A stretch of 64,000 nucleotides of DNA from Micromonospora tulbaghiae. Its GTDB lineage: Bacteria; Actinomycetota; Actinomycetes; Mycobacteriales; Micromonosporaceae. The stretch is taken from positions 815,860-879,859 of the forward strand of contig NZ_FMCQ01000001.1 of the NCBI RefSeq assembly GCF_900091605.1. The letters run 5' to 3'. Position numbers and translations under genes: made by a program. The notes beneath the pieces are model-generated. The model was not told the DNA's origin and did not search any database. It saw only the letters and a program-made list of their open reading frames with translations. Positions 1-64,000 of the stretch are shown piece by piece. The stretch's first letter is position 1, and each line of letters starts with the position of its first letter.

Positions 1-475
1 TGTTGAGCCGGCGGGGCGGGAGGTCCGCCGGGTCACCGAGCAGCGCCTGTGCCATCGGGTTCCAGTCGAGCAGGTCCAGATGCCGGCCGAGGACGACCGC
101 CGGGGTGTCCGTCACCCGCAGCAGCCGCCGGGTGCTGGCCGGCACCCGCTCCGGCCCGGTGTCGACGCGGGCGGGCATCGGTCGCCGGGCGGCCCGGGCC
201 AGCGTGAACAGGTGCCGGCGTTCGGTGTCGTCGAGACCGAGGGCGCCGGCGATCGCGTCCAGGACGTCGTCCGAGGGGCGTACCTCCCGGCCCTGTTCCA
301 TCCGCTGGTAGTAGTCGGTGCTCAGCCCGGCCAGCAGGGCCAGTTCCTCCCGCCGCAGGCCGGTCACCTTGCGCCGGCCGCCCGGCTCCAGGCCCACGTC
401 GCGGGGGCGCAGTCGGCCGCGCCGGGCGCGGAGGAAGGCGCCCAGCTCGCGTGCGTACGGATGCGGGCTGCTCAT
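1..475 (-). CDS. XRE-family regulator with MmyB-like C-terminal domain (partial)
   Basis: The gene runs off the left edge, so only about 158 N-terminal residues are visible. It begins MSSPHPYAR, followed by an XRE helix-turn-helix (VTGLRREELALLAGLS and then YYQRMEQGR). The sequence after about residue 100 (PASTRRLLRVTDTPAVVLGRHLDLLDWNP) matches the start of the MmyB-like ligand-binding domain found in many actinobacterial regulators. It is divergent from the SDR gene at 608 with a gap of about 130 bases, so it probably regulates that oxidoreductase and itself; this is inference from the arrangement. No strong ribosome binding site is visible at the ATG. Confidence 0.85.
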   Translation of the reverse strand, partial: MSSPHPYARELGAFLRARRGRLRPRDVGLEPGGRRKVTGLRREELALLAGLSTDYYQRMEQGREVRPSDDVLDAIAGALGLDDTERRHLFTLARAARRPMPARVDTGPERVPASTRRLLRVTDTPAVVLGRHLDLLDWNPMAQALLGDPADLPPRRLN

Positions 476-607
476 GCCGCCAGTCTGCCGCGACGCCGCG
501 CGCCCAGGGTAGGCCCGGCGGACCTAGGCAACCGCGAACGACCGAGACCCGCCGGACCGCTCCTAGCGTCATCGCCGAACGCGAACCCCGCACCCGAGGA
601 GCTGCAG

Positions 608-1513
608 ATGACCGCATGGACCGCCGACCGCATCCCCGGCCAGCGCGGCCGGGTCGCAGTCGTGACCGGCGCGAACTCGGGCCTCGGCCTGGTCACCGCC
701 ACCGAGCTGGCCCGCCGCGGCGCCCACGTCGTGCTGGCCGTGCGGAACACCGCCGCCGGCCGGCAGGCCGCCCGCCGCATCGGCGGCGACACCGAGGTAC
801 GCGAGCTGGACCTGGCGAGCCTCGACTCGGTACGCGCGTTCGCCGCGAAGCTGACCGCCGACCACCCGACGATCGACCTGCTGGTCAACAACGCCGGTGT
901 GGTGCTGCTCGGCCCGCGCCGTGTCTCCGCCGACGGCTTCGAACTGCAGTTCGCCACCAACACGCTGGGGCCCTATGCGCTGACCGGCCTGCTGCTGGAC
1001 GCCCTCGCCGGGGCGCGGGCGGCGCGGGTGGTGAGCCTCAGCTCCCTCACCCACCGCAACGCGCGCCTCGACTTCGACGACCTGATGTCCGAGCGCGACT
1101 ACCGGGCCTCTGCCGCGTACGGCCGCTCGAAGCTCGCCACCACCGTCTTCGGGGTCGAGCTGGACCGCCGCCTGCGCGCGGCGGGGTCGCCGGTCGTCAG
1201 CGCGCTGGCTCATCCCGGTCTCACCCGCAGCAACCTCACGCCGCGTGCCTGGGAGCACCGGGGCCGGCTCGGACGGGTGATCGGGCGGCTCGGCCTGCTC
1301 GCCACCCAGCCGGTCGAGCGGGGCGTCCTGCCGCAGTTGCGGGCCGCGACCGACCCGGACGTCCGCGGCGGGCAGTTCTTCGGTCCGTCCCGGTTCTTCG
1401 AGACCTGGGGTCCGGTGACCGAGGCTCGGTTGAGCCGGCAGGCCGCCGACCCGGCCGTCGGGGAATGCCTCTGGGCTGCGGCGGCGGAGCTGACGGGCGT
1501 CGGTTACCTCTGA
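608..1513 (+). CDS. SDR-family oxidoreductase
   Basis: The 301-residue protein is a short-chain dehydrogenase/reductase. It shows the nucleotide-binding TGANSGLG motif near residue 20, NNAG near residue 97 and the catalytic Tyr-Lys pair in AYGRSK. The length and the sequence around the active site fit the retinol dehydrogenase/WW-domain oxidoreductase-like SDRs that are common in actinobacteria; the substrate cannot be told. The ATG at 608 is preceded by GAGGAGCTG at good spacing. The frame stays open further upstream to about 80, but that part is antisense to the divergent XRE gene and is not expected to be translated. The likely regulator is the neighbouring XRE/MmyB gene. Confidence 0.92.
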   Translation: MTAWTADRIPGQRGRVAVVTGANSGLGLVTATELARRGAHVVLAVRNTAAGRQAARRIGGDTEVRELDLASLDSVRAFAAKLTADHPTIDLLVNNAGVVLLGPRRVSADGFELQFATNTLGPYALTGLLLDALAGARAARVVSLSSLTHRNARLDFDDLMSERDYRASAAYGRSKLATTVFGVELDRRLRAAGSPVVSALAHPGLTRSNLTPRAWEHRGRLGRVIGRLGLLATQPVERGVLPQLRAATDPDVRGGQFFGPSRFFETWGPVTEARLSRQAADPAVGECLWAAAAELTGVGYL

Positions 1514-1600
1514 GCCGGCGGCGCGCGGCGATGCCGCCGAGTGGGATTTTGCACTCCCAGTGCACTTGTCTCCGGTTTCGCGGCTGCCTAGCGTCAGGCC

Positions 1601-2668
1601 ATGGCTGACTCGTGGACGTTCGCTGTGGCCCGTGACGACCTCGCTCGCACCACACTCGTCGACGGTGCCGTGCCCGGCCTCGCCGACGGGGAGGCGCTGC
1701 TGCGTGTGGACCGCGTCGGCCTGACCGCCAACAACGTCACCTATGCGGTGCTCGGCGAGGCGATGCGCTACTGGGAGTTCTTCCCGCCGCAGCCCCGTGG
1801 GCTCGACGGTGGGTGGGGGCTGCCGCCACTGTGGGGCTTCGCCGACGTGATGGCGTCCACAGTGGCGGGCGTCGAGCCGGGGAGCCGGGTCTACGGCTAC
1901 CTGCCGTCCGCCGGCCACCTGGTGGTACGCCCGGACCGGGTGGACGCGTCCGGGTTCCGCGACGCCAGCGCGCACCGGGCCGGCCTGCCCTCGCCGTACA
2001 ACGCCTACCGGTCGACCGACGGCGACCCCGCCTACCGGGCGGACCAGGAGGACCTGCTGATCCTGTTCCGGCCGCTGTTCTTCACCTCGTTCATGCTCGC
2101 CGACCAGGTCGTCGACGAGGACGGCTACGGCGCGCGGGCGCTGGTGCTGTCGTCCGCGTCGAGCAAGACGGCGTACGCCGCCGCGTTCGAGCTGCACGGC
2201 CGCGGCCCACGCCTGATCGGGCTCACCTCGCCCGGCAACCTCGCCTTCACCCAATCGCTGGGCTGCTACGACGAGGTCCTCTCCTACGACGACATCGGCG
2301 CGCTCGACGCCGTTCCGACCGTCTACCTCGACCTGTCCGGCTCACCCGCGACCCGCACCGCCCTGCGGGCGCACCTCGGCGACCTGCTCGTCCGGGACAT
2401 CGCCGTCGGCCTCACCCAGCAGACGCCCAACGCCGCCGCCGCCGGGGAGGTCTTCTTCGCGCCGGTGCGCATCCGCAAGCGGAGCCAGGACTGGGGCCGG
2501 GCCGGCCTCGACGAACGGTTCGCCGACGCCTGGCAGCGGTTCTCCCAGGTGGTGAGCGGATGGCTCGACGTGCGGGCCGGCGCCGGCCCGGAGGCGCTGC
2601 GGGACGCGTGGCTCGAGGTCCTCGCCGGGCGTACGCCGCCCCGGGTGGGCCACGTCGTCCAGCTCTGA
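1601..2668 (+). CDS. DUF2855 family protein
   Basis: This 355-residue protein has the layout of the DUF2855 family: an N-terminal part with VDRVGLTANNVTYAVLGEAMRYWEFFP, reminiscent of the GroES-like region of medium-chain dehydrogenases, and a central segment (ALVLSSASSKTAYAAAFEL) in the place of a nucleotide-binding fold. The family has no established reaction. The protein follows the SDR on the same strand after 87 bases, so the two may be co-transcribed. The ATG at 1601 is used because the sequence after it matches the family N-terminus; the ribosome binding site is weak. Confidence 0.85.
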   Translation: MADSWTFAVARDDLARTTLVDGAVPGLADGEALLRVDRVGLTANNVTYAVLGEAMRYWEFFPPQPRGLDGGWGLPPLWGFADVMASTVAGVEPGSRVYGYLPSAGHLVVRPDRVDASGFRDASAHRAGLPSPYNAYRSTDGDPAYRADQEDLLILFRPLFFTSFMLADQVVDEDGYGARALVLSSASSKTAYAAAFELHGRGPRLIGLTSPGNLAFTQSLGCYDEVLSYDDIGALDAVPTVYLDLSGSPATRTALRAHLGDLLVRDIAVGLTQQTPNAAAAGEVFFAPVRIRKRSQDWGRAGLDERFADAWQRFSQVVSGWLDVRAGAGPEALRDAWLEVLAGRTPPRVGHVVQL

Positions 2669-3080
2669 GACGTCGCCGATTCCGGCCGTGGCGCGCCCGC
2701 TCGCCCGATGCGCGCTAGGCTGACGACGCGGGGTACCGATGACTGATCGCCACCCCTTGCTTCTCCCACGGTTTCCCAGCCGCGATGACTGAGTCGAGCG
2801 CTGCCGTGCAGATTCCCTTGGAGCACCACGTGCCCGACAACACGTTCGCCCTGAATCCCTTCCGCGTGGAAGGGCTCGGGGCCACCGACGACGAGCGCAA
2901 TCCGATCGCGGACGTCAGCGCCGAATCCATGACCCGCCTGCGGAGCCCGTTCACTGCGGCGCACCCCGCTCGCGAGTCGGCCGGCGCGACCGCCCGACGT
3001 TAGGCCGGCACCCGGGCGCGACGGCCGAGGCCGCGCGCACCGGTCGGGTGACGCCACCGCCGGGCGTGCTCGGTCAGTGG
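2669..3080. other. 412-base gap with no secure gene
   Basis: Between the DUF2855 gene and the PAS/GAF gene. A plus-strand frame at 2785-3003 could encode 72 residues (MTESSAAVQIPLEHHVPDN...). Its amino acid composition is fairly normal, but no ribosome binding site or known family is visible, so it is only a possible small protein. No terminator-grade hairpin was found. Confidence 0.4.
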
Positions 3081-4364
3081 TCAGCGCTTGAGGTAGGCGG
3101 CCAGGCCGCCGAGTTCCTCGTTGGCGATGAAGACCGAACGGACGTTGATGATGGCTTCCTCGACGTGGACGGGGCACCCCCACGCCGAGTCGCCCCACGA
3201 GTCGGCGATCTTGATCTCGGCGGGTGCCGTGCAGTCGTCGCTGCCGCCGAGCTGACACCGCTCGGGGCGGGGAGAGGCGGCCTGCGCGGCGGCCGCGGTG
3301 CGCAGCCGGGCGGTGAGTTCCGCGGCTGCGGCGGCGCGCTGTTCGGCCTCGGCCCGTAGCTCCCGCTCCGCCCGCACCACCCGGGCCAGCTCGTCGTGGG
3401 CGGCTCGCGCGCGGGCGTCCGCGGCGGCCTTCGCCTCCTCGATGTGGTGGCGTTCGATGGCCAGGGCGGCGGTGCCGGTGAAGACCCGGGCGAGGGCCAG
3501 GTCGGTGTCCCGCGGGACGCGCGGCGAGCGGTGGTACATGGCGAAGGTGCCGAGCAGGCTGCCGTCACGGGCCAGGATCGGCGTGGACCAGCAGGCGGCG
3601 AGCCCCGCCCGCTCGGCCAGATCGCGGAAGTCGGCCCAGAACGGGTCGGTGGCGATGTCGGTGACGACGACCGGTTCCCGCCGGTGCGCGGCGGTGCCGC
3701 ACGAGCCGACACCTTCCCCGGTGGCGATCCCGTCGATGGCCTCGTTGTAGAAGTCGGGCAGGCTGGGCGCGGCGCCGTGGCGCAGGTGCCGGCCGTCCGC
3801 GTCGGCGAGCAGGACGGAGACGAGGACCTCCTGCGGCGCGAGGTTCTCGATGCAGCGGGCCATCCCGTCGAGCACCTCGGTCAGGGGCGCCTGCCGGGCG
3901 ATCTGCTCCAGCATCGCGCGGTGTTCGGCCATCAGCCGTTGCGCCTGCTTGACCTGCGTGGTCTCCACCCCGATCACCCGGATCCCGGTCACCGTGCCGG
4001 CGGCGTCGCGGCGTGCCTCGTAGGTGAAGTCGAAGAACGCCTCCCGCGCCTGCGATCCGGTGCCCAGCATGATCCGGGCGTCATGGCCGGTGTAGGGCTC
4101 GCCCGTGCGGTAGACCTCGTCCAGCAGGGCGATGAAGCCCTGGCCGTCCAGTTCCGGCATCAACTCGGCGAGCGGGACTCCGGTGCGTGCGCGTTCCCTG
4201 CCGATGGCGGCGAAGAACGCCGGGTTCGCCGCCTCCACCACGTGCGTCGGCCCGGCGAGCGCCGCGAACACGGCGATGGACTGCCCGAACAGCGTCCGTA
4301 GATCCTCGTCGGCGGGCCGCCCGGCGACCGACGAGCTCGCCTGCTGGCCCGGTAGCACCGTCAT
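3081..4364 (-). CDS. PAS/GAF sensor protein with Cys-rich C-terminus
   Basis: The product is about 427 residues: a PAS domain (about 25-150, with a hydrophobic core and a C-terminal cap), a GAF domain (about 160-310, containing the typical GEGVGSCGTAAHRREPVVV segment), a coiled coil (about 310-360) and a C-terminal segment with Cys residues (CQLGG, SDDCTAPAE, WGCPVHVEEAI). There is no histidine kinase, GGDEF or PP2C catalytic domain, so this is a sensor or scaffold rather than a complete signalling enzyme. The ATG at 4364 is preferred over an upstream GTG at 4382 because GGGAGGAAG lies about seven bases before it. Ligand and partner are unknown. It faces away from the cellulase gene. Confidence 0.82.
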   Translation of the reverse strand: MTVLPGQQASSSVAGRPADEDLRTLFGQSIAVFAALAGPTHVVEAANPAFFAAIGRERARTGVPLAELMPELDGQGFIALLDEVYRTGEPYTGHDARIMLGTGSQAREAFFDFTYEARRDAAGTVTGIRVIGVETTQVKQAQRLMAEHRAMLEQIARQAPLTEVLDGMARCIENLAPQEVLVSVLLADADGRHLRHGAAPSLPDFYNEAIDGIATGEGVGSCGTAAHRREPVVVTDIATDPFWADFRDLAERAGLAACWSTPILARDGSLLGTFAMYHRSPRVPRDTDLALARVFTGTAALAIERHHIEEAKAAADARARAAHDELARVVRAERELRAEAEQRAAAAAELTARLRTAAAAQAASPRPERCQLGGSDDCTAPAEIKIADSWGDSAWGCPVHVEEAIINVRSVFIANEELGGLAAYLKR

Positions 4365-4434
4365 GCCTGGTCTTCCTCCCACGCCTGCTTCGTCGACCGT
4401 TGCAGATTACGGGGCAGTGGCCGACGTTCACATC

Positions 4435-4463
4435 TTGGCATCGACGCCTGCCTCCGCTACCGT
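4435..4463 (+). promoter_or_regulatory. Putative cellulase promoter
   Basis: TTGGCA at 4435-4440 and TACCGT at 4458-4463 are separated by 17 bases. The predicted transcription start falls inside the palindrome at 4466-4479, which is what would be expected for a repressed promoter. The call is by eye. Confidence 0.5.
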
Positions 4464-4465
4464 CG

Positions 4466-4479
4466 TGGGAACGCTCCCA
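4466..4479 (+). promoter_or_regulatory. CebR-type operator
   Basis: TGGGAACGCTCCCA differs at one base from the palindrome TGGGAGCGCTCCCA bound by CebR, the LacI-family cellobiose-responsive repressor of streptomycetes. It lies just downstream of the predicted -10 element and 40 bases before the cellulase start. This suggests induction by cello-oligosaccharides; the regulator itself is not in the window. Confidence 0.75.
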
Positions 4480-4519
4480 TGAACTTAGATACGTCTATGT
4501 GATCAGGAGGAAACACGAC

Positions 4520-5905
4520 GTGGCTATCCTCTCGTCCCGCCGCAGTTCAGCGGCCATCAGCGTGGCCGCGGTCGCGGGGCTCGCCGCGGCCGGCGTCGGT
4601 CTCGCCGTCGGCGGCGCGTCCGCCGGCACCGTGTCCGGATCGCTCTACCGCGACCCGAGTTCGGCGGTCGTCCGCTGGGTCGCAGCCAACCCCGGCGACT
4701 CGCGCGCCGCCGTCATCCGCGACAAGATCGCGAGCCAGCCGCAGGCCCGCTGGTACGCCAACTTCAACCCGTCGACCATCCAGTCCGAGGTCTCCAGCTT
4801 CATCGGCGCCGCCAACTCGGCGCAGCAGATCCCGGTGCTGTCGGTGTACGAGATCACCAACCGGGACTGCGGCGGTGCCAGCGCCGGTGGGGCGCCGGAC
4901 CTCAACCAGTACCAGACCTGGGTGTCCAACTTCGCCCGGGGGCTCGGCAACCAGACCGTCCTGATCATCCTGGAGACCGACTCGCTCGCGCTCCAGACCT
5001 GCCTGAGCACCGGTGAGCTGAACGCCCGCAACCAGGCGCTCACGACGGCGACCCAGACCATCAAGTCGGCGAACCCCAACGCCAAGGTGTACCTCGACGG
5101 CGGCCACTCGACCTGGAACAGCGCCAACGACACGGCCAACCGGCTCCGGGCGGCCGGCGTGCAGTACGCCGACGGCTTCTTCACCAACGTGTCGAACTTC
5201 AACCCCACCTCCAGTGAGGCGAACTTCGGCCGCGCGGTCATCTCCGCGCTCAACGGCATGGGTATCTCCGGCAAGCGCCAGGTCATCGACACCAGCCGCA
5301 ACGGGGGAGCCGCCGGGGACTGGTGCGCCGACGACAACACCGACCGGCGCATCGGGCAGTACCCGACGACGAACACCGGCGACGCCAACATCGACGCGTA
5401 CCTCTGGGTGAAGCCGCCGGGTGAGGCGGACGGCTGCCGCTACACGGCCGGTTCGTTCCAGCCGGACCTGGCCTTCAGCCTCGCGAACGGCGCGCCCAAC
5501 CCGCCCACCACCGCGCCGCCGACGACCAACCCGCCGACGACCGCGCCGCCCACCACCGCGCCGCCGACGACTGCGCCGCCCACCACGGCCCCGCCGACCA
5601 CGCCGCCGCCGACCGGTAACGGCTGCTCCGCGTCGGTCGCGATCAACCAGTGGAACGGCGGCTTCACCGCGAGCGTGAACGTCACCGCGGGCTCCGCGGC
5701 CATCAACGGCTGGACCGTGACCGTCGCGCTGCCCGGCGGCGCCGCGATCACCAGCACCTGGAACGCCCAGGCCAGCGGCACCAGCGGCACCGTCCGGTTC
5801 ACGAACGTGGGCTACAACGGGCAGGTCGGCGCCGGCCAGACGACCAACTTCGGCTTCCAGGGCACCGGCACCGGCCAGGGCGCGACCGTGACCTGCGCCG
5901 CCTGA
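4520..5905 (+). CDS. Secreted GH6 cellulase with C-terminal CBM2
   Basis: The product is 461 residues. It has a Sec-type signal peptide with twin arginines (residues 1-36), a GH6 catalytic domain (about 40-320), a proline/threonine linker of PTTAPPTT-like repeats (about 325-365) and a family 2 cellulose-binding module (about 368-461, starting GCSASV). GH6 landmarks are YEITNRDC (110-117), ILETDSLAL (151-159) and PGEADGC near 300. The second motif normally reads EPD; here it is ETD, with the acidic residues kept. The enzyme should hydrolyse beta-1,4-glucan outside the cell by inversion. The GTG start is supported by CAGGAGG nine bases upstream. A CebR-type operator precedes it. Confidence 0.93.
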   Translation: MAILSSRRSSAAISVAAVAGLAAAGVGLAVGGASAGTVSGSLYRDPSSAVVRWVAANPGDSRAAVIRDKIASQPQARWYANFNPSTIQSEVSSFIGAANSAQQIPVLSVYEITNRDCGGASAGGAPDLNQYQTWVSNFARGLGNQTVLIILETDSLALQTCLSTGELNARNQALTTATQTIKSANPNAKVYLDGGHSTWNSANDTANRLRAAGVQYADGFFTNVSNFNPTSSEANFGRAVISALNGMGISGKRQVIDTSRNGGAAGDWCADDNTDRRIGQYPTTNTGDANIDAYLWVKPPGEADGCRYTAGSFQPDLAFSLANGAPNPPTTAPPTTNPPTTAPPTTAPPTTAPPTTAPPTTPPPTGNGCSASVAINQWNGGFTASVNVTAGSAAINGWTVTVALPGGAAITSTWNAQASGTSGTVRFTNVGYNGQVGAGQTTNFGFQGTGTGQGATVTCAA

Positions 5906-5919
5906 CCGGACCCGACGCC

Positions 5920-5958
5920 GGGGCCCGGCGCGGAGGAACGCCCTCCGCGCCGGGCCCC
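5920..5958 (+). terminator. Hairpin terminator after the cellulase
   Basis: A perfect 17-base-pair stem (5920-5936 with 5942-5958) and a five-base loop lie between the convergent cellulase and oxidoreductase genes. It has no T-run, as is usual in high-GC actinobacteria, and may serve both strands. Confidence 0.8.
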
Positions 5959-6633
5959 TCACTTCCCCGCTGCTGTCCGCAACGGAGTCACGGACCGCCG
6001 CGCCCTCCTCAGGTTGAGCGCCAGCTCCTCGCGGTTCTGGTGCGCGTGGCGGATCCACGCCGGCTGGCCCGGGCCGGTGCGCCAGGACTCGCTCAGCGGA
6101 CTGTTGTCCACAGTGTCGAAGCCGAGCCGGTCGTACAGCCGCGTCACCAGTTCGACCGCCTCCGGGTGGTCGCTGGAGACGGACAGCGCCAGCCGGTCGG
6201 GCGCGCCGGCGGGCCGGGCCGAGGTGAGCAGCCGGGGTGCCTGGATGTGGGTGAACGCCTTGGCGACCTTCGACGTGGGGAGCTGTTCCTGGCGCAGCTC
6301 GTGGACCGTCTTCTCACCCGAGTCGAGGACCGGGATGTTCCCGTCCCGCCAGACCATGTAGTTGTTCGTGTCCAGCACGACCTTGCCGGCCAGCTCCTCG
6401 ACCGGCATGTCGTTCACGACCTTGAGCGGCACGGCGACGATCGCGAAGTCGCCCGCTGCCGCCGCCTCCGCGGCGTACGCCGCCCGCGCCGACGGCCCGA
6501 GTTCGGCCACGAGGTCGGTCAGCGTGTGCGGCCCCCGGGAGTTCGCGATCACGACCGCGTATCCGGCCGCTACCGCCGCGCGGGCGAGCTGGCTGCCGAC
6601 CTCACCCGCGCCGATGATGCCGATGGTTGTCAT
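5959..6633 (-). CDS. NADP oxidoreductase, F420-dependent NADP reductase-like
   Basis: The 224-residue protein begins MTTIGIIGAGEVGSQLARA, a Rossmann dinucleotide-binding motif, followed by NSRG at the position that usually recognises the NADP phosphate and by VLDTNNY. This matches the family of coenzyme F420-dependent NADP oxidoreductase-like proteins (Pfam F420_oxidored), many members of which have other or unknown substrates. It is the last gene of a minus-strand set with the SnoaL-like gene and the SDR, and could be part of the TetR-controlled unit starting at 7790. Confidence 0.88.
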   Translation of the reverse strand: MTTIGIIGAGEVGSQLARAAVAAGYAVVIANSRGPHTLTDLVAELGPSARAAYAAEAAAAGDFAIVAVPLKVVNDMPVEELAGKVVLDTNNYMVWRDGNIPVLDSGEKTVHELRQEQLPTSKVAKAFTHIQAPRLLTSARPAGAPDRLALSVSSDHPEAVELVTRLYDRLGFDTVDNSPLSESWRTGPGQPAWIRHAHQNREELALNLRRARRSVTPLRTAAGK

Positions 6634-6645
6634 CGTCGGTGTCCG

Positions 6646-7044
6646 TCAGCGGGCGGCGGTGAGCTGCCGGAGCATCTCGGCCGAGTCGTGCAGGGCGGTC
6701 ATCTGCACGAACCGCCCGTCGCTGACCTTGTAGATGGCGTACTCGACGATCTCGAACGAGGCGCCGGAGGGCGGTACGCCCAGCCACTCCTTGACCGGCG
6801 TGCCGTAGTTGATCGCGCGGACGGCGATGCGGTCGCGGTCGAACAGCAGTTCCTCGACCTCCCAGCGGAGGTCCGGAACGGCGTCCACGTCATGCTTCTG
6901 CACCGCGATCACGTCGTCCCGGGTGCCCGGCTCGCCGTTCAGCATCACCTTGTCGTTGATGAACTCGTCCATGCCGTCGAACTCGTGGGCGTTGAGCGCG
7001 GCGACGTAGCGCAGGTACCAGTTGCGGAGATCGTTCTGAGTCAT
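6646..7044 (-). CDS. SnoaL/NTF2-like protein
   Basis: The 132-residue protein has the size and sequence pattern of the SnoaL-like ester cyclase group in the NTF2 fold ([26 protein letters not shown], then [23 protein letters not shown]). Such proteins bind small hydrophobic substrates in a cone-shaped cavity; what this one binds is not known. The ATG is preceded by AGAGGACAGTGAC. It is followed after 12 bases by the F420/NADP oxidoreductase and preceded by the SDR with a 59-base gap, so the three are probably one transcript. Confidence 0.85.
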
Positions 7045-7103
7045 GTCACTGTCCTCTGATGTGCGGATGATGTGCGGACCTCGGCCGAGGTCGCGGCGGA
7101 CGG

Positions 7104-7790
7104 CTACCAGCTCAGGGGCCCGGAGTCGTCCTGGAGGGTTCCGGTCGGGCCGTCGGGGGGAAGCGTCGCCAGGCGTACGACAGTCCTGGCGCTCTCCGCC
7201 GGGGTCCTGCCGCCGCCGATCGCGGCGGTCAGGTCGGTGGCCGTGTAACCCGGCTCGACCGCGTTGAACTTGATCCCCGGCTGGGACTTGGCGTACTGGA
7301 CGGTGATCATCGTGGCGGCGGACTTCGACGCCGAGTAGAGCGGCGACGTCAGGGTGAACTCCGGCCGGTCGGGGTTGTTGACCGCCCAGAAGGAGCCGGC
7401 GCTGCTCGACACCGTGACCACGGTCGGATTGGACGACCTGCGCAGCAACGGCAGCGCCGCCTCCGTGACGCGGACGATCCCGACCACGTTGGTGTCGAAG
7501 ACGCGCAGGGCGGTCGGCCCGTCGACGACGCCGTTCTCGGCGATGCCCGCGTTGTGGACGAGGACGTCCAGCCGCCCCTCGTCGGCGTCGACTGTGGCCA
7601 GCGCCTTGGCCACCGAGGCGTCGTCGGTCACGTCGAGCGGCACGAATCGTGCTCCCAGGGCCGAGGCGGCCTCCTCGCCTCGCCCGGTGTCGCGCGCTCC
7701 GACGTAGACGACGTGCCCCAGGTCGAGAAGCTGTCTGGCGGTCGCGAAACCGATGCCCTTGTTCGCGCCGGTGATCAACGTGACGGTCAT
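7104..7790 (-). CDS. SDR-family oxidoreductase
   Basis: This is a 228-residue classical short-chain dehydrogenase: TGANKGIG near the N-terminus, HNAG near residue 83 and the YSASK catalytic Tyr-Lys pair. The order of motifs and the C-terminal GYTATDLT segment are like carbonyl reductase-type SDRs that use NADPH. The ATG at 7790 is preceded by GAGGGAAGACC. An open frame runs on upstream but only crosses the regulatory region and the divergent TetR gene. It is the first gene of the minus-strand unit next to three TetR-type operators, so it is the likely main target of that repressor. Confidence 0.92.
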
Positions 7791-7813
7791 GGTCTTCCCT
7801 CGTGTCGCAGTTT

Positions 7814-7899
7814 TGTACTGATCGGTTCGTGGATCACGGTAGCAGCTTTCTGTACCGATCGGTTCGTGGCTTGGGTCACTTCTGTACCGAGCGGTATAG
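7814..7899. promoter_or_regulatory. Three TetR operator copies in divergent promoter region
   Basis: Three related sites occur between the SDR and the TetR gene: TGTACTGATCGGTTCGTGG at 7814-7832, TGTACCGATCGGTTCGTGG at 7851-7869 and TGTACCGAGCGGTATAG at 7883-7899. The core ACCGATCGGT is a perfect ten-base palindrome. The third copy overlaps the -10 element of the TetR promoter, which fits autorepression. Confidence 0.8.
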
Positions 7900-7900
7900 T
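7871..7900 (+). promoter_or_regulatory. TetR gene promoter, apparently leaderless
   Basis: TTGGGT (7871-7876) and TATAGT (7895-7900) are 18 bases apart. A transcription start about seven bases after the -10 would be at the A of the ATG at 7907, so the mRNA is probably leaderless. Confidence 0.6.
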
Positions 7901-7906
7901 CGAGGC

Positions 7907-8542
7907 ATGGGCGCTGAGACTCCGACCCCGGGACGGCCGCGGACCTTCGACGAGCAGACGGTCCTCGACCGGGCCGCCGAGGTCTTCTGGCAGCAGGGCT
8001 ACGAGGGCGCGTCGCTGAGCTCACTCACCAAGGCGATGGGCATCAACCGGCCGAGCCTGTACGCCGCGTTCGGCAGCAAGGAAGAGCTGTTCAAGCGGGC
8101 CTTCGACCGCTACCACGAAACCAACCTCGCGAACGCGCGCGCCGCCCTCGAACAACCGACCGCGTACGCCGCGATCGAAGCCTTCCTGCGCGCCAGCGCC
8201 GACAACCTGACCGCGGGCGGCCACCCCGCCGGCTGCCTCTCCATCCAGGGCGGCCTGGCCTGCTCCCCGGAGAACGCCCGCATCTCCGAGATCCTCGCCG
8301 CCGGCCGCGCGGCCACCGAGGCCGCGCTCGAAGCGCGGCTGTCCCGCGCGGCGAAGGAGGGGGATCTCCCGGACGGCCTGGACAGCCGGGCGCTCGCCCG
8401 TTTCGTGATGGCGCTCAGCGAGGGGCACGCCGTCCACGCCGCGGCCGGCGCGAGCCGCGAGGACCTTCAAGCCTCCGTCGACGTCGCCATGCGGGCCGTC
8501 GCGGCACTCCACCCCGGTTCCGCGCCGGCGGCGTCCGCGTAG
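7907..8542 (+). CDS. TetR-family transcriptional regulator
   Basis: The 211-residue protein has an N-terminal TetR DNA-binding domain: FDEQTVLDRAAEVFWQQGYEGAS, then the recognition helix region RPSLYAAFGSKEELFKRAF. The C-terminal half is like the TetR_C_16/YbjK-type ligand domain of regulators that often control reductases. It is divergent from the SDR gene, with three operator copies between them. Together these suggest a repressor of its own gene and of the 7790-5959 oxidoreductase set, released by an unknown small molecule. The start at 7907 agrees with a predicted leaderless transcript. Confidence 0.92.
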   Translation: MGAETPTPGRPRTFDEQTVLDRAAEVFWQQGYEGASLSSLTKAMGINRPSLYAAFGSKEELFKRAFDRYHETNLANARAALEQPTAYAAIEAFLRASADNLTAGGHPAGCLSIQGGLACSPENARISEILAAGRAATEAALEARLSRAAKEGDLPDGLDSRALARFVMALSEGHAVHAAAGASREDLQASVDVAMRAVAALHPGSAPAASA

Positions 8543-8570
8543 TCGATGTCGGCCTAAGTTCTGGGTGGAC

Positions 8571-8870
8571 TCAGAAGCGACGGCGGACCCATCTGCCGAT
8601 CATTCCTAGCGTGAACAGCAGCATGAACAGGAATATGCCTGCGCGCCAGTTGTCGCCGCTGGTGTTCCGCCCGGTGTAAGCCGACATCCCGTAGAAGAAA
8701 AAGATCACGTTGGCCGGCAGGACGACCAGTAGCGCCTTGGTGTCGAGGTGCGGCCCGCGCTTCTGCGCAAGGTTGTTGTTGATGTTGATGTTTCCGGTCT
8801 GCGTGGCGTAGACGTTGCCCGAGTTGGTGTTGATGTTCTGGCCCGGGGTTCCCTGCTGACCGGAACTCAT
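8571..8870 (-). CDS. Two-TM protein with motif shared with the CHAT neighbour
   Basis: This 99-residue protein has an N-terminal soluble tail rich in Asn, Gln, Thr and Gly, then two predicted membrane helices (about 45-62 and 76-94) and a basic end (RWVRRRF). Residues 15-30, TNSGNVYATQTGNINI, closely match residues 25-40 of the CHAT protein encoded just upstream (TNSGSVYATQTGDVNI). The two genes overlap by ATGA and should be translated together. The motif resembles bacterial amyloid signalling motifs in its spacing of Gly, Gln and branched residues; this is inference. A role as a membrane effector or receptor activated by the CHAT protein is a hypothesis. No database family is recognised. Confidence 0.75.
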   Translation of the reverse strand: MSSGQQGTPGQNINTNSGNVYATQTGNININNNLAQKRGPHLDTKALLVVLPANVIFFFYGMSAYTGRNTSGDNWRAGIFLFMLLFTLGMIGRWVRRRF

Positions 8871-9601
8871 TGCGACCTCACCATCAGGTGCGGTGCGGCG
8901 CCCGGTCGTGCCGCCAGTTCGGCGATGCGCGGATCGGCGGCGCCGTTCACGCCCAGCATGGCGACCGCCTGCTTGAACGCGTGCGGAACGGTTCGGCCGA
9001 ACCCCAGAGCGGAATAGAAGGAAGCGGCGAATGCGATGGCATCGTCGTCGGGGACGGCCGCGTTCATGCCGACGACGTAGTCGACGTATCGACTGATGGC
9101 CTGTACTGCGGTGGCGGAGTGACAGGCGTTGACGACGACGACCCGAAGGTTGTCGCTCGTGGCGTGGAAGAGCTCCGCGAGAGAGGCGAGGCTGACCGAT
9201 CGGGCGATGCCGTCGTCTGCAGACAGCAGGATCTCCCCGCTGCGGTCACCGTGACCGCTGAAGTGGACGATGTGCGGGCGGTGCTGATTGAGGTACTGAA
9301 GGAGATCCATCGGACGGACCGCCCAGCAGGTGATGAGTTCGAACACCTCCCGGTCACGGGAGAGGCGTAGGCGCTCCGTGATCTGCCGCGCCTCCTCGTC
9401 GATGGCCAGCCGGGCGGTGGCCAGGGGATTCGCGGCGAGCATGAGGATCCGGATCCGGTCGTCGGGAGACGCCGTTTCGTGAATGTTGACGTCGCCGGTC
9501 TGCGTGGCATAGACGGAACCGCTGTTGGTGCTGACGTGCTGGTGCCAGCCGGTGCCGGCGACCGACTTCTTCGCGTCCCTCATGCGCTGCCACTCCATCA
9601 T
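8867..9601 (-). CDS. CHAT-domain (caspase-like) protein
   Basis: The 244-residue product carries a compact CHAT domain from about residue 50: IRILMLAANP at the start, IVHFSGHGD with the catalytic His at about 117 and VVVNACHS with the Cys at 160. This His-Cys dyad is that of clan CD peptidases, so proteolytic activity is plausible. Residues 25-40 (TNSGSVYATQTGDVNI) repeat the motif of the downstream two-TM protein. The ATG at 9601 has no good ribosome binding site; an alternative ATG at 9583 has GGAG nine bases upstream and keeps the motif. The gene is divergent from the kinase/phosphatase operon across a perfect hairpin at 9677-9710. CHAT proteins often act as effectors in bacterial immunity and cell death systems. 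Confidence 0.85.
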   Translation of the reverse strand: MMEWQRMRDAKKSVAGTGWHQHVSTNSGSVYATQTGDVNIHETASPDDRIRILMLAANPLATARLAIDEEARQITERLRLSRDREVFELITCWAVRPMDLLQYLNQHRPHIVHFSGHGDRSGEILLSADDGIARSVSLASLAELFHATSDNLRVVVVNACHSATAVQAISRYVDYVVGMNAAVPDDDAIAFAASFYSALGFGRTVPHAFKQAVAMLGVNGAADPRIAELAARPGAAPHLMVRSQ

Positions 9602-9676
9602 GATCTGTCGACGTCGGATGACGGCGACGTGCCGTCGGCGGCTGTAGGCAGCCCACCGCCCTGGCTGTCCCTACGC

Positions 9677-9710
9677 CTACTACTGACGGACAGCCGTCCG
9701 TCAGTAGTAG
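9677..9710. repeat. Perfect 15-base inverted repeat in the island's divergent promoter region
   Basis: CTACTACTGACGGAC (9677-9691) and its exact reverse complement (9696-9710) are separated by AGCC. The repeat sits between the divergent CHAT gene and the GATase-like gene. It could be an operator for a dimeric regulator controlling both transcripts, or a terminator/insulator. No regulator gene is seen in the island. Confidence 0.85.
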
Positions 9711-9773
9711 CCGTGCGATGCCTGTCAGGTCCGACGCCGACGCCGCCTGCCGGCCCTCATTTGGAGCTATGCC

Positions 9774-10415
9774 ATGGCTGAAGTGCGCCGCAGGATCTAC
9801 GTGACCTCCCCCGGCTACGACGACATCGGGCGGGTGTTGAAGTCGATGGGCGTCGGATACCAGAGCTTTTCGGGCTCGTACGACTGTTCACTCTTGTTCG
9901 TCAACTGCGGCACCCCCGACGCGGTGGATCCCCGCAAGCTGGCCGAATTCGTCGACGCCGGTGGCTGTCTTTACGCGTCCGACCTCGCCGGCGACTTGTT
10001 GGGGCTCGCGTTCCCGGAGCTCTTCGTCTTCGCCGGACGCGGCGGTAGGACTGGCGAGATAGACGCCCTCGTTGTCGATCGGGAACTGCGCGAGATATCC
10101 GGTCGCATGATCAGGATCAGGTTCGACATGGGCAGCTGGAAGGTCCTGCGCCACTGCCAGGGCCACGCCATCATCCGGTCGGCCAACCCGGGCGAGTACG
10201 CCGATCTCCCGATCATGGTTTCGGTTCGCTGTGGTCGCGGGACGATCTTCTACACCTGCTTCCACAACCGGTCCCAGCAGTCGGTCGAGGAACAGCGCAT
10301 CCTCCAGTTGCTGGTGCTCAAACAGATCGGCCTCACCGAGGGTTCCAGTGTTGAGCAGGTCGGCCGATCGCTCGGTGTTCAGGTCAACGAGTTTCGTCGC
10401 GACTTCAGGAGCTGA
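9774..10415 (+). CDS. GATase/ThuA-like protein of unknown function
   Basis: The 213-residue protein alternates strands and helices like a class I glutamine amidotransferase or ThuA fold: RRIYVTSPGYDDIGRVLKSMG, SLLFVNCGTP, KLAEFVDAGGCLYASDLAGD and, near the end, GRGTIFYTCFHN. The GGCLYASD segment is at the place of the usual GG(x)xxG elbow, but a convincing amidotransferase Cys-His-Glu triad is not seen, so it may only bind. It is the first gene of the plus-strand island operon, 22 bases before the first TerY-like gene. The ATG follows GGAG at eight bases. Fold assignment is by eye. Confidence 0.6.
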   Translation: MAEVRRRIYVTSPGYDDIGRVLKSMGVGYQSFSGSYDCSLLFVNCGTPDAVDPRKLAEFVDAGGCLYASDLAGDLLGLAFPELFVFAGRGGRTGEIDALVVDRELREISGRMIRIRFDMGSWKVLRHCQGHAIIRSANPGEYADLPIMVSVRCGRGTIFYTCFHNRSQQSVEEQRILQLLVLKQIGLTEGSSVEQVGRSLGVQVNEFRRDFRS

Positions 10416-10437
10416 TGCGGCGGTGGGGAGGAGGGAG

Positions 10438-11151
10438 ATGTCTCAGGCGGTCGAAGGGCAGGTCGTGATGCCCTTCTACGTCCTCTGCGACGTGTCGGGT
10501 TCGATGTGGGCCGACATGCCGGCACTGAACGCGGGCCTTGCCCAACTGCGTCAGGCCATCATGCGCGACCCGGTGGTCGACGACCTGGCGATGATGAGCG
10601 TCATCGCCTTCGCTGACACGGCTCATACAGTCGTACCGCTGAGCTTCCCCAGCCAGGTGGAGCCGCCGACCCTCGTATCCGGGGGTCTCACCAACTTCGG
10701 ACCGGCCTTCCGCGAGTTTCACCGGGCCTTCGAAGCGGATCGGATCCGCTTGAAGAGCGAAGGGAAACGGATCTTCCGTCCGTGCGTGTTCTTCCTCACC
10801 GACGGTGAGCCGACCGACGGCGATTACGCGCAGGTCTTCGCGTCGCTGCTGCGCTATGACGTGGTCACCAAGCAGGGCAACCCGCGGTATCCGTATGTGA
10901 CCGCCTTCGGCTTCCGCGAGGCAACGGCGGAGACCATGCAGACCCTGACGTATCCGGACTTCGGCGAGAAGCGTGGCCGCTACTTCCTGGCCCGGGAGGG
11001 CGCCGTGGTCTCGGAGATCCTGAGCGCGATCGCCGGCGCGATCGCCACCTCGATCGTCGGCTCAGCGCTGAGTACCGGCAGTGGCAAACCCCAGTACATG
11101 CCGCCCGCGAAGGACTCTGTCGGCGGCATGAAGGGCAGCCTCATCCGCTGA
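10438..11151 (+). CDS. TerY-like von Willebrand factor A protein 1
   Basis: The 237-residue protein is a single vWA domain with an intact MIDAS metal site: DVSGS at 18-22, Thr85 in GGLTNFG and Asp122 in LTDGEPT. It belongs to the TerY-like group, which is encoded with a PP2C phosphatase and a kinase in bacterial Ter-related and conflict-system loci. It is a likely scaffold or phosphorylation target that assembles partner proteins in the cytosol. The ATG at 10438 follows GAGGAGGG. A close paralogue lies immediately downstream; the two are roughly two-thirds identical by eye and differ most at the C-termini. Confidence 0.88.
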   Translation: MSQAVEGQVVMPFYVLCDVSGSMWADMPALNAGLAQLRQAIMRDPVVDDLAMMSVIAFADTAHTVVPLSFPSQVEPPTLVSGGLTNFGPAFREFHRAFEADRIRLKSEGKRIFRPCVFFLTDGEPTDGDYAQVFASLLRYDVVTKQGNPRYPYVTAFGFREATAETMQTLTYPDFGEKRGRYFLAREGAVVSEILSAIAGAIATSIVGSALSTGSGKPQYMPPAKDSVGGMKGSLIR

Positions 11152-11221
11152 GGGGCGGGCTGTCCGTCAGGGAGGAGCAGGCGGGATTCCGCCGTCCCCC
11201 AAGACCATCGGAGGAGAAGCC

Positions 11222-11938
11222 ATGTCCGAGCGGGCCACCGAGGGGCAGGTAGTGATGCCCTTCTACATCGTCTGTGACGTGTCCGGATCCATGTGCGGCG
11301 ACATGGCCGATCTGAACGCAGGAGTCACCGGTCTGCGCCAGGAGATCATGAAGGACCCCGTCGCCGACGACCTGGCGATGCTCAGTGTCATCGCGTTCGA
11401 CGACGCCGCCCGCACCGTGATGCCCCTCAACTTCCCGAGCGCGATGGAACTGCAGACCCTGAACTGTGGTGGCCTGACCAACTACACAGCTGCCTTTCAG
11501 GAGTTCCACCGGGCATTCGAGGCCGATCGGGTCCGGCTGAAGAGCGAAGGCAAGAGGGTCTTCCGTCCGTGCATCTTCTTCCTCACCGACGGCGAGCCGA
11601 CGAGCAGGGACCACCTGCAGGTCTTTCAGCAGCTGCTCGGGTACGACCCGGTCACGAAGCAGGGGAACCCCCGCTACCCGTACGTCACGCCGTTCGGATT
11701 CCGAAGCGCGACGGAGGAGTCGATGAAGGCCCTCGCCTACCCCAACTTCGGTGAGAAGAAGGGACGCTACTTCCTGGCGAAGCAGGGCGCATCGGTCCCG
11801 AGCCTGCTCAAGGCCATCTCCGGAATGATCGGCACCTCGGTGCTCTCCTCCAGCCTGAGCGGCACTGTCGGGACGTTCCAGTACACCCCGCCGGCCACCG
11901 ACGCGTCGCCGGAACTGGAGGGCAGCTTTGTCGACTGA
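11222..11938 (+). CDS. TerY-like von Willebrand factor A protein 2
   Basis: This 238-residue vWA protein is a tandem paralogue of the preceding gene. The MIDAS residues are conserved (DVSGSM, GGLTNYT, LTDGEPTS). Long stretches such as EFHRAFEADR and the TKQGNPRYPYVT region are nearly the same in both, while the last 35 residues have diverged, which suggests separate partners. GGAGGAGAAGCC precedes the ATG. Its stop overlaps the TTG start of the PP2C gene, so the vWA protein and the phosphatase are probably made in fixed proportion. The duplication within the triad is worth noting, since many loci have one TerY. Confidence 0.88.
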   Translation: MSERATEGQVVMPFYIVCDVSGSMCGDMADLNAGVTGLRQEIMKDPVADDLAMLSVIAFDDAARTVMPLNFPSAMELQTLNCGGLTNYTAAFQEFHRAFEADRVRLKSEGKRVFRPCIFFLTDGEPTSRDHLQVFQQLLGYDPVTKQGNPRYPYVTPFGFRSATEESMKALAYPNFGEKKGRYFLAKQGASVPSLLKAISGMIGTSVLSSSLSGTVGTFQYTPPATDASPELEGSFVD

Positions 11939-12815
11939 CGTGTGGCGGCGCACCGAGACGCCCGGGGCGAAGCCGTACGTGATCGGCGATCCGGGCCGTG
12001 CCGCCACCCAGCTGGAACCCGGCCCGCCCACACGCTTCCCGGACTCGGCCGATCATGAGCTGAGCGAGTGTCGAGTGCCAGGCGCACAGGTCCGTGCCGC
12101 CAGCGTACGAGGAATCCTGCACCGCTATCGCAATCAGCCGCGGCAGGACCGCTTCTCCGTGGTCTTCGACCCGCCCACGATGACGCTGGTCGTTACCGTC
12201 TGCGACGGCGTCGGGCAGTTCCCCCTGTCGCAGGAGGCGGCCGGGTTCGCGGCGGCCGACGTACCTCGCGCCTACCTCCGTCACGGTGACTGGCAGATCG
12301 CCGTGACCGAGGTCAACGAGCGTCTCAAGGACTTCGTGGCGACGGCAGGGAGCCGTCCGCACCTCGATCACGTCCCTGATGGCGTCCGGATGGCGACAAC
12401 CCTCGTGGCTGCGGCGATATGTCTCGATCCGGACGCACGGCACGTCTCCGTCGCCTGGACCGACGACTCGTCGGCCTGGTTACTGGCCGACGGCCGGTGG
12501 CGGAATCTGACGCACGATCCGGCCGCCGGCGATGACGACAACGGCTTGCACTCCGGCCGGGTCAGGGCACTGCCGCACGCGGATCCCCGGCTCAGGACGG
12601 CCGAGCACCTCCTCGGCGACGGACCGATCTTCCTCATGACCGATGGCGTCGGCGTCCCGCTCGAGGGCTCCGTGCAGGTGCGTGAGACCCTCGCCGGCTG
12701 GTGGGCCACCGCCCCCGACGTCTTCACCTTCGCTCAGCAGGTCGGCTTCGCGCGGAAAGGCCACATGGACGACCGCACCGTCGTCGGTGTCTGGTTCGAG
12801 GCGAGCCGGCCGTGA
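11928..12815 (+). CDS. PP2C-family protein phosphatase
   Basis: The 295-residue protein shows the metal-binding motifs of PP2C phosphatases: VCDGVGQFP (Asp93, Gly94), RMATTLVAAAI in the middle, FLMTDGVG (Asp239) and DDRTVVGVW (Asp281/282). It should remove phosphate from Ser/Thr of proteins phosphorylated by the kinase encoded next. The start is taken as TTG at 11928, inside the end of the vWA gene, because GGAGGG lies about six bases before it; a GTG at 11940 is the alternative. The stop overlaps the GTG start of the kinase. This is the phosphatase member of a TerY-phosphorylation triad. Confidence 0.87.
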   Translation: MSTDVWRRTETPGAKPYVIGDPGRAATQLEPGPPTRFPDSADHELSECRVPGAQVRAASVRGILHRYRNQPRQDRFSVVFDPPTMTLVVTVCDGVGQFPLSQEAAGFAAADVPRAYLRHGDWQIAVTEVNERLKDFVATAGSRPHLDHVPDGVRMATTLVAAAICLDPDARHVSVAWTDDSSAWLLADGRWRNLTHDPAAGDDDNGLHSGRVRALPHADPRLRTAEHLLGDGPIFLMTDGVGVPLEGSVQVRETLAGWWATAPDVFTFAQQVGFARKGHMDDRTVVGVWFEASRP

Positions 12816-14326
12816 TCCGCATCGACAAACGCCGGTTGGGCACACTCAAGCCGCTCGGCCAGGGCGGGATGGCACAGGTGTATCTCGTCGGTGACCACAT
12901 TCCTGAGGTGCCGGGCAGGCTCGCGTTCAAGGAGCTGTTGCCGTCCGTCGACGCGAAGAACCGTGGACCGATGCTCAGCACGATGCGGCAGGCTGTTGCG
13001 CTGCGTGACGCGATGAGCCCGGCGGAGCAGGCCGAACTCGACCTCCTCACCGTGTGGCCGCTGGCCATGGTTCATGAGAGGGGCACCGACGTGGGCATGC
13101 TCATGCGGTGCCTCCCCGACGACTTCTTCATCGACGCCAATGGCGGACGCCGGGTCTTCGAGTTCCAGTTGCTCGGCGCCGACCCGAGCCAGGCCAAGGC
13201 AAACGGCTTCGACAAGAGCCGCGCGCCGGCCGACAAGGACCTGGTCCGCCTGGCGTTGATGGCCCGCCTCGCGTACGCGATCGAAGTGATTCACCGGCCA
13301 CGCGGTGGCCGGCATCTCGTCTACGGCGACATGAACCTGCGCAACGCCGCCGTGGCCACCGATCCGCCACGCATCCTGCTGATGGACTGCGACGGGGTGG
13401 CCGACGCCGCCGACGCCAACCGGATCCAGCCGCACACACCGTTCTTCGTGCCACCGGAGGTGCGGAAGAAGCAGCAGAAGCTGCAGGACCAGCTCACCGA
13501 CGTCTACAAACTCGCACTGTGCGTGATCCGGGGCCTCGCCACCGGGCGCGGCTCAACCCAGCTGGACGACCCGGCCAGCCCGCTCGTGCCCGCGGGCCTG
13601 CTCGACCAGATCGGCATCGACCTGCTCAACCGCGCGCTCAGCGAAGACCGTGCCCAGCGGCCGACCGCGCAGGAGATCAAGGAATACCTCGTCGGCCGGG
13701 TGCTCGATCTCGCTGACCCACCGACACTGCTGTCCGCGGCGCTCAGCACCGACGTGACGCTGCGTGGTTCCGAGGTCTTCGTCCGCTGGCAGCACAAGGG
13801 CGGGAAATCGGTCCGCATATTCAGCGATGTCAACAACTTCTCCGTCGGGGATCTCGACCCCGACGGCTACCCGAACGGCTATCCGATCAAGCCTCCTACG
13901 GCGTGCGAGATCCGGGTCGCAGTCGTCAACGACCACGGCGAGGACGAAGGACCGGCGGGCCGGCTGCACTACTACGAGATGCCACCGGTGCAGGTCTCGG
14001 TCAACCCGCCGGCAGTCGTGCTGCCGGACCTGCCCGTGATGCGGCTGCCTCGTACACACGCAGAGCTTCCGCCGTATCCACTGCCCGCGGCGGACGTCGT
14101 TCCGCTGCCACCGTTGCACTGGCCGCAGGTGCCGCCGGTTGACCTCGCGCCGGCTGTGCCTGAGGCGCATACATCGAAGCAGCTACGGGACGTGATCGGG
14201 AGCGCCTACCGCGCCGCCGACGTCGGGGTCGACGCCGCGATCCGCGAAATGCTGCGGCGCACAGCACAGAAGCTTCGTGCGGATTCCAAGCAGAAGGCCT
14301 CTGCCAACGCTTTCCCTCCCCCGTGA
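12812..14326 (+). CDS. Divergent protein kinase of TerY-phosphorylation triad
   Basis: The 504-residue protein begins with a kinase domain: glycine loop GQGGMAQVYLV (16-26), Lys40 in LAFKELLP, catalytic loop YGDMNLRN (Asp173, Asn178) in place of HRDxxxxN and DCDG (192-195) in place of DFG. All catalytic residues are present though the motifs are divergent, so activity is likely. After about residue 310 there is a separate region of beta-like sequence (VFVRWQHKGGKSVRIF) and a proline-rich stretch, then a short helical tail. No membrane helix is seen. It overlaps the PP2C gene by GTGA and is followed after 22 bases by the DUF4407 gene. Confidence 0.85.
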   Translation: MIRIDKRRLGTLKPLGQGGMAQVYLVGDHIPEVPGRLAFKELLPSVDAKNRGPMLSTMRQAVALRDAMSPAEQAELDLLTVWPLAMVHERGTDVGMLMRCLPDDFFIDANGGRRVFEFQLLGADPSQAKANGFDKSRAPADKDLVRLALMARLAYAIEVIHRPRGGRHLVYGDMNLRNAAVATDPPRILLMDCDGVADAADANRIQPHTPFFVPPEVRKKQQKLQDQLTDVYKLALCVIRGLATGRGSTQLDDPASPLVPAGLLDQIGIDLLNRALSEDRAQRPTAQEIKEYLVGRVLDLADPPTLLSAALSTDVTLRGSEVFVRWQHKGGKSVRIFSDVNNFSVGDLDPDGYPNGYPIKPPTACEIRVAVVNDHGEDEGPAGRLHYYEMPPVQVSVNPPAVVLPDLPVMRLPRTHAELPPYPLPAADVVPLPPLHWPQVPPVDLAPAVPEAHTSKQLRDVIGSAYRAADVGVDAAIREMLRRTAQKLRADSKQKASANAFPPP

Positions 14327-14348
14327 AGACCTTGAAGGACTGATACAG

Positions 14349-15830
14349 ATGCAGAGATCCAGCACATTTCTGGCTCGCCTCGGCGGTGCCGACCCGGGCG
14401 TGCTCGCCCGCGCCAAGCAGATCAGCCGAGGCGGCGTGGCCAAGGACCAGGCCCGCTTCGTGGCGCTGGGACTCGTGCTGCTCGCCACTGCCGGCCTGGC
14501 CGTGGTGTCGATGGCCTTCGCGATGACCGACGGGCTGCGCGTCGGTGTGGCCGGCGCGGTGCTCATCGGCATCTTCTGGGGCGTGATCATCCTGGTCGTC
14601 GACCGTGCGCTGATCCTCAGTCTGAAGCCGACCGGCAGCAAGTGGTTGCTTTTCTGGATGGTCCTGCCGCGGATTCTCATGGCGGCTCTGCTCGGCCTGG
14701 TCATCTCGACTCCGCTGACGCTGCGCATCTTCGCCGACGAGATCGAACAGCAGATGACCCTCGACAACATCAGGAAGGCGGAGGGTGCGTCGATCGTACT
14801 GGCCGAGGGAAACCGCCAGAAGGAACTGGCGGATCTCAAAGGGGAGATCACGAAGTACGAGCGATACCTCGCCGGCGAGGTCGCAGTCAGCTCACCCGTC
14901 CTGGCCGCCGCCGAGGCGGAGCACAAGCAGGCTACGACCGACTACCAGACGAAACAGGCGAGCGCAGAGAAGGCGTGGGCTGCCTGGCGGTGCGAACTCG
15001 ACGGCGAGCTCTGTGAAGCCGGCAGCGGCAAACGGGGCGACGGCCCGCGCGCCAGTGCGCTGCGGCGGGAGTACGACCGCAAGGAGAAGGACGCGACAGC
15101 GGCCCGGAAGCTCGTCCAGACGAAGCTCGCAGCCCTGGAGAAGGCCCGGGCGGAGTTGCGCCAGGACAGCAGTCGGACGGTCTCCGAGGCGCAGGACGAG
15201 GCCAAACGAGTGCTTCCGGGCCTGCGCCAGCAGCGCGACATCCTTCAAGCTGCGATCCAGAGTGACTTGGACACGAGCAACAAGGAAGCCGCCGACAACA
15301 CCGGGCTGCTGGCACGCCTGGTCGCGTTGGCTCACCTGGGGGACGAGAACGGCTGGGCAAAGCTGGCTCATCTGCTGGTAGCCGCACTGTTCTTCATGAT
15401 CGAGCTACTGCCTGTCGCGATCAAGTCGCTGTCCATTCTCGGTCCACCCAGTGCCTATGACCAGATCGACGAACTCGACACCAAGGAGGTCGTCAAGGCA
15501 GCAGGACGGCAGGAGTACATCGACAAGGATCTGGAGAAGCGCAAGAAGCGGATTGCTGAGGCGGTCCATGACGAGGTCGAAGCGGTGATGCTCGAACTCG
15601 CCACTGACCAGGTCGAAGCGTGGAAGCAGAAGGTGAGACAGATGTCTGTCCAGCCGCCCCGGAGCACCGGCAAGGGCAGTGGCCTCCTCTGGCCCGGCAA
15701 CGGCCAGCCTGCACAGGCCACCGGATCGGGCGCGCCGTCGGCCCGGGCCACCGTCACGGGTCGACGTTCGGCGGCAGCGAGGGTCGCTGCCGCGCTGAAC
15801 CTGCCCCCGTCGGCCAAGCGCCCGTCATGA
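14349..15830 (+). CDS. DUF4407 membrane protein with long coiled coil
   Basis: The 493-residue protein matches the DUF4407 layout: three N-terminal membrane helices (about 37-59, 65-90 and 99-128), a long charged coiled-coil region (about 130-330), a fourth membrane helix (about 338-365) and a cytoplasmic tail rich in Lys and Glu. DUF4407 has no known function. In this operon it could be the membrane anchor or sensor that passes a signal to the kinase and phosphatase, but this is inference. The ATG at 14349 has GAAGGA about ten bases before it. Its stop overlaps the start of the next gene as ATGA. Confidence 0.85.
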   Translation: MQRSSTFLARLGGADPGVLARAKQISRGGVAKDQARFVALGLVLLATAGLAVVSMAFAMTDGLRVGVAGAVLIGIFWGVIILVVDRALILSLKPTGSKWLLFWMVLPRILMAALLGLVISTPLTLRIFADEIEQQMTLDNIRKAEGASIVLAEGNRQKELADLKGEITKYERYLAGEVAVSSPVLAAAEAEHKQATTDYQTKQASAEKAWAAWRCELDGELCEAGSGKRGDGPRASALRREYDRKEKDATAARKLVQTKLAALEKARAELRQDSSRTVSEAQDEAKRVLPGLRQQRDILQAAIQSDLDTSNKEAADNTGLLARLVALAHLGDENGWAKLAHLLVAALFFMIELLPVAIKSLSILGPPSAYDQIDELDTKEVVKAAGRQEYIDKDLEKRKKRIAEAVHDEVEAVMLELATDQVEAWKQKVRQMSVQPPRSTGKGSGLLWPGNGQPAQATGSGAPSARATVTGRRSAAARVAAALNLPPSAKRPS

Positions 15831-17419
15831 GCTCCGTCGGCATGACCCCGTACTGGCCCGCGGAGGAGGACTGGGCCGGCTTCCTGGTGGTGATCGTTCC
15901 CGTCGGTCCGCTGCCGCTGCCCGCCGACGAACTGTGCCGGCAGGTGCAGGCGCAGATCGATGCCGACCCCGTACTCTACGACCTGGTCACGGTGCGGCTC
16001 GCTCCCCGTTTCAAGCTCACACCGGAGTGGGACCGCGCCTTCGTGAGGACTGTGGTCGAGGCAGCGATGCCGGCAGGCCACTTCTTCGCGCCGCGGGGCG
16101 TCATCGGGTTGGTTGTGGTGTCCGACGACCGGGAGAAGCTCCGCAACGTCTTCGACAGCCTGCGTGATCTGCCACCCAGCAGACGTCTGTGGGCGCGGAT
16201 CTTCGGCACCGGCGTACGGGACTCCCGCAACGGCAGCTCGCCGACCGCCGCCGGAAGAGTCGCGAGCACTGTCAACACACTCATCGAGATGTACGACGAG
16301 CAGCCGCAGATCGCCCTGAACGAGTCAACGTTCCTCGATCGGGTCGGCGCTCTGATCGAAGAGGGTTACCTGACCCCTTCGGCGCTCGGTCCCGAGCCGT
16401 CCCCGGCCTCGGCTTCGGCTGCGGGGCCGGCGTCGGCTCGAGAGCGACCGGGGCCGGTCGTCGAGTCGCCGCGCGCCACCGCGTCGGTACCCGTAGTCGA
16501 ACGGCGGCCAAGTGTCGTACCGGCTCCCGACCCGGTGCCGGCGGATGTGCGAACCCCAGCCGCCCGGAATGCGGGGGCGGCGAAGAAGCCCATGCTGGAA
16601 GCGGTGATGTACGACGGCTCCGAGATCGTGGCCGTGGACCAGCGCACACCGATCCAACGCCTGACCGGTCGGCAGCAGACGGATGCCGCCTGCATGGACG
16701 AGCTTCATCGGGGCGGAACGGCGGTCGGGCTCGTCCATCTCGTCTTCGTTCCGGACGACGGTGTCGTGCCCAGGCGGGTGACGAAGCGGCGCAACGAGGT
16801 TGCTCTGGAGCTCGATCAGCTGTTGGATTCCGTCGAGCTCGACGTGGCGAGCGGCCAGCCGAGCCGCATAGCAGTCGAAGTCCTCTCGGCGACCAATCCG
16901 TTGCAGAAACACGGCGTACTGCGCGTTGCGGGCACCATCACCGAAGTCGCGCTGCCAAAGGTGAAGATCGAGTACTTCTCGATGGCCGACATCGTCGAGC
17001 CGCTGCTCGACGCGGCGGGCCGAACCTCACGTGCACTACACGCCCGCGGAGTGCAGGTCGTCAGCCAACACTTCGTCTTCCTGGCTGCGATGAGGTTCCC
17101 GGCCGACGAGGCGACCGAGGACGACTGGGTCAGACTGCTCGACCACGGCCGAGTCACATGGGTCGACTTCAGCCCGACCGGAGGACGTCAGGCGCTGCAC
17201 CCGATGCCGCCGTCGCCGTTCGGCCTGCATGTGCTGACCGACAAGGAGGACGTACTGGCGGTGATCAAGGAGCAGTCCGGAGTCATGTACCGGTATGCGC
17301 AACGGCTACCCACTCAGGCGGCTCCGCGCGACACGTCTGAGCGCGACGGACACGAGCCGATCGCCTCGACGGCCAGTGGCCGGCGCTGGTGGCGATTCGG
17401 CAAACGGCCGGGTGAATGA
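15827..17419 (+). CDS. Unknown 530-residue protein ending the island operon
   Basis: No family is recognised. The N-terminal part (about 1-190) is a soluble domain with alternating hydrophobic strands (FLVVIVPVGPLPL, GVIGLVVVSDD). A low-complexity Pro/Ala/Ser linker (about 195-255) follows. The C-terminal domain (about 265-500) contains GLVHLVFVPDDG, LALHARGVQVVSQHFVFL-like elements and VTWVDFSP, which could be a degraded vWA-like fold, but no metal site is visible. The end is basic (GRRWWRFGKRPGE). It overlaps the DUF4407 gene by ATGA, so the two products may form a complex. It is the last gene before the spo0M remnant. Confidence 0.7.
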   Translation: MSSVGMTPYWPAEEDWAGFLVVIVPVGPLPLPADELCRQVQAQIDADPVLYDLVTVRLAPRFKLTPEWDRAFVRTVVEAAMPAGHFFAPRGVIGLVVVSDDREKLRNVFDSLRDLPPSRRLWARIFGTGVRDSRNGSSPTAAGRVASTVNTLIEMYDEQPQIALNESTFLDRVGALIEEGYLTPSALGPEPSPASASAAGPASARERPGPVVESPRATASVPVVERRPSVVPAPDPVPADVRTPAARNAGAAKKPMLEAVMYDGSEIVAVDQRTPIQRLTGRQQTDAACMDELHRGGTAVGLVHLVFVPDDGVVPRRVTKRRNEVALELDQLLDSVELDVASGQPSRIAVEVLSATNPLQKHGVLRVAGTITEVALPKVKIEYFSMADIVEPLLDAAGRTSRALHARGVQVVSQHFVFLAAMRFPADEATEDDWVRLLDHGRVTWVDFSPTGGRQALHPMPPSPFGLHVLTDKEDVLAVIKEQSGVMYRYAQRLPTQAAPRDTSERDGHEPIASTASGRRWWRFGKRPGE

Positions 17420-17549
17420 GGACCTTCCTCAACACTCGTGCCTGAGAGTCACCCCGTGAACGCACTCAGCTACTTCCCAGGTGGTGTTGGTAGCTTCCCG
17501 GGTTGACGGCCTCCATTATGGACGTCGTTGATCCCGTTGCGACACAAGG

Positions 17550-18197
17550 GATTCGCGTGACGGGCAGCATCTGCACGGCATGACGACGGGCCTGCGCACC
17601 GAGGTGGCGATCCGCGGCGCGGTCGACAAGGGCGACCTGGACCCGGTGTACGTGCACCCGCTGCCGGTGCAGGAGCGCATCCTCGAGGCGTTCGGCCGGC
17701 TCGGCTTCGGGTTCAAGGGCGCGGACCTGGAACGCGGGCACATCTCCGGGCTGCATCAGAGCCTGCCGTTCTACCAGGAGGTCGAGTACTACGCCGCCCC
17801 GCAGTACGCCCACGGCGTCAACGAGGTCGAGCTGACATTCGTCGCGAACGAGCACGGCGTCGACGTGGTGCTGGAGTTCGACAAGCGCGGCGGCCTGTTC
17901 GCCGGAGGCCACGACTCGTACGGCCGCTACCACGCCGATCGCGTCGACTGGGCCGCGCAGGTCGACAACTGGGTCCGCCAGGCCCTCGACGGCTACCCCG
18001 GATACGGGAACGCCGCGTACGGCCACCTCGGCGGGCACCACAAGGAGCACCACCGGGAGCATCACGGCGGCCCGGGCATGGGTGCGGTCGCCGCGGGCGT
18101 GGTCGGTGGTGCCGCCCTGGGCTTCGCCGGGGGCATGGTCGCCGACGAGGTCTTCGACCACTTCGGCGACGACGAGGGCGGCGACGAGGAGGCGTGA
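17550..18197 (+). pseudogene. 5'-truncated spo0M (sporulation-control arrestin-like) remnant
   Basis: The readable frame encodes the C-terminal half of a Spo0M-family protein: GQHLHGMTTGLRTEVAIRGA, then GDLDPVYVHPLP, FYQEVEYYA, NEVELTFVANEHGVDVVLEFDKRGG. The match continues a few codons upstream of the first ATG (17580) to about 17550, after which an in-frame stop (17529) and unrelated sequence appear. The whole N-terminal arrestin-like half is missing. From 17580 a 205-residue product is still possible, ending in a His-rich and acidic tail. Loss of the 5' half next to the island suggests that the island's arrival or a deletion cut the gene. Confidence 0.75.
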
Positions 18198-18200
18198 GCG

Positions 18201-18266
18201 GTGCCCGCCCGTGACCCGTACTTCCGCACCGCCAACGCCCTGGTCGCCCAGACCGGCACCAAGTAG
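18201..18266 (+). CDS. Possible 21-residue peptide
   Basis: A GTG at 18201 follows GGAGG at about eight bases and opens a 21-codon frame (VPARDPYFRTANALVAQTGTK), directly before a strong terminator. It may be a real small protein or a chance frame; nothing similar is recognised. Confidence 0.3.
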   Translation: MPARDPYFRTANALVAQTGTK

Positions 18267-18274
18267 CACCACCG

Positions 18275-18307
18275 CCGGCGGCCCGGGAGACTCCTCCGGG
18301 CCGCCGG
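18275..18307 (+). terminator. Terminator after the spo0M remnant
   Basis: A perfect 12-base-pair stem (18275-18286 with 18296-18307) has a nine-base loop. It would end transcription coming from the island and the spo0M remnant before the CDF gene. Confidence 0.75.
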
Positions 18308-18441
18308 ACGTCGGCTCCAGCCGGTGTGGTTGGTTCCGGACGCTTCCGGGCAAGGGCTCGTCGGCACCTGTGTCGGCGGCCCGCCGGGACGCTGGCACAC
18401 GAACCACCCACACCGCGACGTACGACGAGGGGAAACAGCCG

Positions 18442-19374
18442 ATGGCGGCGGAGGGCAGCACCAAGGCCGTGGTGACGGCGCTGGTCGCGAACCTGGGTAT
18501 CGCGGTGAGCAAGTTCGTGGCCGCCGGCATCACCGGGTCGGCGTCGATGCTTGCCGAGGGCGTGCACTCGGTGGCGGACTCCACGAACCAGGCCCTGCTG
18601 CTGGTCGGCGGCAAGCGCGCCCGCCGCGCCCCGACCGCGCTGCACCCGTTCGGCTACGCCCGCGAGCGCTACGTCTACTCGTTCATCGTCGCGATCATCC
18701 TGTTCACCCTCGGCGGGTTGTACGCCCTCTACGAGGGCTACCACAAGATCAGCGACCCGCACGAGCTGTCCTCGCCGCTGATCGCCGTCGCCGTCCTGCT
18801 GATCGCGATCGCCCTGGAGGGCTTCGCCCTGCGGACCGCGGTGAAGGAGGCGAACAAGGTACGCGGCAAGCGCAGCTGGGTCTCCTTCGTCCGCCACGCC
18901 CGCGCCCCGGAACTGCCGGTGATCCTGCTGGAGGACGCCGGCGCCCTGCTCGGCCTGCTGTTCGCCCTGTCCGGCGTGGGCCTGAGCGTGCTCACCGGGA
19001 ACGCCCTCTTCGACGGCATCGGCACCCTGTGCATCGGCGTCCTGCTGGTCGTCATCGCCGTCGTCCTCGCCGTCGAGACCAAGAGCCTGCTCATCGGCGA
19101 GGCGGCCCTGCCCGAAGAGGTCACCGCGATCCACACCGAACTGGTCTCCACCCCCGGCGTCGACCGGGTCATCCACCTGCGCACCCTGCACCTCGGGCCG
19201 GAGGAACTCCTGGTCGCGGCGAAGATCGCCATCAGCACCTCCGACCGGGGAGCCGACGTCGCCGCCACCATCGACGACGCCGAGGCGCGGATCCGCCGGG
19301 CGCTGCCCACCGCCACGGCCATCTACCTCGAACCCGACATCGATCGGCAGCCCGCCCGCACCAGCGCCACCTGA
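18442..19374 (+). CDS. Cation diffusion facilitator family transporter
   Basis: The 310-residue protein has about six membrane helices and the CDF features: SASMLAEGVHSVADSTNQ in helix 2 with the metal-binding His/Asp set, HPFGYARERY after it, LLEDAGALLG in helix 5 and a cytoplasmic C-terminal alpha-beta domain (EEVTAIHTELVSTPGVDRV). It probably exports Zn, Mn, Fe or a similar divalent metal in exchange for protons; the metal cannot be deduced. The ATG at 18442 lies behind GAGGGGAAACAGCCG. No metal-sensor gene is adjacent. It is flanked by terminators on both sides, so it is a single-gene unit. Confidence 0.93.
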   Translation: MAAEGSTKAVVTALVANLGIAVSKFVAAGITGSASMLAEGVHSVADSTNQALLLVGGKRARRAPTALHPFGYARERYVYSFIVAIILFTLGGLYALYEGYHKISDPHELSSPLIAVAVLLIAIALEGFALRTAVKEANKVRGKRSWVSFVRHARAPELPVILLEDAGALLGLLFALSGVGLSVLTGNALFDGIGTLCIGVLLVVIAVVLAVETKSLLIGEAALPEEVTAIHTELVSTPGVDRVIHLRTLHLGPEELLVAAKIAISTSDRGADVAATIDDAEARIRRALPTATAIYLEPDIDRQPARTSAT

Positions 19375-19404
19375 CCCGGAGGTTCGGGTCCGTGCCCGGG
19401 TCAG
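19371..19404 (+). terminator. Possible terminator after the CDF transporter
   Basis: CTGACCCGG (19371-19379, including the stop codon) pairs with CCGGGTCAG (19396-19404) around a 16-base loop. It is shorter than the other terminators in the window. Confidence 0.45.
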
Positions 19405-19473
19405 CGACGTCGGCGTAGCGCCGAGGGAAGCGGCGGGGACTGCACTGCCTTTGCGGGCTGACGGCGGAGCGGG

Positions 19474-20031
19474 TCAGTCGGCCTGGGCCGGTGTGTCCGG
19501 CGTGGACCTGGGGCGGCGCTTGCGTGGTGCGGCCGAGCGGGGCGGCAGCGCGCGCATGTGGTCGCGTACCCGGGTCATGATGTCGCCGAGGTGGCGCACG
19601 TCGTCGTCGGAGAGCGGGTTGAACAGCAGCAGCCGCGACACCTCGATGTGGCCGGGCAGGATCCGGCGGAACAGGGCGGCGCCCGCGTCGGTCAGGGCGA
19701 CGAGGGTGGCTCGTTCGTCGCCGGGAGAGCTGCTGCGAGTGATCAGGCCGGCCTTCTCCAGCAGTCCGGCCTGATATGTCAGCCCGCTGCGGCTGTAGAC
19801 CACGCCGTCGGCGAGCTGGGTCATGGTCAGCGGCGTCTCGGACCGCGCGAGGTTGGCCAGCAGTTGGAACTGCACGTAGCTGATGCCGCCCTCGGTGCGT
19901 AGCTGCTGCTCGACGTGGTGTTGCAGCAGGCTGACGGCCTCCAGGAGCGCGAAGTAGGTCTGCAGCTGTTCGGGGTGCAGCGGCGGCACCCCGTCGTCGC
20001 TGCCGTCCCCCGCCGTGCGGGTGGATGTCAT
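19474..20031 (-). CDS. MarR-family transcriptional regulator
   Basis: The 185-residue protein has a winged helix-turn-helix of the MarR family (residues about 30-150): ISYVQFQLLANLARSETPLTMTQLADGVVYSRSGLTYQAGLLEKAGLI followed by the wing RSSSPGDERATLVALTDAG. The end is basic. It is divergent from the quinone oxidoreductase at 20165, and three copies of a GCTTCGAACTCGAAGC-like palindrome lie between them. The simplest reading is a repressor of itself and of the two flavin/NADPH reductase genes, perhaps sensing quinones or electrophiles. The ATG is preceded by AAGGTGCGCAC. Confidence 0.92.
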   Translation of the reverse strand: MTSTRTAGDGSDDGVPPLHPEQLQTYFALLEAVSLLQHHVEQQLRTEGGISYVQFQLLANLARSETPLTMTQLADGVVYSRSGLTYQAGLLEKAGLITRSSSPGDERATLVALTDAGAALFRRILPGHIEVSRLLLFNPLSDDDVRHLGDIMTRVRDHMRALPPRSAAPRKRRPRSTPDTPAQAD

Positions 20032-20046
20032 GTGCGCACCTTACCT

Positions 20047-20144
20047 GCTTCGAACTCGCAGCATTGTGAGTGGTGTCACGCCTCGTCCGGCTTTGCTTCG
20101 AACTCGAAGCGACCTAGAGTCGAGTCATGCTTCGAGTTCGAAGC
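20047..20144. promoter_or_regulatory. Three MarR operator boxes and divergent promoter
   Basis: GCTTCGAACTCGCAGC (20047-20062), GCTTCGAACTCGAAGC (20095-20110) and GCTTCGAGTTCGAAGC (20129-20144) are near-palindromes; the last two are reverse complements of each other. A likely plus-strand promoter is TTGCTT (20093-20098) and TAGAGT (20115-20120), so one box covers the -35 and another the start of the transcript, as expected for repression. The first box lies just before the MarR start codon. Confidence 0.8.
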
Positions 20145-20164
20145 GATCACCCGAGGAGGACATC

Positions 20165-21097
20165 ATGAAGGCAGTGCGCTACCACTCCCACGGCGGCAGC
20201 GACGTGCTCACCTATGAGGACACCGAACGGCCGGTGGCGGGAGCCGGAGAGGTGGTCGTCCAGGTGGCCGGCACCTCGTTCAACCCGGTGGACGTGGCGA
20301 TCCGCGCCGGCTACCTGCGGGACGTCTTCCCGCTGACCTTCCCCCACACGCCGAACTTCGACGTCGCCGGAACCATCACCGAGGTAGGCAAGGGCGCCGG
20401 CAACTGGAACGTCGGTGACGCGGTCCTGGCGTTTCTGCCGATGGCCGCTCCGGGAGCGGCCGCCGAGTACGCGGTCGTCCCCGCCGATGCGCTTGCCGCC
20501 GCGCCGCGTACCGGCGAACTGGCCGACGCCGCGGCCCTGCCCTCCGCCGGCCTGACGGCCTGGCAGTCGCTGTTCGAACACGCCGGCCTGACCAGCGGGC
20601 AGCGCATCGTCGTCAACGGTGCGGGTGGCGCGGTCGGCGGATACGCCGTCCAGTTGGCCAAGCAGGCCGGTGCCGAGGTGACCGCAACCGCCAGCGCGCG
20701 CAGCCGCGACCGGCTGCTCTCCTACGGTGCCGACCGGATCGTCGACCACACCACCACCGCGCTCACCGACGTCGTGGCGGGCGAACGGTTCGACGTGGTG
20801 CTGAACCTGGCGCCCGTCACTCCCGAACAGGGCGTCGAGCTCGTGGATCTGGTCGCCGACGGCGGCGCCTTCGTGAGCACCACCGCTCCGGGCCCGGAGC
20901 AGCCCGGACGCGGCATCCGCACGGTACGGGTGTTCGTCCGCAGCGACGCCGCCCAACTCGCCCAGCTGGTGGCCCGCGTCGACGCCGGTGACCTGCGCAT
21001 CGACGTCGGCCAGCGGCGGGCCCTGCGCGAGCTGGCCGCCGTGCACGACGAGTCCGAGGCCGGTCGGCTGGCCGGCAAGACCGTCCTCATTCCCTGA
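20165..21097 (+). CDS. NADP-dependent quinone oxidoreductase-like MDR protein
   Basis: The 310-residue protein is a medium-chain dehydrogenase/reductase of the quinone oxidoreductase group. It has MKAVRYHSHGGSDVL, a GroES-like domain (about 1-115), and a nucleotide-binding domain with IVVNGAGGAVGGYAVQLAK and ASARSRDRL. No structural or catalytic zinc ligands are seen, which fits the zinc-independent branch that reduces quinones or alkenals with NADPH. CGAGGAGGACATC precedes the ATG. It is divergent from MarR and is followed after 63 bases by an old yellow enzyme; together they suggest a detoxification unit for electrophiles. Confidence 0.93.
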   Translation: MKAVRYHSHGGSDVLTYEDTERPVAGAGEVVVQVAGTSFNPVDVAIRAGYLRDVFPLTFPHTPNFDVAGTITEVGKGAGNWNVGDAVLAFLPMAAPGAAAEYAVVPADALAAAPRTGELADAAALPSAGLTAWQSLFEHAGLTSGQRIVVNGAGGAVGGYAVQLAKQAGAEVTATASARSRDRLLSYGADRIVDHTTTALTDVVAGERFDVVLNLAPVTPEQGVELVDLVADGGAFVSTTAPGPEQPGRGIRTVRVFVRSDAAQLAQLVARVDAGDLRIDVGQRRALRELAAVHDESEAGRLAGKTVLIP

Positions 21098-21160
21098 GTC
21101 ACCCGCCCCCTTCGCGGGGCGTCTGCCACAACCCACCCCCTGTACGGAGGACAGATCACG

Positions 21161-22249
21161 ATGACGACGGCATTCGAACCCGTCAGCCTCGCCGGCACCA
21201 AGCTGAGCAACCGGATCGCGATGGCGCCGATGACCCGCAGCCGCGCCTACGGCCCGGGCGCCGCGCCGACCGCCGACACCGCCACCTACTACGCCCAGCG
21301 CGCCTCCGCCGGCCTGATCATCACCGAGGGCATCCAGCCCTCGGTGATCGGCCAGGGCTACCCCAGTACGCCGGGCCTGCACAGTGCCGAACAGGTCGCG
21401 GCGTGGCGTCAGGTCACCGGCGCCGTCCACGCCCAGGGCGGGGTCATCTTCGCCCAGCTCATGCACACCGGCCGGATCGGTCACCCCAGCCTGCTGCCCG
21501 AGGGCCTCGTCCCGGTCGGTGCGTCACCGGTCGCCGCCGCCGGAAAGGTGTTCACCGCGCAGGGTCCACAGGACTTCGTCACCCCCCGCGAGCTGACCGA
21601 CGCGGAGATCCTCACGACCATCGGCGATTTCGCCGCCGCTGCCCGCAACGCCGTTGCCGCCGGGTTCGACGGCGTGGAGGTGCACGGCGCCAACGGCTAC
21701 CTGCTGCACCAGTTCCTCTCCACCAACGCCAACCAGCGCAGCGACCGCTGGGGCGGCACGGTCACCGGCCGAATCCGGCTGACCGTCGAAGTCGTCCGCG
21801 CGGTCGCCGACGTGATCGGCGCCCACCGGACCGGACTGAGGATCTCTCCCGCCAACCCGTTCAACGACATCACCGAGGACGAACACCGGCACACCTACAC
21901 CGCGCTGGCCGACACTCTCGACCCGCTCGGCCCGGCCTACCTGCACATCGCCGAGGCCGACGACCGCGACCTCACCCGTGAGCTGCGCCGCCGGTGGGAC
22001 GGCCCGCTGATCCTCAACCCGTTCACGCCCGGAACGGTCACCGGCCCCGAGCAGCTCGCGCTGATCGAGGAGGGCACCGCCGACCTGATCAGCTTCGGCG
22101 GCCTGTTCCTCGCCAACCCGGACCTGCCCGCCCGGCTCGCCGCCGCCGGGCCCTACAACACACCCGATCCGGCCACCTTCTACGGCGGCGACGCCCGCGG
22201 CTACATCGACTACCCCACGCTCGACGGCAGCCCGAGCGCGGTGAGCTGA
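21161..22249 (+). CDS. Alkene reductase, old yellow enzyme family
   Basis: The 362-residue protein is a flavin-dependent OYE/NemA-type ene reductase in a TIM barrel. Visible marks are the N-terminal LSNRIAMAPMTRSRA, GGVIFAQLMHTGRIGHPS with the family's FMN-side residues, GFDGVEVHGANGYLLHQFLS with the substrate-binding His-Asn pair, RSDRWGG, and SFGGLFLANPDLP near the C-terminus. It reduces activated double bonds of enones, nitro compounds or similar with NAD(P)H. GGAGGACAGATCACG precedes the ATG. It is probably co-transcribed with the quinone oxidoreductase under MarR control and ends in a strong terminator. Confidence 0.95.
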   Translation: MTTAFEPVSLAGTKLSNRIAMAPMTRSRAYGPGAAPTADTATYYAQRASAGLIITEGIQPSVIGQGYPSTPGLHSAEQVAAWRQVTGAVHAQGGVIFAQLMHTGRIGHPSLLPEGLVPVGASPVAAAGKVFTAQGPQDFVTPRELTDAEILTTIGDFAAAARNAVAAGFDGVEVHGANGYLLHQFLSTNANQRSDRWGGTVTGRIRLTVEVVRAVADVIGAHRTGLRISPANPFNDITEDEHRHTYTALADTLDPLGPAYLHIAEADDRDLTRELRRRWDGPLILNPFTPGTVTGPEQLALIEEGTADLISFGGLFLANPDLPARLAAAGPYNTPDPATFYGGDARGYIDYPTLDGSPSAVS

Positions 22250-22261
22250 CCACCGCCGCCC

Positions 22262-22300
22262 GCAAGGCCTGCCCCGCCGGACGCTGCGGGCAGGCCTTGC
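22262..22300 (+). terminator. Bidirectional terminator between OYE and LLM genes
   Basis: A perfect 13-base-pair stem (22262-22274 with 22288-22300) and a 13-base loop, which itself has some pairing, lie between two convergent genes. Confidence 0.8.
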
Positions 22301-22319
22301 CCGGAGCGACATCGGCCGG

Positions 22320-23156
22320 CTACCGCACCAGTGGACCGACCTGCTGTGCGGTGAACCGGACGAAGCCCTCGAGGTCGGGTTCGTCAGCGGTGGGCTGCAG
22401 GATCACGGCGTCGGCTCCGGCGTCCCGGTAGCGGTTCACGACAGCGGCGACGGCGGCTGCGTCGCCGGCCGCTGTGGCGTCCCAGCCGTCCGACTCGTCC
22501 CAGGACTCCAGCTCGCGTGCCATGCGTGCCTCGGCGTCGGGGCCGGTCGCCGCATGGACGTACACGGTGACGGCCTTGGCCGTCGACCTGACGGCGGCCA
22601 CCTCCTGCGGAGGCGTGCCGGCGGTCAGCAGGATCCCGTCGGCGACCTCGCAGGCGAGAGCACGCGTCTTCGGCCCGGTCGCGCCGGCGTAGATCCGGGC
22701 CGGGCCCAGCGGCGGGTAGTCCAGCTTGACCTTGTCGAGCTTGACGTACCGACCCGACGTCGTGACCGTCTCGCCGGCCAGCAGCGCCTTCAACGCCTCG
22801 ACGTGCTCGCGCAGCAGCGTCAGCGGCGAACCCACCCGCGCGCCGACCTGCTCCATCCAGTCCTGGACGCCGTGGCCCACGGTGAGCAGCACCCGGTCGG
22901 GGAAGAGCCGGTGCAGCGTGGCGGCCTCCATGGCGAGTGCCGCGACGTTGCGGAACGGCACCGGCATCAGCCCGATGCCCACCGCCAGCCGGTCGGTCCA
23001 GGCCAGGGCCGCGGCGGCGGTGGCGATGCCGCTTTCGAGGAAACAGTCCTCCCAGAGCCACAACTGGTCGAGGCCGGCTTCGTCGGCGGCGCGTGCGACC
23101 GAGCGGAGGCGTTCGGGTGGATTCTGGGGCCGGAACACCACACCGAGAGTCGTCAT
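22320..23156 (-). CDS. LLM-class flavin-dependent oxidoreductase
   Basis: The 278-residue protein belongs to the bacterial luciferase-like family: it begins MTTLGVVFRPQNPPERL, continues DEAGLDQLWLWEDCFLESG and AVGIGLMPVPFRNVAALA, and has LTVGHGVQDWMEQVG and IYAGATGPKTRALA. In actinobacteria such proteins use FMN or coenzyme F420; the substrate is unknown. It is close in pattern to F420-dependent dehydrogenases, which fits other F420-type genes in the window. The ATG at 23156 is chosen; a TTG at 23165 is possible but no clear ribosome binding site distinguishes them. Confidence 0.9.
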   Translation of the reverse strand: MTTLGVVFRPQNPPERLRSVARAADEAGLDQLWLWEDCFLESGIATAAAALAWTDRLAVGIGLMPVPFRNVAALAMEAATLHRLFPDRVLLTVGHGVQDWMEQVGARVGSPLTLLREHVEALKALLAGETVTTSGRYVKLDKVKLDYPPLGPARIYAGATGPKTRALACEVADGILLTAGTPPQEVAAVRSTAKAVTVYVHAATGPDAEARMARELESWDESDGWDATAAGDAAAVAAVVNRYRDAGADAVILQPTADEPDLEGFVRFTAQQVGPLVR

Positions 23157-24076
23157 GACGGCCAAGCCTAGCCGCGGAGCGGCCCCGCCACCTGCGCTCG
23201 CTCGCGCTCACGGTCCGGCGCAGCCAGTGGCTGACCCGGAGGCAGATCAGTTCTGCGAGATCGAGAAGCCGAGAACCACCGTGGCCGGCACCACCACGTG
23301 TCCGGGAGCGAGTGCGTGGGGCCGTACCCGCCGGCGAGGGCCTCCGGAGAGCTGCGTCGTGGGCGGTGGACGCGACCAACGCGGGCCCGGGTACGTCGTC
23401 GACCGTGCGGCGGCCTTCATGGGCCGGTAGGTGGCATCGCATCGGGTCGTCGTCGCCACGGCTCGCGCCCTGCGACTCGGCGGACCAGTCATCCTGATGA
23501 CCGTCGGCCAAGAAATCTAGGTTGGAACGACTAGACATCTTCCGGGCTGTGGCATACTCTTCTTCGAGTCGAGAGGAAAGATCCGTCAAGACGCAGACGG
23601 ACCGTCCGGCCGTGAGGACACGACGGGCGGCTAGGAGAGGAACATGCTTCACCGTTCCTCCCGAGAGCAGTAAGAGCACGTCAGTCCCGGCGTGACATAC
23701 GCCGGGGTGCAGGTGGGGCCAAGGCTCTTTCAGGGCTCCAGCTGATGTTCGCCGCACGTGTCGGGGCTGTGAAGTCGCGTGGGCTCCGGCGCCGGCAGAC
23801 CGTACGACAGCAAGGGAAAGAAGTAGCAGAGGAAAGGGAGGGCCATACACCGTTGGATCGCCCGCCGTCGGCCGTCATGTCAGGCCGGGCGGACACCGCA
23901 GTTTCCATCGAACGAGAGGTGGTCTCCGGTCACGCATATGCGATCCTCGCGCCCGAAGCCGTCAATGACGGCTGGTGCGGATACGACAAGCCGACGTTCC
24001 GGTCGGTAGATGGTGTTCTGACCCGTAACCCTGGGCCCCGGCGCTTGTGCGCCGGGGCCCTCGACGTGGAGGTGAC
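23157..24076. other. 920-base gap: possible PIN remnant and structured leader
   Basis: No secure gene. Around 23380-23520 a plus-strand frame reads VVDRAAAFMGR, stop, then VASHRVVVATARALRLGGPVILMTV, which recalls the C-terminus of PIN-domain toxins; it would be a decayed remnant. From about 23520 to the MerR-like gene there are several hairpins (GAGGAAC/GTTCCTC near 23638-23661; CCCGGCGT/ACGCCGGG near 23687-23707) and the perfect stem at 24033-24060. This part could be a long structured 5' leader or a non-coding RNA. Confidence 0.4.
24033..24060 (+). terminator. Perfect 12-bp hairpin just before the MerR-like gene
   Basis: GGGCCCCGGCGC (24033-24044) pairs exactly with 24049-24060 around a TTGT loop. 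It ends 16 bases before the ATG at 24077, leaving room only for the ribosome binding site. It may terminate an upstream non-coding RNA or act as an attenuator of the downstream gene. Confidence 0.65.
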
Positions 24077-24373
24077 ATGGGGCTAAACCCCGAAGACATG
24101 TTCGGCGATGAGAACTACCCGGCCTACACCATCGGGCAGGCCGCGGAGATGCTCGGCACCACGCAGGACTTTCTGCGTCGCCTGGACGAGGCGAAATTGA
24201 TCAACCCGCACCGCTCCAGCGGCGGGCACCGCCGCTACTCCCGCTACCAGCTGCGCCTGGCCGCCCGGGCCCGCGAGATGGTCGACGGCGGCACCGCCCT
24301 GGAGGCCGCCTGCCGGATCATCATTCTCGAAGACCAACTCGAGGAAGCGCTCCGGCAGAACGAGAAGGAGTAG
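24077..24373 (+). CDS. Small MerR-type helix-turn-helix protein
   Basis: The 98-residue protein contains a MerR-like DNA-binding domain (YTIGQAAEMLGTTQDFLRRLDEAKLINPHRSSGGHRRYSRYQLRLAARAREMV) and a short C-terminal helix (IIILEDQLEEALRQNEKE). There is no effector domain, so it resembles the small MerR-like regulators of actinobacteria that dimerise through the helix. GGAGGTGAC precedes the ATG at 24077; an in-frame upstream ATG lies within the hairpin region and is less likely. The cold shock gene follows 365 bases downstream; the two often occur near one another. Targets are not known. Confidence 0.88.
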   Translation: MGLNPEDMFGDENYPAYTIGQAAEMLGTTQDFLRRLDEAKLINPHRSSGGHRRYSRYQLRLAARAREMVDGGTALEAACRIIILEDQLEEALRQNEKE

Positions 24374-24738
24374 CCGGGGCCGCGGCGACAGGACTGATCA
24401 GCCCCACTTTTCGTCCGAGGTCGCCGGTGAGCGAGGAGCGGGCCGGTCCCTCAGGCGAACGTCTGGGTTCCCGCCTCGGTCCGGGCAGCCCGTCGAGGAC
24501 GGTGAGGAAGTCGAGCTCAATGGCCAGGTCCACCCACCGCCATCGGATCGGCGGCGGATCATGTGCTACGGTAGCCGAGTTGCAGTTTTGATTTCCGTAG
24601 ACGTTTTCCGGCGCCTGGTGGGACATCTGAAACCCATTCAGGCGCTTTTCGTTTTCGTGTCGTTTCGACGCGGGTGATCAACGCGGCGGCGTAAGGGTCC
24701 GCACAGTGCGGTCTCTAACAGCCTGCGAAGGAGCAGAC
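24374..24738 (+). other. 365-base gap containing the csp promoter and long leader
   Basis: A candidate extended -10 element, TGCTACGGT, lies at 24564-24572 (TACGGT at 24567-24572), which would give a leader of about 160 bases before the cold shock ORF. The leader holds a hairpin at 24611-24645 followed by a T-rich stretch. Before 24560 no gene or structure is evident. Confidence 0.45.
24611..24657 (+). promoter_or_regulatory. Leader hairpin with T-rich tail upstream of csp
   Basis: GCGCCTG (24611-24617) pairs with CAGGCGC (24639-24645); an inner GGG/CCC pair is possible. TTTTCGTTTTCG follows. It looks like an intrinsic terminator placed in a 5' leader, so it could attenuate the cold shock gene or respond to temperature, a property of many csp leaders. 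Confidence 0.5.
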
Positions 24739-24942
24739 ATGACTACAGGTACCGTGAAGTGGTTCAACGCCGACAAGGGCTTCGGCTTCATCAGCCCGGA
24801 CGACGGCGGCGCCGACGTCTTCGCCCACTTCTCCGCGATCTCGGCGAGCGGCTTCCGCAGCCTCGACGAGAACCAGAAGGTGGAGTTCGACGTCACCCAG
24901 GGCCAGAAGGGCCCGCAGGCGGAGAACATCCGCCCGCTCTGA
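24739..24942 (+). CDS. Cold shock protein (CspA family)
   Basis: The 67-residue protein is a single cold-shock domain: [21 protein letters not shown] contains RNP1 and DVFAHFSAI contains RNP2; the sequence ends AENIRPL. It binds single-stranded RNA and DNA and acts as an RNA chaperone in the cytoplasm. GAAGGAGCAGAC precedes the ATG. The long leader with a terminator-like hairpin suggests post-transcriptional control. A perfect terminator follows immediately. Confidence 0.97.
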
Positions 24943-25299
24943 TCCAGATTTTCTGAACGGCGGCCCAACTGGTTCAGTGGGCCGCCGTTCGGCGTTTCAT
25001 GCGCTCACCACGCCATCGCGAAAATCTATGATCGGCAAAAGGCCGGCCATCTCGGTGTGGAGCCGGCCCAGCACGAGCCGAGTGCCGCACCGCCGCCGCC
25101 CTGACGGTCGGGGCACGTACGGTCACGGCCAACCCAGGTCAACCGGCGCCAACGCGGGTCACTGCGGGGATCGCGGGTCGCAAACCGGGTTTCGTGTGCT
25201 CGGGCTGTGTTCCTGGGCTGGGAGAACGGCGGTCCGGTGAACGTGGGCCACTCCCTGCCACCTCAGGCGACCCCCCAGGTCGCTAGACTGTGCCCTCGC
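24943..25299. other. 357-base gap between csp and tRNA-Arg
   Basis: It holds the csp terminator at its left end. The remainder has no recognisable gene; the stretch before 25300 should include the tRNA promoter, but no clear -35/-10 pair was picked out. Confidence 0.5.
24955..24990 (+). terminator. csp terminator
   Basis: GAACGGCGGCCCA (24955-24967) pairs perfectly with 24978-24990 around a ten-base loop, 13 bases after the stop codon of the cold shock gene. Confidence 0.85.
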
Positions 25300-25375
25300 G
25301 CCCTCGTAGCTCAGGGGATAGAGCATCGGTTTCCTAAACCGTGTGTCGCAGGTTCGAATCCTGCCGGGGGCACCA
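25300..25375 (+). tRNA. tRNA-Arg (anticodon CCT)
   Basis: The 76-base sequence folds as a cloverleaf: acceptor GCCCTCG with CGGGGGC, D-arm GCTC/GAGC, anticodon loop TTCCTAA giving CCT (reads AGG), T-arm GCAGG-TTCGAAT-CCTGC, discriminator A and an encoded CCA. The top pair of the anticodon stem is a T-T mismatch. The 3' end faces an integrase remnant, so it has probably served as an integration site. Confidence 0.95.
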
Positions 25376-25389
25376 GGTCAGAGCCTTGA

Positions 25390-25674
25390 TCACCGCTGTT
25401 CCGCCTTTCCGAGCTTGCGTGCCCGCCGCGTGCCCGATCGCCTCGCCACCTTCGCTCGGCTCGCGTCCAGGTGCTGGGCGACCTCAGCGTCCCGACCGTC
25501 GACGGCGCGGGCGTAGTGGCGAGTCGTCACGCTGGCGTTGGCGTGCCCGAGCCGGCGGGCAGCCACCAGGACGCCATGCGAGTCCGCGACCCGTCTCGCG
25601 TACGTGGCCCGCAATCGCGAGGCGTCACGTCGACCAGCCGACGCTGGTGTCACTGGCCGGCCGGTGACTGCCAA
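25390..25674 (-). pseudogene. Tyrosine integrase C-terminal remnant
   Basis: The frame encodes RLRATYARRV, then VAARRLGHANASVTTRHYARAVDGRDAEVAQHLD split across the usual C-terminal catalytic region of tyrosine recombinases: the Arg of box II, the LGHANASVTTRHYAR box and the nucleophilic Tyr. The N-terminal and core-binding domains are absent, so the gene is broken. It lies 15 bases from the 3' end of tRNA-Arg(CCU) and points towards it, the usual position of an integrase in an integrated actinobacterial element. The rest of the element appears lost or replaced by the Clp_N gene region. Confidence 0.75.
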
Positions 25675-26888
25675 GCCGCAGGTGCAGCACGAAGGTCTTG
25701 CTCGACCCGCGCTCGTACCGCCTCCGGGTTGACGTTGAGGTCGCGCAGAATGGCGGCGCCGTCGCCGGCATCGTCCTCGATCAGCGCAAGCAAGAGGTGA
25801 CTGGTACCCGTGTCGGGGTGCCGGTAGGCAAGCGAGATCTCCATGGCCCGTGCCATCGCGGTGACGACGTCGGTGCCCGTGAACGGGTCGCCTGGGCGCT
25901 GACTGCTCAGTTGCTTGGTGAGCACCTCGGCCGGTGGCTCCTCGGGCCCGCCTCCGGATGCGGCCAGCGCACGGAGGCGGTCGGCATCGACACCGTGGGT
26001 GCGTAGGACGCCCGCACCTCGGTTTCGGCTGGAGTGAGTGGCCGGCACCCGGAGTCGGGCCGCTGCGAGCGTGGCGTCATGGGTGAGCATCGCGAGCAGG
26101 ATGTGCAGTGGGCCGATCACGTCATGGCCGAGCCGGACTGCTTGGCGTCTCGCCTCGACGTCGACCCCCACGAGGATCGGGCCGAGGCGGCTGAGTCGAG
26201 ACGCGCGCGCGAGAATCCGTCCCGCGACTCGGCCGAGTAGCGACCCAGAACCCGGCCGGATCGCCGACCTCTCGTCGTCGAGGTCCGGATAGGACTCGTC
26301 TGTCCTGCGCAGCGTCGGCTCGGTGCGCAACCGGTCAATGGCCGACAGCCGCGCGTACTCATAGGGGAAAACGTATTGGGTCCCGTCGCAGTCAGGCAGC
26401 TGCAGCATGCCGAGCACGAGATGGGACAGGCCGGCGAACGGTACACGGTTGTCGCGCGCGACGTACAGCGCGCCGGCCAGGGCCATACGAACGCCTGGCG
26501 TCCATCGTGGGCGAGGGCCCGCGTCCTGCACGTCAGACTTTCTGAGCCTCCTGTCCGGCTGGCGGTGAATTCTCCACTCGACCTCGCGCAGAGTCGCTCG
26601 CACTTCCTGGTCGAACTCGCTGACCGGCTCGGACACCAGCTCTCTGACTGTTCGCCTGGCTGGAATGCGGCGCGGATCGGCAACCATCCGCGTGAGGTTC
26701 GCACCGTTTGAACCCGCAAGCAGCCACGGCGGGACCGACTTGGCGTACAGCGCCACCCGACACAGCAGGTCGAGGGTGCCGACGCTGCTCGCCCCACGCC
26801 GGACCGCCGCTGAATACGCCTGTAGCAACACCCTCATCGGCATCGCTCCCAGCGCGACAAACGGCGGCTGCACCTCTTGCGGCGGCAT
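25650..26888 (-). CDS. Stand-alone Clp N-domain protein
   Basis: The 412-residue protein has Clp_N-type helical repeats like the substrate-binding N-domains of ClpA/ClpB/ClpC: around residues 215-260 (VGVDVEARRQAVRLGHDVIGPLHILLAML... in part) and 330-400 (GTSHLLLALIEDDAGDGAAILRDLNVNPEAV). There is no AAA+ ATPase domain. It may be an adaptor or a receptor that binds Clp clients or antibiotics; the function is unknown. The ATG at 26888 is chosen because GGAGGAGCG precedes it. The C-terminus overlaps the integrase remnant by 25 bases, so the gene could be cargo of the old element. Confidence 0.8.
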   Translation of the reverse strand: MPPQEVQPPFVALGAMPMRVLLQAYSAAVRRGASSVGTLDLLCRVALYAKSVPPWLLAGSNGANLTRMVADPRRIPARRTVRELVSEPVSEFDQEVRATLREVEWRIHRQPDRRLRKSDVQDAGPRPRWTPGVRMALAGALYVARDNRVPFAGLSHLVLGMLQLPDCDGTQYVFPYEYARLSAIDRLRTEPTLRRTDESYPDLDDERSAIRPGSGSLLGRVAGRILARASRLSRLGPILVGVDVEARRQAVRLGHDVIGPLHILLAMLTHDATLAAARLRVPATHSSRNRGAGVLRTHGVDADRLRALAASGGGPEEPPAEVLTKQLSSQRPGDPFTGTDVVTAMARAMEISLAYRHPDTGTSHLLLALIEDDAGDGAAILRDLNVNPEAVRARVEQDLRAAPAAWQSPAGQ

Positions 26889-27164
26889 CGCTCCTCCATA
26901 CCCGGGACGCGATGGCGCGTCCACAACTGAAGGACGTGATGTTCCCTCTGCCACGGAATGTAGAACGGGCCCGCTATCAGCCCGGTGAAGGGGTGGCAGA
27001 GCTTCCGATTGAGCGCCTGACCCCGCTCTACGTCCGCCATCCAGCTCGTGCCCCTCGCGTGCAAGATCTGGCGGATGCAGCGGGCGAACGAACCTCAAGC
27101 CCGCGCGGCTCACGTCCGGTGGAACCGCGGAAGCGCTTGGCTTGTAGCTGGCACCAGATCCCGC

Positions 27165-27827
27165 CTACGGGCTGACCGTTCCCGACAGGTTGCTGACCCG
27201 GCCCATCGCGTCGAAGTCGACACGCAAGACCGAGCCGCCACGATCCTGTGCCGTCACCGACATGGGCGCCCGATCCAACCGCCACCCCTGCTGGTGCAGG
27301 AACGACTCGACGGCGACGCGGTGCTCCACCGGGAAGGACTGAAGCACCTGCGTCAGTACGGTCAGCACCCGCTCCGGCCGGACCGGCGCGGTGATCTGTG
27401 GCGGGGCGTCGTCGAGGTGGAAGAAGACCGCGCCGCCGTCGTACGGTCCGCGGTAGTAGCAGCGGCCGGTCAGGCCGGACGCCAGCAGGGCGAGGCGGTG
27501 TCCGTCGGCGCGCTGGAGCGGGAACGTGGGCGCGGTGAGTTCGGCGACGCCCTGGCGGTGTCCGTACTCGCGGACCCAGCCGGCGAGATGGAGCAGCGCC
27601 GGCGGGAGGTTGCTGGCCTCGTTGGCCCAGGCCCACAGCCAGGTGCCGTCGTCGTGGCTCTCGGTGCCGAGGAGCTGGATGCGGTACCGCAGGTCGTTCC
27701 CGAACGTCGCTGTGCCGTCGGGCAGGTCGAGTTGCCAGTCACGTTCGCCGAGCAGGTCGGCCAGCGCCAGTTGGCGGGCCAGGCCGGTGCCGACATGTTC
27801 GGCGAAGAGTCGTTCAAACGTCGGCAT
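27165..27827 (-). CDS. DUF6882-like hypothetical protein
   Basis: The 220-residue protein has the features of the DUF6882 group: an N-terminal helical start (TFERLFAEHVGTGLARQLALADLL), a RYRIQLLGTESHDDGTWLWAWANEASNLPP segment with the WAWAN signature, and later CYYRGPYDGGAVFFHLDDAP. There is no signal peptide or membrane helix. Function is not known. It is 276 bases upstream of the Clp_N gene in the other direction of travel (same strand) and near another small unknown gene, in a region that looks like accessory DNA. Confidence 0.75.
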   Translation of the reverse strand: MPTFERLFAEHVGTGLARQLALADLLGERDWQLDLPDGTATFGNDLRYRIQLLGTESHDDGTWLWAWANEASNLPPALLHLAGWVREYGHRQGVAELTAPTFPLQRADGHRLALLASGLTGRCYYRGPYDGGAVFFHLDDAPPQITAPVRPERVLTVLTQVLQSFPVEHRVAVESFLHQQGWRLDRAPMSVTAQDRGGSVLRVDFDAMGRVSNLSGTVSP

Positions 27828-27936
27828 CGCCGCAGTGTGCCAGACCTTTCAGCGCGGGACGGCCCCGCGTCTGGCCAGGCCTTTCCGGACGGGACGGCCC
27901 CGCGTCCGGCCGGAGCCGGAGCGCGGGGCCGGCGGG

Positions 27937-28110
27937 TCAGCGGACCAGCGCTGCCACCAGCGTCCCGATGCAGGCGACGACGGCGGCGATGATCGGACTG
28001 AGCGTCTTGATGTACGCCAGGATGAGCCGGTGCCGGTCGGTCGGCTCGGCAACGGTTTCGTCCTCGTCCTCTGGTGTCTCGAAGTCTGACCCGTGAGGGA
28101 TTACAGTCAA
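27937..28110 (-). CDS. Small C-terminally anchored membrane protein
   Basis: From a TTG at 28110, with GGAAGGAG five bases before it, the product is 57 residues: an acidic N-terminus (FETPEDEDET) and one C-terminal membrane helix (IIAAVVACIGTLVAALV). A longer version from the ATG at 28215 (92 residues) is possible, but its GGGAGG touches the start codon with no spacer. No family is recognised; it could be a tail-anchored regulator or a phage-derived holin-like protein. Confidence 0.55.
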   Translation of the reverse strand: MTVIPHGSDFETPEDEDETVAEPTDRHRLILAYIKTLSPIIAAVVACIGTLVAALVR

Positions 28111-28398
28111 CGTGACTCCTTCCGTTGCAGCGGTGGAGTCGAATGCGGCGTCCGGTGGCAGCCGGGCGCCGCCCTCTGTGTGAGGCGGCGCGTTACCGTT
28201 CGACGGTTCGAGCATCCTCCCGGCGGACAGCTAGCACAAGAGTGGGCATTTCACTGTCGGGTACCTGACAAGCAGATGCATCGCATCGAGAAAATTTCGG
28301 TGCCATCTCTTGCCAAATGCAATTTTCCGTGAAGCAGTTCAACCGAGCGTGACCACGTCGAAGCGCATGGTGAGCAGGCGTGTCGTCAGGCGCGCCGG

Positions 28399-29484
28399 CT
28401 ACGAGACGAGGAAGCCGGTGGACGGGCGGGTCAGGACGCCGGTCATCGGGAAGCGGGTGGAGCCGTTCCACCAGTGCCACACCACGCGCTCGCTGCCGTC
28501 GGCGGCGGCGAAGACGTCCATCCCGCCGGGGCCCTGGTGGTTGCCGGGCAGGCCGCGGATCGGGTTGAGTCCGGCGCTGCCGGTGAATCCGAAGAAGGGC
28601 CGGGACACGCCCTCGCGGATGGGGGTGCAGCGGGAGCCGGGCAGGGGAGTGGCGCCGCAGCGGGCGATGCCGGTGGCGTAGCGCGCGCTGTCCCAGTTGT
28701 TGCCCGAGTACATCAGATACCAGTCGCCGTCGGCGGCCTTCCACATCGACGGGTTCTCGACCACGTGCGTACCGCCGCTGGTCTTGGCGGTGTCCCAGGT
28801 GATGTCGGTGCTCTTGAGCATGTCCCGGCGGGTGTCCCAGATCGCGCGGCCCTCGCCGTCGGTGCGGACGGTGGAGATGCCGGTCTCGGCGCCGGAGGCG
28901 ATGGCGTCGTCCCGGTAGGTGACGTACAGGTTCCCGCCGGCCACGAAGGGGTTGGCGTCGAGCGCCCACCGGCCGGCGTCCGGGCAGGCCCATTCGCCCT
29001 GGTTCTGGAAGGGGCCGCGGGCGCTGTCGGAGATGGCGCGGCCGATGCACTTCTGGCCGGTGCCCTTGCGGGAGGCGGTGTAGAACATGAAGAACCGGCT
29101 GCCGAAGCGCGCGACGCCCGGTGCCCAGATCGCGCCGCCCGGCTCGGCCCAGGCGCCCGGGCCGGACGGCAGGGCGTCGTGCGAGGCGCAGTCGGCCATG
29201 CCGACGCTGTTGCCGGAGCCGTGGACGAGGACCGGTACGTACAGCCTGCCGGTGGCGCCGCAGCGCGCGCCGGTCCCGGCGCCGACCGTGGTGCCGTAGG
29301 TGACGTACGAGCCGTCCTTCGCCAGCAGGGTGTCCGGGTCGGCGAGCGGGAAGGTGGACGAGCTGGCCAGCGTGGACAGGTCACCGGCGGGTGCGGCCCC
29401 GGCGGGCGCCACCGCCGTCGCGGTCGCTACCAGGGCGGTGGCGGCGAGAGTGACGAGCCCTCCGCGCATGCGTAAGAATCTCAC
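28399..29484 (-). CDS. Secreted GH43-family glycoside hydrolase
   Basis: The 361-residue protein has a signal peptide (about 1-35, ending AGAAPAG) and a five-bladed beta-propeller of family GH43. The family's three acidic residues can be placed in FPLADPDTLL (base), RWALDANPFV (pKa modulator) and THVVENPSMWK (acid). IWAPGVARFGSRFFMFYTAS is the typical blade sequence after the first active-site loop. Substrates of the family are arabinan, xylan or galactan side chains. A GTG at 29484 is preferred because GAAGGAG lies six bases before it. A palindrome TTCATCGATGAA overlaps this leader and may be an operator. Confidence 0.88.
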   Translation of the reverse strand: MRFLRMRGGLVTLAATALVATATAVAPAGAAPAGDLSTLASSSTFPLADPDTLLAKDGSYVTYGTTVGAGTGARCGATGRLYVPVLVHGSGNSVGMADCASHDALPSGPGAWAEPGGAIWAPGVARFGSRFFMFYTASRKGTGQKCIGRAISDSARGPFQNQGEWACPDAGRWALDANPFVAGGNLYVTYRDDAIASGAETGISTVRTDGEGRAIWDTRRDMLKSTDITWDTAKTSGGTHVVENPSMWKAADGDWYLMYSGNNWDSARYATGIARCGATPLPGSRCTPIREGVSRPFFGFTGSAGLNPIRGLPGNHQGPGGMDVFAAADGSERVVWHWWNGSTRFPMTGVLTRPSTGFLVS

Positions 29485-29492
29485 CGGCGCTC

Positions 29493-29504
29493 CTTCATCG
29501 ATGA
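29493..29504. promoter_or_regulatory. Palindrome upstream of the GH43 gene
   Basis: TTCATCGATGAA is a perfect 12-base palindrome just before the GH43 ribosome binding site. Further upstream ATTGTCG and CGACAAT form a spaced inverted repeat near 29510-29542. Either could bind a sugar-responsive repressor; neither matches a site known to me. Confidence 0.35.
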
Positions 29505-29713
29505 AAGTAATTGTCGGCCGAAGGCTATCGACGGTCGACAATCCCGTCAACGGGGGGAGCGGTGACGCCGAGAGCGGGAAGCGGGGCCGCCCGGAGACCT
29601 GCCGCGTTACGCTCCGTCGAGGGAACGTGTCACCCGCCGGGCCCTCAGGCCGGTGCCAGAACTCGTCGGTACCCTGGCAGGTCCTGGCCTGTCCGCGACG
29701 ACATGAGGTATTC

Positions 29714-30490
29714 GTGAACGATCTTCGAGTGGTGGCGTTCGATCTCGACGACACCCTGGCGATTTCCAAGTCCCAGATCGATCGTCGGATGGCGGAGTTG
29801 CTCGGCCACCTGCTCACCGAGGTGGACGTACTGGTCATCTCCGGTGGCCGGTTCGAGCAGTTCCAGTCGCAGGTGCTCGCCCACCTCGACCTCACCGAGG
29901 AGCAGCGCGACCGGCTGCACCTGATGCCGACCTGCGGCACCCGCTACTACCGCTGGTCCGACGGGGACTGGCGGCAGGTCTACGCCGAGGATCTGACCGA
30001 GGCCGACAAGGCCCGTGTCGTCGCCGCGCTGACCGAGTCGGCACAGGCGCTGGGTCTGTGGGAGGCGAAGACCTGGGGCGACATCATCGAGGACCGGGGC
30101 AGCCAGATCACGTTCTCCGCGCTCGGGCAGTCCGCCCCGCCGGCCGAGAAGTACGGCTGGGACCCGGACGGCGACAAGAAGCGGCGACTGCGGGACGCGG
30201 TCGCGGCGAAGCTGCCCGACCTGGAGGTCCGCGGCGGCGGTTCGACCTCGATCGACGTCACCCGCAAGGGCGTGGACAAGGCGTACGGCATGCGGAAGCT
30301 GCTGGAACACCTGGACCTGAAGACCGACAACGTGCTCTTCGTGGGTGACCGCCTGGACGTGGGCGGCAACGACTACCCGGTCAAGGCGATGGGCATCCGC
30401 TCCGTCGCGGTCACCCGCTGGGAGGAGACCGCCGACTACGTCGAGAAGCTCGTCGACGACCTGGTGAAGCAGCGCGCCGAGCGCGCCTGA
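29714..30490 (+). CDS. HAD-IIB phosphatase
   Basis: The 258-residue protein has the HAD motifs: VAFDLDDTLAISKS with the nucleophile Asp, VISGGR (motif II), a Lys-containing middle region, and VLFVGDRLDVGGNDYP (motifs III/IV). The order and the size of the cap fit the HAD-IIB group that includes phosphomannomutase- and sucrose-phosphatase-like enzymes, acting on sugar phosphates. The GTG at 29714 is the best start, after TGAGGTA. It stands alone and ends in a very strong terminator. Confidence 0.9.
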   Translation: MNDLRVVAFDLDDTLAISKSQIDRRMAELLGHLLTEVDVLVISGGRFEQFQSQVLAHLDLTEEQRDRLHLMPTCGTRYYRWSDGDWRQVYAEDLTEADKARVVAALTESAQALGLWEAKTWGDIIEDRGSQITFSALGQSAPPAEKYGWDPDGDKKRRLRDAVAAKLPDLEVRGGGSTSIDVTRKGVDKAYGMRKLLEHLDLKTDNVLFVGDRLDVGGNDYPVKAMGIRSVAVTRWEETADYVEKLVDDLVKQRAERA

Positions 30491-30502
30491 GCACAGCCCG
30501 AC

Positions 30503-30538
30503 CCAGAGCCCGCCGGTTCCGGAACCGGCGGGCTCTGG
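30503..30538 (+). terminator. Perfect 36-base palindrome terminator
   Basis: CCAGAGCCCGCCGGTTCC (30503-30520) is followed directly by its exact reverse complement (30521-30538). It lies 12 bases after the HAD stop. Confidence 0.85.
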
Positions 30539-30571
30539 CGGTATCGACGGTGATGAGGTAGGAACAGCCGA

Positions 30572-30583
30572 GAGAGCGCTCTC
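30572..30583. promoter_or_regulatory. LacI-type operator upstream of the beta-helix gene
   Basis: GAGAGCGCTCTC is a perfect 12-base palindrome with the central CG typical of LacI-family operators in actinobacteria. It lies 27 bases before the start of the secreted protein gene, so that gene is probably sugar-controlled. Confidence 0.55.
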
Positions 30584-30610
30584 CCGTCCCATCACCGAAC
30601 AGGCAGGCAG

Positions 30611-32398
30611 ATGCGATCACCCGACCCCTCCCGCCGCCGTTTCCTCACGCTCACCGCCTCCGCGGCCTCGCTCACCGCCCTCGGCCTCCCGGCCGGCGCC
30701 GCGGCCGCGTCCCCGGCCGCGCGCCCCGCCCGTGAGCCCGACTTCGGCCCGAACGTCTTCGTGTACGACCCCAGCACGCCGGTCGAGGAGATCCAGTCCA
30801 CGCTGGACCGGTTGTTCACCGCGCAGGAACGCAACGAGATGGGCTTCGACAGGTATGCCGTGCTGTTCAAGCCCGGCCGCTACGAGGTGGACGCCCGGCT
30901 CGGCTACTACACGACGGTGGCCGGTCTCGGCGTCCACCCGGACGACGTGGAGATCCACGGCGCGGTCCGGGTGGTCGGCCAGCCGGACCCGAACTCGCCC
31001 GCCGGCATCTCCGCGCTCACCAACTTCTGGCGCTCGGCGGAGAACCTCGCCGTCACCCCGACGGACTGGTCGAACCAATGGGCCGTCTCGCAGGCGTCAC
31101 CGATGCGCCGGGTGCACGTCAAGGGCGTGCTGTGGCTGGAACCCGGCAACGGCGGCTACTCCAGTGGCGGCTACATCGCCGACTCCAAGGTGGACGGCAT
31201 CACCATCAACGGCTCCCAGCAGCAGTGGCTCACCCGCGACAGCGAACTCGGCGGCGAGTGGACCAACGGCGTGTGGAACCAGGTCTTCTCCGGCGTGATC
31301 GGCGCTCCCGCGCAGGGCTTCCCCGACCCGCCGTACACCACGCTGCCGACCAGCCCGGTCACCCGGGAGAAGCCGTACCTGTTCGTCGACGCCCGTGGGG
31401 CCTGGCGGGTCGCCGTACCGCGCCTGCGCCGCGACACCGCCGGCACCACCTGGGCCACCGGCGGCGCGCCGGTGCCGTCGCTGCCGCTGTCCGCGTTCTT
31501 CCTGGCCCGGCCCACCGACTCGGCGAAGCGGATCAACGCGGAACTGGCCCGGGGCCGGCACCTGCTGCTGACCCCCGGCGTCTACCACCTGGACCGGGCC
31601 CTGCGGGTACGCCGCCCGGACACCGTCGTGCTCGGCCTCGGCATGCCCAGCCTGGTGCCGGACCGTGGGGACGCGGCACTGCGGATCGAGGACGTGGACG
31701 GGGTACGCGTCGCCGGGGTGCTCGTGGACGCCGGGCCGGTCGAGTCGCCGGTGCTGGTCGAGGTCGGCACCCGGCACTGCCACCGGCCGCACGCCACGAA
31801 CCCGATCTCGCTCCAGGACGTCTTCTTCCGCATCGGCGGCCCGTACGCCGGGCGGGCGGTGACGAGCCTGGTGGTCAACAGCCGGCACACGCTCATCGAC
31901 AACATCTGGGCCTGGCGCGGCGACCACGGCCGGGCCGGCACGATCGGCTGGACCGTGAACACCGCCGCCACCGGCGTGATCGTCAACGGCGACGACGTGA
32001 CCGCGTACGGGCTGTTCGTCGAGCACTACCAGCGCTGGCAGACGATCTGGAACGGCGAGCGCGGCCGGACCGTGTTCTATCAGAGCGAACTGCCCTACGA
32101 CCCGCCGAGCCAGGCGGCCTGGCGCAGCCCGACCGGCAACGGCTGGGCCTCGTACAAGGTGGCCGACCACGTCCGCACGCACGAGGCGTGGGGACTCGGC
32201 GTGTACTCGTACTTCAACCAGGGCGTGGACATCCGCTGCGACCGAGCGATCGAGGCGCCGCGCCGGGCCGGGGTGCGGTTCCACGACGCGATCACCGTGT
32301 TCCTGGACGGCAGCGGCGGCATCGAGCGCACGATCAACGAGGTCGGCACCCCGGTCGTCGGCTCGTACGGCACCAGCCCGGTGATCGCCTACCCCTGA
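30611..32398 (+). CDS. Tat-exported beta-helix protein (often annotated adenylyl cyclase)
   Basis: The 595-residue protein starts with a twin-arginine signal peptide (SRRRFLTLTASAASLTALG; cleavage after about residue 36). The mature part matches a Streptomyces family with a right-handed beta-helix: FGPNVFVYDPST, KPGRYEVDARLGYYT, VSQASPMRRVHVKG, PGVYHLDRALRVRRPDTVVLGLG. Such proteins are usually labelled adenylyl cyclase or GH55-like; the cyclase label has no support in the sequence. A polysaccharide-degrading role is more likely and is inferred from the fold and from the LacI-type palindrome upstream. The ribosome binding site is weak. Confidence 0.8.
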   Translation: MRSPDPSRRRFLTLTASAASLTALGLPAGAAAASPAARPAREPDFGPNVFVYDPSTPVEEIQSTLDRLFTAQERNEMGFDRYAVLFKPGRYEVDARLGYYTTVAGLGVHPDDVEIHGAVRVVGQPDPNSPAGISALTNFWRSAENLAVTPTDWSNQWAVSQASPMRRVHVKGVLWLEPGNGGYSSGGYIADSKVDGITINGSQQQWLTRDSELGGEWTNGVWNQVFSGVIGAPAQGFPDPPYTTLPTSPVTREKPYLFVDARGAWRVAVPRLRRDTAGTTWATGGAPVPSLPLSAFFLARPTDSAKRINAELARGRHLLLTPGVYHLDRALRVRRPDTVVLGLGMPSLVPDRGDAALRIEDVDGVRVAGVLVDAGPVESPVLVEVGTRHCHRPHATNPISLQDVFFRIGGPYAGRAVTSLVVNSRHTLIDNIWAWRGDHGRAGTIGWTVNTAATGVIVNGDDVTAYGLFVEHYQRWQTIWNGERGRTVFYQSELPYDPPSQAAWRSPTGNGWASYKVADHVRTHEAWGLGVYSYFNQGVDIRCDRAIEAPRRAGVRFHDAITVFLDGSGGIERTINEVGTPVVGSYGTSPVIAYP

Positions 32399-32406
32399 CC
32401 GCGAGG

Positions 32407-32439
32407 GCGGCCCGGCCGGTGCGGGACCGGCCGGGCCGC
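32407..32439. terminator. Bidirectional terminator between beta-helix and clpP genes
   Basis: A 14-base-pair stem (32407-32420 with 32426-32439) with a GCGGG loop lies between convergent genes. Confidence 0.8.
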
Positions 32440-32445
32440 GCCCGC

Positions 32446-33036
32446 TCACGCCGCGAGCTGGTCGACGCGGGTGAGCACCTGGTCGACGAGGCCGTACTCG
32501 CGGGCCTGCTCGGCGGTGAACCAGCGGTCCCGGTCCCAGTCGCGCTGGATCTCCTCCAGCGTGCGCCCGCTGTGCCGGGCGATCAGCTCCTGCATGGTGC
32601 GCTTCACGTGCAGCATGTTCTCGGCCTGGATGGTGATGTCCGCGGCCGTGCCGCCCATCCCGCCGGACGGCTGGTGCATCATGATCCGCGAGTGCGGCAG
32701 CGCGAACCGCTTGCCCGCCGCCCCGGCGCAGAGCAGGAACTGCCCCATCGACCCGGCCATCCCGAGCGCCAGCGTCGCCACGTCGTTCTTGACGTACCGC
32801 ATGGTGTCGTAGACGGCCATCCCGGCACTCACCGAGCCGCCGGGCGAGTTGATGTAGAGGAAGATGTCGCGCTCCGCGTCCTCGGCCGCGAGGAGCAGGA
32901 TCTGCGCGCAGATCTGGTTCGCCGACGCGTCGGTGACCTCGGTGCCCAGGAAGATGATCCGCTCCTTCAGCAGCCGTTCGAAGACCCGGTCGCCGAACGC
33001 CGGCTGCCCCTCGTCGAGCATCCAGATGCCACCCAT
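32446..33036 (-). CDS. clpP: ATP-dependent Clp protease proteolytic subunit ClpP
   Basis: The 196-residue protein has the ClpP serine protease motifs: [30 protein letters not shown] with catalytic Ser96, MMHQPSGG with His121 and an Asp in RDWDRD (about 166-170). It forms the barrel-shaped peptidase that degrades proteins fed by Clp ATPases. No clpX or clpC is near, so it is an extra ClpP copy, like those controlled separately in streptomycetes. The ATG at 33036 follows GGAGGTGGGCGGCG. The XRE regulator gene directly upstream on the same strand and two inverted repeats between them suggest specific control. Confidence 0.93.
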
Positions 33037-33130
33037 CGCCGCCCACCTCCGTGCCGCCGGTGGGCGGGGGACCGCCCGGGAACCCGGCGGTCTCCAGCGT
33101 CCGCCGGGCGCACCCACGCGGCCCAGGCTT

Positions 33131-33161
33131 TCTGCCGGGGGCAGATTCGCCCTGGGCAGAA
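33131..33161. promoter_or_regulatory. Two adjacent inverted repeats upstream of clpP
   Basis: TCTGCCGGGGGCAGA (33131-33145) and TTCGCCCTGGGCAGAA (33146-33161) lie side by side between the stop of the XRE gene and the clpP start. They share GGGCAGA half-sites and look like a double operator, most simply for the neighbouring XRE regulator. They do not clearly match the published ClgR site. Confidence 0.5.
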
Positions 33162-33162
33162 G

Positions 33163-33804
33163 CTACGCGGCGACCGCCCGCCGCCGGCCGACACGGGCCC
33201 GCCGCCGGGCCAGCGTGACGGAGGTACGCGGACGGGGGCGGACGGCCGGGACAGAGGGAGCCGGCCAGATCCGGATGCCGCCGGCGAACCCGATCGGCGT
33301 GGCGGCGTCGAGGGCCGGCCCGAGCGGCGCCGGCCCGAGGTCCACCGGCCGCAGCACGCCGCCCAGCAGCGGCGTGGCGGTGACCGGGCGGCGGGCGACG
33401 TGCGGCCGGAGCGAGACAGCGGGCCGGCGGGTCAGGGGCGGTCGGGGTGACACGGCCGGGCGGCGCGTGACGGACAGCCGCGGCGGCCCGACCCGCAGGT
33501 GCGGCCCGGTGCGCGCGGTCGGAACCCGGTCGAACCGGGCCGCCGAGATGCCGGGGCCGACCGGCGTCGGCCGCTCCCGGCGCAGTTCGTCGCGGGCCTC
33601 CTCGAGCAGGTCGGCGAGGTGGATCCCGAGCGCGCGGCAGATCGCGGCCAGCACCTCGGAGGAAGCCTCCTTGCGCCCGCGTTCGACCTCGGAGAGATAG
33701 GGCAGGGAGACGCCGGCGGCCTGGGCCACCTCGCGCAGCGTGCGGCCCTGGCGCAGGCGGATGCGCCGGAGCACCCCGCCGATCACGCGTCGCAGCAACG
33801 ACAT
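33163..33804 (-). CDS. ClgR-like XRE transcriptional regulator
   Basis: The 213-residue protein has an N-terminal XRE helix-turn-helix (LRRIRLRQGRTLREVAQAAGVSLPYLSEVERGRKEASSEVLAAICRALG in the first 60 residues) that closely resembles ClgR, the activator of clp genes in actinobacteria. The C-terminal two-thirds is Pro/Arg-rich and looks disordered (RRPAVSPRPPLTRRP), unlike typical ClgR. It lies directly upstream of clpP on the same strand. A role in clpP control is inferred from place and similarity. The basic tail may bind DNA. Confidence 0.85.
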   Translation of the reverse strand: MSLLRRVIGGVLRRIRLRQGRTLREVAQAAGVSLPYLSEVERGRKEASSEVLAAICRALGIHLADLLEEARDELRRERPTPVGPGISAARFDRVPTARTGPHLRVGPPRLSVTRRPAVSPRPPLTRRPAVSLRPHVARRPVTATPLLGGVLRPVDLGPAPLGPALDAATPIGFAGGIRIWPAPSVPAVRPRPRTSVTLARRRARVGRRRAVAA

Positions 33805-33959
33805 GCCGGCCTCCTCGCGGTCACCGTCCCGGACGTCCCCATCATGCCCCGTCCACGCCTCCGGCAGCGGCCCCGCCGGGTTCGGATCGTCACCCGGCGG
33901 GCCGGATTCCCGCGTACCCGTTATCTTGTGGGCGTGCAGGTGGCGGAGCAGGACCGACG

Positions 33960-34973
33960 GTGATCCATTTTCCCGCGCAACGGCGGGGGCCGCTGAGCGC
34001 GCTGAGCCTGCGCCTGCTCGCCGCCCTCGGCCTGGTCTTCGCCACCGTGGCGGTGGTCTGGCTGGACCGCGACGGCTACCGCGACGTGGACGATAGCGGC
34101 CTGACCCTGCTCGACTGCTTCTACTACGTGGTGGTCTCGCTCTCCACCACCGGGTACGGCGACATCACCCCGGTCAGTCCGTCGGCGCGGCTGGCGAACG
34201 TCCTGTTCATCACCCCCGCCCGGGTGCTGTTCCTGATCATCCTGGTCGGCACCACCCTGGAAGTCCTGACCGAGCAGTACCGCACCGGCCGTCGCCTGTC
34301 GCGGTGGAGGAGAACCGTGAAGGACCACGTCATCATCTGCGGCTACGGCACCAAGGGCCGCAGCGCGGTCTCCGCCCTGCTGGAGAACGGCACGGACAAG
34401 TCCAAGATCGTGGTGGTCGAGCGGAGCGGGCCGGCGCTGCGGCAGGCCACCTCCAACGGGCTGGTGACGATCGAGGGCTCGGCGACCCGCTCGTCGGTGC
34501 TGGAGCAGGCGCACGTGCGTACCGCCAAGGCGGTCATCATCGCGACCGACAGCGACGACGCCTCGGTGCTGGTGGCGCTCACGGCCCGGCAGCTCACCGC
34601 CGGCCAGGTGCGGATCATCGCGGCGGTACGCGAGGCGGAGAACGCGCCGCTGCTCAAGCAGAGCGGCGCGCACCACGTGATCGTCTCGTCGGCCACGGCC
34701 GGGCGGCTGCTCGGCCTCTCCACCTCGGCCCCGCCTTTGATCGACGTGGTGGAGGACCTGCTCACCCCGGGTCAGGGCATGGCGCTGGCGATGCGGTCGG
34801 CCGAGCGCGCCGAGGTGGGGCGTTCGCCGCGTGAGCTGGAATCGCTCGTCATCGCGCTGGTCCGCCGGGGCAAGGTGGTCACGCTCAACGATCGTGCCGC
34901 CGCCGTGATCGAGACCGGCGACATGCTCGTCCACGTCCGGGACGACCGGCCGCAGGCCACCACCTCGATCTGA
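33960..34973 (+). CDS. Potassium channel with TrkA-N regulatory domain
   Basis: The 337-residue protein has two membrane helices (about 12-35 and 78-98) around a pore loop with the selectivity filter STTGYGDITP, then a cytoplasmic RCK/TrkA-N domain (HVIICGYGTKGRSAVSALLENG... with the Rossmann GYGTKG) and a TrkA-C-like end. It is a ligand-gated K+ channel of the MthK/KtrA-linked type, likely tetrameric. The GTG at 33960 is the only sensible start. It faces away from the XRE gene across 155 bases. Confidence 0.93.
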   Translation: MIHFPAQRRGPLSALSLRLLAALGLVFATVAVVWLDRDGYRDVDDSGLTLLDCFYYVVVSLSTTGYGDITPVSPSARLANVLFITPARVLFLIILVGTTLEVLTEQYRTGRRLSRWRRTVKDHVIICGYGTKGRSAVSALLENGTDKSKIVVVERSGPALRQATSNGLVTIEGSATRSSVLEQAHVRTAKAVIIATDSDDASVLVALTARQLTAGQVRIIAAVREAENAPLLKQSGAHHVIVSSATAGRLLGLSTSAPPLIDVVEDLLTPGQGMALAMRSAERAEVGRSPRELESLVIALVRRGKVVTLNDRAAAVIETGDMLVHVRDDRPQATTSI

Positions 34974-34998
34974 CCCGGCCCCGCCGGGCCGCCCACGG

Positions 34999-35481
34999 TC
35001 AGCAGGCGCCGGGGCCGCCCTCCGCGATCACTTCGCCGCAGGTCGACGACCGGCCCTGGGTGGCCCGTCGCAGCAGGTCGTAGAGCAGGGCCCGCTCGCC
35101 GGGAGCCAGCGCGCCGAGGACCTCCTCCTCGGCGCCGGCGAGCGCACACTCGGCCTCGCGTAGTCGCTTCGTGCCCGCGTCGGTGAGGCGTACCTCGTGC
35201 CGGCGGCGGTCCTCCGGGGAGCGGCGGCGCTCGGCCAGGCCGTCCGCTTCCAGGTCGTTGAGCAGCCCGACCACGTTCGTGCTGTCGATCTGGAGTGTGC
35301 CGGCGAGCGCCTGCTGGCTGATTCCGCCGGCGTCGCGCAGCACTGTGAGCGCCACCAGGTGGCGGGGGCGCAGGCCCAGCGGGGCCAGTACCGACTCCGA
35401 GCGCAGCCGCATCCGCCGGGCCAGGTGGTCGAGCAGGGGCCCGGAGCGGCGCTCGGACTCCTCGACCGGTGCGGCGGACAT
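34999..35481 (-). CDS. MarR-family transcriptional regulator
   Basis: The 160-residue protein has a MarR winged helix: LRPRHLVALTVLRDAGGISQQALAGTLQIDSTNVVGLLNDLEADGLAERRRSPEDRRRHEVRLT. It is divergent from azoR with 86 bases between, containing the AT-rich dyad at 35513-35534. The simplest role is repression of the FMN-dependent reductase and of itself, with release by quinones or azo compounds, by analogy with known MarR/AzoR pairs. The ATG at 35481 is preferred over an upstream start that would extend into the promoter. Confidence 0.9.
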   Translation of the reverse strand: MSAAPVEESERRSGPLLDHLARRMRLRSESVLAPLGLRPRHLVALTVLRDAGGISQQALAGTLQIDSTNVVGLLNDLEADGLAERRRSPEDRRRHEVRLTDAGTKRLREAECALAGAEEEVLGALAPGERALLYDLLRRATQGRSSTCGEVIAEGGPGAC

Positions 35482-35512
35482 GTGACCCAGTTTACGCGCT
35501 CCGAGGAACATC

Positions 35513-35534
35513 GACCTGCTATAAATAGTTGGTC
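35513..35534. promoter_or_regulatory. MarR operator/promoter of azoR
   Basis: GACC (35513-35516) and GGTC (35531-35534) flank CTATAAATAG, an imperfect palindrome which includes a good -10 (TATAAA, 35520-35525). In this GC-rich genome such an AT-rich dyad between a MarR gene and its neighbour is a likely operator over a promoter. Confidence 0.55.
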
Positions 35535-35567
35535 CTGCACGAACGATCGTCGGAGGAGGAATCACCA

Positions 35568-36215
35568 ATGGCACACCTACTGCACATCGACTCCAGCATC
35601 ACCGGGGAACGGTCGGTCAGCCGTCGGCTCACCGCGCGCGCCGCCGCCGCCTGGCGCGCCGCCCACCCGGACGGCACCGTCACCTACCGCGACCTGGGTC
35701 AGAACCCCTTGCCGCACCTGAACACCGCGAGCGGCCTCGCGCGCATGGTGCCGCCCGATCAGCACACCCCCGAGCAGCAGGCGTCCTGGCAGCTCACCCA
35801 GGAGGTGGTGGCCGAGGTGAAGCAGGCCGACACCGTCCTGCTCGGGCTCCCGCTCTACAACTACGGCGCGCCCAGCAGCGTGAAGTCCTGGGTCGACCAC
35901 CTGATCGCCCCCGGCATCGCGTACGACCCGGTGACGAACGCCGGGCTGCTCGGCGACCGTCAGTTCGTCGTCCTGGTCAGCCGCGGCGGCGGGTACGGCC
36001 CGGGCACCCCGCGGGAGGGCTGGGACCACGCCGAGCCGTGGCTGCCGCACGGCCTGTCCCTGACCGGGCTGGACCCGCGGTTCATCTGCGCCGAGCTGAC
36101 CCTGGCCCCGGTCAACCCGGCCATGGCCGAGCTGATCCCGCTGTTCGAGCAGAGCCTCGCCGCGGCCGAGCGGGCCGTCGACGAGCTGTGGGTGCCCGCC
36201 TCGGCGGCCGCCTGA
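35568..36215 (+). CDS. azoR: FMN-dependent NADH:quinone/azo reductase
   Basis: The 215-residue protein is a flavodoxin-fold reductase of the AzoR family: LLHIDSSITGERSVSRRLT for FMN phosphate binding, LLGLPLYNYGAPSSVKSWVDHL for the flavin ring and VVLVSRGGGYGPGTPREGWDHA near the C-terminus. It reduces quinones and azo dyes by two-electron transfer from NADH, a protective role in the cytoplasm. CGGAGGAGGAATCACCA precedes the ATG. It is divergent from MarR and ends in a strong terminator. Confidence 0.95.
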   Translation: MAHLLHIDSSITGERSVSRRLTARAAAAWRAAHPDGTVTYRDLGQNPLPHLNTASGLARMVPPDQHTPEQQASWQLTQEVVAEVKQADTVLLGLPLYNYGAPSSVKSWVDHLIAPGIAYDPVTNAGLLGDRQFVVLVSRGGGYGPGTPREGWDHAEPWLPHGLSLTGLDPRFICAELTLAPVNPAMAELIPLFEQSLAAAERAVDELWVPASAAA

Positions 36216-36232
36216 CCGGCCCGCGTCACACG

Positions 36233-36273
36233 CGAAGGGCGGGCCGTTCCGCGGGGGAACGGCCCGCCCTTCG
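36233..36273. terminator. Bidirectional terminator between azoR and korB
   Basis: A perfect 18-base-pair stem (36233-36250 with 36256-36273) with a GCGGG loop lies between convergent genes. Confidence 0.9.
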
Positions 36274-36294
36274 GCTTGGCTGATCAGCGGTGGA

Positions 36295-37329
36295 TCAGAG
36301 GATCGTCCAGGTGTCGCCGCTGCCGAGCAGCGCCGCGAGCTGCTGCTCCGGGGTCTTGTCGACGGTGGCCCTGGCCGCCGCGACCTGCTCCTGCACCACG
36401 CTGTCGTACGAGGGGCGGTCCACCGACCGGAACACTCCGATCGGGGTGTTGCTCAGGTCCAGGCCGGGCAGCCGGGACAGCGCGAACGCGTACGCCGGGT
36501 CGGCCACGCCCGCGTCGTGCACGACGATCTCCTCGGCCGGCGTGTTCGCGGTCTCCCGGACCTCCAGCCCGAAGCCACCGGGCGGGTGGACGACGCAGAA
36601 CTGCCCGTCCTTGCCGAACGTGATCGGCTGCCCGTGCTCCAGCCGGATCAGGAAGTCGTCCCGGGTGGCCGGCTCCTTCAGCGGGTCGAACGCGCCGTCG
36701 TTGAAGATGTTGCAGTTCTGGTAGATCTCCACGAACGCGGAACCCTCGTGCTGGGCGGCGGCCCGCAGCACCGACTGGAGGTGCTTGCGGTCCGAGTCGA
36801 TCGTCCGGGCCACGAACGTGGCCTCGGCGCCGAGCGCCAGCGACAGCGGGTTGAACGGGGCGTCCGCCGAGCCGACCGGAGTCGACTTGGTGATCTTGCC
36901 GACCTCGGAGGTCGGCGAGTACTGGCCCTTGGTCAGCCCGTAGATCCGGTTGTTGAACAGCAGGATCTTCAGGTTCACGTTGCGGCGCAGCGCGTGGATC
37001 AGGTGGTTGCCGCCGATGGAGAGCGCGTCGCCGTCACCGGTGACCACCCAGACCGACAGGTCCGGCCGGGACACCGACAGGCCGGTGGCGATCGCCGGGG
37101 CGCGGCCGTGGATCGAGTGCATGCCGTACGTGTTCATGTAGTACGGGAAGCGCGACGAGCAGCCGATGCCCGAGACGAAGACGATGTTCTCCCGGGGGAT
37201 GTTCAGCTCCGGCATGAAGCCCTGCACGGCCGCCAGGATGGCGTAGTCGCCGCAACCGGGGCACCAGCGCACCTCCTGGTCGGACTTGAAGTCCTTGGCG
37301 GTGAGCTTGAGGGCGACGGGCTCAGACAT
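36295..37329 (-). CDS. korB: 2-oxoacid:ferredoxin oxidoreductase, beta subunit
   Basis: The 344-residue protein is the thiamine-diphosphate subunit: WCPGCGDYAIL with the Cys pair for the iron-sulfur cluster, GIGCSSRFPYYMNTYG, the TPP-binding GDGDALSIGGNH and LFNNRIYGLTKGQYSPT. With KorA it oxidises 2-oxoglutarate (or a related oxoacid) to the acyl-CoA and passes electrons to ferredoxin; in actinobacteria this offers an alternative to the 2-oxoglutarate dehydrogenase complex. It overlaps korA by eight bases, so the two are translationally coupled. Confidence 0.96.
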   Translation of the reverse strand: MSEPVALKLTAKDFKSDQEVRWCPGCGDYAILAAVQGFMPELNIPRENIVFVSGIGCSSRFPYYMNTYGMHSIHGRAPAIATGLSVSRPDLSVWVVTGDGDALSIGGNHLIHALRRNVNLKILLFNNRIYGLTKGQYSPTSEVGKITKSTPVGSADAPFNPLSLALGAEATFVARTIDSDRKHLQSVLRAAAQHEGSAFVEIYQNCNIFNDGAFDPLKEPATRDDFLIRLEHGQPITFGKDGQFCVVHPPGGFGLEVRETANTPAEEIVVHDAGVADPAYAFALSRLPGLDLSNTPIGVFRSVDRPSYDSVVQEQVAAARATVDKTPEQQLAALLGSGDTWTIL

Positions 37330-39169
37330 TCTTCAGGACCTCTTCCAGCATCGTCTCCAGCTCGGCGGCGGTGAACGGCAGGCCGCGGACCTGGTTGTAG
37401 CCGATCGCGTCGACCAGGTACTTCGCCCGGACCACGTGGGCGAGCTGGCCGAGGTTCATCTCCGGCACGACCACCTTGTCGTAGCGGCTCAGCACCTCGC
37501 CGAGGTTCGCCGGCATCGGGGCCAGGTGCCGCAGGTGGGCCTGGGCCACCGAGAGCCCGCGGTGGCGCAGGCCACGGCAGGCGGCGCCGATCGGCCCGTA
37601 CGTCGAGCCCCAGCCCAGCACCAGCACCCGGGCGTCGCCGTCCGGGTCCTCCACCTCGACGTCCGGCACCGGGATCGTCTCGATGCGGGCCGCCCGGGTC
37701 CGCACCATGAAGTCGTGGTTCGCCGGGTCGTACGAGATGTCGCCGGTCTTGTCGGCCTTCTCCAGGCCGCCGATCCGGTGCTCCAGGCCCGGCGTGCCGG
37801 GCACCGCCCACGGGCGGGCCAGCGTCTGCGGATCCCGCAGGTAGGGAAGGAACGTGGTGCCGTCCTCGCCGTTGGGCTGCGTGGCGAACTCGACCCGCAG
37901 GTCGGGCAGCGACTCCACGTCCGGCAGGAGCCACGGCTCGGAGCCGTTGGCGACGTAGTTGTCCGACAGCAGGATCACCGGGGTGCGGTAGGTGAGCGCG
38001 ATCCGGGCCGCCTCCAGCGCCGCGTGGAAGCAGTCCGACGGGGACTTCGGCGCGATCACCGCCACCGGCGCCTCGCCGTGCCGGCCGTACAGGGCCATGT
38101 TCAGGTCGGCCTGCTCGGTCTTGGTGGGCATGCCGGTGGACGGCCCGGCCCGCTGCACGTCGACGATGACCAGCGGCAGCTCCAGCGCCACCGCCAGGGA
38201 GATCGTCTCGCTCTTGAGCGCCACGCCCGGACCGCTGGTGGTGGTGATGCCGAGCGCGCCGCCGTACGAGGCGCCCAGCGCCGCGCCGACCGCTGCGATC
38301 TCGTCCTCGGCCTGCATGGTGACCACGCCGAACTTCTTGTGCTTGCTCAGCTCGTGCAGGATGTCCGAGGCCGGCGTGATCGGGTACGCGCCGAGGAACA
38401 CCGGCAGCCCGGAGCGCACCCCGGCGGCCACCAGGCCCAGCGACAGCGCCGCGTTGCCGGTGATGTTCCGGTAGGTGCCCGGCAGCATCTTGGCCGGCTT
38501 GACCTCGTACCGGACCGAGAAGTCCTCGGTGGTCTCGCCGAAGTTCCAGCCGGCCCGGAACGCGGCCACGTTCGCCGCCACCAGCTCGGGGCGGGCCGCG
38601 AACTTGCGCTCCAGGAAGCGCAGCGTGGACTCGTACGGGCGGGAGTACATCCAGCTCAGCAGCCCGAGCGCGAACATGTTCTTGGCCCGCTCGGCGTCCT
38701 TCTTGGACACGTCGAGCTCGGCCAGCGCGCCGATCGTCATCGAGGTGAGCGCCACCGGGTGCACCGCGTACCCGGCGAGCGAGTCGTCGTCGAGCGGGCT
38801 GGTCGCGTAGCCGACCTTGGCCAGGTTGCGCCGCGTGAACTCGTCGGTGTTGACGATGATGTCCGCCCCGCGCGGCAGGTCGGCCAGGTTGGCCTTCAAC
38901 GCGGCCGGGTTCATCGCCACCAGCACGTTCGGCGCGTCACCCGGGGTCAGGATGTCGTAGTCGGCGAAGTGCACCTGGAAGCTCGACACGCCGGGCAGGG
39001 TGCCGGCGGGAGCGCGGATCTCGGCGGGAAAGTTGGGCAACGTCGAGATGTCGTTGCCCAGTTGCGCCGTCTCCGAGGTGAACCGGTCGCCGGTGAGCTG
39101 CATGCCGTCGCCGGAGTCACCGGCGAACCGGATGACCACCCGGTCCAGCTGACGGATCTGCTTGGTCAC
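37322..39169 (-). CDS. korA: 2-oxoacid:ferredoxin oxidoreductase, alpha subunit
   Basis: The 615-residue protein joins the gamma and alpha domains of 2-oxoacid:ferredoxin oxidoreductases, as usual in actinobacterial KorA. The gamma part starts VVIRFAGDSGDGMQLTGDRF; the alpha (pyrimidine-binding) part starts about residue 220 (GNAALSLGLVAAGVRSGLPVFLGAYPITPASDILH) and includes GITTTSGPGVALKSETI. The GTG start follows GAGGTGCGGGT. It is the first gene of korA-korB. The frame opposite, though open for 634 codons, is antisense. Confidence 0.96.
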   Translation of the reverse strand: MTKQIRQLDRVVIRFAGDSGDGMQLTGDRFTSETAQLGNDISTLPNFPAEIRAPAGTLPGVSSFQVHFADYDILTPGDAPNVLVAMNPAALKANLADLPRGADIIVNTDEFTRRNLAKVGYATSPLDDDSLAGYAVHPVALTSMTIGALAELDVSKKDAERAKNMFALGLLSWMYSRPYESTLRFLERKFAARPELVAANVAAFRAGWNFGETTEDFSVRYEVKPAKMLPGTYRNITGNAALSLGLVAAGVRSGLPVFLGAYPITPASDILHELSKHKKFGVVTMQAEDEIAAVGAALGASYGGALGITTTSGPGVALKSETISLAVALELPLVIVDVQRAGPSTGMPTKTEQADLNMALYGRHGEAPVAVIAPKSPSDCFHAALEAARIALTYRTPVILLSDNYVANGSEPWLLPDVESLPDLRVEFATQPNGEDGTTFLPYLRDPQTLARPWAVPGTPGLEHRIGGLEKADKTGDISYDPANHDFMVRTRAARIETIPVPDVEVEDPDGDARVLVLGWGSTYGPIGAACRGLRHRGLSVAQAHLRHLAPMPANLGEVLSRYDKVVVPEMNLGQLAHVVRAKYLVDAIGYNQVRGLPFTAAELETMLEEVLKNV

Positions 39170-39365
39170 ACCCGCACCTCGCTTAACTGAGCGCCGTCGC
39201 CCTCGCCGGCCCGGCCCGCTCGGATTCTCACGTCAGAGCCTACGTCGCCACGTTAGGGCCACCTTGGTCGAGGTCCGACGTATGGGACTGGATCGGGCCG
39301 CTGTATGCCCTGCTTTGCAGCATTTAGTACCTGGGCCCGTAACCCAGATCACCACATATCCATGA

Positions 39366-40778
39366 TCACCGGTCGGTGATCGGGCGCTCCGGCACCGTGA
39401 TGTCGCTACGGCGGCGCAGCGAACGGGTCGCCAGCGTCAGCGCGAGCACGACCAGGAGACCGGACACGGCGATCAGCGCGATGGCGGTCCGCCGGGTCGA
39501 GGTGTCGTCGCGGTCCCGCTCGCCGGCTGCCACGAGCACGCCCTGCGAGCCGGTCGGAGCGGGCACCCCCACGGGCGGGGTGGCGTCCGCCGCCGCGGCG
39601 CTGATCCGGAAGCTCATCTGCACCTGCCGGTCCCGCCCGCTACGCGGATCCAGCCGGCCGATCACCGCGCCGGACAGGGGAGCACGCCGCTGGGCCTCCG
39701 CCGAGGCGGCGAGCGTCAGCCGTACGGTAGCGGTCCGCCCGGCCGCCAGCGTGCCCAGTTCACAGCGGGTCCGGTCGGGGGAGACCGGGGCACAGTCGCC
39801 CTCGGTGCCGGCCACAGTCACCCCGGCGGGCAGGAGCACCTCGATCCGGCCGGCCGCGTCGACCTTGCCGGTGTTGCCGAGCCGGACGGTGAGCGTGCTG
39901 GGCGCGCCGCTGATGTCGAACAGCACCTCGTCGGCGCGCAGCGATATGCCGGCCACCGGCGGCCCGGGCGGGAACAGCACCGCGAAGCCCTCGTCGTCGT
40001 ACGCCGCGCCGGTCACACCGGGCGCGACGGCGGTGACCTGGACCGATCCGGCCAGCGGCATGGTCCGCCAGGCGTCGCCGTCGACCCGGACGCGGATGGT
40101 CGCGCTGAACCGGGCGCCCGGCTCCGCGTCCCACCCGGCACAGCTGTGGTTGCCGCCGCCGGAAGGCTCGCAGCCCGGGGTGCCCGCGTCGGTCAGCCCG
40201 GGCGGCAGCGTGTAGCCCAGGCTGATCCGCTCGGCCCGCCCGCCGGTGTTGGTCACAGTCACCCGCAGCGTGGCCACCGTGGCGTCGGCGTTCCAGTAGG
40301 CCGGCGTGAGGACCACGTCCTCGGTGTTCACGCGTACCCCCAGGGGCCCGCCGGCCGGCTGCGCCGGCGGTGGCGGCGGGGTCTTGACCGGCGGCACGAC
40401 CGGCGGGGGCGCCGGTGCCGTGGTGGCCGGCGCGGCGGTGGTCGGCGCCGGTTCGGCGGGCGCGCTCGTCGGCGGCGGGGCCGGCGAGGTGGTGACCGGA
40501 GCCGGAGGCGTGGTCGGAGGCGGCGGCGGCTCGGTGGGCGGCGGGGCCGTCACCGTGGTCGTCGGCTCACCTGTGGGCGCGGGCTCGGTCGGCTCGCCGC
40601 CGGGGTCGCCGCCCGGCTCCGCGGGCTCGATCACCCGGAGCGCGGCGGCCGGCCCCGGGTGTGCGACGGCCCCGGCCGGCGCCACCGCCACCAGCGCCGC
40701 GACGAGCGCGGGCGCCAGCAGCGCGAGGGTACGGCGGAGCGCGACCCGCCGAACGGGTGCAACGCGGGCGCGGGCCAT
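39366..40778 (-). CDS. Secreted, membrane-anchored Pro/Thr-rich protein
   Basis: The 470-residue protein has an N-terminal signal peptide (RRTLALLAPALVAALVAVAPAGAVA), a long Pro/Thr/Ala-rich stalk (about 55-145), two immunoglobulin-like/DUF11-type beta domains (about 150-265 and 275-395: TLRVTVTNTGGRAERISLGYTLPPGLTDAG; LTVRLGNTGKVDAAGRIEVLLPAGVTV), a linker and a C-terminal membrane helix (IALIAVSGLLVVLALTLATRS) followed by a basic tail. It is thus displayed on the cell surface. The role is unknown; it may be a cell-wall or adhesion protein. It is expressed alone, divergent from nuoA. Confidence 0.85.
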   Translation of the reverse strand: MARARVAPVRRVALRRTLALLAPALVAALVAVAPAGAVAHPGPAAALRVIEPAEPGGDPGGEPTEPAPTGEPTTTVTAPPPTEPPPPPTTPPAPVTTSPAPPPTSAPAEPAPTTAAPATTAPAPPPVVPPVKTPPPPPAQPAGGPLGVRVNTEDVVLTPAYWNADATVATLRVTVTNTGGRAERISLGYTLPPGLTDAGTPGCEPSGGGNHSCAGWDAEPGARFSATIRVRVDGDAWRTMPLAGSVQVTAVAPGVTGAAYDDEGFAVLFPPGPPVAGISLRADEVLFDISGAPSTLTVRLGNTGKVDAAGRIEVLLPAGVTVAGTEGDCAPVSPDRTRCELGTLAAGRTATVRLTLAASAEAQRRAPLSGAVIGRLDPRSGRDRQVQMSFRISAAAADATPPVGVPAPTGSQGVLVAAGERDRDDTSTRRTAIALIAVSGLLVVLALTLATRSLRRRSDITVPERPITDR

Positions 40779-40903
40779 CTGTCCTCCGGGACGATCAATG
40801 AGATCCCATTATTCGGTGATACTTGCCATCAAGCACTAGTCCTGGCAGGAAACGAATTCGTAACGTGTCCGGGACATCTGGACGGGACCGGTACGCTCCG
40901 GTC

Positions 40904-41281
40904 GTGACCGGATATCTCGGCTCGTACGCCACGCTCGGTCTGCTGCTGCTCGCCGCCGTGCTCTTCTTCGTGACGGCGTTCTCCGCGAACCGGGTGTTAC
41001 GTCCGAGCCGGCCGGCCGAGCCGTGGGGCAAGCGGGCCACGTACGAGTGCGGCATCGACCCGGTCGGCGGCGACTGGGCCCAGATGCAGATCCGCTACTA
41101 CGTCTACGCGTATCTCTACGTGCTCTTCGCGGTCGAGGCGGTCTTCCTGTTCCCGTGGGCGTTGGTCTTCGACCGGCCCGGCTTCGGTGCCACCACCGTC
41201 GTGGAGATGGGCGTCTTCGTGGCGATCGTCGCGCTCGGCATCCTCTACGCCTGGCGGCGCGGCGTCCTGCGCTGGACCTGA
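40904..41281 (+). CDS. nuoA: NADH-quinone oxidoreductase subunit A (orphan NuoA)
   Basis: The 125-residue protein has three membrane helices and the NuoA/ND3 loop with the invariant Cys in KRATYECGIDPVGGDWAQMQIRYYVYAYLYVLFAVEAVFLFPWA (loop and helix 2 start). In complex I this subunit is in the membrane arm at the quinone site. The rest of the nuo operon is not here: the next gene is a convergent folP. So it is a separate extra copy or a relic. It is near korAB, which can supply reduced ferredoxin, but a link is inference. The GTG at 40904 is chosen from alignment with the family start. Confidence 0.92.
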   Translation: MTGYLGSYATLGLLLLAAVLFFVTAFSANRVLRPSRPAEPWGKRATYECGIDPVGGDWAQMQIRYYVYAYLYVLFAVEAVFLFPWALVFDRPGFGATTVVEMGVFVAIVALGILYAWRRGVLRWT

Positions 41282-41284
41282 CCG

Positions 41285-42154
41285 CTAGGCCAGCCCGCGC
41301 CGGGTCACCGCCGGCGGTCGGTCGCCCCGGATCGACGCCACCATGTCCAGCACCCGGCGGGTCTCGCGGACCTGGTGGGCGCGGAACACCCGGGCGCCGA
41401 GCCAGGCCGAGACCGCTGTGGCGGCGAGCGTCCCCTCCAGCCGCTCGGGCACCGGCAGGTCGAGCGTCTCGCCGATGAAGTCCTTGTTCGACAGCGCCAC
41501 CAGCAGCGGCCAACCGGTGCCGGTCAGCTCCGCCAGCCGCCGGGTGATCTCCAGCGAGTGCCGGGTGTTCTTGCCGAAGTCGTGCGCCGGGTCGATCAGG
41601 ATGCCGTCCCGGCGCACACCCAGCCCGACCGCGCGTTCGGCCAGCCCGGTCACCGTGCCGACCACGTCGGCCACCACGTCGTCGAAGGCGGCCCGGTGGG
41701 GCCGGGTACGCGGGGCGAGCCCGCCCGCGTGCGAGCAGACCAGCCCGGCGCCGGTCGCCGCGGCGACCCGGGCCAGCGCCGGGTCCGCCCCCGACCAGGT
41801 GTCGTTGAGCAGGTCCGCGCCGGCGGCGACCGCCTCCACGGCCACCTCGGCACGCCAGGTGTCGATGGAGAGGACCACGCCGGGGAAGGCGGACCGGACC
41901 GCCGCGATGGTGTCCACCGTCCGCCGGATCTCCTCGGCCACGTCCACCTCGTCGCCCGGCCCGGCCTTCACCCCGCCGATGTCGATGATCTCGGCGCCCT
42001 CGTCGACTGCGCGCTCCACCGCGCGCAGCGCGCTGTCCTGGGCGAACGTGGCGCCCCGGTCGAAGAACGAATCCGGGGTGCGGTTGACGATCGCCATCAC
42101 CACCAGCTCACCGGGGCCGAACGTCCGTCCGCCCAGCCGCAACGCCCCGGTCAT
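41285..42154 (-). CDS. Dihydropteroate synthase family protein, FolP2-like
   Basis: The 289-residue TIM-barrel protein has the dihydropteroate synthase motifs VMAIVNRTPDSFFDRGATF, IIDIGGVKAGPG, SIDTWRAEVA, LLNDTWSG and ILIDPAHDFGKNTRHS. The reading MAIVNRTPDSFFD, rather than MGVVNVTPDSFSD, and the lack of other folate genes mark it as the FolP2-type paralogue found near tag in actinobacteria, whose activity is doubtful. GAGGAGGCGGGC precedes the ATG at 42154. It is divergent from the DivIVA-like gene. Confidence 0.9.
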   Translation of the reverse strand: MTGALRLGGRTFGPGELVVMAIVNRTPDSFFDRGATFAQDSALRAVERAVDEGAEIIDIGGVKAGPGDEVDVAEEIRRTVDTIAAVRSAFPGVVLSIDTWRAEVAVEAVAAGADLLNDTWSGADPALARVAAATGAGLVCSHAGGLAPRTRPHRAAFDDVVADVVGTVTGLAERAVGLGVRRDGILIDPAHDFGKNTRHSLEITRRLAELTGTGWPLLVALSNKDFIGETLDLPVPERLEGTLAATAVSAWLGARVFRAHQVRETRRVLDMVASIRGDRPPAVTRRGLA

Positions 42155-42306
42155 GCCCGCCTCCTCGCCGCCGGACCGCACCGGCCGGTCCGACGCTATC
42201 CGGTCCCGCCCGCGCCGCCCGTGCCGGTCCCGTGCGCCGGACGCATTTACGGACCGGACGTCCCGGAGGGCTCGCCCGATCCCGGCCCGCATGCCACGAT
42301 CTGTGC

Positions 42307-42918
42307 ATGGGTGAGGTTCTGCTCCTCTTGGTCGTCGCGCTGACCGTCGCGGCTGTGGTGTTCGGGGTGACGGTGCTCGTCTCCGGCAAGGATCCGGGCC
42401 TCACGCCGGCCGAGCCGGACGGGCGGGCCGTGCCCCTGCCCGGCAGCCGTCCGCTCGACGAGTCGGACGTGTCCGACGTCCGCTTCGACACGGCGCTGCG
42501 CGGCTACCGGATGAGCCAGGTCGACGCGGCGTTGCGCCGGGCGGCGTACGACATCGGCTACAAGACCGAGTTGATCGGCGTCCTGGAGGCCGAGAACGAG
42601 GCCCTGCGGGACGGGCGTACCGAGGACGCCGACGCGCTGCGCAGGGCGCGCGAGGAGGCCGCCGCGACCCGCTCCGAGACCGAGCAGGCGCCCGACCCGT
42701 CCACCCCGGAGCCGGTGATGATCGACCTGTCCGCGCCGGAGCCGCCGGCCCGCACCGACGCCGACGGGCAGCCGGGCGCACCGGCCGAGGCAGGCGTGGC
42801 GGAGGCCCCCGCCGCCGCGGCGACCGAGGACACCGTCTCCCCGGCGGACGGGATCGCGGGCGGGCCGGCCGACGACGACCGGGAGCGCGGTTCGGTGGTC
42901 CGCTCGGAGTCGGCGTGA
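42307..42918 (+). CDS. DivIVA-domain membrane protein
   Basis: The 203-residue protein starts with a membrane helix (VLLLLVVALTVAAVVFGVTVLV), followed by the DivIVA signature VRFDTALRGYRMSQVDAALRRAAYDIGYK and an acidic, Ala/Pro-rich disordered tail (about 90-203). The N-terminal DivIVA element often senses membrane curvature or binds division and cell-wall proteins. A similar gene accompanies folP2 and tag in other actinobacteria. It overlaps the SRPBCC gene by four bases (GTGA), suggesting coupled translation. Confidence 0.85.
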   Translation: MGEVLLLLVVALTVAAVVFGVTVLVSGKDPGLTPAEPDGRAVPLPGSRPLDESDVSDVRFDTALRGYRMSQVDAALRRAAYDIGYKTELIGVLEAENEALRDGRTEDADALRRAREEAAATRSETEQAPDPSTPEPVMIDLSAPEPPARTDADGQPGAPAEAGVAEAPAAAATEDTVSPADGIAGGPADDDRERGSVVRSESA

Positions 42919-43415
42919 CCGGCGCCGACCGGCCGGCCGACGACTTCACCGAGGCGTCCCGCCGTGGCGCCGCCGAGGTCACCGCCACGGTGATCGTCGC
43001 CGCCCCGGCCGACCGGGTGTTCGCCGCGCTCACCGCGTGGGAGCGGCAGTCGGACTGGATCCCGCTGACCCGGGTCCGGGTGGTCGAGGGCGACGGCGGC
43101 GAGGGCAGCCTGGTCGAGGCGGTCACCGCGCTCGGTCCGGCCGTGCTCCGCGACGAGATGCGGGTGGTCCGGGTCGACGCCCCGTACGAGGTCGGCGTGG
43201 TGCACTGCGGCAAGCTGCTGCGCGGCCCCGGCGTGCTGCGCTGCACCCCGATGGACCGCGACCGCACGCAGGTGGTCTGGCACGAGTGGTTCCACCTGCC
43301 GGGCGGGAAGGCCGGCCGGGTCGCGTGGCCGGTGCTCTGGCCCGGTTCGAAGTTCAGCCTCACGCAGGCGCTGAAGAAGTTCGCCCGGCTGGTCGAGCAG
43401 GGCCGCCTGCCCTGA
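42915..43415 (+). CDS. SRPBCC (START-like) family protein
   Basis: The 166-residue protein has a helix-grip fold of the polyketide cyclase/dehydrase type: VTATVIVAAPADRVFAALTAWERQSDWIPLTRVRVVEGDGGEG, then VVRVDAPYEVGVVHCGKLLRGPGVLRC and a C-terminal helix (LTQALKKFARLVEQ). Such proteins bind lipids or polyketides in a cavity; the ligand is unknown. It overlaps the DivIVA-like gene and is followed by tag 27 bases on, so all three are likely co-transcribed. Confidence 0.85.
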   Translation: MTGADRPADDFTEASRRGAAEVTATVIVAAPADRVFAALTAWERQSDWIPLTRVRVVEGDGGEGSLVEAVTALGPAVLRDEMRVVRVDAPYEVGVVHCGKLLRGPGVLRCTPMDRDRTQVVWHEWFHLPGGKAGRVAWPVLWPGSKFSLTQALKKFARLVEQGRLP

Positions 43416-43442
43416 CCGGGGTTGTCGGTGGGCTGACCTACC

Positions 43443-44036
43443 GTGGACGCCGTGACTGACCTGGTGACCGGCGCCGACGGGCTGCCGCGCTGCGCGTGGG
43501 GGGCGAGCACCCCCGACTACGCCGTCTACCACGACGAGGAGTGGGGCCGGCCGCTGCGCGGCGACGACGCGCTCTACGAGCGGCTGACGCTGGAGGCGTT
43601 CCAGTCCGGCCTGTCCTGGCTGACCATCCTGCGCAAGCGGCAGGCGTTCCGGGACGCCTTCGCCCGCTTCCGGATCGACTCGGTGGCCCGCTACGGCGAG
43701 GCCGACGTGACCCGGCTGATGGCCGACGCCGGGATCGTCCGCAACCGGGCCAAGATCGAGGCGGCGATCGCGAACGCCCGGGCCGCGTCGGAGCTGCCCG
43801 AGGGCCTCTCCGCGCTGCTCTGGTCCTTCGCGCCCCCGCCCCGGACGGCGCGTCCCCGGTCCTTCGCCGAGGTGCCGGCCACCAGCCCCGAGTCGGTGGC
43901 GATGGCCAAGGCGCTCAAGAAGCGCGGCTTCCGGTTCGTGGGCCCCACCACCGCCTACGCGCTGATGCAGGCCACCGGCATGGTCGACGACCACCTGGCC
44001 GACTGCCACGTGAGCGGTGACCGGGCCGGGGTGTGA
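43443..44036 (+). CDS. tag: DNA-3-methyladenine glycosylase I
   Basis: The 197-residue protein is a TagI glycosylase. It has the zinc ligands Cys in RCAWG and, at the end, His and Cys in DDHLADCHV, with YHDEEWGRPL near the N-terminus and LTLEAFQSGLSWLTILRKR containing the conserved Glu. It removes 3-methyladenine from alkylated DNA in base excision repair. The start is GTG 43443 or GTG 43452; no ribosome binding site decides. It belongs to the folP2-to-DUF3117 neighbourhood conserved in actinobacteria. Confidence 0.93.
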   Translation: MDAVTDLVTGADGLPRCAWGASTPDYAVYHDEEWGRPLRGDDALYERLTLEAFQSGLSWLTILRKRQAFRDAFARFRIDSVARYGEADVTRLMADAGIVRNRAKIEAAIANARAASELPEGLSALLWSFAPPPRTARPRSFAEVPATSPESVAMAKALKKRGFRFVGPTTAYALMQATGMVDDHLADCHVSGDRAGV

Positions 44037-44072
44037 CGGAGCGCGCCACCTCCGGCGTGATGGGATTGGGGC

Positions 44073-44696
44073 ATGACCGACACCGAGCCGCGTACGAGCG
44101 GGACGACAGACGGTGCGACCACGACCGGCGCCTGGGCGGTGCTGCTGCCCGCCGAGCGCTTCGAGGCCGAGCGGCTGGTGCACCACGACACGCTGGAGCT
44201 GACCGGGCTGTCCGAGGCGGCCGGCCCTCGGCCCGGTGACCGGGTCGCGGTGCTCGTCGACGAGCCGCTGCGCCTGGTCGCCCTCGGCCGGGTCGCGCTC
44301 GCGTCGTCCGAGACCCGGGAGGACCCGGACGATCCGCAGTCCGACGCGGTGGCCGGGTCGCTCGTGGTCGCGTACACCCGGCGGGTGCTCGACGAGCCGG
44401 TGCCGGTCGACGGCCCGGCGCCGGACGGCCCGGTCGTGGCGCTCGACCCGGCCCGCTGGCGGTCGTTGGCCGACCGGCTCGGCCCGCCGCCCGCCCGCAG
44501 CACCTGGCTGGTCAGCCTGGACCTGCCGATCGAGGCCGCGTCGCGCGCCGAGGCGGTACGGATCTTCTGGTCCTACGTGCAGGAGCTGGGCCCGCGGGAG
44601 CTTCCGGCGTTCGTCTCGCCGTACGGCGACGAACTGGCCATGCAGGCGTTCGTGCTCGGCGTCGAGGCCAACCAGGACCCGGAGGAGGACGACTGA
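44073..44696 (+). CDS. Conserved hypothetical protein
   Basis: The 207-residue soluble protein has no family I recognise. It starts with a low-complexity Thr/Gly tail, followed by AWAVLLPAERFEAERLVHHDTLELTGL, GDRVAVLVDEPLRLVALGRVAL and a C-terminal part ending in EANQDPEEDD. The second segment resembles a small beta-barrel, as in PUA/EVE-like domains, but this is not secure. It is 36 bases downstream of tag on the same strand and might be co-transcribed. It ends 22 bases before a convergent enoyl-CoA hydratase gene. Confidence 0.7.
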   Translation: MTDTEPRTSGTTDGATTTGAWAVLLPAERFEAERLVHHDTLELTGLSEAAGPRPGDRVAVLVDEPLRLVALGRVALASSETREDPDDPQSDAVAGSLVVAYTRRVLDEPVPVDGPAPDGPVVALDPARWRSLADRLGPPPARSTWLVSLDLPIEAASRAEAVRIFWSYVQELGPRELPAFVSPYGDELAMQAFVLGVEANQDPEEDD

Positions 44697-44718
44697 CCTC
44701 CGGGCCCGACCGGCGCGG

Positions 44719-45510
44719 TCAGCGGCCCTCGAAGACCGGCTTCTGCTTGTCGACGAACGCCTTCGTGGCGGCCCGGTGGTCGGCGGTGGCGCCGCAGATC
44801 GCCTGGGCCTGAGCCTCGGCGGCCAGCGCGTCGGCGAGCGTGCCCGCGTCGGCGATGGACAGCTGCCGCTTGATCGCCCCGTACGCGACGGTAGGGCCGG
44901 CGGCGAGCCGGGCGGCCAGTTCCTGCGCGGTGGGGAGCACCTGCTCGTCGTCGCCCACCAGCTTGGTCAGCAGGCCCAGCCGGCAGGCCTCCTCGGCGCC
45001 GACCGGCTCGGCGAGCATCAGCAGCTCGACGGCCTTGGCGTGACCGACCAGCCGGGGCAGCGTCCAGGAGGCGCCGGTGTCGGCGGCGAGACCCACCCCG
45101 GCGAACGCCATCAGGAACCGGGTCTTCGGGCCGCCGATGCGGAAGTCGGCCAGGAACGCCAGCGAGGCGCCGGCCCCGGCGGCCATCCCGCGCACCGCGG
45201 CGATCACCGGCTTGGGCAGGTTGGCCAGCCGGGCGGCGATCGGGTTGTAGTGCGCCCGCACCGTGCCCAGCGGGTCGGCGTCCGAGGTCTCCAGCGTCCG
45301 CACGTGCTCGCGCAGGTCCTGACCGGCGCTGAACGAGCCGCCCGCGCCCGCGAGCACGACCGCCCGGCAGGACCGGTCGGTCTCCAGCTCGGCCAGCGTG
45401 TCCCGGAGCGCCTCCTTGAGCGCCACGTCGAGCGAGTTCATCGCCGTCGGGCGGTTCAGCGTCAGGGTGACGACGGCGTCGGTGCGGTCGACGAGCAGCG
45501 GCTCGGTCAC
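44719..45510 (-). CDS. Enoyl-CoA hydratase/isomerase family protein
   Basis: The 263-residue protein is a crotonase-fold enzyme: VVTLTLNRPTAMNSL, AGAGGSFSAGQDLREHVR with the first oxyanion-hole element, KPVIAAVRGMAAGAGASLAFLADFRIG with the second, then FAGVGLAADTGASWTLPRLVG. The Glu positions fit the PaaG-like branch rather than classical hydratases. With the PaaX-type repressor gene three bases upstream it probably belongs to phenylacetate or other aromatic degradation; other paa genes are not in the window. Confidence 0.92.
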   Translation of the reverse strand: MTEPLLVDRTDAVVTLTLNRPTAMNSLDVALKEALRDTLAELETDRSCRAVVLAGAGGSFSAGQDLREHVRTLETSDADPLGTVRAHYNPIAARLANLPKPVIAAVRGMAAGAGASLAFLADFRIGGPKTRFLMAFAGVGLAADTGASWTLPRLVGHAKAVELLMLAEPVGAEEACRLGLLTKLVGDDEQVLPTAQELAARLAAGPTVAYGAIKRQLSIADAGTLADALAAEAQAQAICGATADHRAATKAFVDKQKPVFEGR

Positions 45511-45513
45511 GTT

Positions 45514-46332
45514 CTAACGACCCTTCTGTCGGGCGAGGCGGTTGCCGGAGTCGAGGCACTGCTCGACGTACCGGTCGGCGGCGGGCCGGAGCCGGGCCGC
45601 GTGCCGGTCGAAGAAACTGGCCGCGCTGGTGCCCGGCCAGCGCTCGGGCAGCAGTGCCGGGGGCAGTTGCGGATCCCGGAACAGGAACGTACGCCATGCG
45701 TGCACGAGCCGGAACCGGGCCGCGTACGCGTCCTCGTCGCTGCTGCGCACCGTGACGCCGGAGAGCAGCGGCTTCTGCTCGGCGACGAAGCGCTCGTACG
45801 CCCGGCCGATCTCGGCCAGGTCCCAGGCGCGGCGGACCACGCCCATCGCGCCCGGTGTGCCGGCCGCGTGCGCGGCGGTGAACCGCTCGTAGCGCACGCC
45901 CGCCTCGTCGAGCAGCAGGTCGACGTCCTCACCCGGGCGGGTCGCCACCCAGGTGCAGTCGTCGAGCGTGCCGTAGCCGAGGAAGGCGAGGTTCGCGGCG
46001 AGCCGCTGCCGGTCCCGGCGGGAGGAGGGCGCGGTGAGCACCAGGAGATCGAACCGCCCGTCCCAGCTGTGCCGCCCGGTCCGGTAGATCCGGGACGCTG
46101 CCTCGTCGAGTCGACGAGCCGCCTTCGGGGTGATCGAATATCCCGGTCCGGACGCGAGCCGGAGTGGTTCCAGCCAGCCCTGGCGGACCATCCGGGAGAC
46201 CGCGGTGCGTACCGCCGGTGGGGCGATCCCGAGCGGGGCGAGCAGCTTGACCAGGGCGGCGACCGGTGCGCGGCCACCCCGGGCCCGGAGGTGGTCGCCG
46301 TACAGGTCGAAGAGTGCCGACCGTGCCTGCAT
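45514..46332 (-). CDS. PaaX-family transcriptional repressor
   Basis: The 272-residue protein has the PaaX layout: an N-terminal winged helix (RSALFDLYGDHLRARGGRAPVAALVKLLAPLGIAPPAVRTAVSRMVRQGWLEP, in the first 60 residues), a central domain (WDGRFDLLVLTA, RRDRQRLAANLAFLGYGTL) and a C-terminal PaaX_C part (LVHAWRTFLFRDPQLPPALLP). PaaX responds to phenylacetyl-CoA. The enoyl-CoA hydratase gene follows after three bases in the same transcript. A dyad in front (46343-46381) is the likely autoregulatory site. Confidence 0.92.
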   Translation of the reverse strand: MQARSALFDLYGDHLRARGGRAPVAALVKLLAPLGIAPPAVRTAVSRMVRQGWLEPLRLASGPGYSITPKAARRLDEAASRIYRTGRHSWDGRFDLLVLTAPSSRRDRQRLAANLAFLGYGTLDDCTWVATRPGEDVDLLLDEAGVRYERFTAAHAAGTPGAMGVVRRAWDLAEIGRAYERFVAEQKPLLSGVTVRSSDEDAYAARFRLVHAWRTFLFRDPQLPPALLPERWPGTSAASFFDRHAARLRPAADRYVEQCLDSGNRLARQKGR

Positions 46333-46342
46333 GACCGCACAT

Positions 46343-46381
46343 TGTGACAGGCCTATCCAAGATAAGCTAGATGCTGTTACA
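46343..46381. promoter_or_regulatory. Dyad upstream of paaX-like gene (candidate operator)
   Basis: TGTGACAG (46343-46350) and CTGTTACA (46374-46381) form an inverted repeat with one mismatch, around an inner imperfect palindrome CTATCCAAGATAAG (46353-46366). The stretch is AT-rich for this genome and lies directly before the PaaX-type gene. Confidence 0.45.
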
Positions 46382-46522
46382 TCAATGCTGCTTCGGTTTG
46401 GGTCCGGCGGTGTTCATCAGGGAAAATCGTTGGTCGAGCCTTCCGCGACGGTTGCGGATGGCGATGGCGAAGTGGCTGTGGGGCAACTCACCGACCCTGG
46501 TGTAGGTCTGAGGGGAGACAAC

Positions 46523-46690
46523 ATGGCGGCGATGAAGCCGCGGACGGGCGACGGTCCGCTGGAAGTCACCAAGGAGGGCCGGGGCATCGTCATGCGAGTC
46601 CCGCTGGAGGGTGGTGGCCGGCTCGTCGTCGAGATGACTCCCGACGAGGCCACCGCGCTCGGTGACGCGCTGAAGGCGGCTGCGGGCTGA
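46523..46690 (+). CDS. DUF3117 protein
   Basis: The 55-residue protein (MAAMKPRTGDGPLEVTKEGR, then IVMRVPLEGGGRLVVEMTPDEA) matches DUF3117, a small protein highly conserved in actinobacteria (as Rv1211 in M. tuberculosis) with no established function. AGGGGAGACAAC precedes the ATG. Two hairpins follow the stop. Confidence 0.95.
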   Translation: MAAMKPRTGDGPLEVTKEGRGIVMRVPLEGGGRLVVEMTPDEATALGDALKAAAG

Positions 46691-46702
46691 TTCGAGGAGG
46701 GT

Positions 46703-46772
46703 CCCGCGCGGCGTCCGCCGCGCGGGCGGTTCGTCCTACCCTGAGCCACCGGCATGCCCGGTGGCTCAGGGT
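46703..46772 (+). terminator. Tandem terminators after DUF3117 gene
   Basis: First a CCCGCGCGGCG stem (46703-46713 with 46716-46726), then a perfect 15-base-pair stem (46738-46752 with 46758-46772) followed by CTTTCCTC. The second is the stronger candidate. Confidence 0.8.
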
Positions 46773-46835
46773 CTTTCCTCGACGGGTGCGTGGTGAAATG
46801 TGCCCGTTCAACCCATTTCGGAGGTACGGTCCAGC

Positions 46836-48314
46836 GTGCTGGTCATTCGTCTGGTGAGTGGGCCCGCGGGGCCCGACGCTCTCGTCCTGCCCGTCCGTCC
46901 CGGAGGGCCGGACTCGCCGGACTCCTCGACCTCCACGGCGGTACTGGTCCCCACTGCCGTGCCGACCGGCGACGACGTCCGGACCGAGGCTGCCGCCGTC
47001 CTGCCGGCCACCCGGCTCACGGGCGCGGCCGGCGAGGTACGCGAGCACCTGCGCCCCGGTGGCTCACCGGCGCGGCTGTGGCTGCTGGGCGTCGGCGACG
47101 GCGACGAGCGCGACTGGCGCACCGCCGGAGCGGCGCTGGCCCGCGCGGCGAAGGATGAGACGCAGATCACCATCGCGCTTCCCGCCGAGGCGACGGCGGC
47201 GCTACGTGGCCTCGCCGAAGGGCTGCTGCTCGGTTCGTACCGCTTCCGCCTCACCGAGGCCGGCAAGCGGTCCTCCCTGGCTGCCGTGGCGGTGCTCGTC
47301 GACGACCCGGACGCGCTTGCCGGCACGCTCGACGCCGCCCGGGCCACCGCCGAGACGACCCGGCTCGCCCGGGACCTGACCAACATGCCCTCGTCCACCA
47401 AGAACCCGGAGTGGTTCGCCGCGCAGGTGGCCGAGGCCGCGTCCGGGCGTCCCGACCTGCACCTGCGGGTACGCGGCCCGGAGGAGCTGGCGGCCGAGGG
47501 CTTCGGCGGTCTGCTGGCCGTCGGAGGCGGCTCCGCGGCCGGCCCGCGTCTGGTGGAGCTGGACTGGCGGCCGGAGGGCGCACGTACCCACGTGGTGCTC
47601 GTCGGCAAGGGCATCACGTTCGACACCGGCGGCATCTCGATCAAGCCGGTGCCGGCCATGAAGCTGATGCGCAAGGACATGGCCGGGGCCGCCGCGGTGA
47701 TCGCCGCGACGCTCGGCGCCGCCGAACTGCGCCTGCCGGTACGGGTCACCACCCTCGCCCCGCTCGCCGAGAACATGGTCAGCGGTTCGGCGTTCCGCCC
47801 CGGCGACGTGATCCGGCACTACGGCGGGCTGACGAGCGAGAGCACCAACTCCGACGCCGAGGGCCGGCTCGTGCTCGCCGACGCGCTGGCGTACGCGGCC
47901 CGCGAGCTGAAGCCCGACCTGCTGATCGACCTGGCGACGCTCACCGGCGCGAACGCCGTCGCCCTGGGCAAGCGGCACGCCGCGCTCTACAGCGAGAACG
48001 ACACGCTCGCCGCCGGTCTGCTCGACGCGATCACCGCGGCCGGCGAGCGGGCCTGGCGGATGCCGCTCGCCGACGACTACGTCGAATACCTGGCCAGCGA
48101 GATCGCCGACCTGCACAGCTCCCCGGCGCAGGGCGCCGGCTCGGTGGTCGCCGCGCTGTTCCTGCGGGAGTTCACCGGCGACCTGCGGGACCGGTGGGCA
48201 CACCTGGACATGTCCGCGCCGTCGTGGTCCGACGACACGCACGGCGAGCTGGTCAAGGGCGCGACCGGCTGGGGCGTGCGCGGGCTGCTGCGCTGGCTGG
48301 CGACGCTGGGCTGA
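46836..48314 (+). CDS. pepA: Leucyl aminopeptidase (M17 family)
   Basis: The protein has about 492 residues. The catalytic C-terminal domain of M17 is clear: VLVGKGITFDTGGISIKPV with metal ligands, MRKDMAGAAAVI, then NSDAEGRLVLADAL with the signature and metal-binding Asp/Glu. It removes N-terminal residues from peptides using two metal ions, as a hexamer in the cytoplasm. The N-terminal domain is divergent. The GTG at 46836 is preceded by GGAGGT at 11 bases; a GTG at 46800 would extend it by 12 residues across that site and is less likely. Confidence 0.92.
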   Translation: MLVIRLVSGPAGPDALVLPVRPGGPDSPDSSTSTAVLVPTAVPTGDDVRTEAAAVLPATRLTGAAGEVREHLRPGGSPARLWLLGVGDGDERDWRTAGAALARAAKDETQITIALPAEATAALRGLAEGLLLGSYRFRLTEAGKRSSLAAVAVLVDDPDALAGTLDAARATAETTRLARDLTNMPSSTKNPEWFAAQVAEAASGRPDLHLRVRGPEELAAEGFGGLLAVGGGSAAGPRLVELDWRPEGARTHVVLVGKGITFDTGGISIKPVPAMKLMRKDMAGAAAVIAATLGAAELRLPVRVTTLAPLAENMVSGSAFRPGDVIRHYGGLTSESTNSDAEGRLVLADALAYAARELKPDLLIDLATLTGANAVALGKRHAALYSENDTLAAGLLDAITAAGERAWRMPLADDYVEYLASEIADLHSSPAQGAGSVVAALFLREFTGDLRDRWAHLDMSAPSWSDDTHGELVKGATGWGVRGLLRWLATLG

Positions 48315-48347
48315 CGTTCCGGCGTGCGCCGCACGCCGGGCTGACTG

Positions 48348-48998
48348 TCAGGCCTTCACGGCGGCGAGCAGGCCGTGGCCGACCGGCAGCAGCGCGGGCA
48401 CCCAGTGCTCCGACTCGCGGATCGCCTTGATCGTCTCCCGCACGGTGACCGTCTCGACGTCCCGTGCGGACGGGTCGCCGATCCGGCCGGCCGCGAGCGC
48501 GCCGTTGAGCGCGAGCACGCCGCCGGGGCGCAGCAGCCGCAGCGCCGCGTCCACGTACGCGGCGAAGCCGGTCGACACCGCGTCCACGAAGACCAGGTCG
48601 TAGGCGCCGTCCGCGAGCCGGGGCAGCACGTCGAGGGCCCGGCCGGTGATGATCCGGGTACGCCCCGACGGAAAGCCCGCCTCCTGGAACAGCCGCCGGG
48701 CGATGCGCTGGTATTCGACCTCGACGTCGATCGTGGTGAGCACACCGTCGGGGCGCATGCCGCGCAGCAGCCACACGCCGCTCACCCCGGTGCCGGTGCC
48801 GATCTCCACCACCGCCCGGGCGTTGCCGGCGGCGGCGAGCAGCCGCAGCGCGGCACCCGACCCGGGCGTGACCGCCTCCACCCCCACCTCGTGGGCGAGG
48901 GCGCGGGCCGTGCGCAGCACGAGATCCTCGGTGACGAAAGACTCGGCGAAGTGGAGCGCCTGGGCCGTCGAACTGCCGTGACCGGCGACCGTGGCGAT
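48348..48998 (-). CDS. SAM-dependent O-methyltransferase, apparent ATC start
   Basis: The protein is an O-methyltransferase of the Rv1220c type: ARAVVEIGTGTGVSGVWLLRG (SAM-binding), LTTIDVEVEYQRIARR, YDLVFVDAVSTGFAAYVDAALRLLRPGGVL. Homology begins upstream of the first normal start codon (GTG at 48920): the codons from 48998 read (I)ATVAGHGSSTAQALHFAESF, as at the N-terminus of homologues, and are preceded by GGAGGT at five bases. The codon in the initiator place is ATC; no ATG, GTG, TTG or CTG is in frame between it and 48920. Either ATC is used, or an error or mutation changed ATG, or a shortened protein is made. Confidence 0.85.
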   Translation of the reverse strand: MATVAGHGSSTAQALHFAESFVTEDLVLRTARALAHEVGVEAVTPGSGAALRLLAAAGNARAVVEIGTGTGVSGVWLLRGMRPDGVLTTIDVEVEYQRIARRLFQEAGFPSGRTRIITGRALDVLPRLADGAYDLVFVDAVSTGFAAYVDAALRLLRPGGVLALNGALAAGRIGDPSARDVETVTVRETIKAIRESEHWVPALLPVGHGLLAAVKA

Positions 48999-49225
48999 GG
49001 GACACCTCCGAGGGGCGGACTGGTGCGAGGGGCGGTATGCACTGTGAGCGTAGAGGCGGGCCGGTACCGGCGCAGCCGCGAGTCCGCCGTCGAGTGCTCA
49101 CGGACGGCAACCCCTGACCCCGTTCGCGCCATCCGTGTAATCCTGGATGTGTCCCGCGCGTCACTGTCGTCCGGCTCCGCCGGCCGCCGGCGCGGGGCCA
49201 GCGGGACTGAGTGGGAGGCACCGAC

Positions 49226-50509
49226 GTGACCGACGGCTGGGACTGGCGGCGGCCCGGCGGATCGCCGGCACCGGGTGGGCCGGGACGACCGCCGCAGGAC
49301 GCCCCCGGTCAGGCGACGTCGCCGTGGTGGTCAGACGCGCTGGCCGACCCGTGGCGCGACCCGTACGCGCCCGCCGCCGTGGTGGTCCCGGCGGCGCCGA
49401 CGCCCGGGGCGGGGGAGCCGGAACCGGTCACCGACCCGGACCTGCCGACCCGGCCGGGGCTGCGCCAGGTGGTGCTGATCTCCCTGGTCACGGCGCTGCT
49501 GGCCGGTTCCCTGGGCAGCGCCCTGACGTACGCCTTCCTGCGCGGCGACGACGTGCCGACGATCGGCGCGCAGACCGGGCAGGCCCCGGCGCTGGCCCAG
49601 CGCAAGCCCGAGTCGCTGGCCGGGGTGGCCGAGCGGGTCCTGCCCAGCGTGGTCACGATCCGGGTGGTCAGCCTCGGCGGCACCAGCGAGGGCTCCGGCT
49701 TCGTGGTGACGAGCGAGGGCCACATCGTCACCAACGACCACGTGGTCGCCGACGGGCCCGGCAAGGCCACTGTCGTGTTCAACGACGGCAGCACCGCCGC
49801 CGGCACCGTGGTCGGGCAGGATCCGGAGTCGGACCTCGCCGTGATCAAAGTCTCGCGCAGCGGGCTGACCCCGGTGCAGTTCGGCGACTCCGACGCGCTC
49901 GCCGTCGGTGACCCGGTGCTCGCCATCGGGTCGCCGTTGTCGCTCGCCAACACCGTCACCGCCGGCATCGTGAGCGCGCTGGACCGGACCATGCAGGCCG
50001 GCGAGCCGGGCGGGCCGACCCGCTACTACGCGGCGATCCAGACCGACGCCGCTGTCAACCACGGCAACTCCGGCGGTCCGCTCGTGGACGGCGCCGGGCG
50101 GGTGGTCGGGGTGAACTCCACGATCAAGTCGTTGGTGGCCGACGGGCAGGAGGCGGGCAACATCGGCCTCGCGTTCGCCATCCCGATCAACCAGGCGAAG
50201 CGGATCACCGAGGACATCATCGGCACCGGCAAGGCCCGGCGTACGGTGATCGGCGCCCAGGTGGGCGGCACCGGCGCCACCGGCGGCGGGGTACGCCTCA
50301 ACGCGGTCGAGCCGGCCGGCCCGGCGGCGGCGGCCGGGCTGCGTACCGGGGACGTGGTGCTCCGGCTGGACGGCCGTCCGATGACCGATCCGACCGACCT
50401 GGTGGCCCTGGTGCGCAAGTACGCGCCCGGTTCGGTGGTGACAGTCGAGTACCGGCGCGGGTCGGCCCGGCAGAACGCGTCGGTGACGCTCGCCGCTGAC
50501 GCGAAGTAA
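49226..50509 (+). CDS. HtrA-type trypsin-like serine protease with PDZ domain
   Basis: The 427-residue protein has a Pro-rich cytoplasmic N-terminus, a membrane helix (about 79-101, VVLISLVTALLAGSLGSALTY), an extracytoplasmic protease domain with the triad His (TNDHVV, about 171), Asp (ESDLAV, about 202) and Ser (NHGNSGGP, about 280), and a C-terminal PDZ domain (about 340-427, GVRLNAVEPAGPAAAAGLRTGDVVL). It degrades misfolded envelope proteins. GGGAGG is seven bases before the GTG. In Mycobacterium this gene follows sigE and rseA, which are absent here. tatB follows. Confidence 0.95.
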   Translation: MTDGWDWRRPGGSPAPGGPGRPPQDAPGQATSPWWSDALADPWRDPYAPAAVVVPAAPTPGAGEPEPVTDPDLPTRPGLRQVVLISLVTALLAGSLGSALTYAFLRGDDVPTIGAQTGQAPALAQRKPESLAGVAERVLPSVVTIRVVSLGGTSEGSGFVVTSEGHIVTNDHVVADGPGKATVVFNDGSTAAGTVVGQDPESDLAVIKVSRSGLTPVQFGDSDALAVGDPVLAIGSPLSLANTVTAGIVSALDRTMQAGEPGGPTRYYAAIQTDAAVNHGNSGGPLVDGAGRVVGVNSTIKSLVADGQEAGNIGLAFAIPINQAKRITEDIIGTGKARRTVIGAQVGGTGATGGGVRLNAVEPAGPAAAAGLRTGDVVLRLDGRPMTDPTDLVALVRKYAPGSVVTVEYRRGSARQNASVTLAADAK

Positions 50510-50581
50510 GCATCGCTCACCCCCTCCCCGACGGGCACCTGACGTGCGTAGTCTTGCCCTGACACGGACGAGGAGGCCGGA

Positions 50582-51004
50582 GTGTTCGAGAACCTGAACT
50601 GGTGGGAGATCGGCGTCCTGCTGCTCCTGGCGCTGTTGATCTTCGGCGATCGGCTGCCGAACGTGATCAGCGACGGCCTCCGGATGGTCCGCAACCTGCG
50701 CAACATGGCGCGCAACGCCACCGGCGACCTGAGCCGCGAGCTGGGCACGGACATCCAGCTGGAGGATCTGCACCCCAAGGCGTTCATCCGCAAGCACCTG
50801 CTGAGCGAGGACGACGAGCAGGCGATCCGCAAGCCGCTCCAGAGCATGTACGACAACCTGCGCTCGGACGTCACAGGCGTGCACGACGAGCTGAAGGACG
50901 TGGCCAGGGCCGCCGACCTGCGCACCCCCAGCGTGGCCACCAGCACCCCCACCCCCACCCCGACCCCGCCGGCCCCCCGCCCGTCCTACGACGACGCCAC
51001 CTGA
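50582..51004 (+). CDS. tatB: Sec-independent protein translocase TatB
   Basis: The 140-residue protein starts MFENLNWWEIGVLLLLALLIFG with a short N-terminal membrane helix, then an amphipathic helix (DRLPNVISDGLRMVRNLRNMARNA) and a C-terminal tail with Thr-Pro repeats. This is the TatB layout; with TatC it recognises twin-arginine signal peptides, such as those of the beta-helix protein in this window. It is GTG-started, 72 bases after the HtrA gene. The htrA-tatB order is conserved in actinobacteria. Confidence 0.93.
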   Translation: MFENLNWWEIGVLLLLALLIFGDRLPNVISDGLRMVRNLRNMARNATGDLSRELGTDIQLEDLHPKAFIRKHLLSEDDEQAIRKPLQSMYDNLRSDVTGVHDELKDVARAADLRTPSVATSTPTPTPTPPAPRPSYDDAT

Positions 51005-51029
51005 CGCCGCCCTCTCCCGCCGGTCTCGC

Positions 51030-51092
51030 CGTCGATCATGAAGTTGACGGCGCGACACGCCGGTCCGGCGACCGTCAACCTCATGATCGACG
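51030..51092. repeat. Inverted repeat, probable dispersed intergenic repeat
   Basis: CGTCGATCATGAAGTTGACG and onward (51030-51050) pairs with 51072-51092, with a mismatch or bulge around AA/CT. The arms contain GATCATGA, a sequence common in intergenic repeats of Micromonosporaceae. It lies between the convergent tatB and mrp genes and could also act as a terminator. Confidence 0.65.
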
Positions 51093-51156
51093 CCTGGAAA
51101 GGGGACCGCCCCGCCCGCGCGGGGCGGGAGGGGCGGTGGGGAGCGGTGGGTGAGCG

Positions 51157-52305
51157 CTAGCGGCCTGCCGGCTTGAGGCCGAGGGGCTTGCCGAGGAGCG
51201 ACTCGCGGCGGACGGCCAGGCGGTCGGCGACCTGGAACAGGGCCTTCGCAGCCGGGGCGTCCGGCTGCGCCAGCACGATCGGCTGACCGGCGTCGCCGCC
51301 CTCGCGCACCCGGGTGTCCAGCGGGATCTGCCCCAGCACCGGCACCTGCGCGCCGATCGTGCGGGTCAGCGACTCGGCCACCGCCGCGCCGCCGCCGGCC
51401 CCGAAGACCTCCATCCGGGAGCCGTCCGGCATCTCCAGCCAGGACATGTTCTCGATCACGCCGACCACTCGCTGGTGGGTCTGCAACGAGATCGCGCCGG
51501 CCCGCTCGGCCACCTCGGCGGCGGCCGCCTGCGGCGTGGTGACGACCAGGATCTCCGCGTTCGGCAGCAACTGGGCCACCGAGATCGCGATGTCGCCGGT
51601 GCCCGGCGGCAGGTCGAGCAGGAGGACGTCCAGGTCACCCCAGTAGACGTCGGCGAGGAACTGCTGAAGCGCCCGGTGCAGCATCGGCCCGCGCCAGACC
51701 ACTGCGGCGTTGCCGGGGGTGAACATGCCGATCGAGATGACCTTCACGCCGTGCGACTGCGGCGGCATGATCATGTCTTCGACGCGGGTCGGCGCGCCGT
51801 CGGCGCCGAGCATCCGGGGCACCGAGTGGCCGTAGATGTCCGCGTCCACCACACCCACCGACAGGCCACGCGAGGCCAGCGCGGCGGCCAGGTTGACGGT
51901 GACGCTGGACTTGCCGACACCGCCCTTGCCGCTGGCGACCGCGTAGACCCGGGTCCGCGAGCCCGGCTGGGCGAACGGGATCACCGGCTCGGCGGTGGCA
52001 CCGCCACCGCGCAGCTTCGACTGCAGCTCCTGGCGCTGCTCCGGGCTCATCACACCGAAGATGATCTCGACACCGCTCACGCCGGGTACCGCGCCCACGG
52101 CGGCGGTGATGTCACTGCGCAGCTTGTCCTTCAGCGGACAGCCGGCCACGGTGAGCAGCAGCTCCACCCGGACCACGCCGTCCTCGTCGCGCTCGGCGGA
52201 CTGGACCATGCCGAGTTCGGTGATCGGCCGGCGGATCTCCGGGTCGTTGACGGTGGCCAGGGCGGCCTGGATCGCGTCGGAGACGGTGCTGACGGGTGCT
52301 GACAT
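51157..52305 (-). CDS. Mrp/ApbC-family iron-sulfur carrier ATPase
   Basis: The 382-residue protein has an N-terminal MIP18/DUF59 domain (about 8-90, LATVNDPEIRRPITELGMV) and a P-loop ATPase of the Mrp/NBP35 type: deviant Walker A VASGKGGVGKSSVTVNLA, VVDADIYGHSVPRMLG and LLLDLPPGTGDIAISVAQ. These proteins hold and pass [4Fe-4S] clusters to apoproteins. No CxxC pair is visible near the C-terminus, which is common in actinobacterial members. The ATG at 52305 is chosen; the upstream extension is Arg-rich and lacks family matches. Confidence 0.93.
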   Translation of the reverse strand: MSAPVSTVSDAIQAALATVNDPEIRRPITELGMVQSAERDEDGVVRVELLLTVAGCPLKDKLRSDITAAVGAVPGVSGVEIIFGVMSPEQRQELQSKLRGGGATAEPVIPFAQPGSRTRVYAVASGKGGVGKSSVTVNLAAALASRGLSVGVVDADIYGHSVPRMLGADGAPTRVEDMIMPPQSHGVKVISIGMFTPGNAAVVWRGPMLHRALQQFLADVYWGDLDVLLLDLPPGTGDIAISVAQLLPNAEILVVTTPQAAAAEVAERAGAISLQTHQRVVGVIENMSWLEMPDGSRMEVFGAGGGAAVAESLTRTIGAQVPVLGQIPLDTRVREGGDAGQPIVLAQPDAPAAKALFQVADRLAVRRESLLGKPLGLKPAGR

Positions 52306-52378
52306 GCCCGCAATGCTACGTCGCGGGTCATCGGCCACCGCCGCTGGCGGGGGCGGTGTGAGCGATTCGATGGCCGGG

Positions 52379-52975
52379 TCAGCCCTCGTAGCGACCGTCC
52401 CGCACGTAGTCGCCGTCCAGCTCGTCCAGCCGCTCTCCGCCGCCCGTCCGGCGGCCCTCGCGCTCCTGCTGCCGCCGCTCCAGCTTCCGCCGCCGCTCGG
52501 CGGCCTCGTCCAGTTCCTCACCCAGCCGGGTCAGCTCCGAGCGCAGGAAGTCCCGCGTCGCCACCTCACCCATCGCGATCCGCAACGCGGCGATCTCCCG
52601 CGCCAGGTACTCCGTGTCGGCCTTCTGGAGGGTGGCCCGTCGCCGGTCCTCGTCCAGCGCGATCCGGTCCCGGTCCGCCTGCCGGTTCTGCGCGAGCAGG
52701 ATCAGCGGCGCCGCGTACGACGCCTGCAACGACAGGATCAGGGTCAGGAACGTGAAGGTGTACGGGTCGAAGCGCAGACTCGCCGGCGCCAGCGTGTTCC
52801 ACAGGAACCAGGCCACCAGGATCAGCGTCATGTAGACGAGGAAGTTCGCCGTACCCATGCCCCGGGCGATGCCCTCGGCCCAGCGGCCGAACGTCTCCGC
52901 GTCGACCCGGCGCAGGCGCAGGTTCCGCGGGGTGCGCGGCTGGTCCAACCGCTCGCCCCGTCGCTGATCACTCAT
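52379..52975 (-). CDS. DUF1003 membrane protein
   Basis: The 198-residue protein has the DUF1003 pattern: FGRWAEGIARGMGTANFLVYMTLILVAWFLWNTLAP (first helix and before), then TFTFLTLILSLQASYAAPLILLAQNRQADRDRIALDEDRRR (second helix and Asp/Arg-rich loop), followed by a charged coiled coil. The function is unknown. It overlaps the MgtE_N/CBS gene by eight bases, a pairing frequent in actinobacteria, which suggests joint function in magnesium or membrane homeostasis. Confidence 0.93.
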   Translation of the reverse strand: MSDQRRGERLDQPRTPRNLRLRRVDAETFGRWAEGIARGMGTANFLVYMTLILVAWFLWNTLAPASLRFDPYTFTFLTLILSLQASYAAPLILLAQNRQADRDRIALDEDRRRATLQKADTEYLAREIAALRIAMGEVATRDFLRSELTRLGEELDEAAERRRKLERRQQEREGRRTGGGERLDELDGDYVRDGRYEG

Positions 52976-54260
52976 CGTCGCCGTCCAGGATGCCGTCGTG
53001 GGTGGCGGACGAGGGGGATACCGCGTCCCGGTCCCGCCAGTCCCGCGGCAGGGAGTGGTCGAGCACGTCGTCCACGGTCACCGCGCCGACCAGGCGGTTG
53101 TTCCGGTCCACCACCGGCATGCTGACCATGTCGTACGTCGCCATGCGGCGGGTGATCTCGGGCAGCGGCGTCGACGTCCGCAACGGGTCGATGTCATTGA
53201 CCACGATGCCGCCGAGCAGATCGGCCGGAGGTTCCCGGAGCAGCCGCTGGAAATGCACCATACCCAGGTAGCGGCCGGTGGGCGTGGTCAGTGGGGCGCG
53301 GGTCACGAAGACCTGGGCGGCCACCGCGGGCGAGAGCTGCGGCTCCCGGATCCGGGCCAGCGCCTCGGCCACCGTGGCGTCCGGCGGCAGGATCACCGGC
53401 TCCGAGGTCATCACGCTGCCGGCGGTGCCGGAGGCGTAGCGCAGCAACTGGCGTACCGGGTCGGCCTCGTCCGGCTCCATCAGGTCCAGCAGCACGTCCT
53501 GCTCCGGCGGCGGCAGCTCGTTCAGCAGGTCGGCCGCGTCGTCCGGCTCCATCTCCTCCAGCACGTCGGCGGCGCGTTGCCGGTCCAGCGCGGCCAGGAT
53601 CTCCACCTGGTCGTGCTCGGGCAGCTCGCTGAGCACGTCGGCCAGGCGTTCGTCGTCGAGCGCGGCGGCCACCTCGTTGCGCCGGGCGTCGGGCAGATCC
53701 TGGAGGGCGTTGGCGAGGTCGGCCGGGCGCATGTCCTCCAGGACGGCGAGCAGGTTCGCCGTACCCCGGTTGTCGCCGACCGCGCCCAGACCGTGGACCC
53801 GGTCCCAGTCGACCTGGTGGAGGTGGCCGCGGCGGGTGAGCCGGCCGGTGTGTTCGCGGACGGCGACCCGGCTCAGCGCCCACTCGCCGCCGCGGCTGCA
53901 CTCCATCGCCACGTCCACCACCGAGCCGGCGTGCCCGCTGTCGAGCTGGACCCGCCGGTCGAGCAGCTCCTGGAGCACCAGCAGCTCGTTCGGGCGCTTC
54001 TCGAACCGGCGCAGATTGAGCGTGCCGCTGCCGAGCACCACACCGTCCGGATCGATGGAGGTGATCCGGTTGATGGACAGGAAGATGCGCCGCCGCATCG
54101 GCATCTCGGCGACCAGGCCGACCACCTCCGGCGGTCGCTGGGTCGCGCGCATCCGGGCCACCGCGTCGCGGACGCGGCCGACCTGGTCGCCGTTCGGGTC
54201 GAAAACGGCGACTCCGGCGAGTCGAGCGAGGTAGACCCGGTTCGGCGTGCTCACGGCCAC
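52968..54260 (-). CDS. MgtE N-domain and CBS-domain protein without channel
   Basis: The 430-residue soluble protein has an N-terminal PRC-barrel-like part (LARLAGVAVFDPNGDQVGRV), a second similar region (about 95-150), an MgtE_N superhelical domain (about 165-280, MRPADLANALQDLPDARRNEVAAALDDERLADVLSELPE in parts) and two CBS domains (about 285-405). The magnesium channel domain of MgtE is absent. It is therefore likely a Mg2+- or nucleotide-sensing regulator working with the overlapping DUF1003 gene. It starts at GTG 54260 or GTG 54254. Confidence 0.92.
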   Translation of the reverse strand: MAVSTPNRVYLARLAGVAVFDPNGDQVGRVRDAVARMRATQRPPEVVGLVAEMPMRRRIFLSINRITSIDPDGVVLGSGTLNLRRFEKRPNELLVLQELLDRRVQLDSGHAGSVVDVAMECSRGGEWALSRVAVREHTGRLTRRGHLHQVDWDRVHGLGAVGDNRGTANLLAVLEDMRPADLANALQDLPDARRNEVAAALDDERLADVLSELPEHDQVEILAALDRQRAADVLEEMEPDDAADLLNELPPPEQDVLLDLMEPDEADPVRQLLRYASGTAGSVMTSEPVILPPDATVAEALARIREPQLSPAVAAQVFVTRAPLTTPTGRYLGMVHFQRLLREPPADLLGGIVVNDIDPLRTSTPLPEITRRMATYDMVSMPVVDRNNRLVGAVTVDDVLDHSLPRDWRDRDAVSPSSATHDGILDGDDE

Positions 54261-54287
54261 CAGCCTAAGGGCCTAGTCTCTAACAAC

Positions 54288-55157
54288 ATGTCGACCTTGG
54301 GCTACGAGATCGTGGACGTCTTCACCGACCGCCCCTTCGCCGGCAACCCGCTGGCCGTGGTGTTCGGCGCGGAAGGGCTGGCCACCGAGCAGATGCAGGC
54401 GCTCGCGCTGGAGTTCAACCTGTCCGAGACGGTCTTCGTGCTGCCGCCGACTCAGGTGGGCGCCACCTACCGGGCCCGGATCTTCACCCCGGCCGACGAG
54501 CTGCCCTTCGCCGGGCACCCGAGCGTCGGCGCCGCGGTGACCGCGAGCCGGCGCGGCGTCTTCGGCGCGGGCCGGGTCACCCAGGAGTGCGGCGCCGGCG
54601 TCCTGCCGATCGAGGTGACCGCCACCGGCGCGACGCTCACCGGCGGCACGCCCACGCTGGGCCCCGAACTCGACCCGGAGCCGCTGCTGGAGATGGTCGG
54701 CCTCACCGGCCCCGACCACGTCGGCCCGCCACCGCGGGTCGCCGGGTGCGGCCTCGAATTCCCCTATCTTCCGGTACGCCCGGACGCGGTGGCCCGGGCT
54801 CGGTTGAACACGACGGCGGCGGAGCGATACGGCGTGGAGCACGTCAGCCTCTTCTCCTGGGAGCCCGGTTCGCAAACCGCGCACGCCCGGGTCTTCGTGC
54901 CGGGGCTCGGCGTACCGGAGGACCCGGCGACCGGTTCGGCCGCCCTGGGGCTGGGCGTGTGGCTGGTCGCGAGCGGCCTGCTCCCCGGCGACGGACGCTC
55001 CACGTACACGGTCCGGCAGGGCATCGAGATCAACCGCCCGTCGACGCTCGACTGCACGGTGACCGCGTCCGGCGGACTGGCGGTGGGCGCGACCGTGTCC
55101 GGCCAGGTCATGCCGGTGGCCCGGGGCGAGATCACCGTCCCCCCGTTCATCGGTTGA
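54288..55157 (+). CDS. PhzF-family isomerase
   Basis: The 289-residue protein has the PhzF fold: YEIVDVFTDRPFAGNPLAVVF, LEFNLSETVFVLPP with the catalytic Glu, PADELPFAGHPSVGAAV, and EDPATGSAALGLGVWL near the C-terminus. Members are isomerases or epimerase-like enzymes; only a few act in phenazine synthesis, and no phenazine genes are here, so the substrate is unknown. An upstream open frame reaching back to 52998 is antisense to the MgtE_N gene and is not part of it. Confidence 0.92.
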   Translation: MSTLGYEIVDVFTDRPFAGNPLAVVFGAEGLATEQMQALALEFNLSETVFVLPPTQVGATYRARIFTPADELPFAGHPSVGAAVTASRRGVFGAGRVTQECGAGVLPIEVTATGATLTGGTPTLGPELDPEPLLEMVGLTGPDHVGPPPRVAGCGLEFPYLPVRPDAVARARLNTTAAERYGVEHVSLFSWEPGSQTAHARVFVPGLGVPEDPATGSAALGLGVWLVASGLLPGDGRSTYTVRQGIEINRPSTLDCTVTASGGLAVGATVSGQVMPVARGEITVPPFIG

Positions 55158-55382
55158 GCTTGAGGAACCGCCGATCTGACGGCTGCGCCGGAGAGCGACC
55201 TCGTTCCATGTGATGTTGGGGCTACGGCTACCCATATACGAGTGAATATAGAGGGCATATAGCTACGCCTGCCATGATCTCGGCACGCGCTCGTTCCGGG
55301 TGACTTCGACAGGACGGGCGGCATTTTGGTGGCGGCTGGCCAGTCCATCCGCACACCTCCAGGGCGAATGGAAGGGTGAGTT

Positions 55383-55730
55383 ATGGGTAGCGTCAGGAAA
55401 ATCGTCAAGGGTGCGGGGATTGCGCTAGCGGTGACCGGTTTGGTTGCCGTGACGGCCCCCCAGTCGGCCTCGGCCCATTCCGGCTCCTACTACAAGAGCC
55501 GCAGCGGTTGTGTATACACGGGCGGATTCTCTACCTACCACAGCTACGCGTGGACGCGGAAGGACAGCGGCAGTTGCTCCGGCCACGCCTGGCTGAAGGT
55601 GCAGTTCGACGACGGCAGCTACTACGAGAACCACGCCCTCCCTGGTGTCAGCATCAGCGACGTCGACTACGGCATGACGCACGCGTGGCACAAGAGTCAG
55701 TCCAGCGAGAGCTACGTGCAGTCCCACTGA
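55383..55730 (+). CDS. Small secreted protein of unknown function
   Basis: The 115-residue product has a Sec signal peptide (basic KIVKG, hydrophobic ALAVTGLVAVTA, cleavage likely after SASA at residue 31). The mature 84 residues are rich in Tyr, Ser, His and Gly with two Cys (SGCVY, GSCSGH) that could form a disulfide. It recalls lactococcin 972-like secreted peptides in size and composition, but the GGTW core is missing, so no family is claimed. The 225 bases before it are AT-rich with ATATAG elements. A lipoprotein gene follows after 16 bases. Confidence 0.75.
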   Translation: MGSVRKIVKGAGIALAVTGLVAVTAPQSASAHSGSYYKSRSGCVYTGGFSTYHSYAWTRKDSGSCSGHAWLKVQFDDGSYYENHALPGVSISDVDYGMTHAWHKSQSSESYVQSH

Positions 55731-55746
55731 CAACCGCAAGGCGGCT

Positions 55747-56328
55747 ATGGTGGCGCTTAACGATCGGGTTGGCCCCATCTCCGTCATGCTGCTCGTCCTG
55801 CTGGCCGGTTGCTCGAACCCGGGCACCGGCCAGCAGGCCGTCGATGACGACGAGATCAGGCCGAGCGTCAGTACTTCCAGCGAAAAGGATCAGGGTTCGC
55901 CGCAGATCACCGAACGGGAGTATGAGGCGGCGGTGAGCCAAATGGCAAGCTGTATGGCCAAGTCCGGTGTCGATCTGATCAACGACGGTTGGGACCCCAT
56001 CGATCACGAGGGGATGATTCTTCGCTACAAGTCGCCGGGTATGTCGGGCGAGGCGAGCAGCAAGGTTTATCACAGGTGCCGAGAGGCCCATCTGGACAAT
56101 GTGCAGAAGGGCTTCAATGCTACAAACAAATCGCGTATGGCGCCGGATCTGATGGCTGAGGTGCGAACATGCCTTACCGCAAAGGCGATCATGCTCAAGG
56201 GCGGCGAGAAGAATCCTGCCGACCTCACGCGATCGGTCCCTGAAGGTCGGTACGAGACTCTACTCGACTGCGTTTACGGCGGTGTGCGGAAGTTGTATCC
56301 GCGGTTGGTCGCCGTGTCCTTCCCCTGA
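55747..56328 (+). CDS. Lipoprotein of unknown function
   Basis: The 193-residue protein has a lipoprotein signal peptide with the lipobox LLAGC (Cys22), so it should be anchored on the outer face of the membrane. The mature part contains a Cys pair framework (MASCMAKSG, HRCREAH, VRTCLTAK, LLDCVYGG) typical of small actinobacterial lipoproteins with two disulfides. It follows the small secreted protein gene by 16 bases and is probably co-transcribed with it. GC content and codon choice are less extreme than in neighbours, which hints at acquired DNA. Confidence 0.8.
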   Translation: MVALNDRVGPISVMLLVLLAGCSNPGTGQQAVDDDEIRPSVSTSSEKDQGSPQITEREYEAAVSQMASCMAKSGVDLINDGWDPIDHEGMILRYKSPGMSGEASSKVYHRCREAHLDNVQKGFNATNKSRMAPDLMAEVRTCLTAKAIMLKGGEKNPADLTRSVPEGRYETLLDCVYGGVRKLYPRLVAVSFP

Positions 56329-56386
56329 TTGGCGGCATTAGTCGCTCCATCGCGCGAAGCCTCGTGGCCACACCGCGACTCTTCCG

Positions 56387-56440
56387 CCCTGGTGCCACGG
56401 TTCCTGGCCTTCGCAGCCTGTCTGGATCGTGGCACCAGGG
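56387..56440. terminator. Inverted repeat between lipoprotein and SARP genes
   Basis: CCCTGGTGCCACG (56387-56399) is the exact reverse complement of 56428-56440; the loop is 28 bases. It lies between convergent genes. Confidence 0.6.
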
Positions 56441-56449
56441 AGGCGCGAT

Positions 56450-57217
56450 TTACTCGGGGGTGTCGAGTCTGTTGCCGAGGATTGCTCGTTCCAGCTCGCG
56501 TATACGAAATCCGGGCTCGATCCCTAGATCCTCGCCGAACGTCTTGCTCGCCTCCCGGCACACGTCCAACGCTTCGAGCGGACGACCGAGTTGGTAGAGG
56601 GCGCGGGCGAGTTGCTCGTGGAACTTCTCCCGGTAGGGATGCGAGGCGACCAGTGGACGGAGTGTGCCTACCAGGTGTTGGCAGTCACCGAGCGCCAAGT
56701 CGATCTCAACCTGGTTCTCCAGCGCTTGGAGCCGAATCTCGGAAAGTCGGAACGCTTCGTCCCTGAATACGCCTTGATCGTGGAACTCCGCGAACGGCGA
56801 CCCTCGCCACTCGGCCAACGCTTCTCGAATGACTCTGGCCGCCTTCGTCCACTCGGCCGCCTTCATCGCGTTTTGCGCCGAGGTGACCCTGTCGGTGAAC
56901 CGGTAGATGTCGATCTCGCTACGCGAGGCCGCCAACTTGTAGCCGAGACCGACGCAGGTCAAAACCCGGTCCTTGCCGAGTGCTCGGCGGATGCGGTGGA
57001 TGTACAGATGGATGTTGTGCGGCGCGGATGCTGGCGGCGTGTCCCCCCACACGGAGTGGATGAGACTGTCCATGGTGACGATTTGAGGCATTTTGTTGAG
57101 CAGGAGTGCCAGTATCAACCGTTGTTTGGGCGGCCCGATGTGCACAGGTGCCCCCGCTTGATAAGCCTCTATATGGCCGAGGGCGCGGATGTCGACGGTC
57201 CCGTTCACCAGTCGCAT
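56450..57217 (-). CDS. Small SARP/AfsR-type transcriptional activator
   Basis: From the ATG at 57217 the product is 255 residues: an OmpR-like winged helix (about 1-95, DIRALGHIEAYQAGAPVHIGPPKQRLILALLLNK; LIHSVWGD; LGYKL) and a bacterial transcriptional activation domain (about 100-245, KAARVIREALAEWRGSPFAEF; YREKFHEQLARALYQLGRPLEALDVCREA). SARPs activate secondary-metabolite clusters, but none is adjacent; the convergent secreted-protein pair may be a target. A start at 57325 (TTG) would add a TTA-containing leader and is less likely. The ribosome binding site is weak. Confidence 0.85.
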   Translation of the reverse strand: MRLVNGTVDIRALGHIEAYQAGAPVHIGPPKQRLILALLLNKMPQIVTMDSLIHSVWGDTPPASAPHNIHLYIHRIRRALGKDRVLTCVGLGYKLAASRSEIDIYRFTDRVTSAQNAMKAAEWTKAARVIREALAEWRGSPFAEFHDQGVFRDEAFRLSEIRLQALENQVEIDLALGDCQHLVGTLRPLVASHPYREKFHEQLARALYQLGRPLEALDVCREASKTFGEDLGIEPGFRIRELERAILGNRLDTPE

Positions 57218-57741
57218 GCCAATCGCTAGGGGCAGGATTGCCGCAGGTCTTGTGGGCGCAATTGCGTTTCGCTCACTGTGGGCTCCGGTGGATACGCCAT
57301 GCGGTAACTCGGCATGACGTGCCAAGGCGCAGGATGCGCTACGACGCGTTCGACGTGTTGCCTCGGCAACGTGGTCACCAAGATGGCAGAAACGCGTATC
57401 GCCCGAACGTGCCTGAAAATTAAGGTGATGGGCCGAAACTCACTACAAATCCGAGTCGTGCCGTGCGATCGGCGCGCGAACTCGCAGCAGAGGTTGCAGT
57501 CGATACCGCGAGGCTCTTCTCATGGAAAGCGATCTCATGTGTACTACCCCCGTGGAAAAGCTCGTCCTGACTGAACGTGGTTTTCTGTTCAATCGAAGCC
57601 GAGCTAATTATCCTCGGTCGGGCTCCCGGTTGGCAAGATGCCCGCCCATCCGAGCGCCAAGCCTCGGTGAACCGCCATACAATCCTCGGTGGAGCAAGAG
57701 GCCCTGGGCGCCAGGCCACTCTGCTGCGAGAGGATGGTGGT
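57218..57741. other. 524-base gap of lower GC
   Basis: The stretch between the SARP start and the next gene has no frame with a family match. Short plus-strand frames (for example 57314-57574, 86 codons) lack ribosome binding sites. It probably holds the SARP promoter, which I could not place. Confidence 0.45.
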
Positions 57742-58257
57742 GTGACGGACGAGGTGGACGCCCTCGTGTCGACGCCGCTGGTCGACGAGGCGATGAAGAA
57801 GGCAGCGGTCTGCTGGGTGAGCGTCGGCGACGGCCCGGCGGTGGCGCTGTGGTGCGTACCGCTGGAGGGGTCGCTCTTCGTGGTCAGCGGGCCGGGCGAG
57901 CAGTCCGCGCCGGGGCTGACCGACGCCGCCGAGGCCCGGGTGACGCTGCGCGGCGACCACGGCGGGCGGATCGTGACCTGGCCGGCGCGGGTGGTCCGAC
58001 TGGCCCCGGGCACCGAAGAGTGGGATACCTCTGCCCCGCTGGTGGCCGCCAAGCGACTCAACGCGCCCGGACCGACGGCGGACCTGGTCGCCCGCTGGGC
58101 CGCCGACGGCTGCGCGCTGAACCGCCTCCTTCCGGCCGGCACGCCGGACGCCGGCGACGCGCTGCCGGACGCCTCGCTCGCCGAGAAGCCGCGCGGCGCC
58201 ACCGTCGTCCGGGCAACCCGCAAACCGTTCCGCCTGCACCGGGTCCGCCGCCGCTGA
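57742..58257 (+). CDS. Conserved hypothetical, possible FMN-binding split barrel
   Basis: From GTG 57742 (after GAGAGGATGG) the product is 171 residues, beginning VTDEVDALVSTPLVDEAMKKAAVCWVSVGDGPAVALWCVPLEG. The strand pattern (CWVSVGDGPAVALWCVPLEGSLFVVSGPGEQ, ARVTLRGDHGGRIVTWPARVVRL) resembles split-barrel flavin-binding proteins, but no certain flavin residues are seen. The end is basic (RKPFRLHRVRRR). Function is unknown. The frame is open further upstream to 57577, where it has no support. Confidence 0.65.
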   Translation: MTDEVDALVSTPLVDEAMKKAAVCWVSVGDGPAVALWCVPLEGSLFVVSGPGEQSAPGLTDAAEARVTLRGDHGGRIVTWPARVVRLAPGTEEWDTSAPLVAAKRLNAPGPTADLVARWAADGCALNRLLPAGTPDAGDALPDASLAEKPRGATVVRATRKPFRLHRVRRR

Positions 58258-58292
58258 CCCGCCGACCCCACCGCCGGCCGGTCCGCCGAGAT

Positions 58293-58346
58293 GCACCGGG
58301 AACGCCGCCGGGCCGGTCCGCACCGGGAATGCCGCCGGGCCGGTCC
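58293..58346 (+). repeat. 27-base tandem duplication
   Basis: Two copies of a 27-base unit beginning GCACCGGGAA (58293-58319 and 58320-58346) differ at one base. It lies in the short non-coding stretch between convergent genes, where GCCGGTCCG is repeated further. Confidence 0.8.
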
Positions 58347-58409
58347 GCCGGGACGCTCGGGAGGGCAGCCGGGTCGGCTCGCCGCGGCGCGCCGGGAGGG
58401 CCGGTCGGT

Positions 58410-59108
58410 TCAGCAGGGCGCCGGCACGGCGTCGACCAGGTCGACCACTTCGCTGAGCGACCCGACGACCGGCCCGTCCCAGTCCCGCTCGGCGTCGAAG
58501 ACCAGGTGATCGGCCAGGTCGGGGGCGGCCAGCCGGACGGCGGTCATCCCGGCCCGCTGCGCGCCGCTGAGTTCCCGGCTGCCACCGTCACCGACGTAGA
58601 GGCAGTTCTGCGGGTGGACGTCGAGGCGGTGACAGGCGACCAGGTAGAGCGCCGGGTCGGGCTTGCAGCGACCGAGCTGGACGGAGTAGACCCTCACGTC
58701 GAGCAGCGGGGCGACCGCCAGCCGTGGCAGCAACGCCGGCAGTTCGTGGGTGCAGTCGCTGATCACCCCGGTGCGTACGCCCCGCCGACGCAACTCGGCG
58801 AGGGCCGGGACCGCCTCCTCGCGCAACCGGGTGTCGGCGCGGACGGCCCGGTGCCGGGCGGCCACCGCCGCGCGCACGGCGGCGTCCGAGGGATGTACGC
58901 CAGCCTGCGCGCAGACCCAGCGAAGAGTCGTCTCAGCGGTGCCGTGCCGGCCGCTGGCCCGCTGGTAGAAGGTCCGGTCGAGGACCGCGGTGAGGATGTC
59001 CTCCGGGCAGCCGAGCAGCTCGGCGGTCATCCGGTGGGCGGAGCTGCGCCGTACGCCGTGGGTGAGGGTGCCGAAGAAGTCGAACAGCACCGCCTGGAAC
59101 CTGGGCAT
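58410..59108 (-). CDS. HAD-superfamily hydrolase
   Basis: The 232-residue protein has HAD motifs: AVLFDFFGTLTHG (nucleophile Asp; the second Asp is replaced by Phe-Gly-Thr as FDFFGT, the common FDxxGT pattern), VISDCTHE (motif II Ser/Thr region), LGRCKPDPALY (Lys) and CLYVGDGGSREL (Asp). It has a helical cap like haloacid dehalogenase/phosphoglycolate phosphatase relatives. The substrate is not known. The ATG at 59108 follows GGAGGCG. It is divergent from the EamA gene. Confidence 0.9.
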   Translation of the reverse strand: MPRFQAVLFDFFGTLTHGVRRSSAHRMTAELLGCPEDILTAVLDRTFYQRASGRHGTAETTLRWVCAQAGVHPSDAAVRAAVAARHRAVRADTRLREEAVPALAELRRRGVRTGVISDCTHELPALLPRLAVAPLLDVRVYSVQLGRCKPDPALYLVACHRLDVHPQNCLYVGDGGSRELSGAQRAGMTAVRLAAPDLADHLVFDAERDWDGPVVGSLSEVVDLVDAVPAPC

Positions 59109-59214
59109 GAGGGAACGCCTCCGGACGTCGAGGGGGGATCGCCGGGACGCGCCTGATCGTAGCGGAGTGCTGACTTTCCGTGTCGGTCGGGTGTTCGTGT
59201 GAGGATTACCGTTC

Positions 59215-60171
59215 GTGCCGACCGTTCCGCATCGCCCGCCGCTCGACGCGCTGACGGTGGGCGCGCTCGCCCTGGCCGTCGCCTCGGTCTCGTCCTCGGC
59301 GCCGCTCGTGGCGTTCGCCGCCGCGTCGGCGCTGGCGGTGGCGTTCTGGCGTACCGCGTTGTCGGTGGCGGTCCTCGGCCCTGTCGCCCTGATCCGCCGG
59401 CGCGCCGAACTCCGCGCGCTCACGGCCGGGCCGGGCCGGCGGGAGGGGCTCTACTGCGTACTCTCCGGGGTCGCCCTGGCCGCCCACTTCGCCACCTGGA
59501 TGCCGAGCGCGCAGCTCACCTCGGTCGCGGCCGCGACCGCGCTCGGCGCGACGCAGCCGGTGTGGCAGGGGCTGATCGCCCGCGGGCAGGGACGGCGGCT
59601 GCCGGGGGCGGTGTGGGCGGGCATCACGGTGGCGGTGCTCGGCGCGGTGCTCGCCACCGGCGCCGACTTCGGCGTCTCCGGCCGGGCGTTCGCCGGTGAC
59701 CTGCTGGCGGTGGTCGGCGGCCTGTTCGCGGCCGTCTACACCGCCTTCGGCGAGCGGGCCCGGGCCACGATCAGCACCACCACCTACACCACCGTCTGCT
59801 ACGGCGTCTGCGCGGCGATCCTGCTCGTGGTGTGCCTGGCCGGCGGGGTACGCCTGCACGGCTTCGACGGCGCGACCTGGCTGGCGATCCTCGGCCTGGT
59901 GGCGGGCGCCCAACTGCTCGGCCACTCGATGTTCAACTACGCCCTGAACCGGGTCTCCGCGACCACGGTCAGCGTGCTGATCCTGCTGGAGGCGCCGGGC
60001 GCGGCGCTGATCGGCTGGGTGTGGCTGGGGCAGTTGCCCCGGCCGCTGGCGCTGCCGGGCCTGGCGCTGCTGCTGGCCGGCGTGGCAGTGGTGGTGCTCG
60101 GCGGAGCACGGGCCGGCCGTCGGGCCGCGCCGGTCGCGGCACCGGCCGACCCGACACCGCTCGGCGACTGA
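59215..60171 (+). CDS. EamA/DMT-family transporter
   Basis: The 318-residue protein has about ten membrane helices in two EamA repeats (about 12-150 and 160-300). Features are AAASALAVAFWRTALSVAVLG in repeat 1, ALGATQPVWQGLIA and, in repeat 2, SATTVSVLILLEAPGAALIGWVWLGQ. It is an inner-membrane exporter of metabolites or drugs of unknown identity. The GTG at 59215 follows a poor ribosome binding site. It stands between a divergent HAD gene and an APC permease gene, with which it may be co-transcribed. Confidence 0.9.
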   Translation: MPTVPHRPPLDALTVGALALAVASVSSSAPLVAFAAASALAVAFWRTALSVAVLGPVALIRRRAELRALTAGPGRREGLYCVLSGVALAAHFATWMPSAQLTSVAAATALGATQPVWQGLIARGQGRRLPGAVWAGITVAVLGAVLATGADFGVSGRAFAGDLLAVVGGLFAAVYTAFGERARATISTTTYTTVCYGVCAAILLVVCLAGGVRLHGFDGATWLAILGLVAGAQLLGHSMFNYALNRVSATTVSVLILLEAPGAALIGWVWLGQLPRPLALPGLALLLAGVAVVVLGGARAGRRAAPVAAPADPTPLGD

Positions 60172-60281
60172 ACGACGCGGCCCTCGCGCCTGAGCGCGGC
60201 CACCGAGCACGAGCGGGCCGCCGCGCCGGTCGGGGCGAAGTCGCGCCGTTCCGGCCACCGGGCCGTCCGGTTTGCACGAAA

Positions 60282-62426
60282 GTGCTCAGGGTGGGGGCGG
60301 ACCGGGACGAAGCGGCGGAGGCGGGGACCGTCGTCACGCCCTCGGCCGAGTTCCCGCCGCTCGGCGACGAGGAACGGGCGGCGCTCGGCCGGATCGGTGA
60401 GCGCTGGCGCGGCCCGCGCCGCGCCGACGACCTGCCGGTCGACCCGACGCTGGGGCGGCACGACCACCACCCGGCGCCCACCCGATTCGGCCGGCTGGCA
60501 CCGATCGACATGTTCACAGTGGCGCAGCCGGACGAGCTGGTCGCCACCGGTGCGGCCGACCTGCCCGGCGACCGGGCCGGCCGGGCGGCCACCCGGTTAC
60601 GCCGGGCCCTGCTCGGACCGCCGCTGTCCAGCGCATCGGTGCTGTACGAGCGGATGCGCAAGCTGGTCGCGCTGCCGGTGCTCTCCTCGGACCTGCTCAG
60701 CTCCGTGGCGTACGGGCCGGAGGCGATGCTCGTGGTGCTGGTGCTGGCCGGGAGCGCCGCGCTCGGGCTGGCCCTGCCGCTCGCAGCGGTGCTGGTGGTG
60801 CTGATGGTCGCGGTCGGCCTCTCCTACCGGCAGACCATTCCGGCCTATCCGCACGGCGCCGGCTCCTACATCGTCGCGGGGGACAACCTCGGTCGTACGC
60901 CGGGACTCGCCGCCGCGGCCGGGCTGATGCTCGACTACGTGCTGACCGTGTCGGTGTCGGTGGCCGCCGGGGTGCACGCGGTCACCTCGGCGCTACCAGG
61001 TCTCAGCTCGTGGGCGGTGCCGCTCGGGGTGCTGGTGATCGCCCTGCTGCTCGCCGGCAACCTGCGCGGCGTACGCACCGCCGGGAACATCTTCGTGCTG
61101 CCCACGTACGCGTTCGTGGTGGTGCTGGTCGCGGTGCTGGCGGTGGGGTACGCCAAGGCCGCCTCGCGGGGTTTCGCGCCAGTGCCGCCGCCGTCGGTGC
61201 CCGCCGCCGAGGGCCTGGGGCTGCTGCTGGTGCTGCGGGCGTTCTCCTCCGGCGCGGTGTCCATGACCGGCATCGAGGCGGTCTCGAACGCGGTGCCCGC
61301 GTTCCGGCCGACCGAGTGGCGCAACGCCCGCACCACGCTCGGCTGGATGGTCGCCATGCTGGTCACGCTCTTCGCCGGCCTGGTCGGGCTGATCCACCTC
61401 GACGGCCTGGTGCCCCGGGCCGACGAGACGCTGCTGTCCCAGCTGGGCCGGATGACGTTCCCGAGCGGGCCCTGGTACGCGATCCTCCAGGCCACCACCG
61501 CGTTGATCCTGCTGCTGGCCGCGAACACGGCGTTCAACGACTTCCCCCGGCTGCTGTTCTTCATGGCCCGGGACGGGCACGCGCCGCGCCGGTTCCTGCA
61601 CATGGGCGACCGGCTGGCGTTCAGCAACGGGCTGGTGGCGCTGGCGCTGACCGCCGCGGTGGTGTTCGTGGCGTTCGGCGGGCACACCGAGCGGCTGATC
61701 CCGCTCTATGCGGTCGGCGTGTTCCTCGCCTTCACGCTGTCCCAGACCGGGATGGTGGTGCACTGGCGGCGCCACGGTGGGCCGGGATGGCGCCGCCGGC
61801 TCGCGGTCAACGCGGTCGGCGCGACACTCTCCGGGCTGGTGCTGCTGACCGCGGCGGTCGCCAAGTTCACCGAGGGCGCATGGGTGGTGGTGCTCGCCGT
61901 GCCGCTGCTGGTGCTGCTGTTCCGCCGGATCCACGGGCACTACGCCCGGCTGCACCACGCGCTGGCGCTGCACCCGCCGCCGTCCGCGCCGCCCGCCGAG
62001 TGCGACGAACTGCCCCAGCAGGTACGCCACCTGGTGGTCGTGCCGGTGGCCCGGCTGAACCGGGCGTCGCTGCGCGCGCTGGCGTACGCGACGTCACTCG
62101 GGCGGCCGACGCTCGCCGTGCACCTCGCTCCCGAGGAAGCCGAGGCGGACCGGTTCCGGGAACAGTGGCGGGCCTGGGGAGACCACCTGCGACTGGAGAC
62201 GATCGTGTCGCCGTACCGGTCGGTGATCGGGCCGCTGGCGCACTACCTGGAGGCGCTGCACGCCGCGAGCCCGGACCTGACGCTCACCGTGATCGTGCCG
62301 GAGGTGGTGCTGCGCCGGCGGCGGTACCGGCTGCTGCACAGCCGCGCCGAGCAGCGGCTACGGGTCGCGTTGCGCGCGCTGCCCGGCGTGGTGGTCACGA
62401 GCGTCCCGGTGCACGTGTCGCGGTGA
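60282..62426 (+). CDS. APC-superfamily permease with C-terminal soluble domain
   Basis: The product is about 714 residues. After a soluble N-terminus of about 110 residues it has about 12 membrane helices of the amino acid-polyamine-organocation fold: LLSSVAYGPEAMLVVLVLAG, YPHGAGSYIVAGDNLGRTPGLAAAAGLMLDYVLT and SSGAVSMTGIEAVSNAVPAF. The C-terminal 140 residues are a soluble universal-stress-protein-like domain (VRHLVVVPVARLNRASLRALAYATSL). This layout is common in actinobacterial permeases and may be used for amino acids or K+; the substrate is unknown. The start is GTG 60282 or 60291. Confidence 0.88.
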   Translation: MLRVGADRDEAAEAGTVVTPSAEFPPLGDEERAALGRIGERWRGPRRADDLPVDPTLGRHDHHPAPTRFGRLAPIDMFTVAQPDELVATGAADLPGDRAGRAATRLRRALLGPPLSSASVLYERMRKLVALPVLSSDLLSSVAYGPEAMLVVLVLAGSAALGLALPLAAVLVVLMVAVGLSYRQTIPAYPHGAGSYIVAGDNLGRTPGLAAAAGLMLDYVLTVSVSVAAGVHAVTSALPGLSSWAVPLGVLVIALLLAGNLRGVRTAGNIFVLPTYAFVVVLVAVLAVGYAKAASRGFAPVPPPSVPAAEGLGLLLVLRAFSSGAVSMTGIEAVSNAVPAFRPTEWRNARTTLGWMVAMLVTLFAGLVGLIHLDGLVPRADETLLSQLGRMTFPSGPWYAILQATTALILLLAANTAFNDFPRLLFFMARDGHAPRRFLHMGDRLAFSNGLVALALTAAVVFVAFGGHTERLIPLYAVGVFLAFTLSQTGMVVHWRRHGGPGWRRRLAVNAVGATLSGLVLLTAAVAKFTEGAWVVVLAVPLLVLLFRRIHGHYARLHHALALHPPPSAPPAECDELPQQVRHLVVVPVARLNRASLRALAYATSLGRPTLAVHLAPEEAEADRFREQWRAWGDHLRLETIVSPYRSVIGPLAHYLEALHAASPDLTLTVIVPEVVLRRRRYRLLHSRAEQRLRVALRALPGVVVTSVPVHVSR

Positions 62427-62429
62427 CGC

Positions 62430-63074
62430 TCAGAGGTATCCGGCGAAGTGGTCCGCGACCAGCGCGGCGACCGCCTCGGCGTCCCGGTCGCGGTCGACCT
62501 CGATCACGCGTACCCCGAGCGCCCGGGCGGCGGCGACCGCGTCGGCGGCGACCAGCTCGTCGCGCGCGATCCGATGACGCCACGCCCGCTCCGGGTCACT
62601 CACACCGGGGTGGCGGGCCGTCGCCCGCGGCAGCCGTTCCAACTGGTACGCGCGGAACTCCGGCGTCGGCACCAGCACCACCATCTGCCGGGTCGACTCG
62701 ACGACCGGGGCGACCAGTTCGGGCCTCAGCCCCCAGCCCTCGGCGACCACCCGGCGGCCGCTCACCAGCGCGCTCAGGTCGTCCAGCACCCACTCGAAGC
62801 GGCGCGGAAACCCGGTGAGGGTCTCGGCTGCCATCCGCCCGGGGTCCGTCGTCACCCAGGTCGCCTCCGCGTCCGGGCCGTCCGGTGGCTCGCCCCGGCG
62901 GATCCGGTCGGCGATCCGCCGGTCGTCGTGCCCGCGCGCGTCGTGGCGGTCGTAGAGGTACGCGGTCAGCCCGTACCGCAGTGCCAACGTGACCGCGAGT
63001 GTCGTCTTGCCGGCCCACTGCGCGCCGCCGATCCAGAGCGCCCGGCGGGCGGTGGCCAGGGGATCGAAGTCCAT
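62430..63074 (-). CDS. P-loop NTPase (nucleoside kinase-like)
   Basis: The 214-residue protein has a Walker A motif, LWIGGAQWAGKTTLAVTLA, a Walker B-like FEWVLDDLSAL and a later Arg-rich segment (RAWRHRIARDELVAAD) that could be the lid. The size fits uncharacterised adenylate kinase- or shikimate kinase-like P-loop proteins of actinobacteria. The substrate is not known. It is convergent with the APC permease, with only three bases between the stops. Confidence 0.85.
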   Translation of the reverse strand: MDFDPLATARRALWIGGAQWAGKTTLAVTLALRYGLTAYLYDRHDARGHDDRRIADRIRRGEPPDGPDAEATWVTTDPGRMAAETLTGFPRRFEWVLDDLSALVSGRRVVAEGWGLRPELVAPVVESTRQMVVLVPTPEFRAYQLERLPRATARHPGVSDPERAWRHRIARDELVAADAVAAARALGVRVIEVDRDRDAEAVAALVADHFAGYL

Positions 63075-63158
63075 GCCCCGACCCTGCGCCTCACCAGCTC
63101 CAAGATCAAGTCTTGTTCTTCGTGACCCTTCGTGATGAAGTGAGGGAAGAGGGACGAG

Positions 63159-63446
63159 TCAGACGTCGCGTACCTCGAGCACGCGGGTGACGGGCGCGGC
63201 GTCGCCCAGCTCGGCGCGCAGCGCGACGCGGTCCGGGTCGACCAGGAACGCGTCGAGCCCGGCGCGGGCGGCGAACCGGATGACGTGCACCTCGGTCTCC
63301 CCGTCCCCGGTGCGCAACCGGCGTTCCAACCGGCCGCCGTGCCGGCCGAGCAGCGCCAGCACCGCGTCCTCGTACCGCCGGCCGGCGTCCACGTCGGCGC
63401 TCAGGTCGACGAGCGCGACCAGCAGGACTTCTTGCTTCGCGGTCAT
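63159..63446 (-). CDS. Dimeric alpha-beta barrel (DUF1330-like) protein
   Basis: The 95-residue protein has a ferredoxin-like repeat: EVLLVALVDLSADVDAGRRYEDAVLALLGRHGGRLERRL and TEVHVIRFAARAGLDAFLVDPDRVALRAELG. This fits the dimeric alpha-beta barrel group with DUF1330 and antibiotic-biosynthesis-monooxygenase-like proteins. No catalytic residue is evident. It is 17 bases downstream of the SDR gene on the same strand and probably shares its transcript. Confidence 0.8.
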   Translation of the reverse strand: MTAKQEVLLVALVDLSADVDAGRRYEDAVLALLGRHGGRLERRLRTGDGETEVHVIRFAARAGLDAFLVDPDRVALRAELGDAAPVTRVLEVRDV

Positions 63447-63463
63447 GTGTCCCCTCGGTGTCG

Positions 63464-64000
63464 TCAGGCCTCGACGCCGACCGCTTTCGCGCTGGCCGTC
63501 CAGAGCCGGGCGGCCAGCGCCGGGTCGGCCGCCTTGGGCCGGGGCCGGTGCGGCTTGCGGTCGGCGTAGTAGCCGCCGTCGGTCAACCGGGACGGATCCT
63601 GGCAGGCGAGCCAGACCAGCGTCTCCGCGCCCTTCTCCGGGCTGCGGAACGGCAGCAGCCGCATGCCCAGCGCCACGATCCGGCTCTCGTTGCCGAAGCG
63701 GGTACGCACCACGCCGGGGTGGAACACGTGCGCCGGCACCTCCGGCCAGCGCCGGGCCGCCTCGGCGGTGAACAGGATGTTGGCCTGCTTGCTGGTGCCG
63801 TACGCGCGGAACGGCCGGTACGAGCGCAGCGCGGAATTGAGGTCGTCCGGGTCGAGCACTCCGCTGCGGTGCGCGTCCGAGCCGGTGACCACCATGCGCC
63901 GGATCCGGTCTCGCAGCAGGTTGCTGAGCAGGAACGGGGCGAGGTGGTTGGCCTGCATGCTCAGCTCGAAACCGTCGACCGTGGTGATCGGTTCCAGCAC
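63464..64000 (-). CDS. SDR-family oxidoreductase (partial, C-terminal part)
   Basis: Only the last 178 residues are in the window; the nucleotide-binding N-terminus lies beyond the right edge. What is visible is LEPITTVDGFELSMQANHLAPFLLSNLL, VVTGSDAHRSG, the catalytic Tyr-Lys in RAYGTSKQANILF, and the HPGVVRTRFGNES segment. It belongs to the retinol dehydrogenase-like SDRs, like the gene at 608. The substrate is unknown. It is followed by the small DUF1330-like gene. Confidence 0.9.
   Translation of the reverse strand: MLEPITTVDGFELSMQANHLAPFLLSNLLRDRIRRMVVTGSDAHRSGVLDPDDLNSALRSYRPFRAYGTSKQANILFTAEAARRWPEVPAHVFHPGVVRTRFGNESRIVALGMRLLPFRSPEKGAETLVWLACQDPSRLTDGGYYADRKPHRPRPKAADPALAARLWTASAKAVGVEA

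What the first reader, a model, noticed from the sequence alone, without database searches (positions are those of the whole stretch)
17420..18197. spo0M cut at the right edge of the island
The Spo0M match starts abruptly near 17550 in mid-protein, directly after the island. The upstream half of the gene is gone, and an in-frame stop lies at 17529. This marks a recombination junction and shows that the island (or a deletion that came with it) disrupted a sporulation-control gene. The surviving 205-codon frame may still be translated.
Basis: partly seen in the sequence, partly recalled or inferred. Interest (0 to 1): 0.55.

Follow-up and report, generated by a model that had tools for sequence, protein, structure and literature searches.

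The report
Deletion-truncated spare spo0M gene copy
One of four copies of an arrestin-like gene in this bacterium has lost its start and first third through a small deletion of its own, beside but not at the edge of a cleanly inserted 9-kb gene cluster: an ordinary broken gene copy.

Summary
The truncation is real; the stated cause is not. Frame 17580-18197 is residues 115-338 of a 338-residue Spo0M-family protein (Pfam positions 110-213 of 213; the intact copy in the closest relative found, G021, covers 1-213). Removing window 8523-17443 gives an ungapped 196-bp alignment to G021, so the 8.9-kb island is a clean insertion between a TetR gene and the spo0M leader. About 120 bp of native leader survive between island and gene, and the stop at 17529 lies in that leader. 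The gene is broken at 17560/17561 by a separate 375-bp deletion that took the ribosome-binding site, the start and codons 1-108. In a search of 160 genus genomes, no other listed copy lacks the N-terminus. In this genome the missing part hits only three paralogs, which have open frames. The surviving ATG lacks a ribosome-binding site, which 19 of 19 orthologs examined have. It is most likely an untranslated pseudogene; the evidence for relaxed selection is inconclusive. Whether the deletion came with the insertion cannot be settled here. Ordinary; low interest.

The parts
8444..8522 (+). 3' end of the native TetR-family gene (7907-8542), left flank of the insertion
   Evidence: 75 of 79 bases identical to L021 14601-14679 in G021, where it joins the spo0M leader directly; TetR_N Pfam match
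8523..17443 (.). Inserted island, about 8.92 kb (edges ambiguous by about 6 bp; 8517-17437 fits equally): CHAT gene and small partner, gene at 9774, VWA, VWA, PP2C, kinase-like, DUF4407, large unknown protein
   Evidence: no match longer than 93 bp in 40 other genomes; lower GC; gapless empty site in G021; 8 of 9 island genes, reordered, in Paractinoplanes tereljensis L059; domains
17438..17560 (+). Native spo0M upstream/leader block (presumed promoter region); its first 6 bp overlap the ambiguous island edge
   Evidence: matches L021 14674-14796 (82%) and the leaders of the other aligned orthologs; keeps 60 of 63 positions conserved in at least 17 of 19 orthologs
17529..17531 (+). TGA in frame with the surviving ORF; lies in the native leader
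17560..17561 (+). Deletion point: 375 bp present in G021 (L021 14797-15171) are missing here, with the ribosome-binding site, start codon and codons 1-108 (the last in part)
17562..18197 (+). Surviving spo0M sequence, codon 109 to the stop; the ORF 17580-18197 starts at codon 115
18442..19374 (+). Cation efflux (CDF) gene, right-hand neighbour of spo0M
   Evidence: PF01545 E 1.1e-37; downstream of spo0M on the same strand in 2 of 12 ortholog loci examined, L078 (G166) and L079 (G100)

Best explanation
This is an N-terminally truncated copy, most likely a pseudogene, of an accessory Spo0M-family (bacterial arrestin-like) gene. A 375-bp deletion with at most one base of ambiguity at the joint fused the gene's own leader to its codon 109. 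It removed the ribosome-binding site, the start codon and most of the N-terminal lobe. At a different breakpoint, about 120 bp to the left, an 8.9-kb gene cluster was inserted cleanly between the TetR gene and the spo0M leader. Shown: both breakpoints, the gapless empty site in one relative, the relatives with an N-terminus, the absence of the N-terminus elsewhere in this assembly, and three paralogs with open frames. Inferred: that the remnant is not translated into a working protein, that the paralogs cover the function, that the deletion arose by end joining, and that the island was gained here rather than lost precisely in G021.
For: Excising window 8523-17443 (or 8517-17437) gives a gapless 196-bp alignment to G021. 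The native leader survives between island and break. The 375-bp gap aligns cleanly, and none of the five direct-repeat families found in that stretch of G021 has a copy at each end. Shine-Dalgarno pairing is -8.6 to -9.4 kcal/mol in 19 of 19 orthologs examined, against -2.8 before ATG 17580; 66% of 500 random window 20-mers pair at least that well. In the model of the intact protein (best PDB match Spo0M 5cl2) the loss takes five of the seven strands before the inter-lobe helix and leaves strands 115-125 and 128-137 without partners. The lost part hits only three paralogs in this genome.
Against: The surviving frame is open over 205 codons and its net length difference to G021 (57 nt) is a multiple of three. 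The leader is well kept, with no excess of changes (6-9 on this branch, 4-10 on G021's). dN/dS to G021 is 0.28. Relaxed constraint is not established: nonsynonymous/synonymous changes are 8/11 (outgroup G017) or 11/11 (G013), against 24/50 or 17/52 pooled over the three paralogs (Fisher p 0.43 and 0.034); another alignment of the remnant gave 11/11 and 13/11. The faster total rate (19 vs 9, p 0.087; 22 vs 8, p 0.016) is not specific to the broken copy, because the open paralog at C10:692563 shows the same excess (21 vs 10 and 21 vs 9).
Confidence: 0.88

Rival explanations
1. One reading: the island's right edge, or a deletion made by the insertion itself, cut spo0M.
For: The two events lie about 120 bp apart, and each was seen only in this genome: the island DNA among 41 genomes, the deletion among the listed hits of 160.
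Against: The island junction is at 17437-17443 with no gap against the empty site; native leader lies between it and the break. A single cut cannot give this; two pairs of breakpoints are needed.
Confidence: 0.08
2. The short ORF is a working C-lobe-only Spo0M variant, transcribed from the retained leader or by read-through from the island and initiated at ATG 17580.
For: Open frame of 205 codons and in-frame length changes, well-kept leader, no terminator-like site found in 17300-17700, dN/dS 0.28.
Against: No ribosome-binding site before ATG 17580; the cut lies inside the N-lobe, not at a lobe boundary; no other listed hit in 160 genomes is so short.
Confidence: 0.08
3. The missing 375 bp is an assembly error.
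For: Single assembly; reads are not available here.
Against: The contig is 1.12 Mb in a 19-contig assembly; no repeat pair at the deletion ends in G021 that would cause a collapse.
Confidence: 0.03

Closest known systems
Spo0M family (Pfam PF07070), B. subtilis Spo0M, PDB 5cl2
   Same: The intact ortholog in G021 matches the whole Pfam model (1-213) and 5cl2 by sequence (E 3.8e-27) and by predicted fold (Foldseek E 3.2e-20); the remnant matches model positions 110-213.
   Different: The window copy lacks residues 1-108, the ribosome-binding site and the start; the intact G021 protein also has a C-terminal tail of low predicted confidence (residues 264-338).
Bacterial pseudogenes made by small deletions (general knowledge, no call)
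   Same: Loss of start and N-terminus, retained leader, open remnant, paralogs elsewhere.
   Different: Nothing distinctive apart from the gene-cluster insertion next door.

Membership tests
Spo0M family (PF07070), as a complete member | Full Spo0M domain (model positions 1-213) | tested here: not met
   Remnant covers 110-213 only; intact relative covers 1-213
Spo0M family (PF07070), by descent | Significant match and close similarity to an intact copy | tested here: met
   E 2.3e-39; 94% identical to the G021 copy over residues 1-205 (85% in a tblastn that counts the gaps), with shared leader
Spo0M family | Role in sporulation or cell division | not testable with these tools
   Described for Bacillus subtilis (PMC5325327)
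Pseudogene | Loss of translation start signals relative to intact orthologs | tested here: met
Pseudogene | Missing coding part absent from the rest of the genome | tested here: met
   only three paralogs are hit (63, 51, 45% identity); assembly 99.98% complete by its own estimate
Pseudogene | Relaxed selection on the remnant | tested here: inconclusive
   a paralog with an open frame shows the same excess of changes
Pseudogene | No protein product | not testable with these tools
   No expression data here

The most novel reading that the evidence does not exclude
The incoming CHAT/VWA/PP2C/kinase cluster and the accessory Spo0M protein are functionally incompatible or redundant, so that the insertion selected for loss of the N-lobe, or the leftover C-lobe is expressed with the cluster as a modified regulator of the remaining Spo0M paralogs.
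Probability: 0.04. Interest if true: 0.45.

Novelty: new member of a known kind. Interest (0 to 1): 0.15.

Why it matters
It matters little by itself. It corrects the boundaries of the island (about 8.9 kb, clean insertion, empty site found in a relative) and shows that the damage to the next gene has its own breakpoints, so the island should not be credited with cutting a sporulation-control gene. The precise empty site is useful for whoever studies the island.

Tried and rejected
Island edge inside spo0M: rejected. N-terminus moved elsewhere: rejected for this assembly. Short members normal in the family: rejected for the listed hits of 160 genomes (the list was cut after the best matches). 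Repeat-mediated deletion: five direct-repeat families were found in L021 14780-15190, none with a copy at each end of the deletion. Integration repeats: only a 10-bp shared word (GAGGACCTTC at 8459 and 17418), which does not sit at the mapped junctions. Terminator or sigma-70 promoter in 17300-17700: none by simple consensus. Decay of the leader: not seen (window 8 changes at 75 conserved positions under a looser leave-one-out threshold, orthologs 0-11 at 63-68). Faster evolution of the remnant: suggestive, but the paralog at C10:692563 shows the same excess, so it is not counted as evidence. In one search some neighbour frames were set wrongly (reductase, CDF, quinone oxidoreductase); CDF, MarR and quinone oxidoreductase were repeated in the right frames, the reductase was not; of these comparisons only one search is used (the 85% spo0M figure was in the right frame and recurs). 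In the ribosome-binding-site test, for three of the 19 orthologs (L041, L044, L058) and for L053 the start was taken one codon later, at a GTG. PADLOC and NCBIfam scans of the island proteins gave CHAT matches and weak kinase and phosphatase matches only. Papers: 'Spo0M' gave 38 papers, 25 of them seen in the listing; PMC5325327 was read in outline with abstract, introduction and one results section; searches for Micromonospora with arrestin (5 of 29 listed), for island genes and for Spo0M with pseudogene and Actinobacteria (none) gave nothing used.

Full report
What was checked. The frame 17580-18197 encodes 205 residues and matches Pfam Spo0M from model position 110 to the end. The TGA at 17529 is present and in frame. 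A search of 41 genomes (own, 24 of the same genus, 16 of the order) found the closest match in G021: 94% identical over residues 1-205 and part of a longer frame; a tblastn that counts the gaps gives 85%. The genome of the window has four Spo0M-family copies: this one, C8:33099, C10:692905 and C10:641400.

Where the island ends. blastn of window 1-40000 against 20 kb around eight orthologs shows window 1-6064 collinear with G021 at 94%, then a gap, then a native block 17438-17560 (82%), then 17560-18330. Pairwise alignment adds that the tail of the window's TetR gene, 8444-8522, matches L021 14601-14679 (75 of 79 bases). I joined the two flanks in a script and scored all cut pairs in 8505-8574 x 17415-17469. 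The best four (8522/17444 and 8516-8518/17438-17440) score the same, and the one printed is an ungapped 196-bp alignment to G021. The island is therefore about 8,921 bp, inserted between TetR and spo0M without loss of target bases, with a joint ambiguity of about 6 bp. Searched as DNA (window 8600-17400), it has no match longer than 93 bp in the other 40 genomes. Its 1-kb windows have 64-69% GC, against 68-74% in the left flank and 69-74% in the right flank up to 23 kb. G021 has itself lost most of the TetR region and, by eye, most of the CDF gene, so the locus has suffered deletions in both lineages. Insertion in the window's lineage is favoured over precise loss in G021, but one close relative cannot prove it.

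Where the gene is broken. Alignment of window 17425-17640 with L021 14660-15251 shows native leader up to 17560 and then a jump of 375 bp (L021 14797-15171) into the gene; the joint is ambiguous by at most one base. The G021 gene starts at L021 14849 and has 338 codons. The lost segment therefore holds 52 bp of leader with the ribosome-binding site, the start, codons 1-107 and two bases of codon 108. None of the five direct-repeat families found there has a copy at each end. The leader is shared by the 19 orthologs that I aligned (loci L040-L058, those that one search returned besides the own one, from 19 of 159 other genomes); the window keeps 60 of the 63 positions conserved in at least 17 of them.

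How unusual it is. With the junction DNA as query, the only listed match that crosses the junction is the own one; the other listed matches begin at base 118-125 of 323 (capped list). Copies at least 72% identical to the G021 protein are listed in 36 other genomes (37 copies, G021 included), all starting at residue 1 or 2; the next match is at 67%. I take these as the same accessory copy from identity alone; no tree was built. The missing N-terminus finds only three paralogs (63, 51 and 45% identity) in the window's genome, all with open frames.

Is the remnant alive? Upstream of ATG 17580 there is no ribosome-binding site: -2.8 kcal/mol, against -8.6 to -9.4 in 19 of 19 orthologs and a mean of -4.0 for 500 random window 20-mers, 66% of which pair at least as well as the window site. 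The AlphaFold model of the intact protein (14-row alignment, best model mean pLDDT 70, other four 55-63; low at residues 1-9, 63-66 and 264-338) has Spo0M 5cl2 as its best PDB match. The deletion removes strands 16-21, 31-39, 45-60, 67-84 and 89-97 and leaves strands 115-125 and 128-137 without their partners, so it does not respect a lobe boundary. Against death: the frame is open, the net length difference is a multiple of three and dN/dS to G021 is 0.28, and the leader shows no excess of changes. Tests for relaxed constraint are inconclusive: N/S 8/11 or 11/11 against 24/50 or 17/52 in the paralogs (p 0.43 and 0.034), and the higher total rate (19 vs 9, 22 vs 8) is matched by the paralog at C10:692563 (21 vs 10, 21 vs 9). 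A recent deletion fits all of this.

Function. From what I read of PMC5325327 (outline with abstract, introduction, one results section), B. subtilis Spo0M affects sporulation and interacts with cell-division proteins, and homologs occur in non-sporulating bacteria. Nothing here shows a sporulation role in this organism. With three paralogs left, a strong defect is unlikely (inference).

Context. The island carries a CHAT protein, two VWA-like proteins (one below Pfam's cut-off), a PP2C phosphatase and a DUF4407 protein; the label 'kinase-like' for 12701-14326 rests on weak PADLOC and NCBIfam matches. Eight of the nine island genes tested are present in Paractinoplanes tereljensis, where the CHAT pair stands at the other end; the gene at 9774 is not found there. 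A DUF4407-protein relative occurs in 14 of 160 genus genomes counting this one, the best other at 40% identity. The genus is not named by the tools; Micromonospora is a guess from recall.

Verdict. A real but ordinary gene remnant; the island edge did not cut it. Whether the 375-bp deletion accompanied the insertion cannot be settled with one genome per species.

Noticed in passing
8571-17419: The island's gene set recurs in Paractinoplanes tereljensis (L059) with the CHAT gene and its small partner at the opposite end, as if circularly permuted; G130 (L073) has VWA, PP2C, kinase-like, DUF4407 and a weak match to the large protein but no CHAT match, and G003 (L074) and G149 (L075) have more distant versions without matches to the large protein or CHAT.
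   Followed up: partly
8459-8468 and 17418-17427: A 10-bp direct repeat GAGGACCTTC lies in the TetR tail and at the end of the last island gene; it is not at the mapped junctions and may be chance.
   Followed up: partly
L021 14601-14679 and about 16041-16073: G021 has lost about 2.4 kb of the TetR region and most of the CDF gene beside the same spo0M, leaving short remnants (the CDF remnant seen by eye): deletions in both lineages.
   Followed up: partly
10429-11148 and 11222-11935: The two VWA-like genes look like tandem duplicates; the Paractinoplanes cluster also has two.
   Followed up: no
17463-17560: The leader of the accessory spo0M is well conserved across 19 orthologs (blocks around TCAGCTAC, TCAGG, TCCA..ATGGA, CGTTG) without a sigma-70 consensus match, suggesting an unrecognised promoter or operator.
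   Followed up: no
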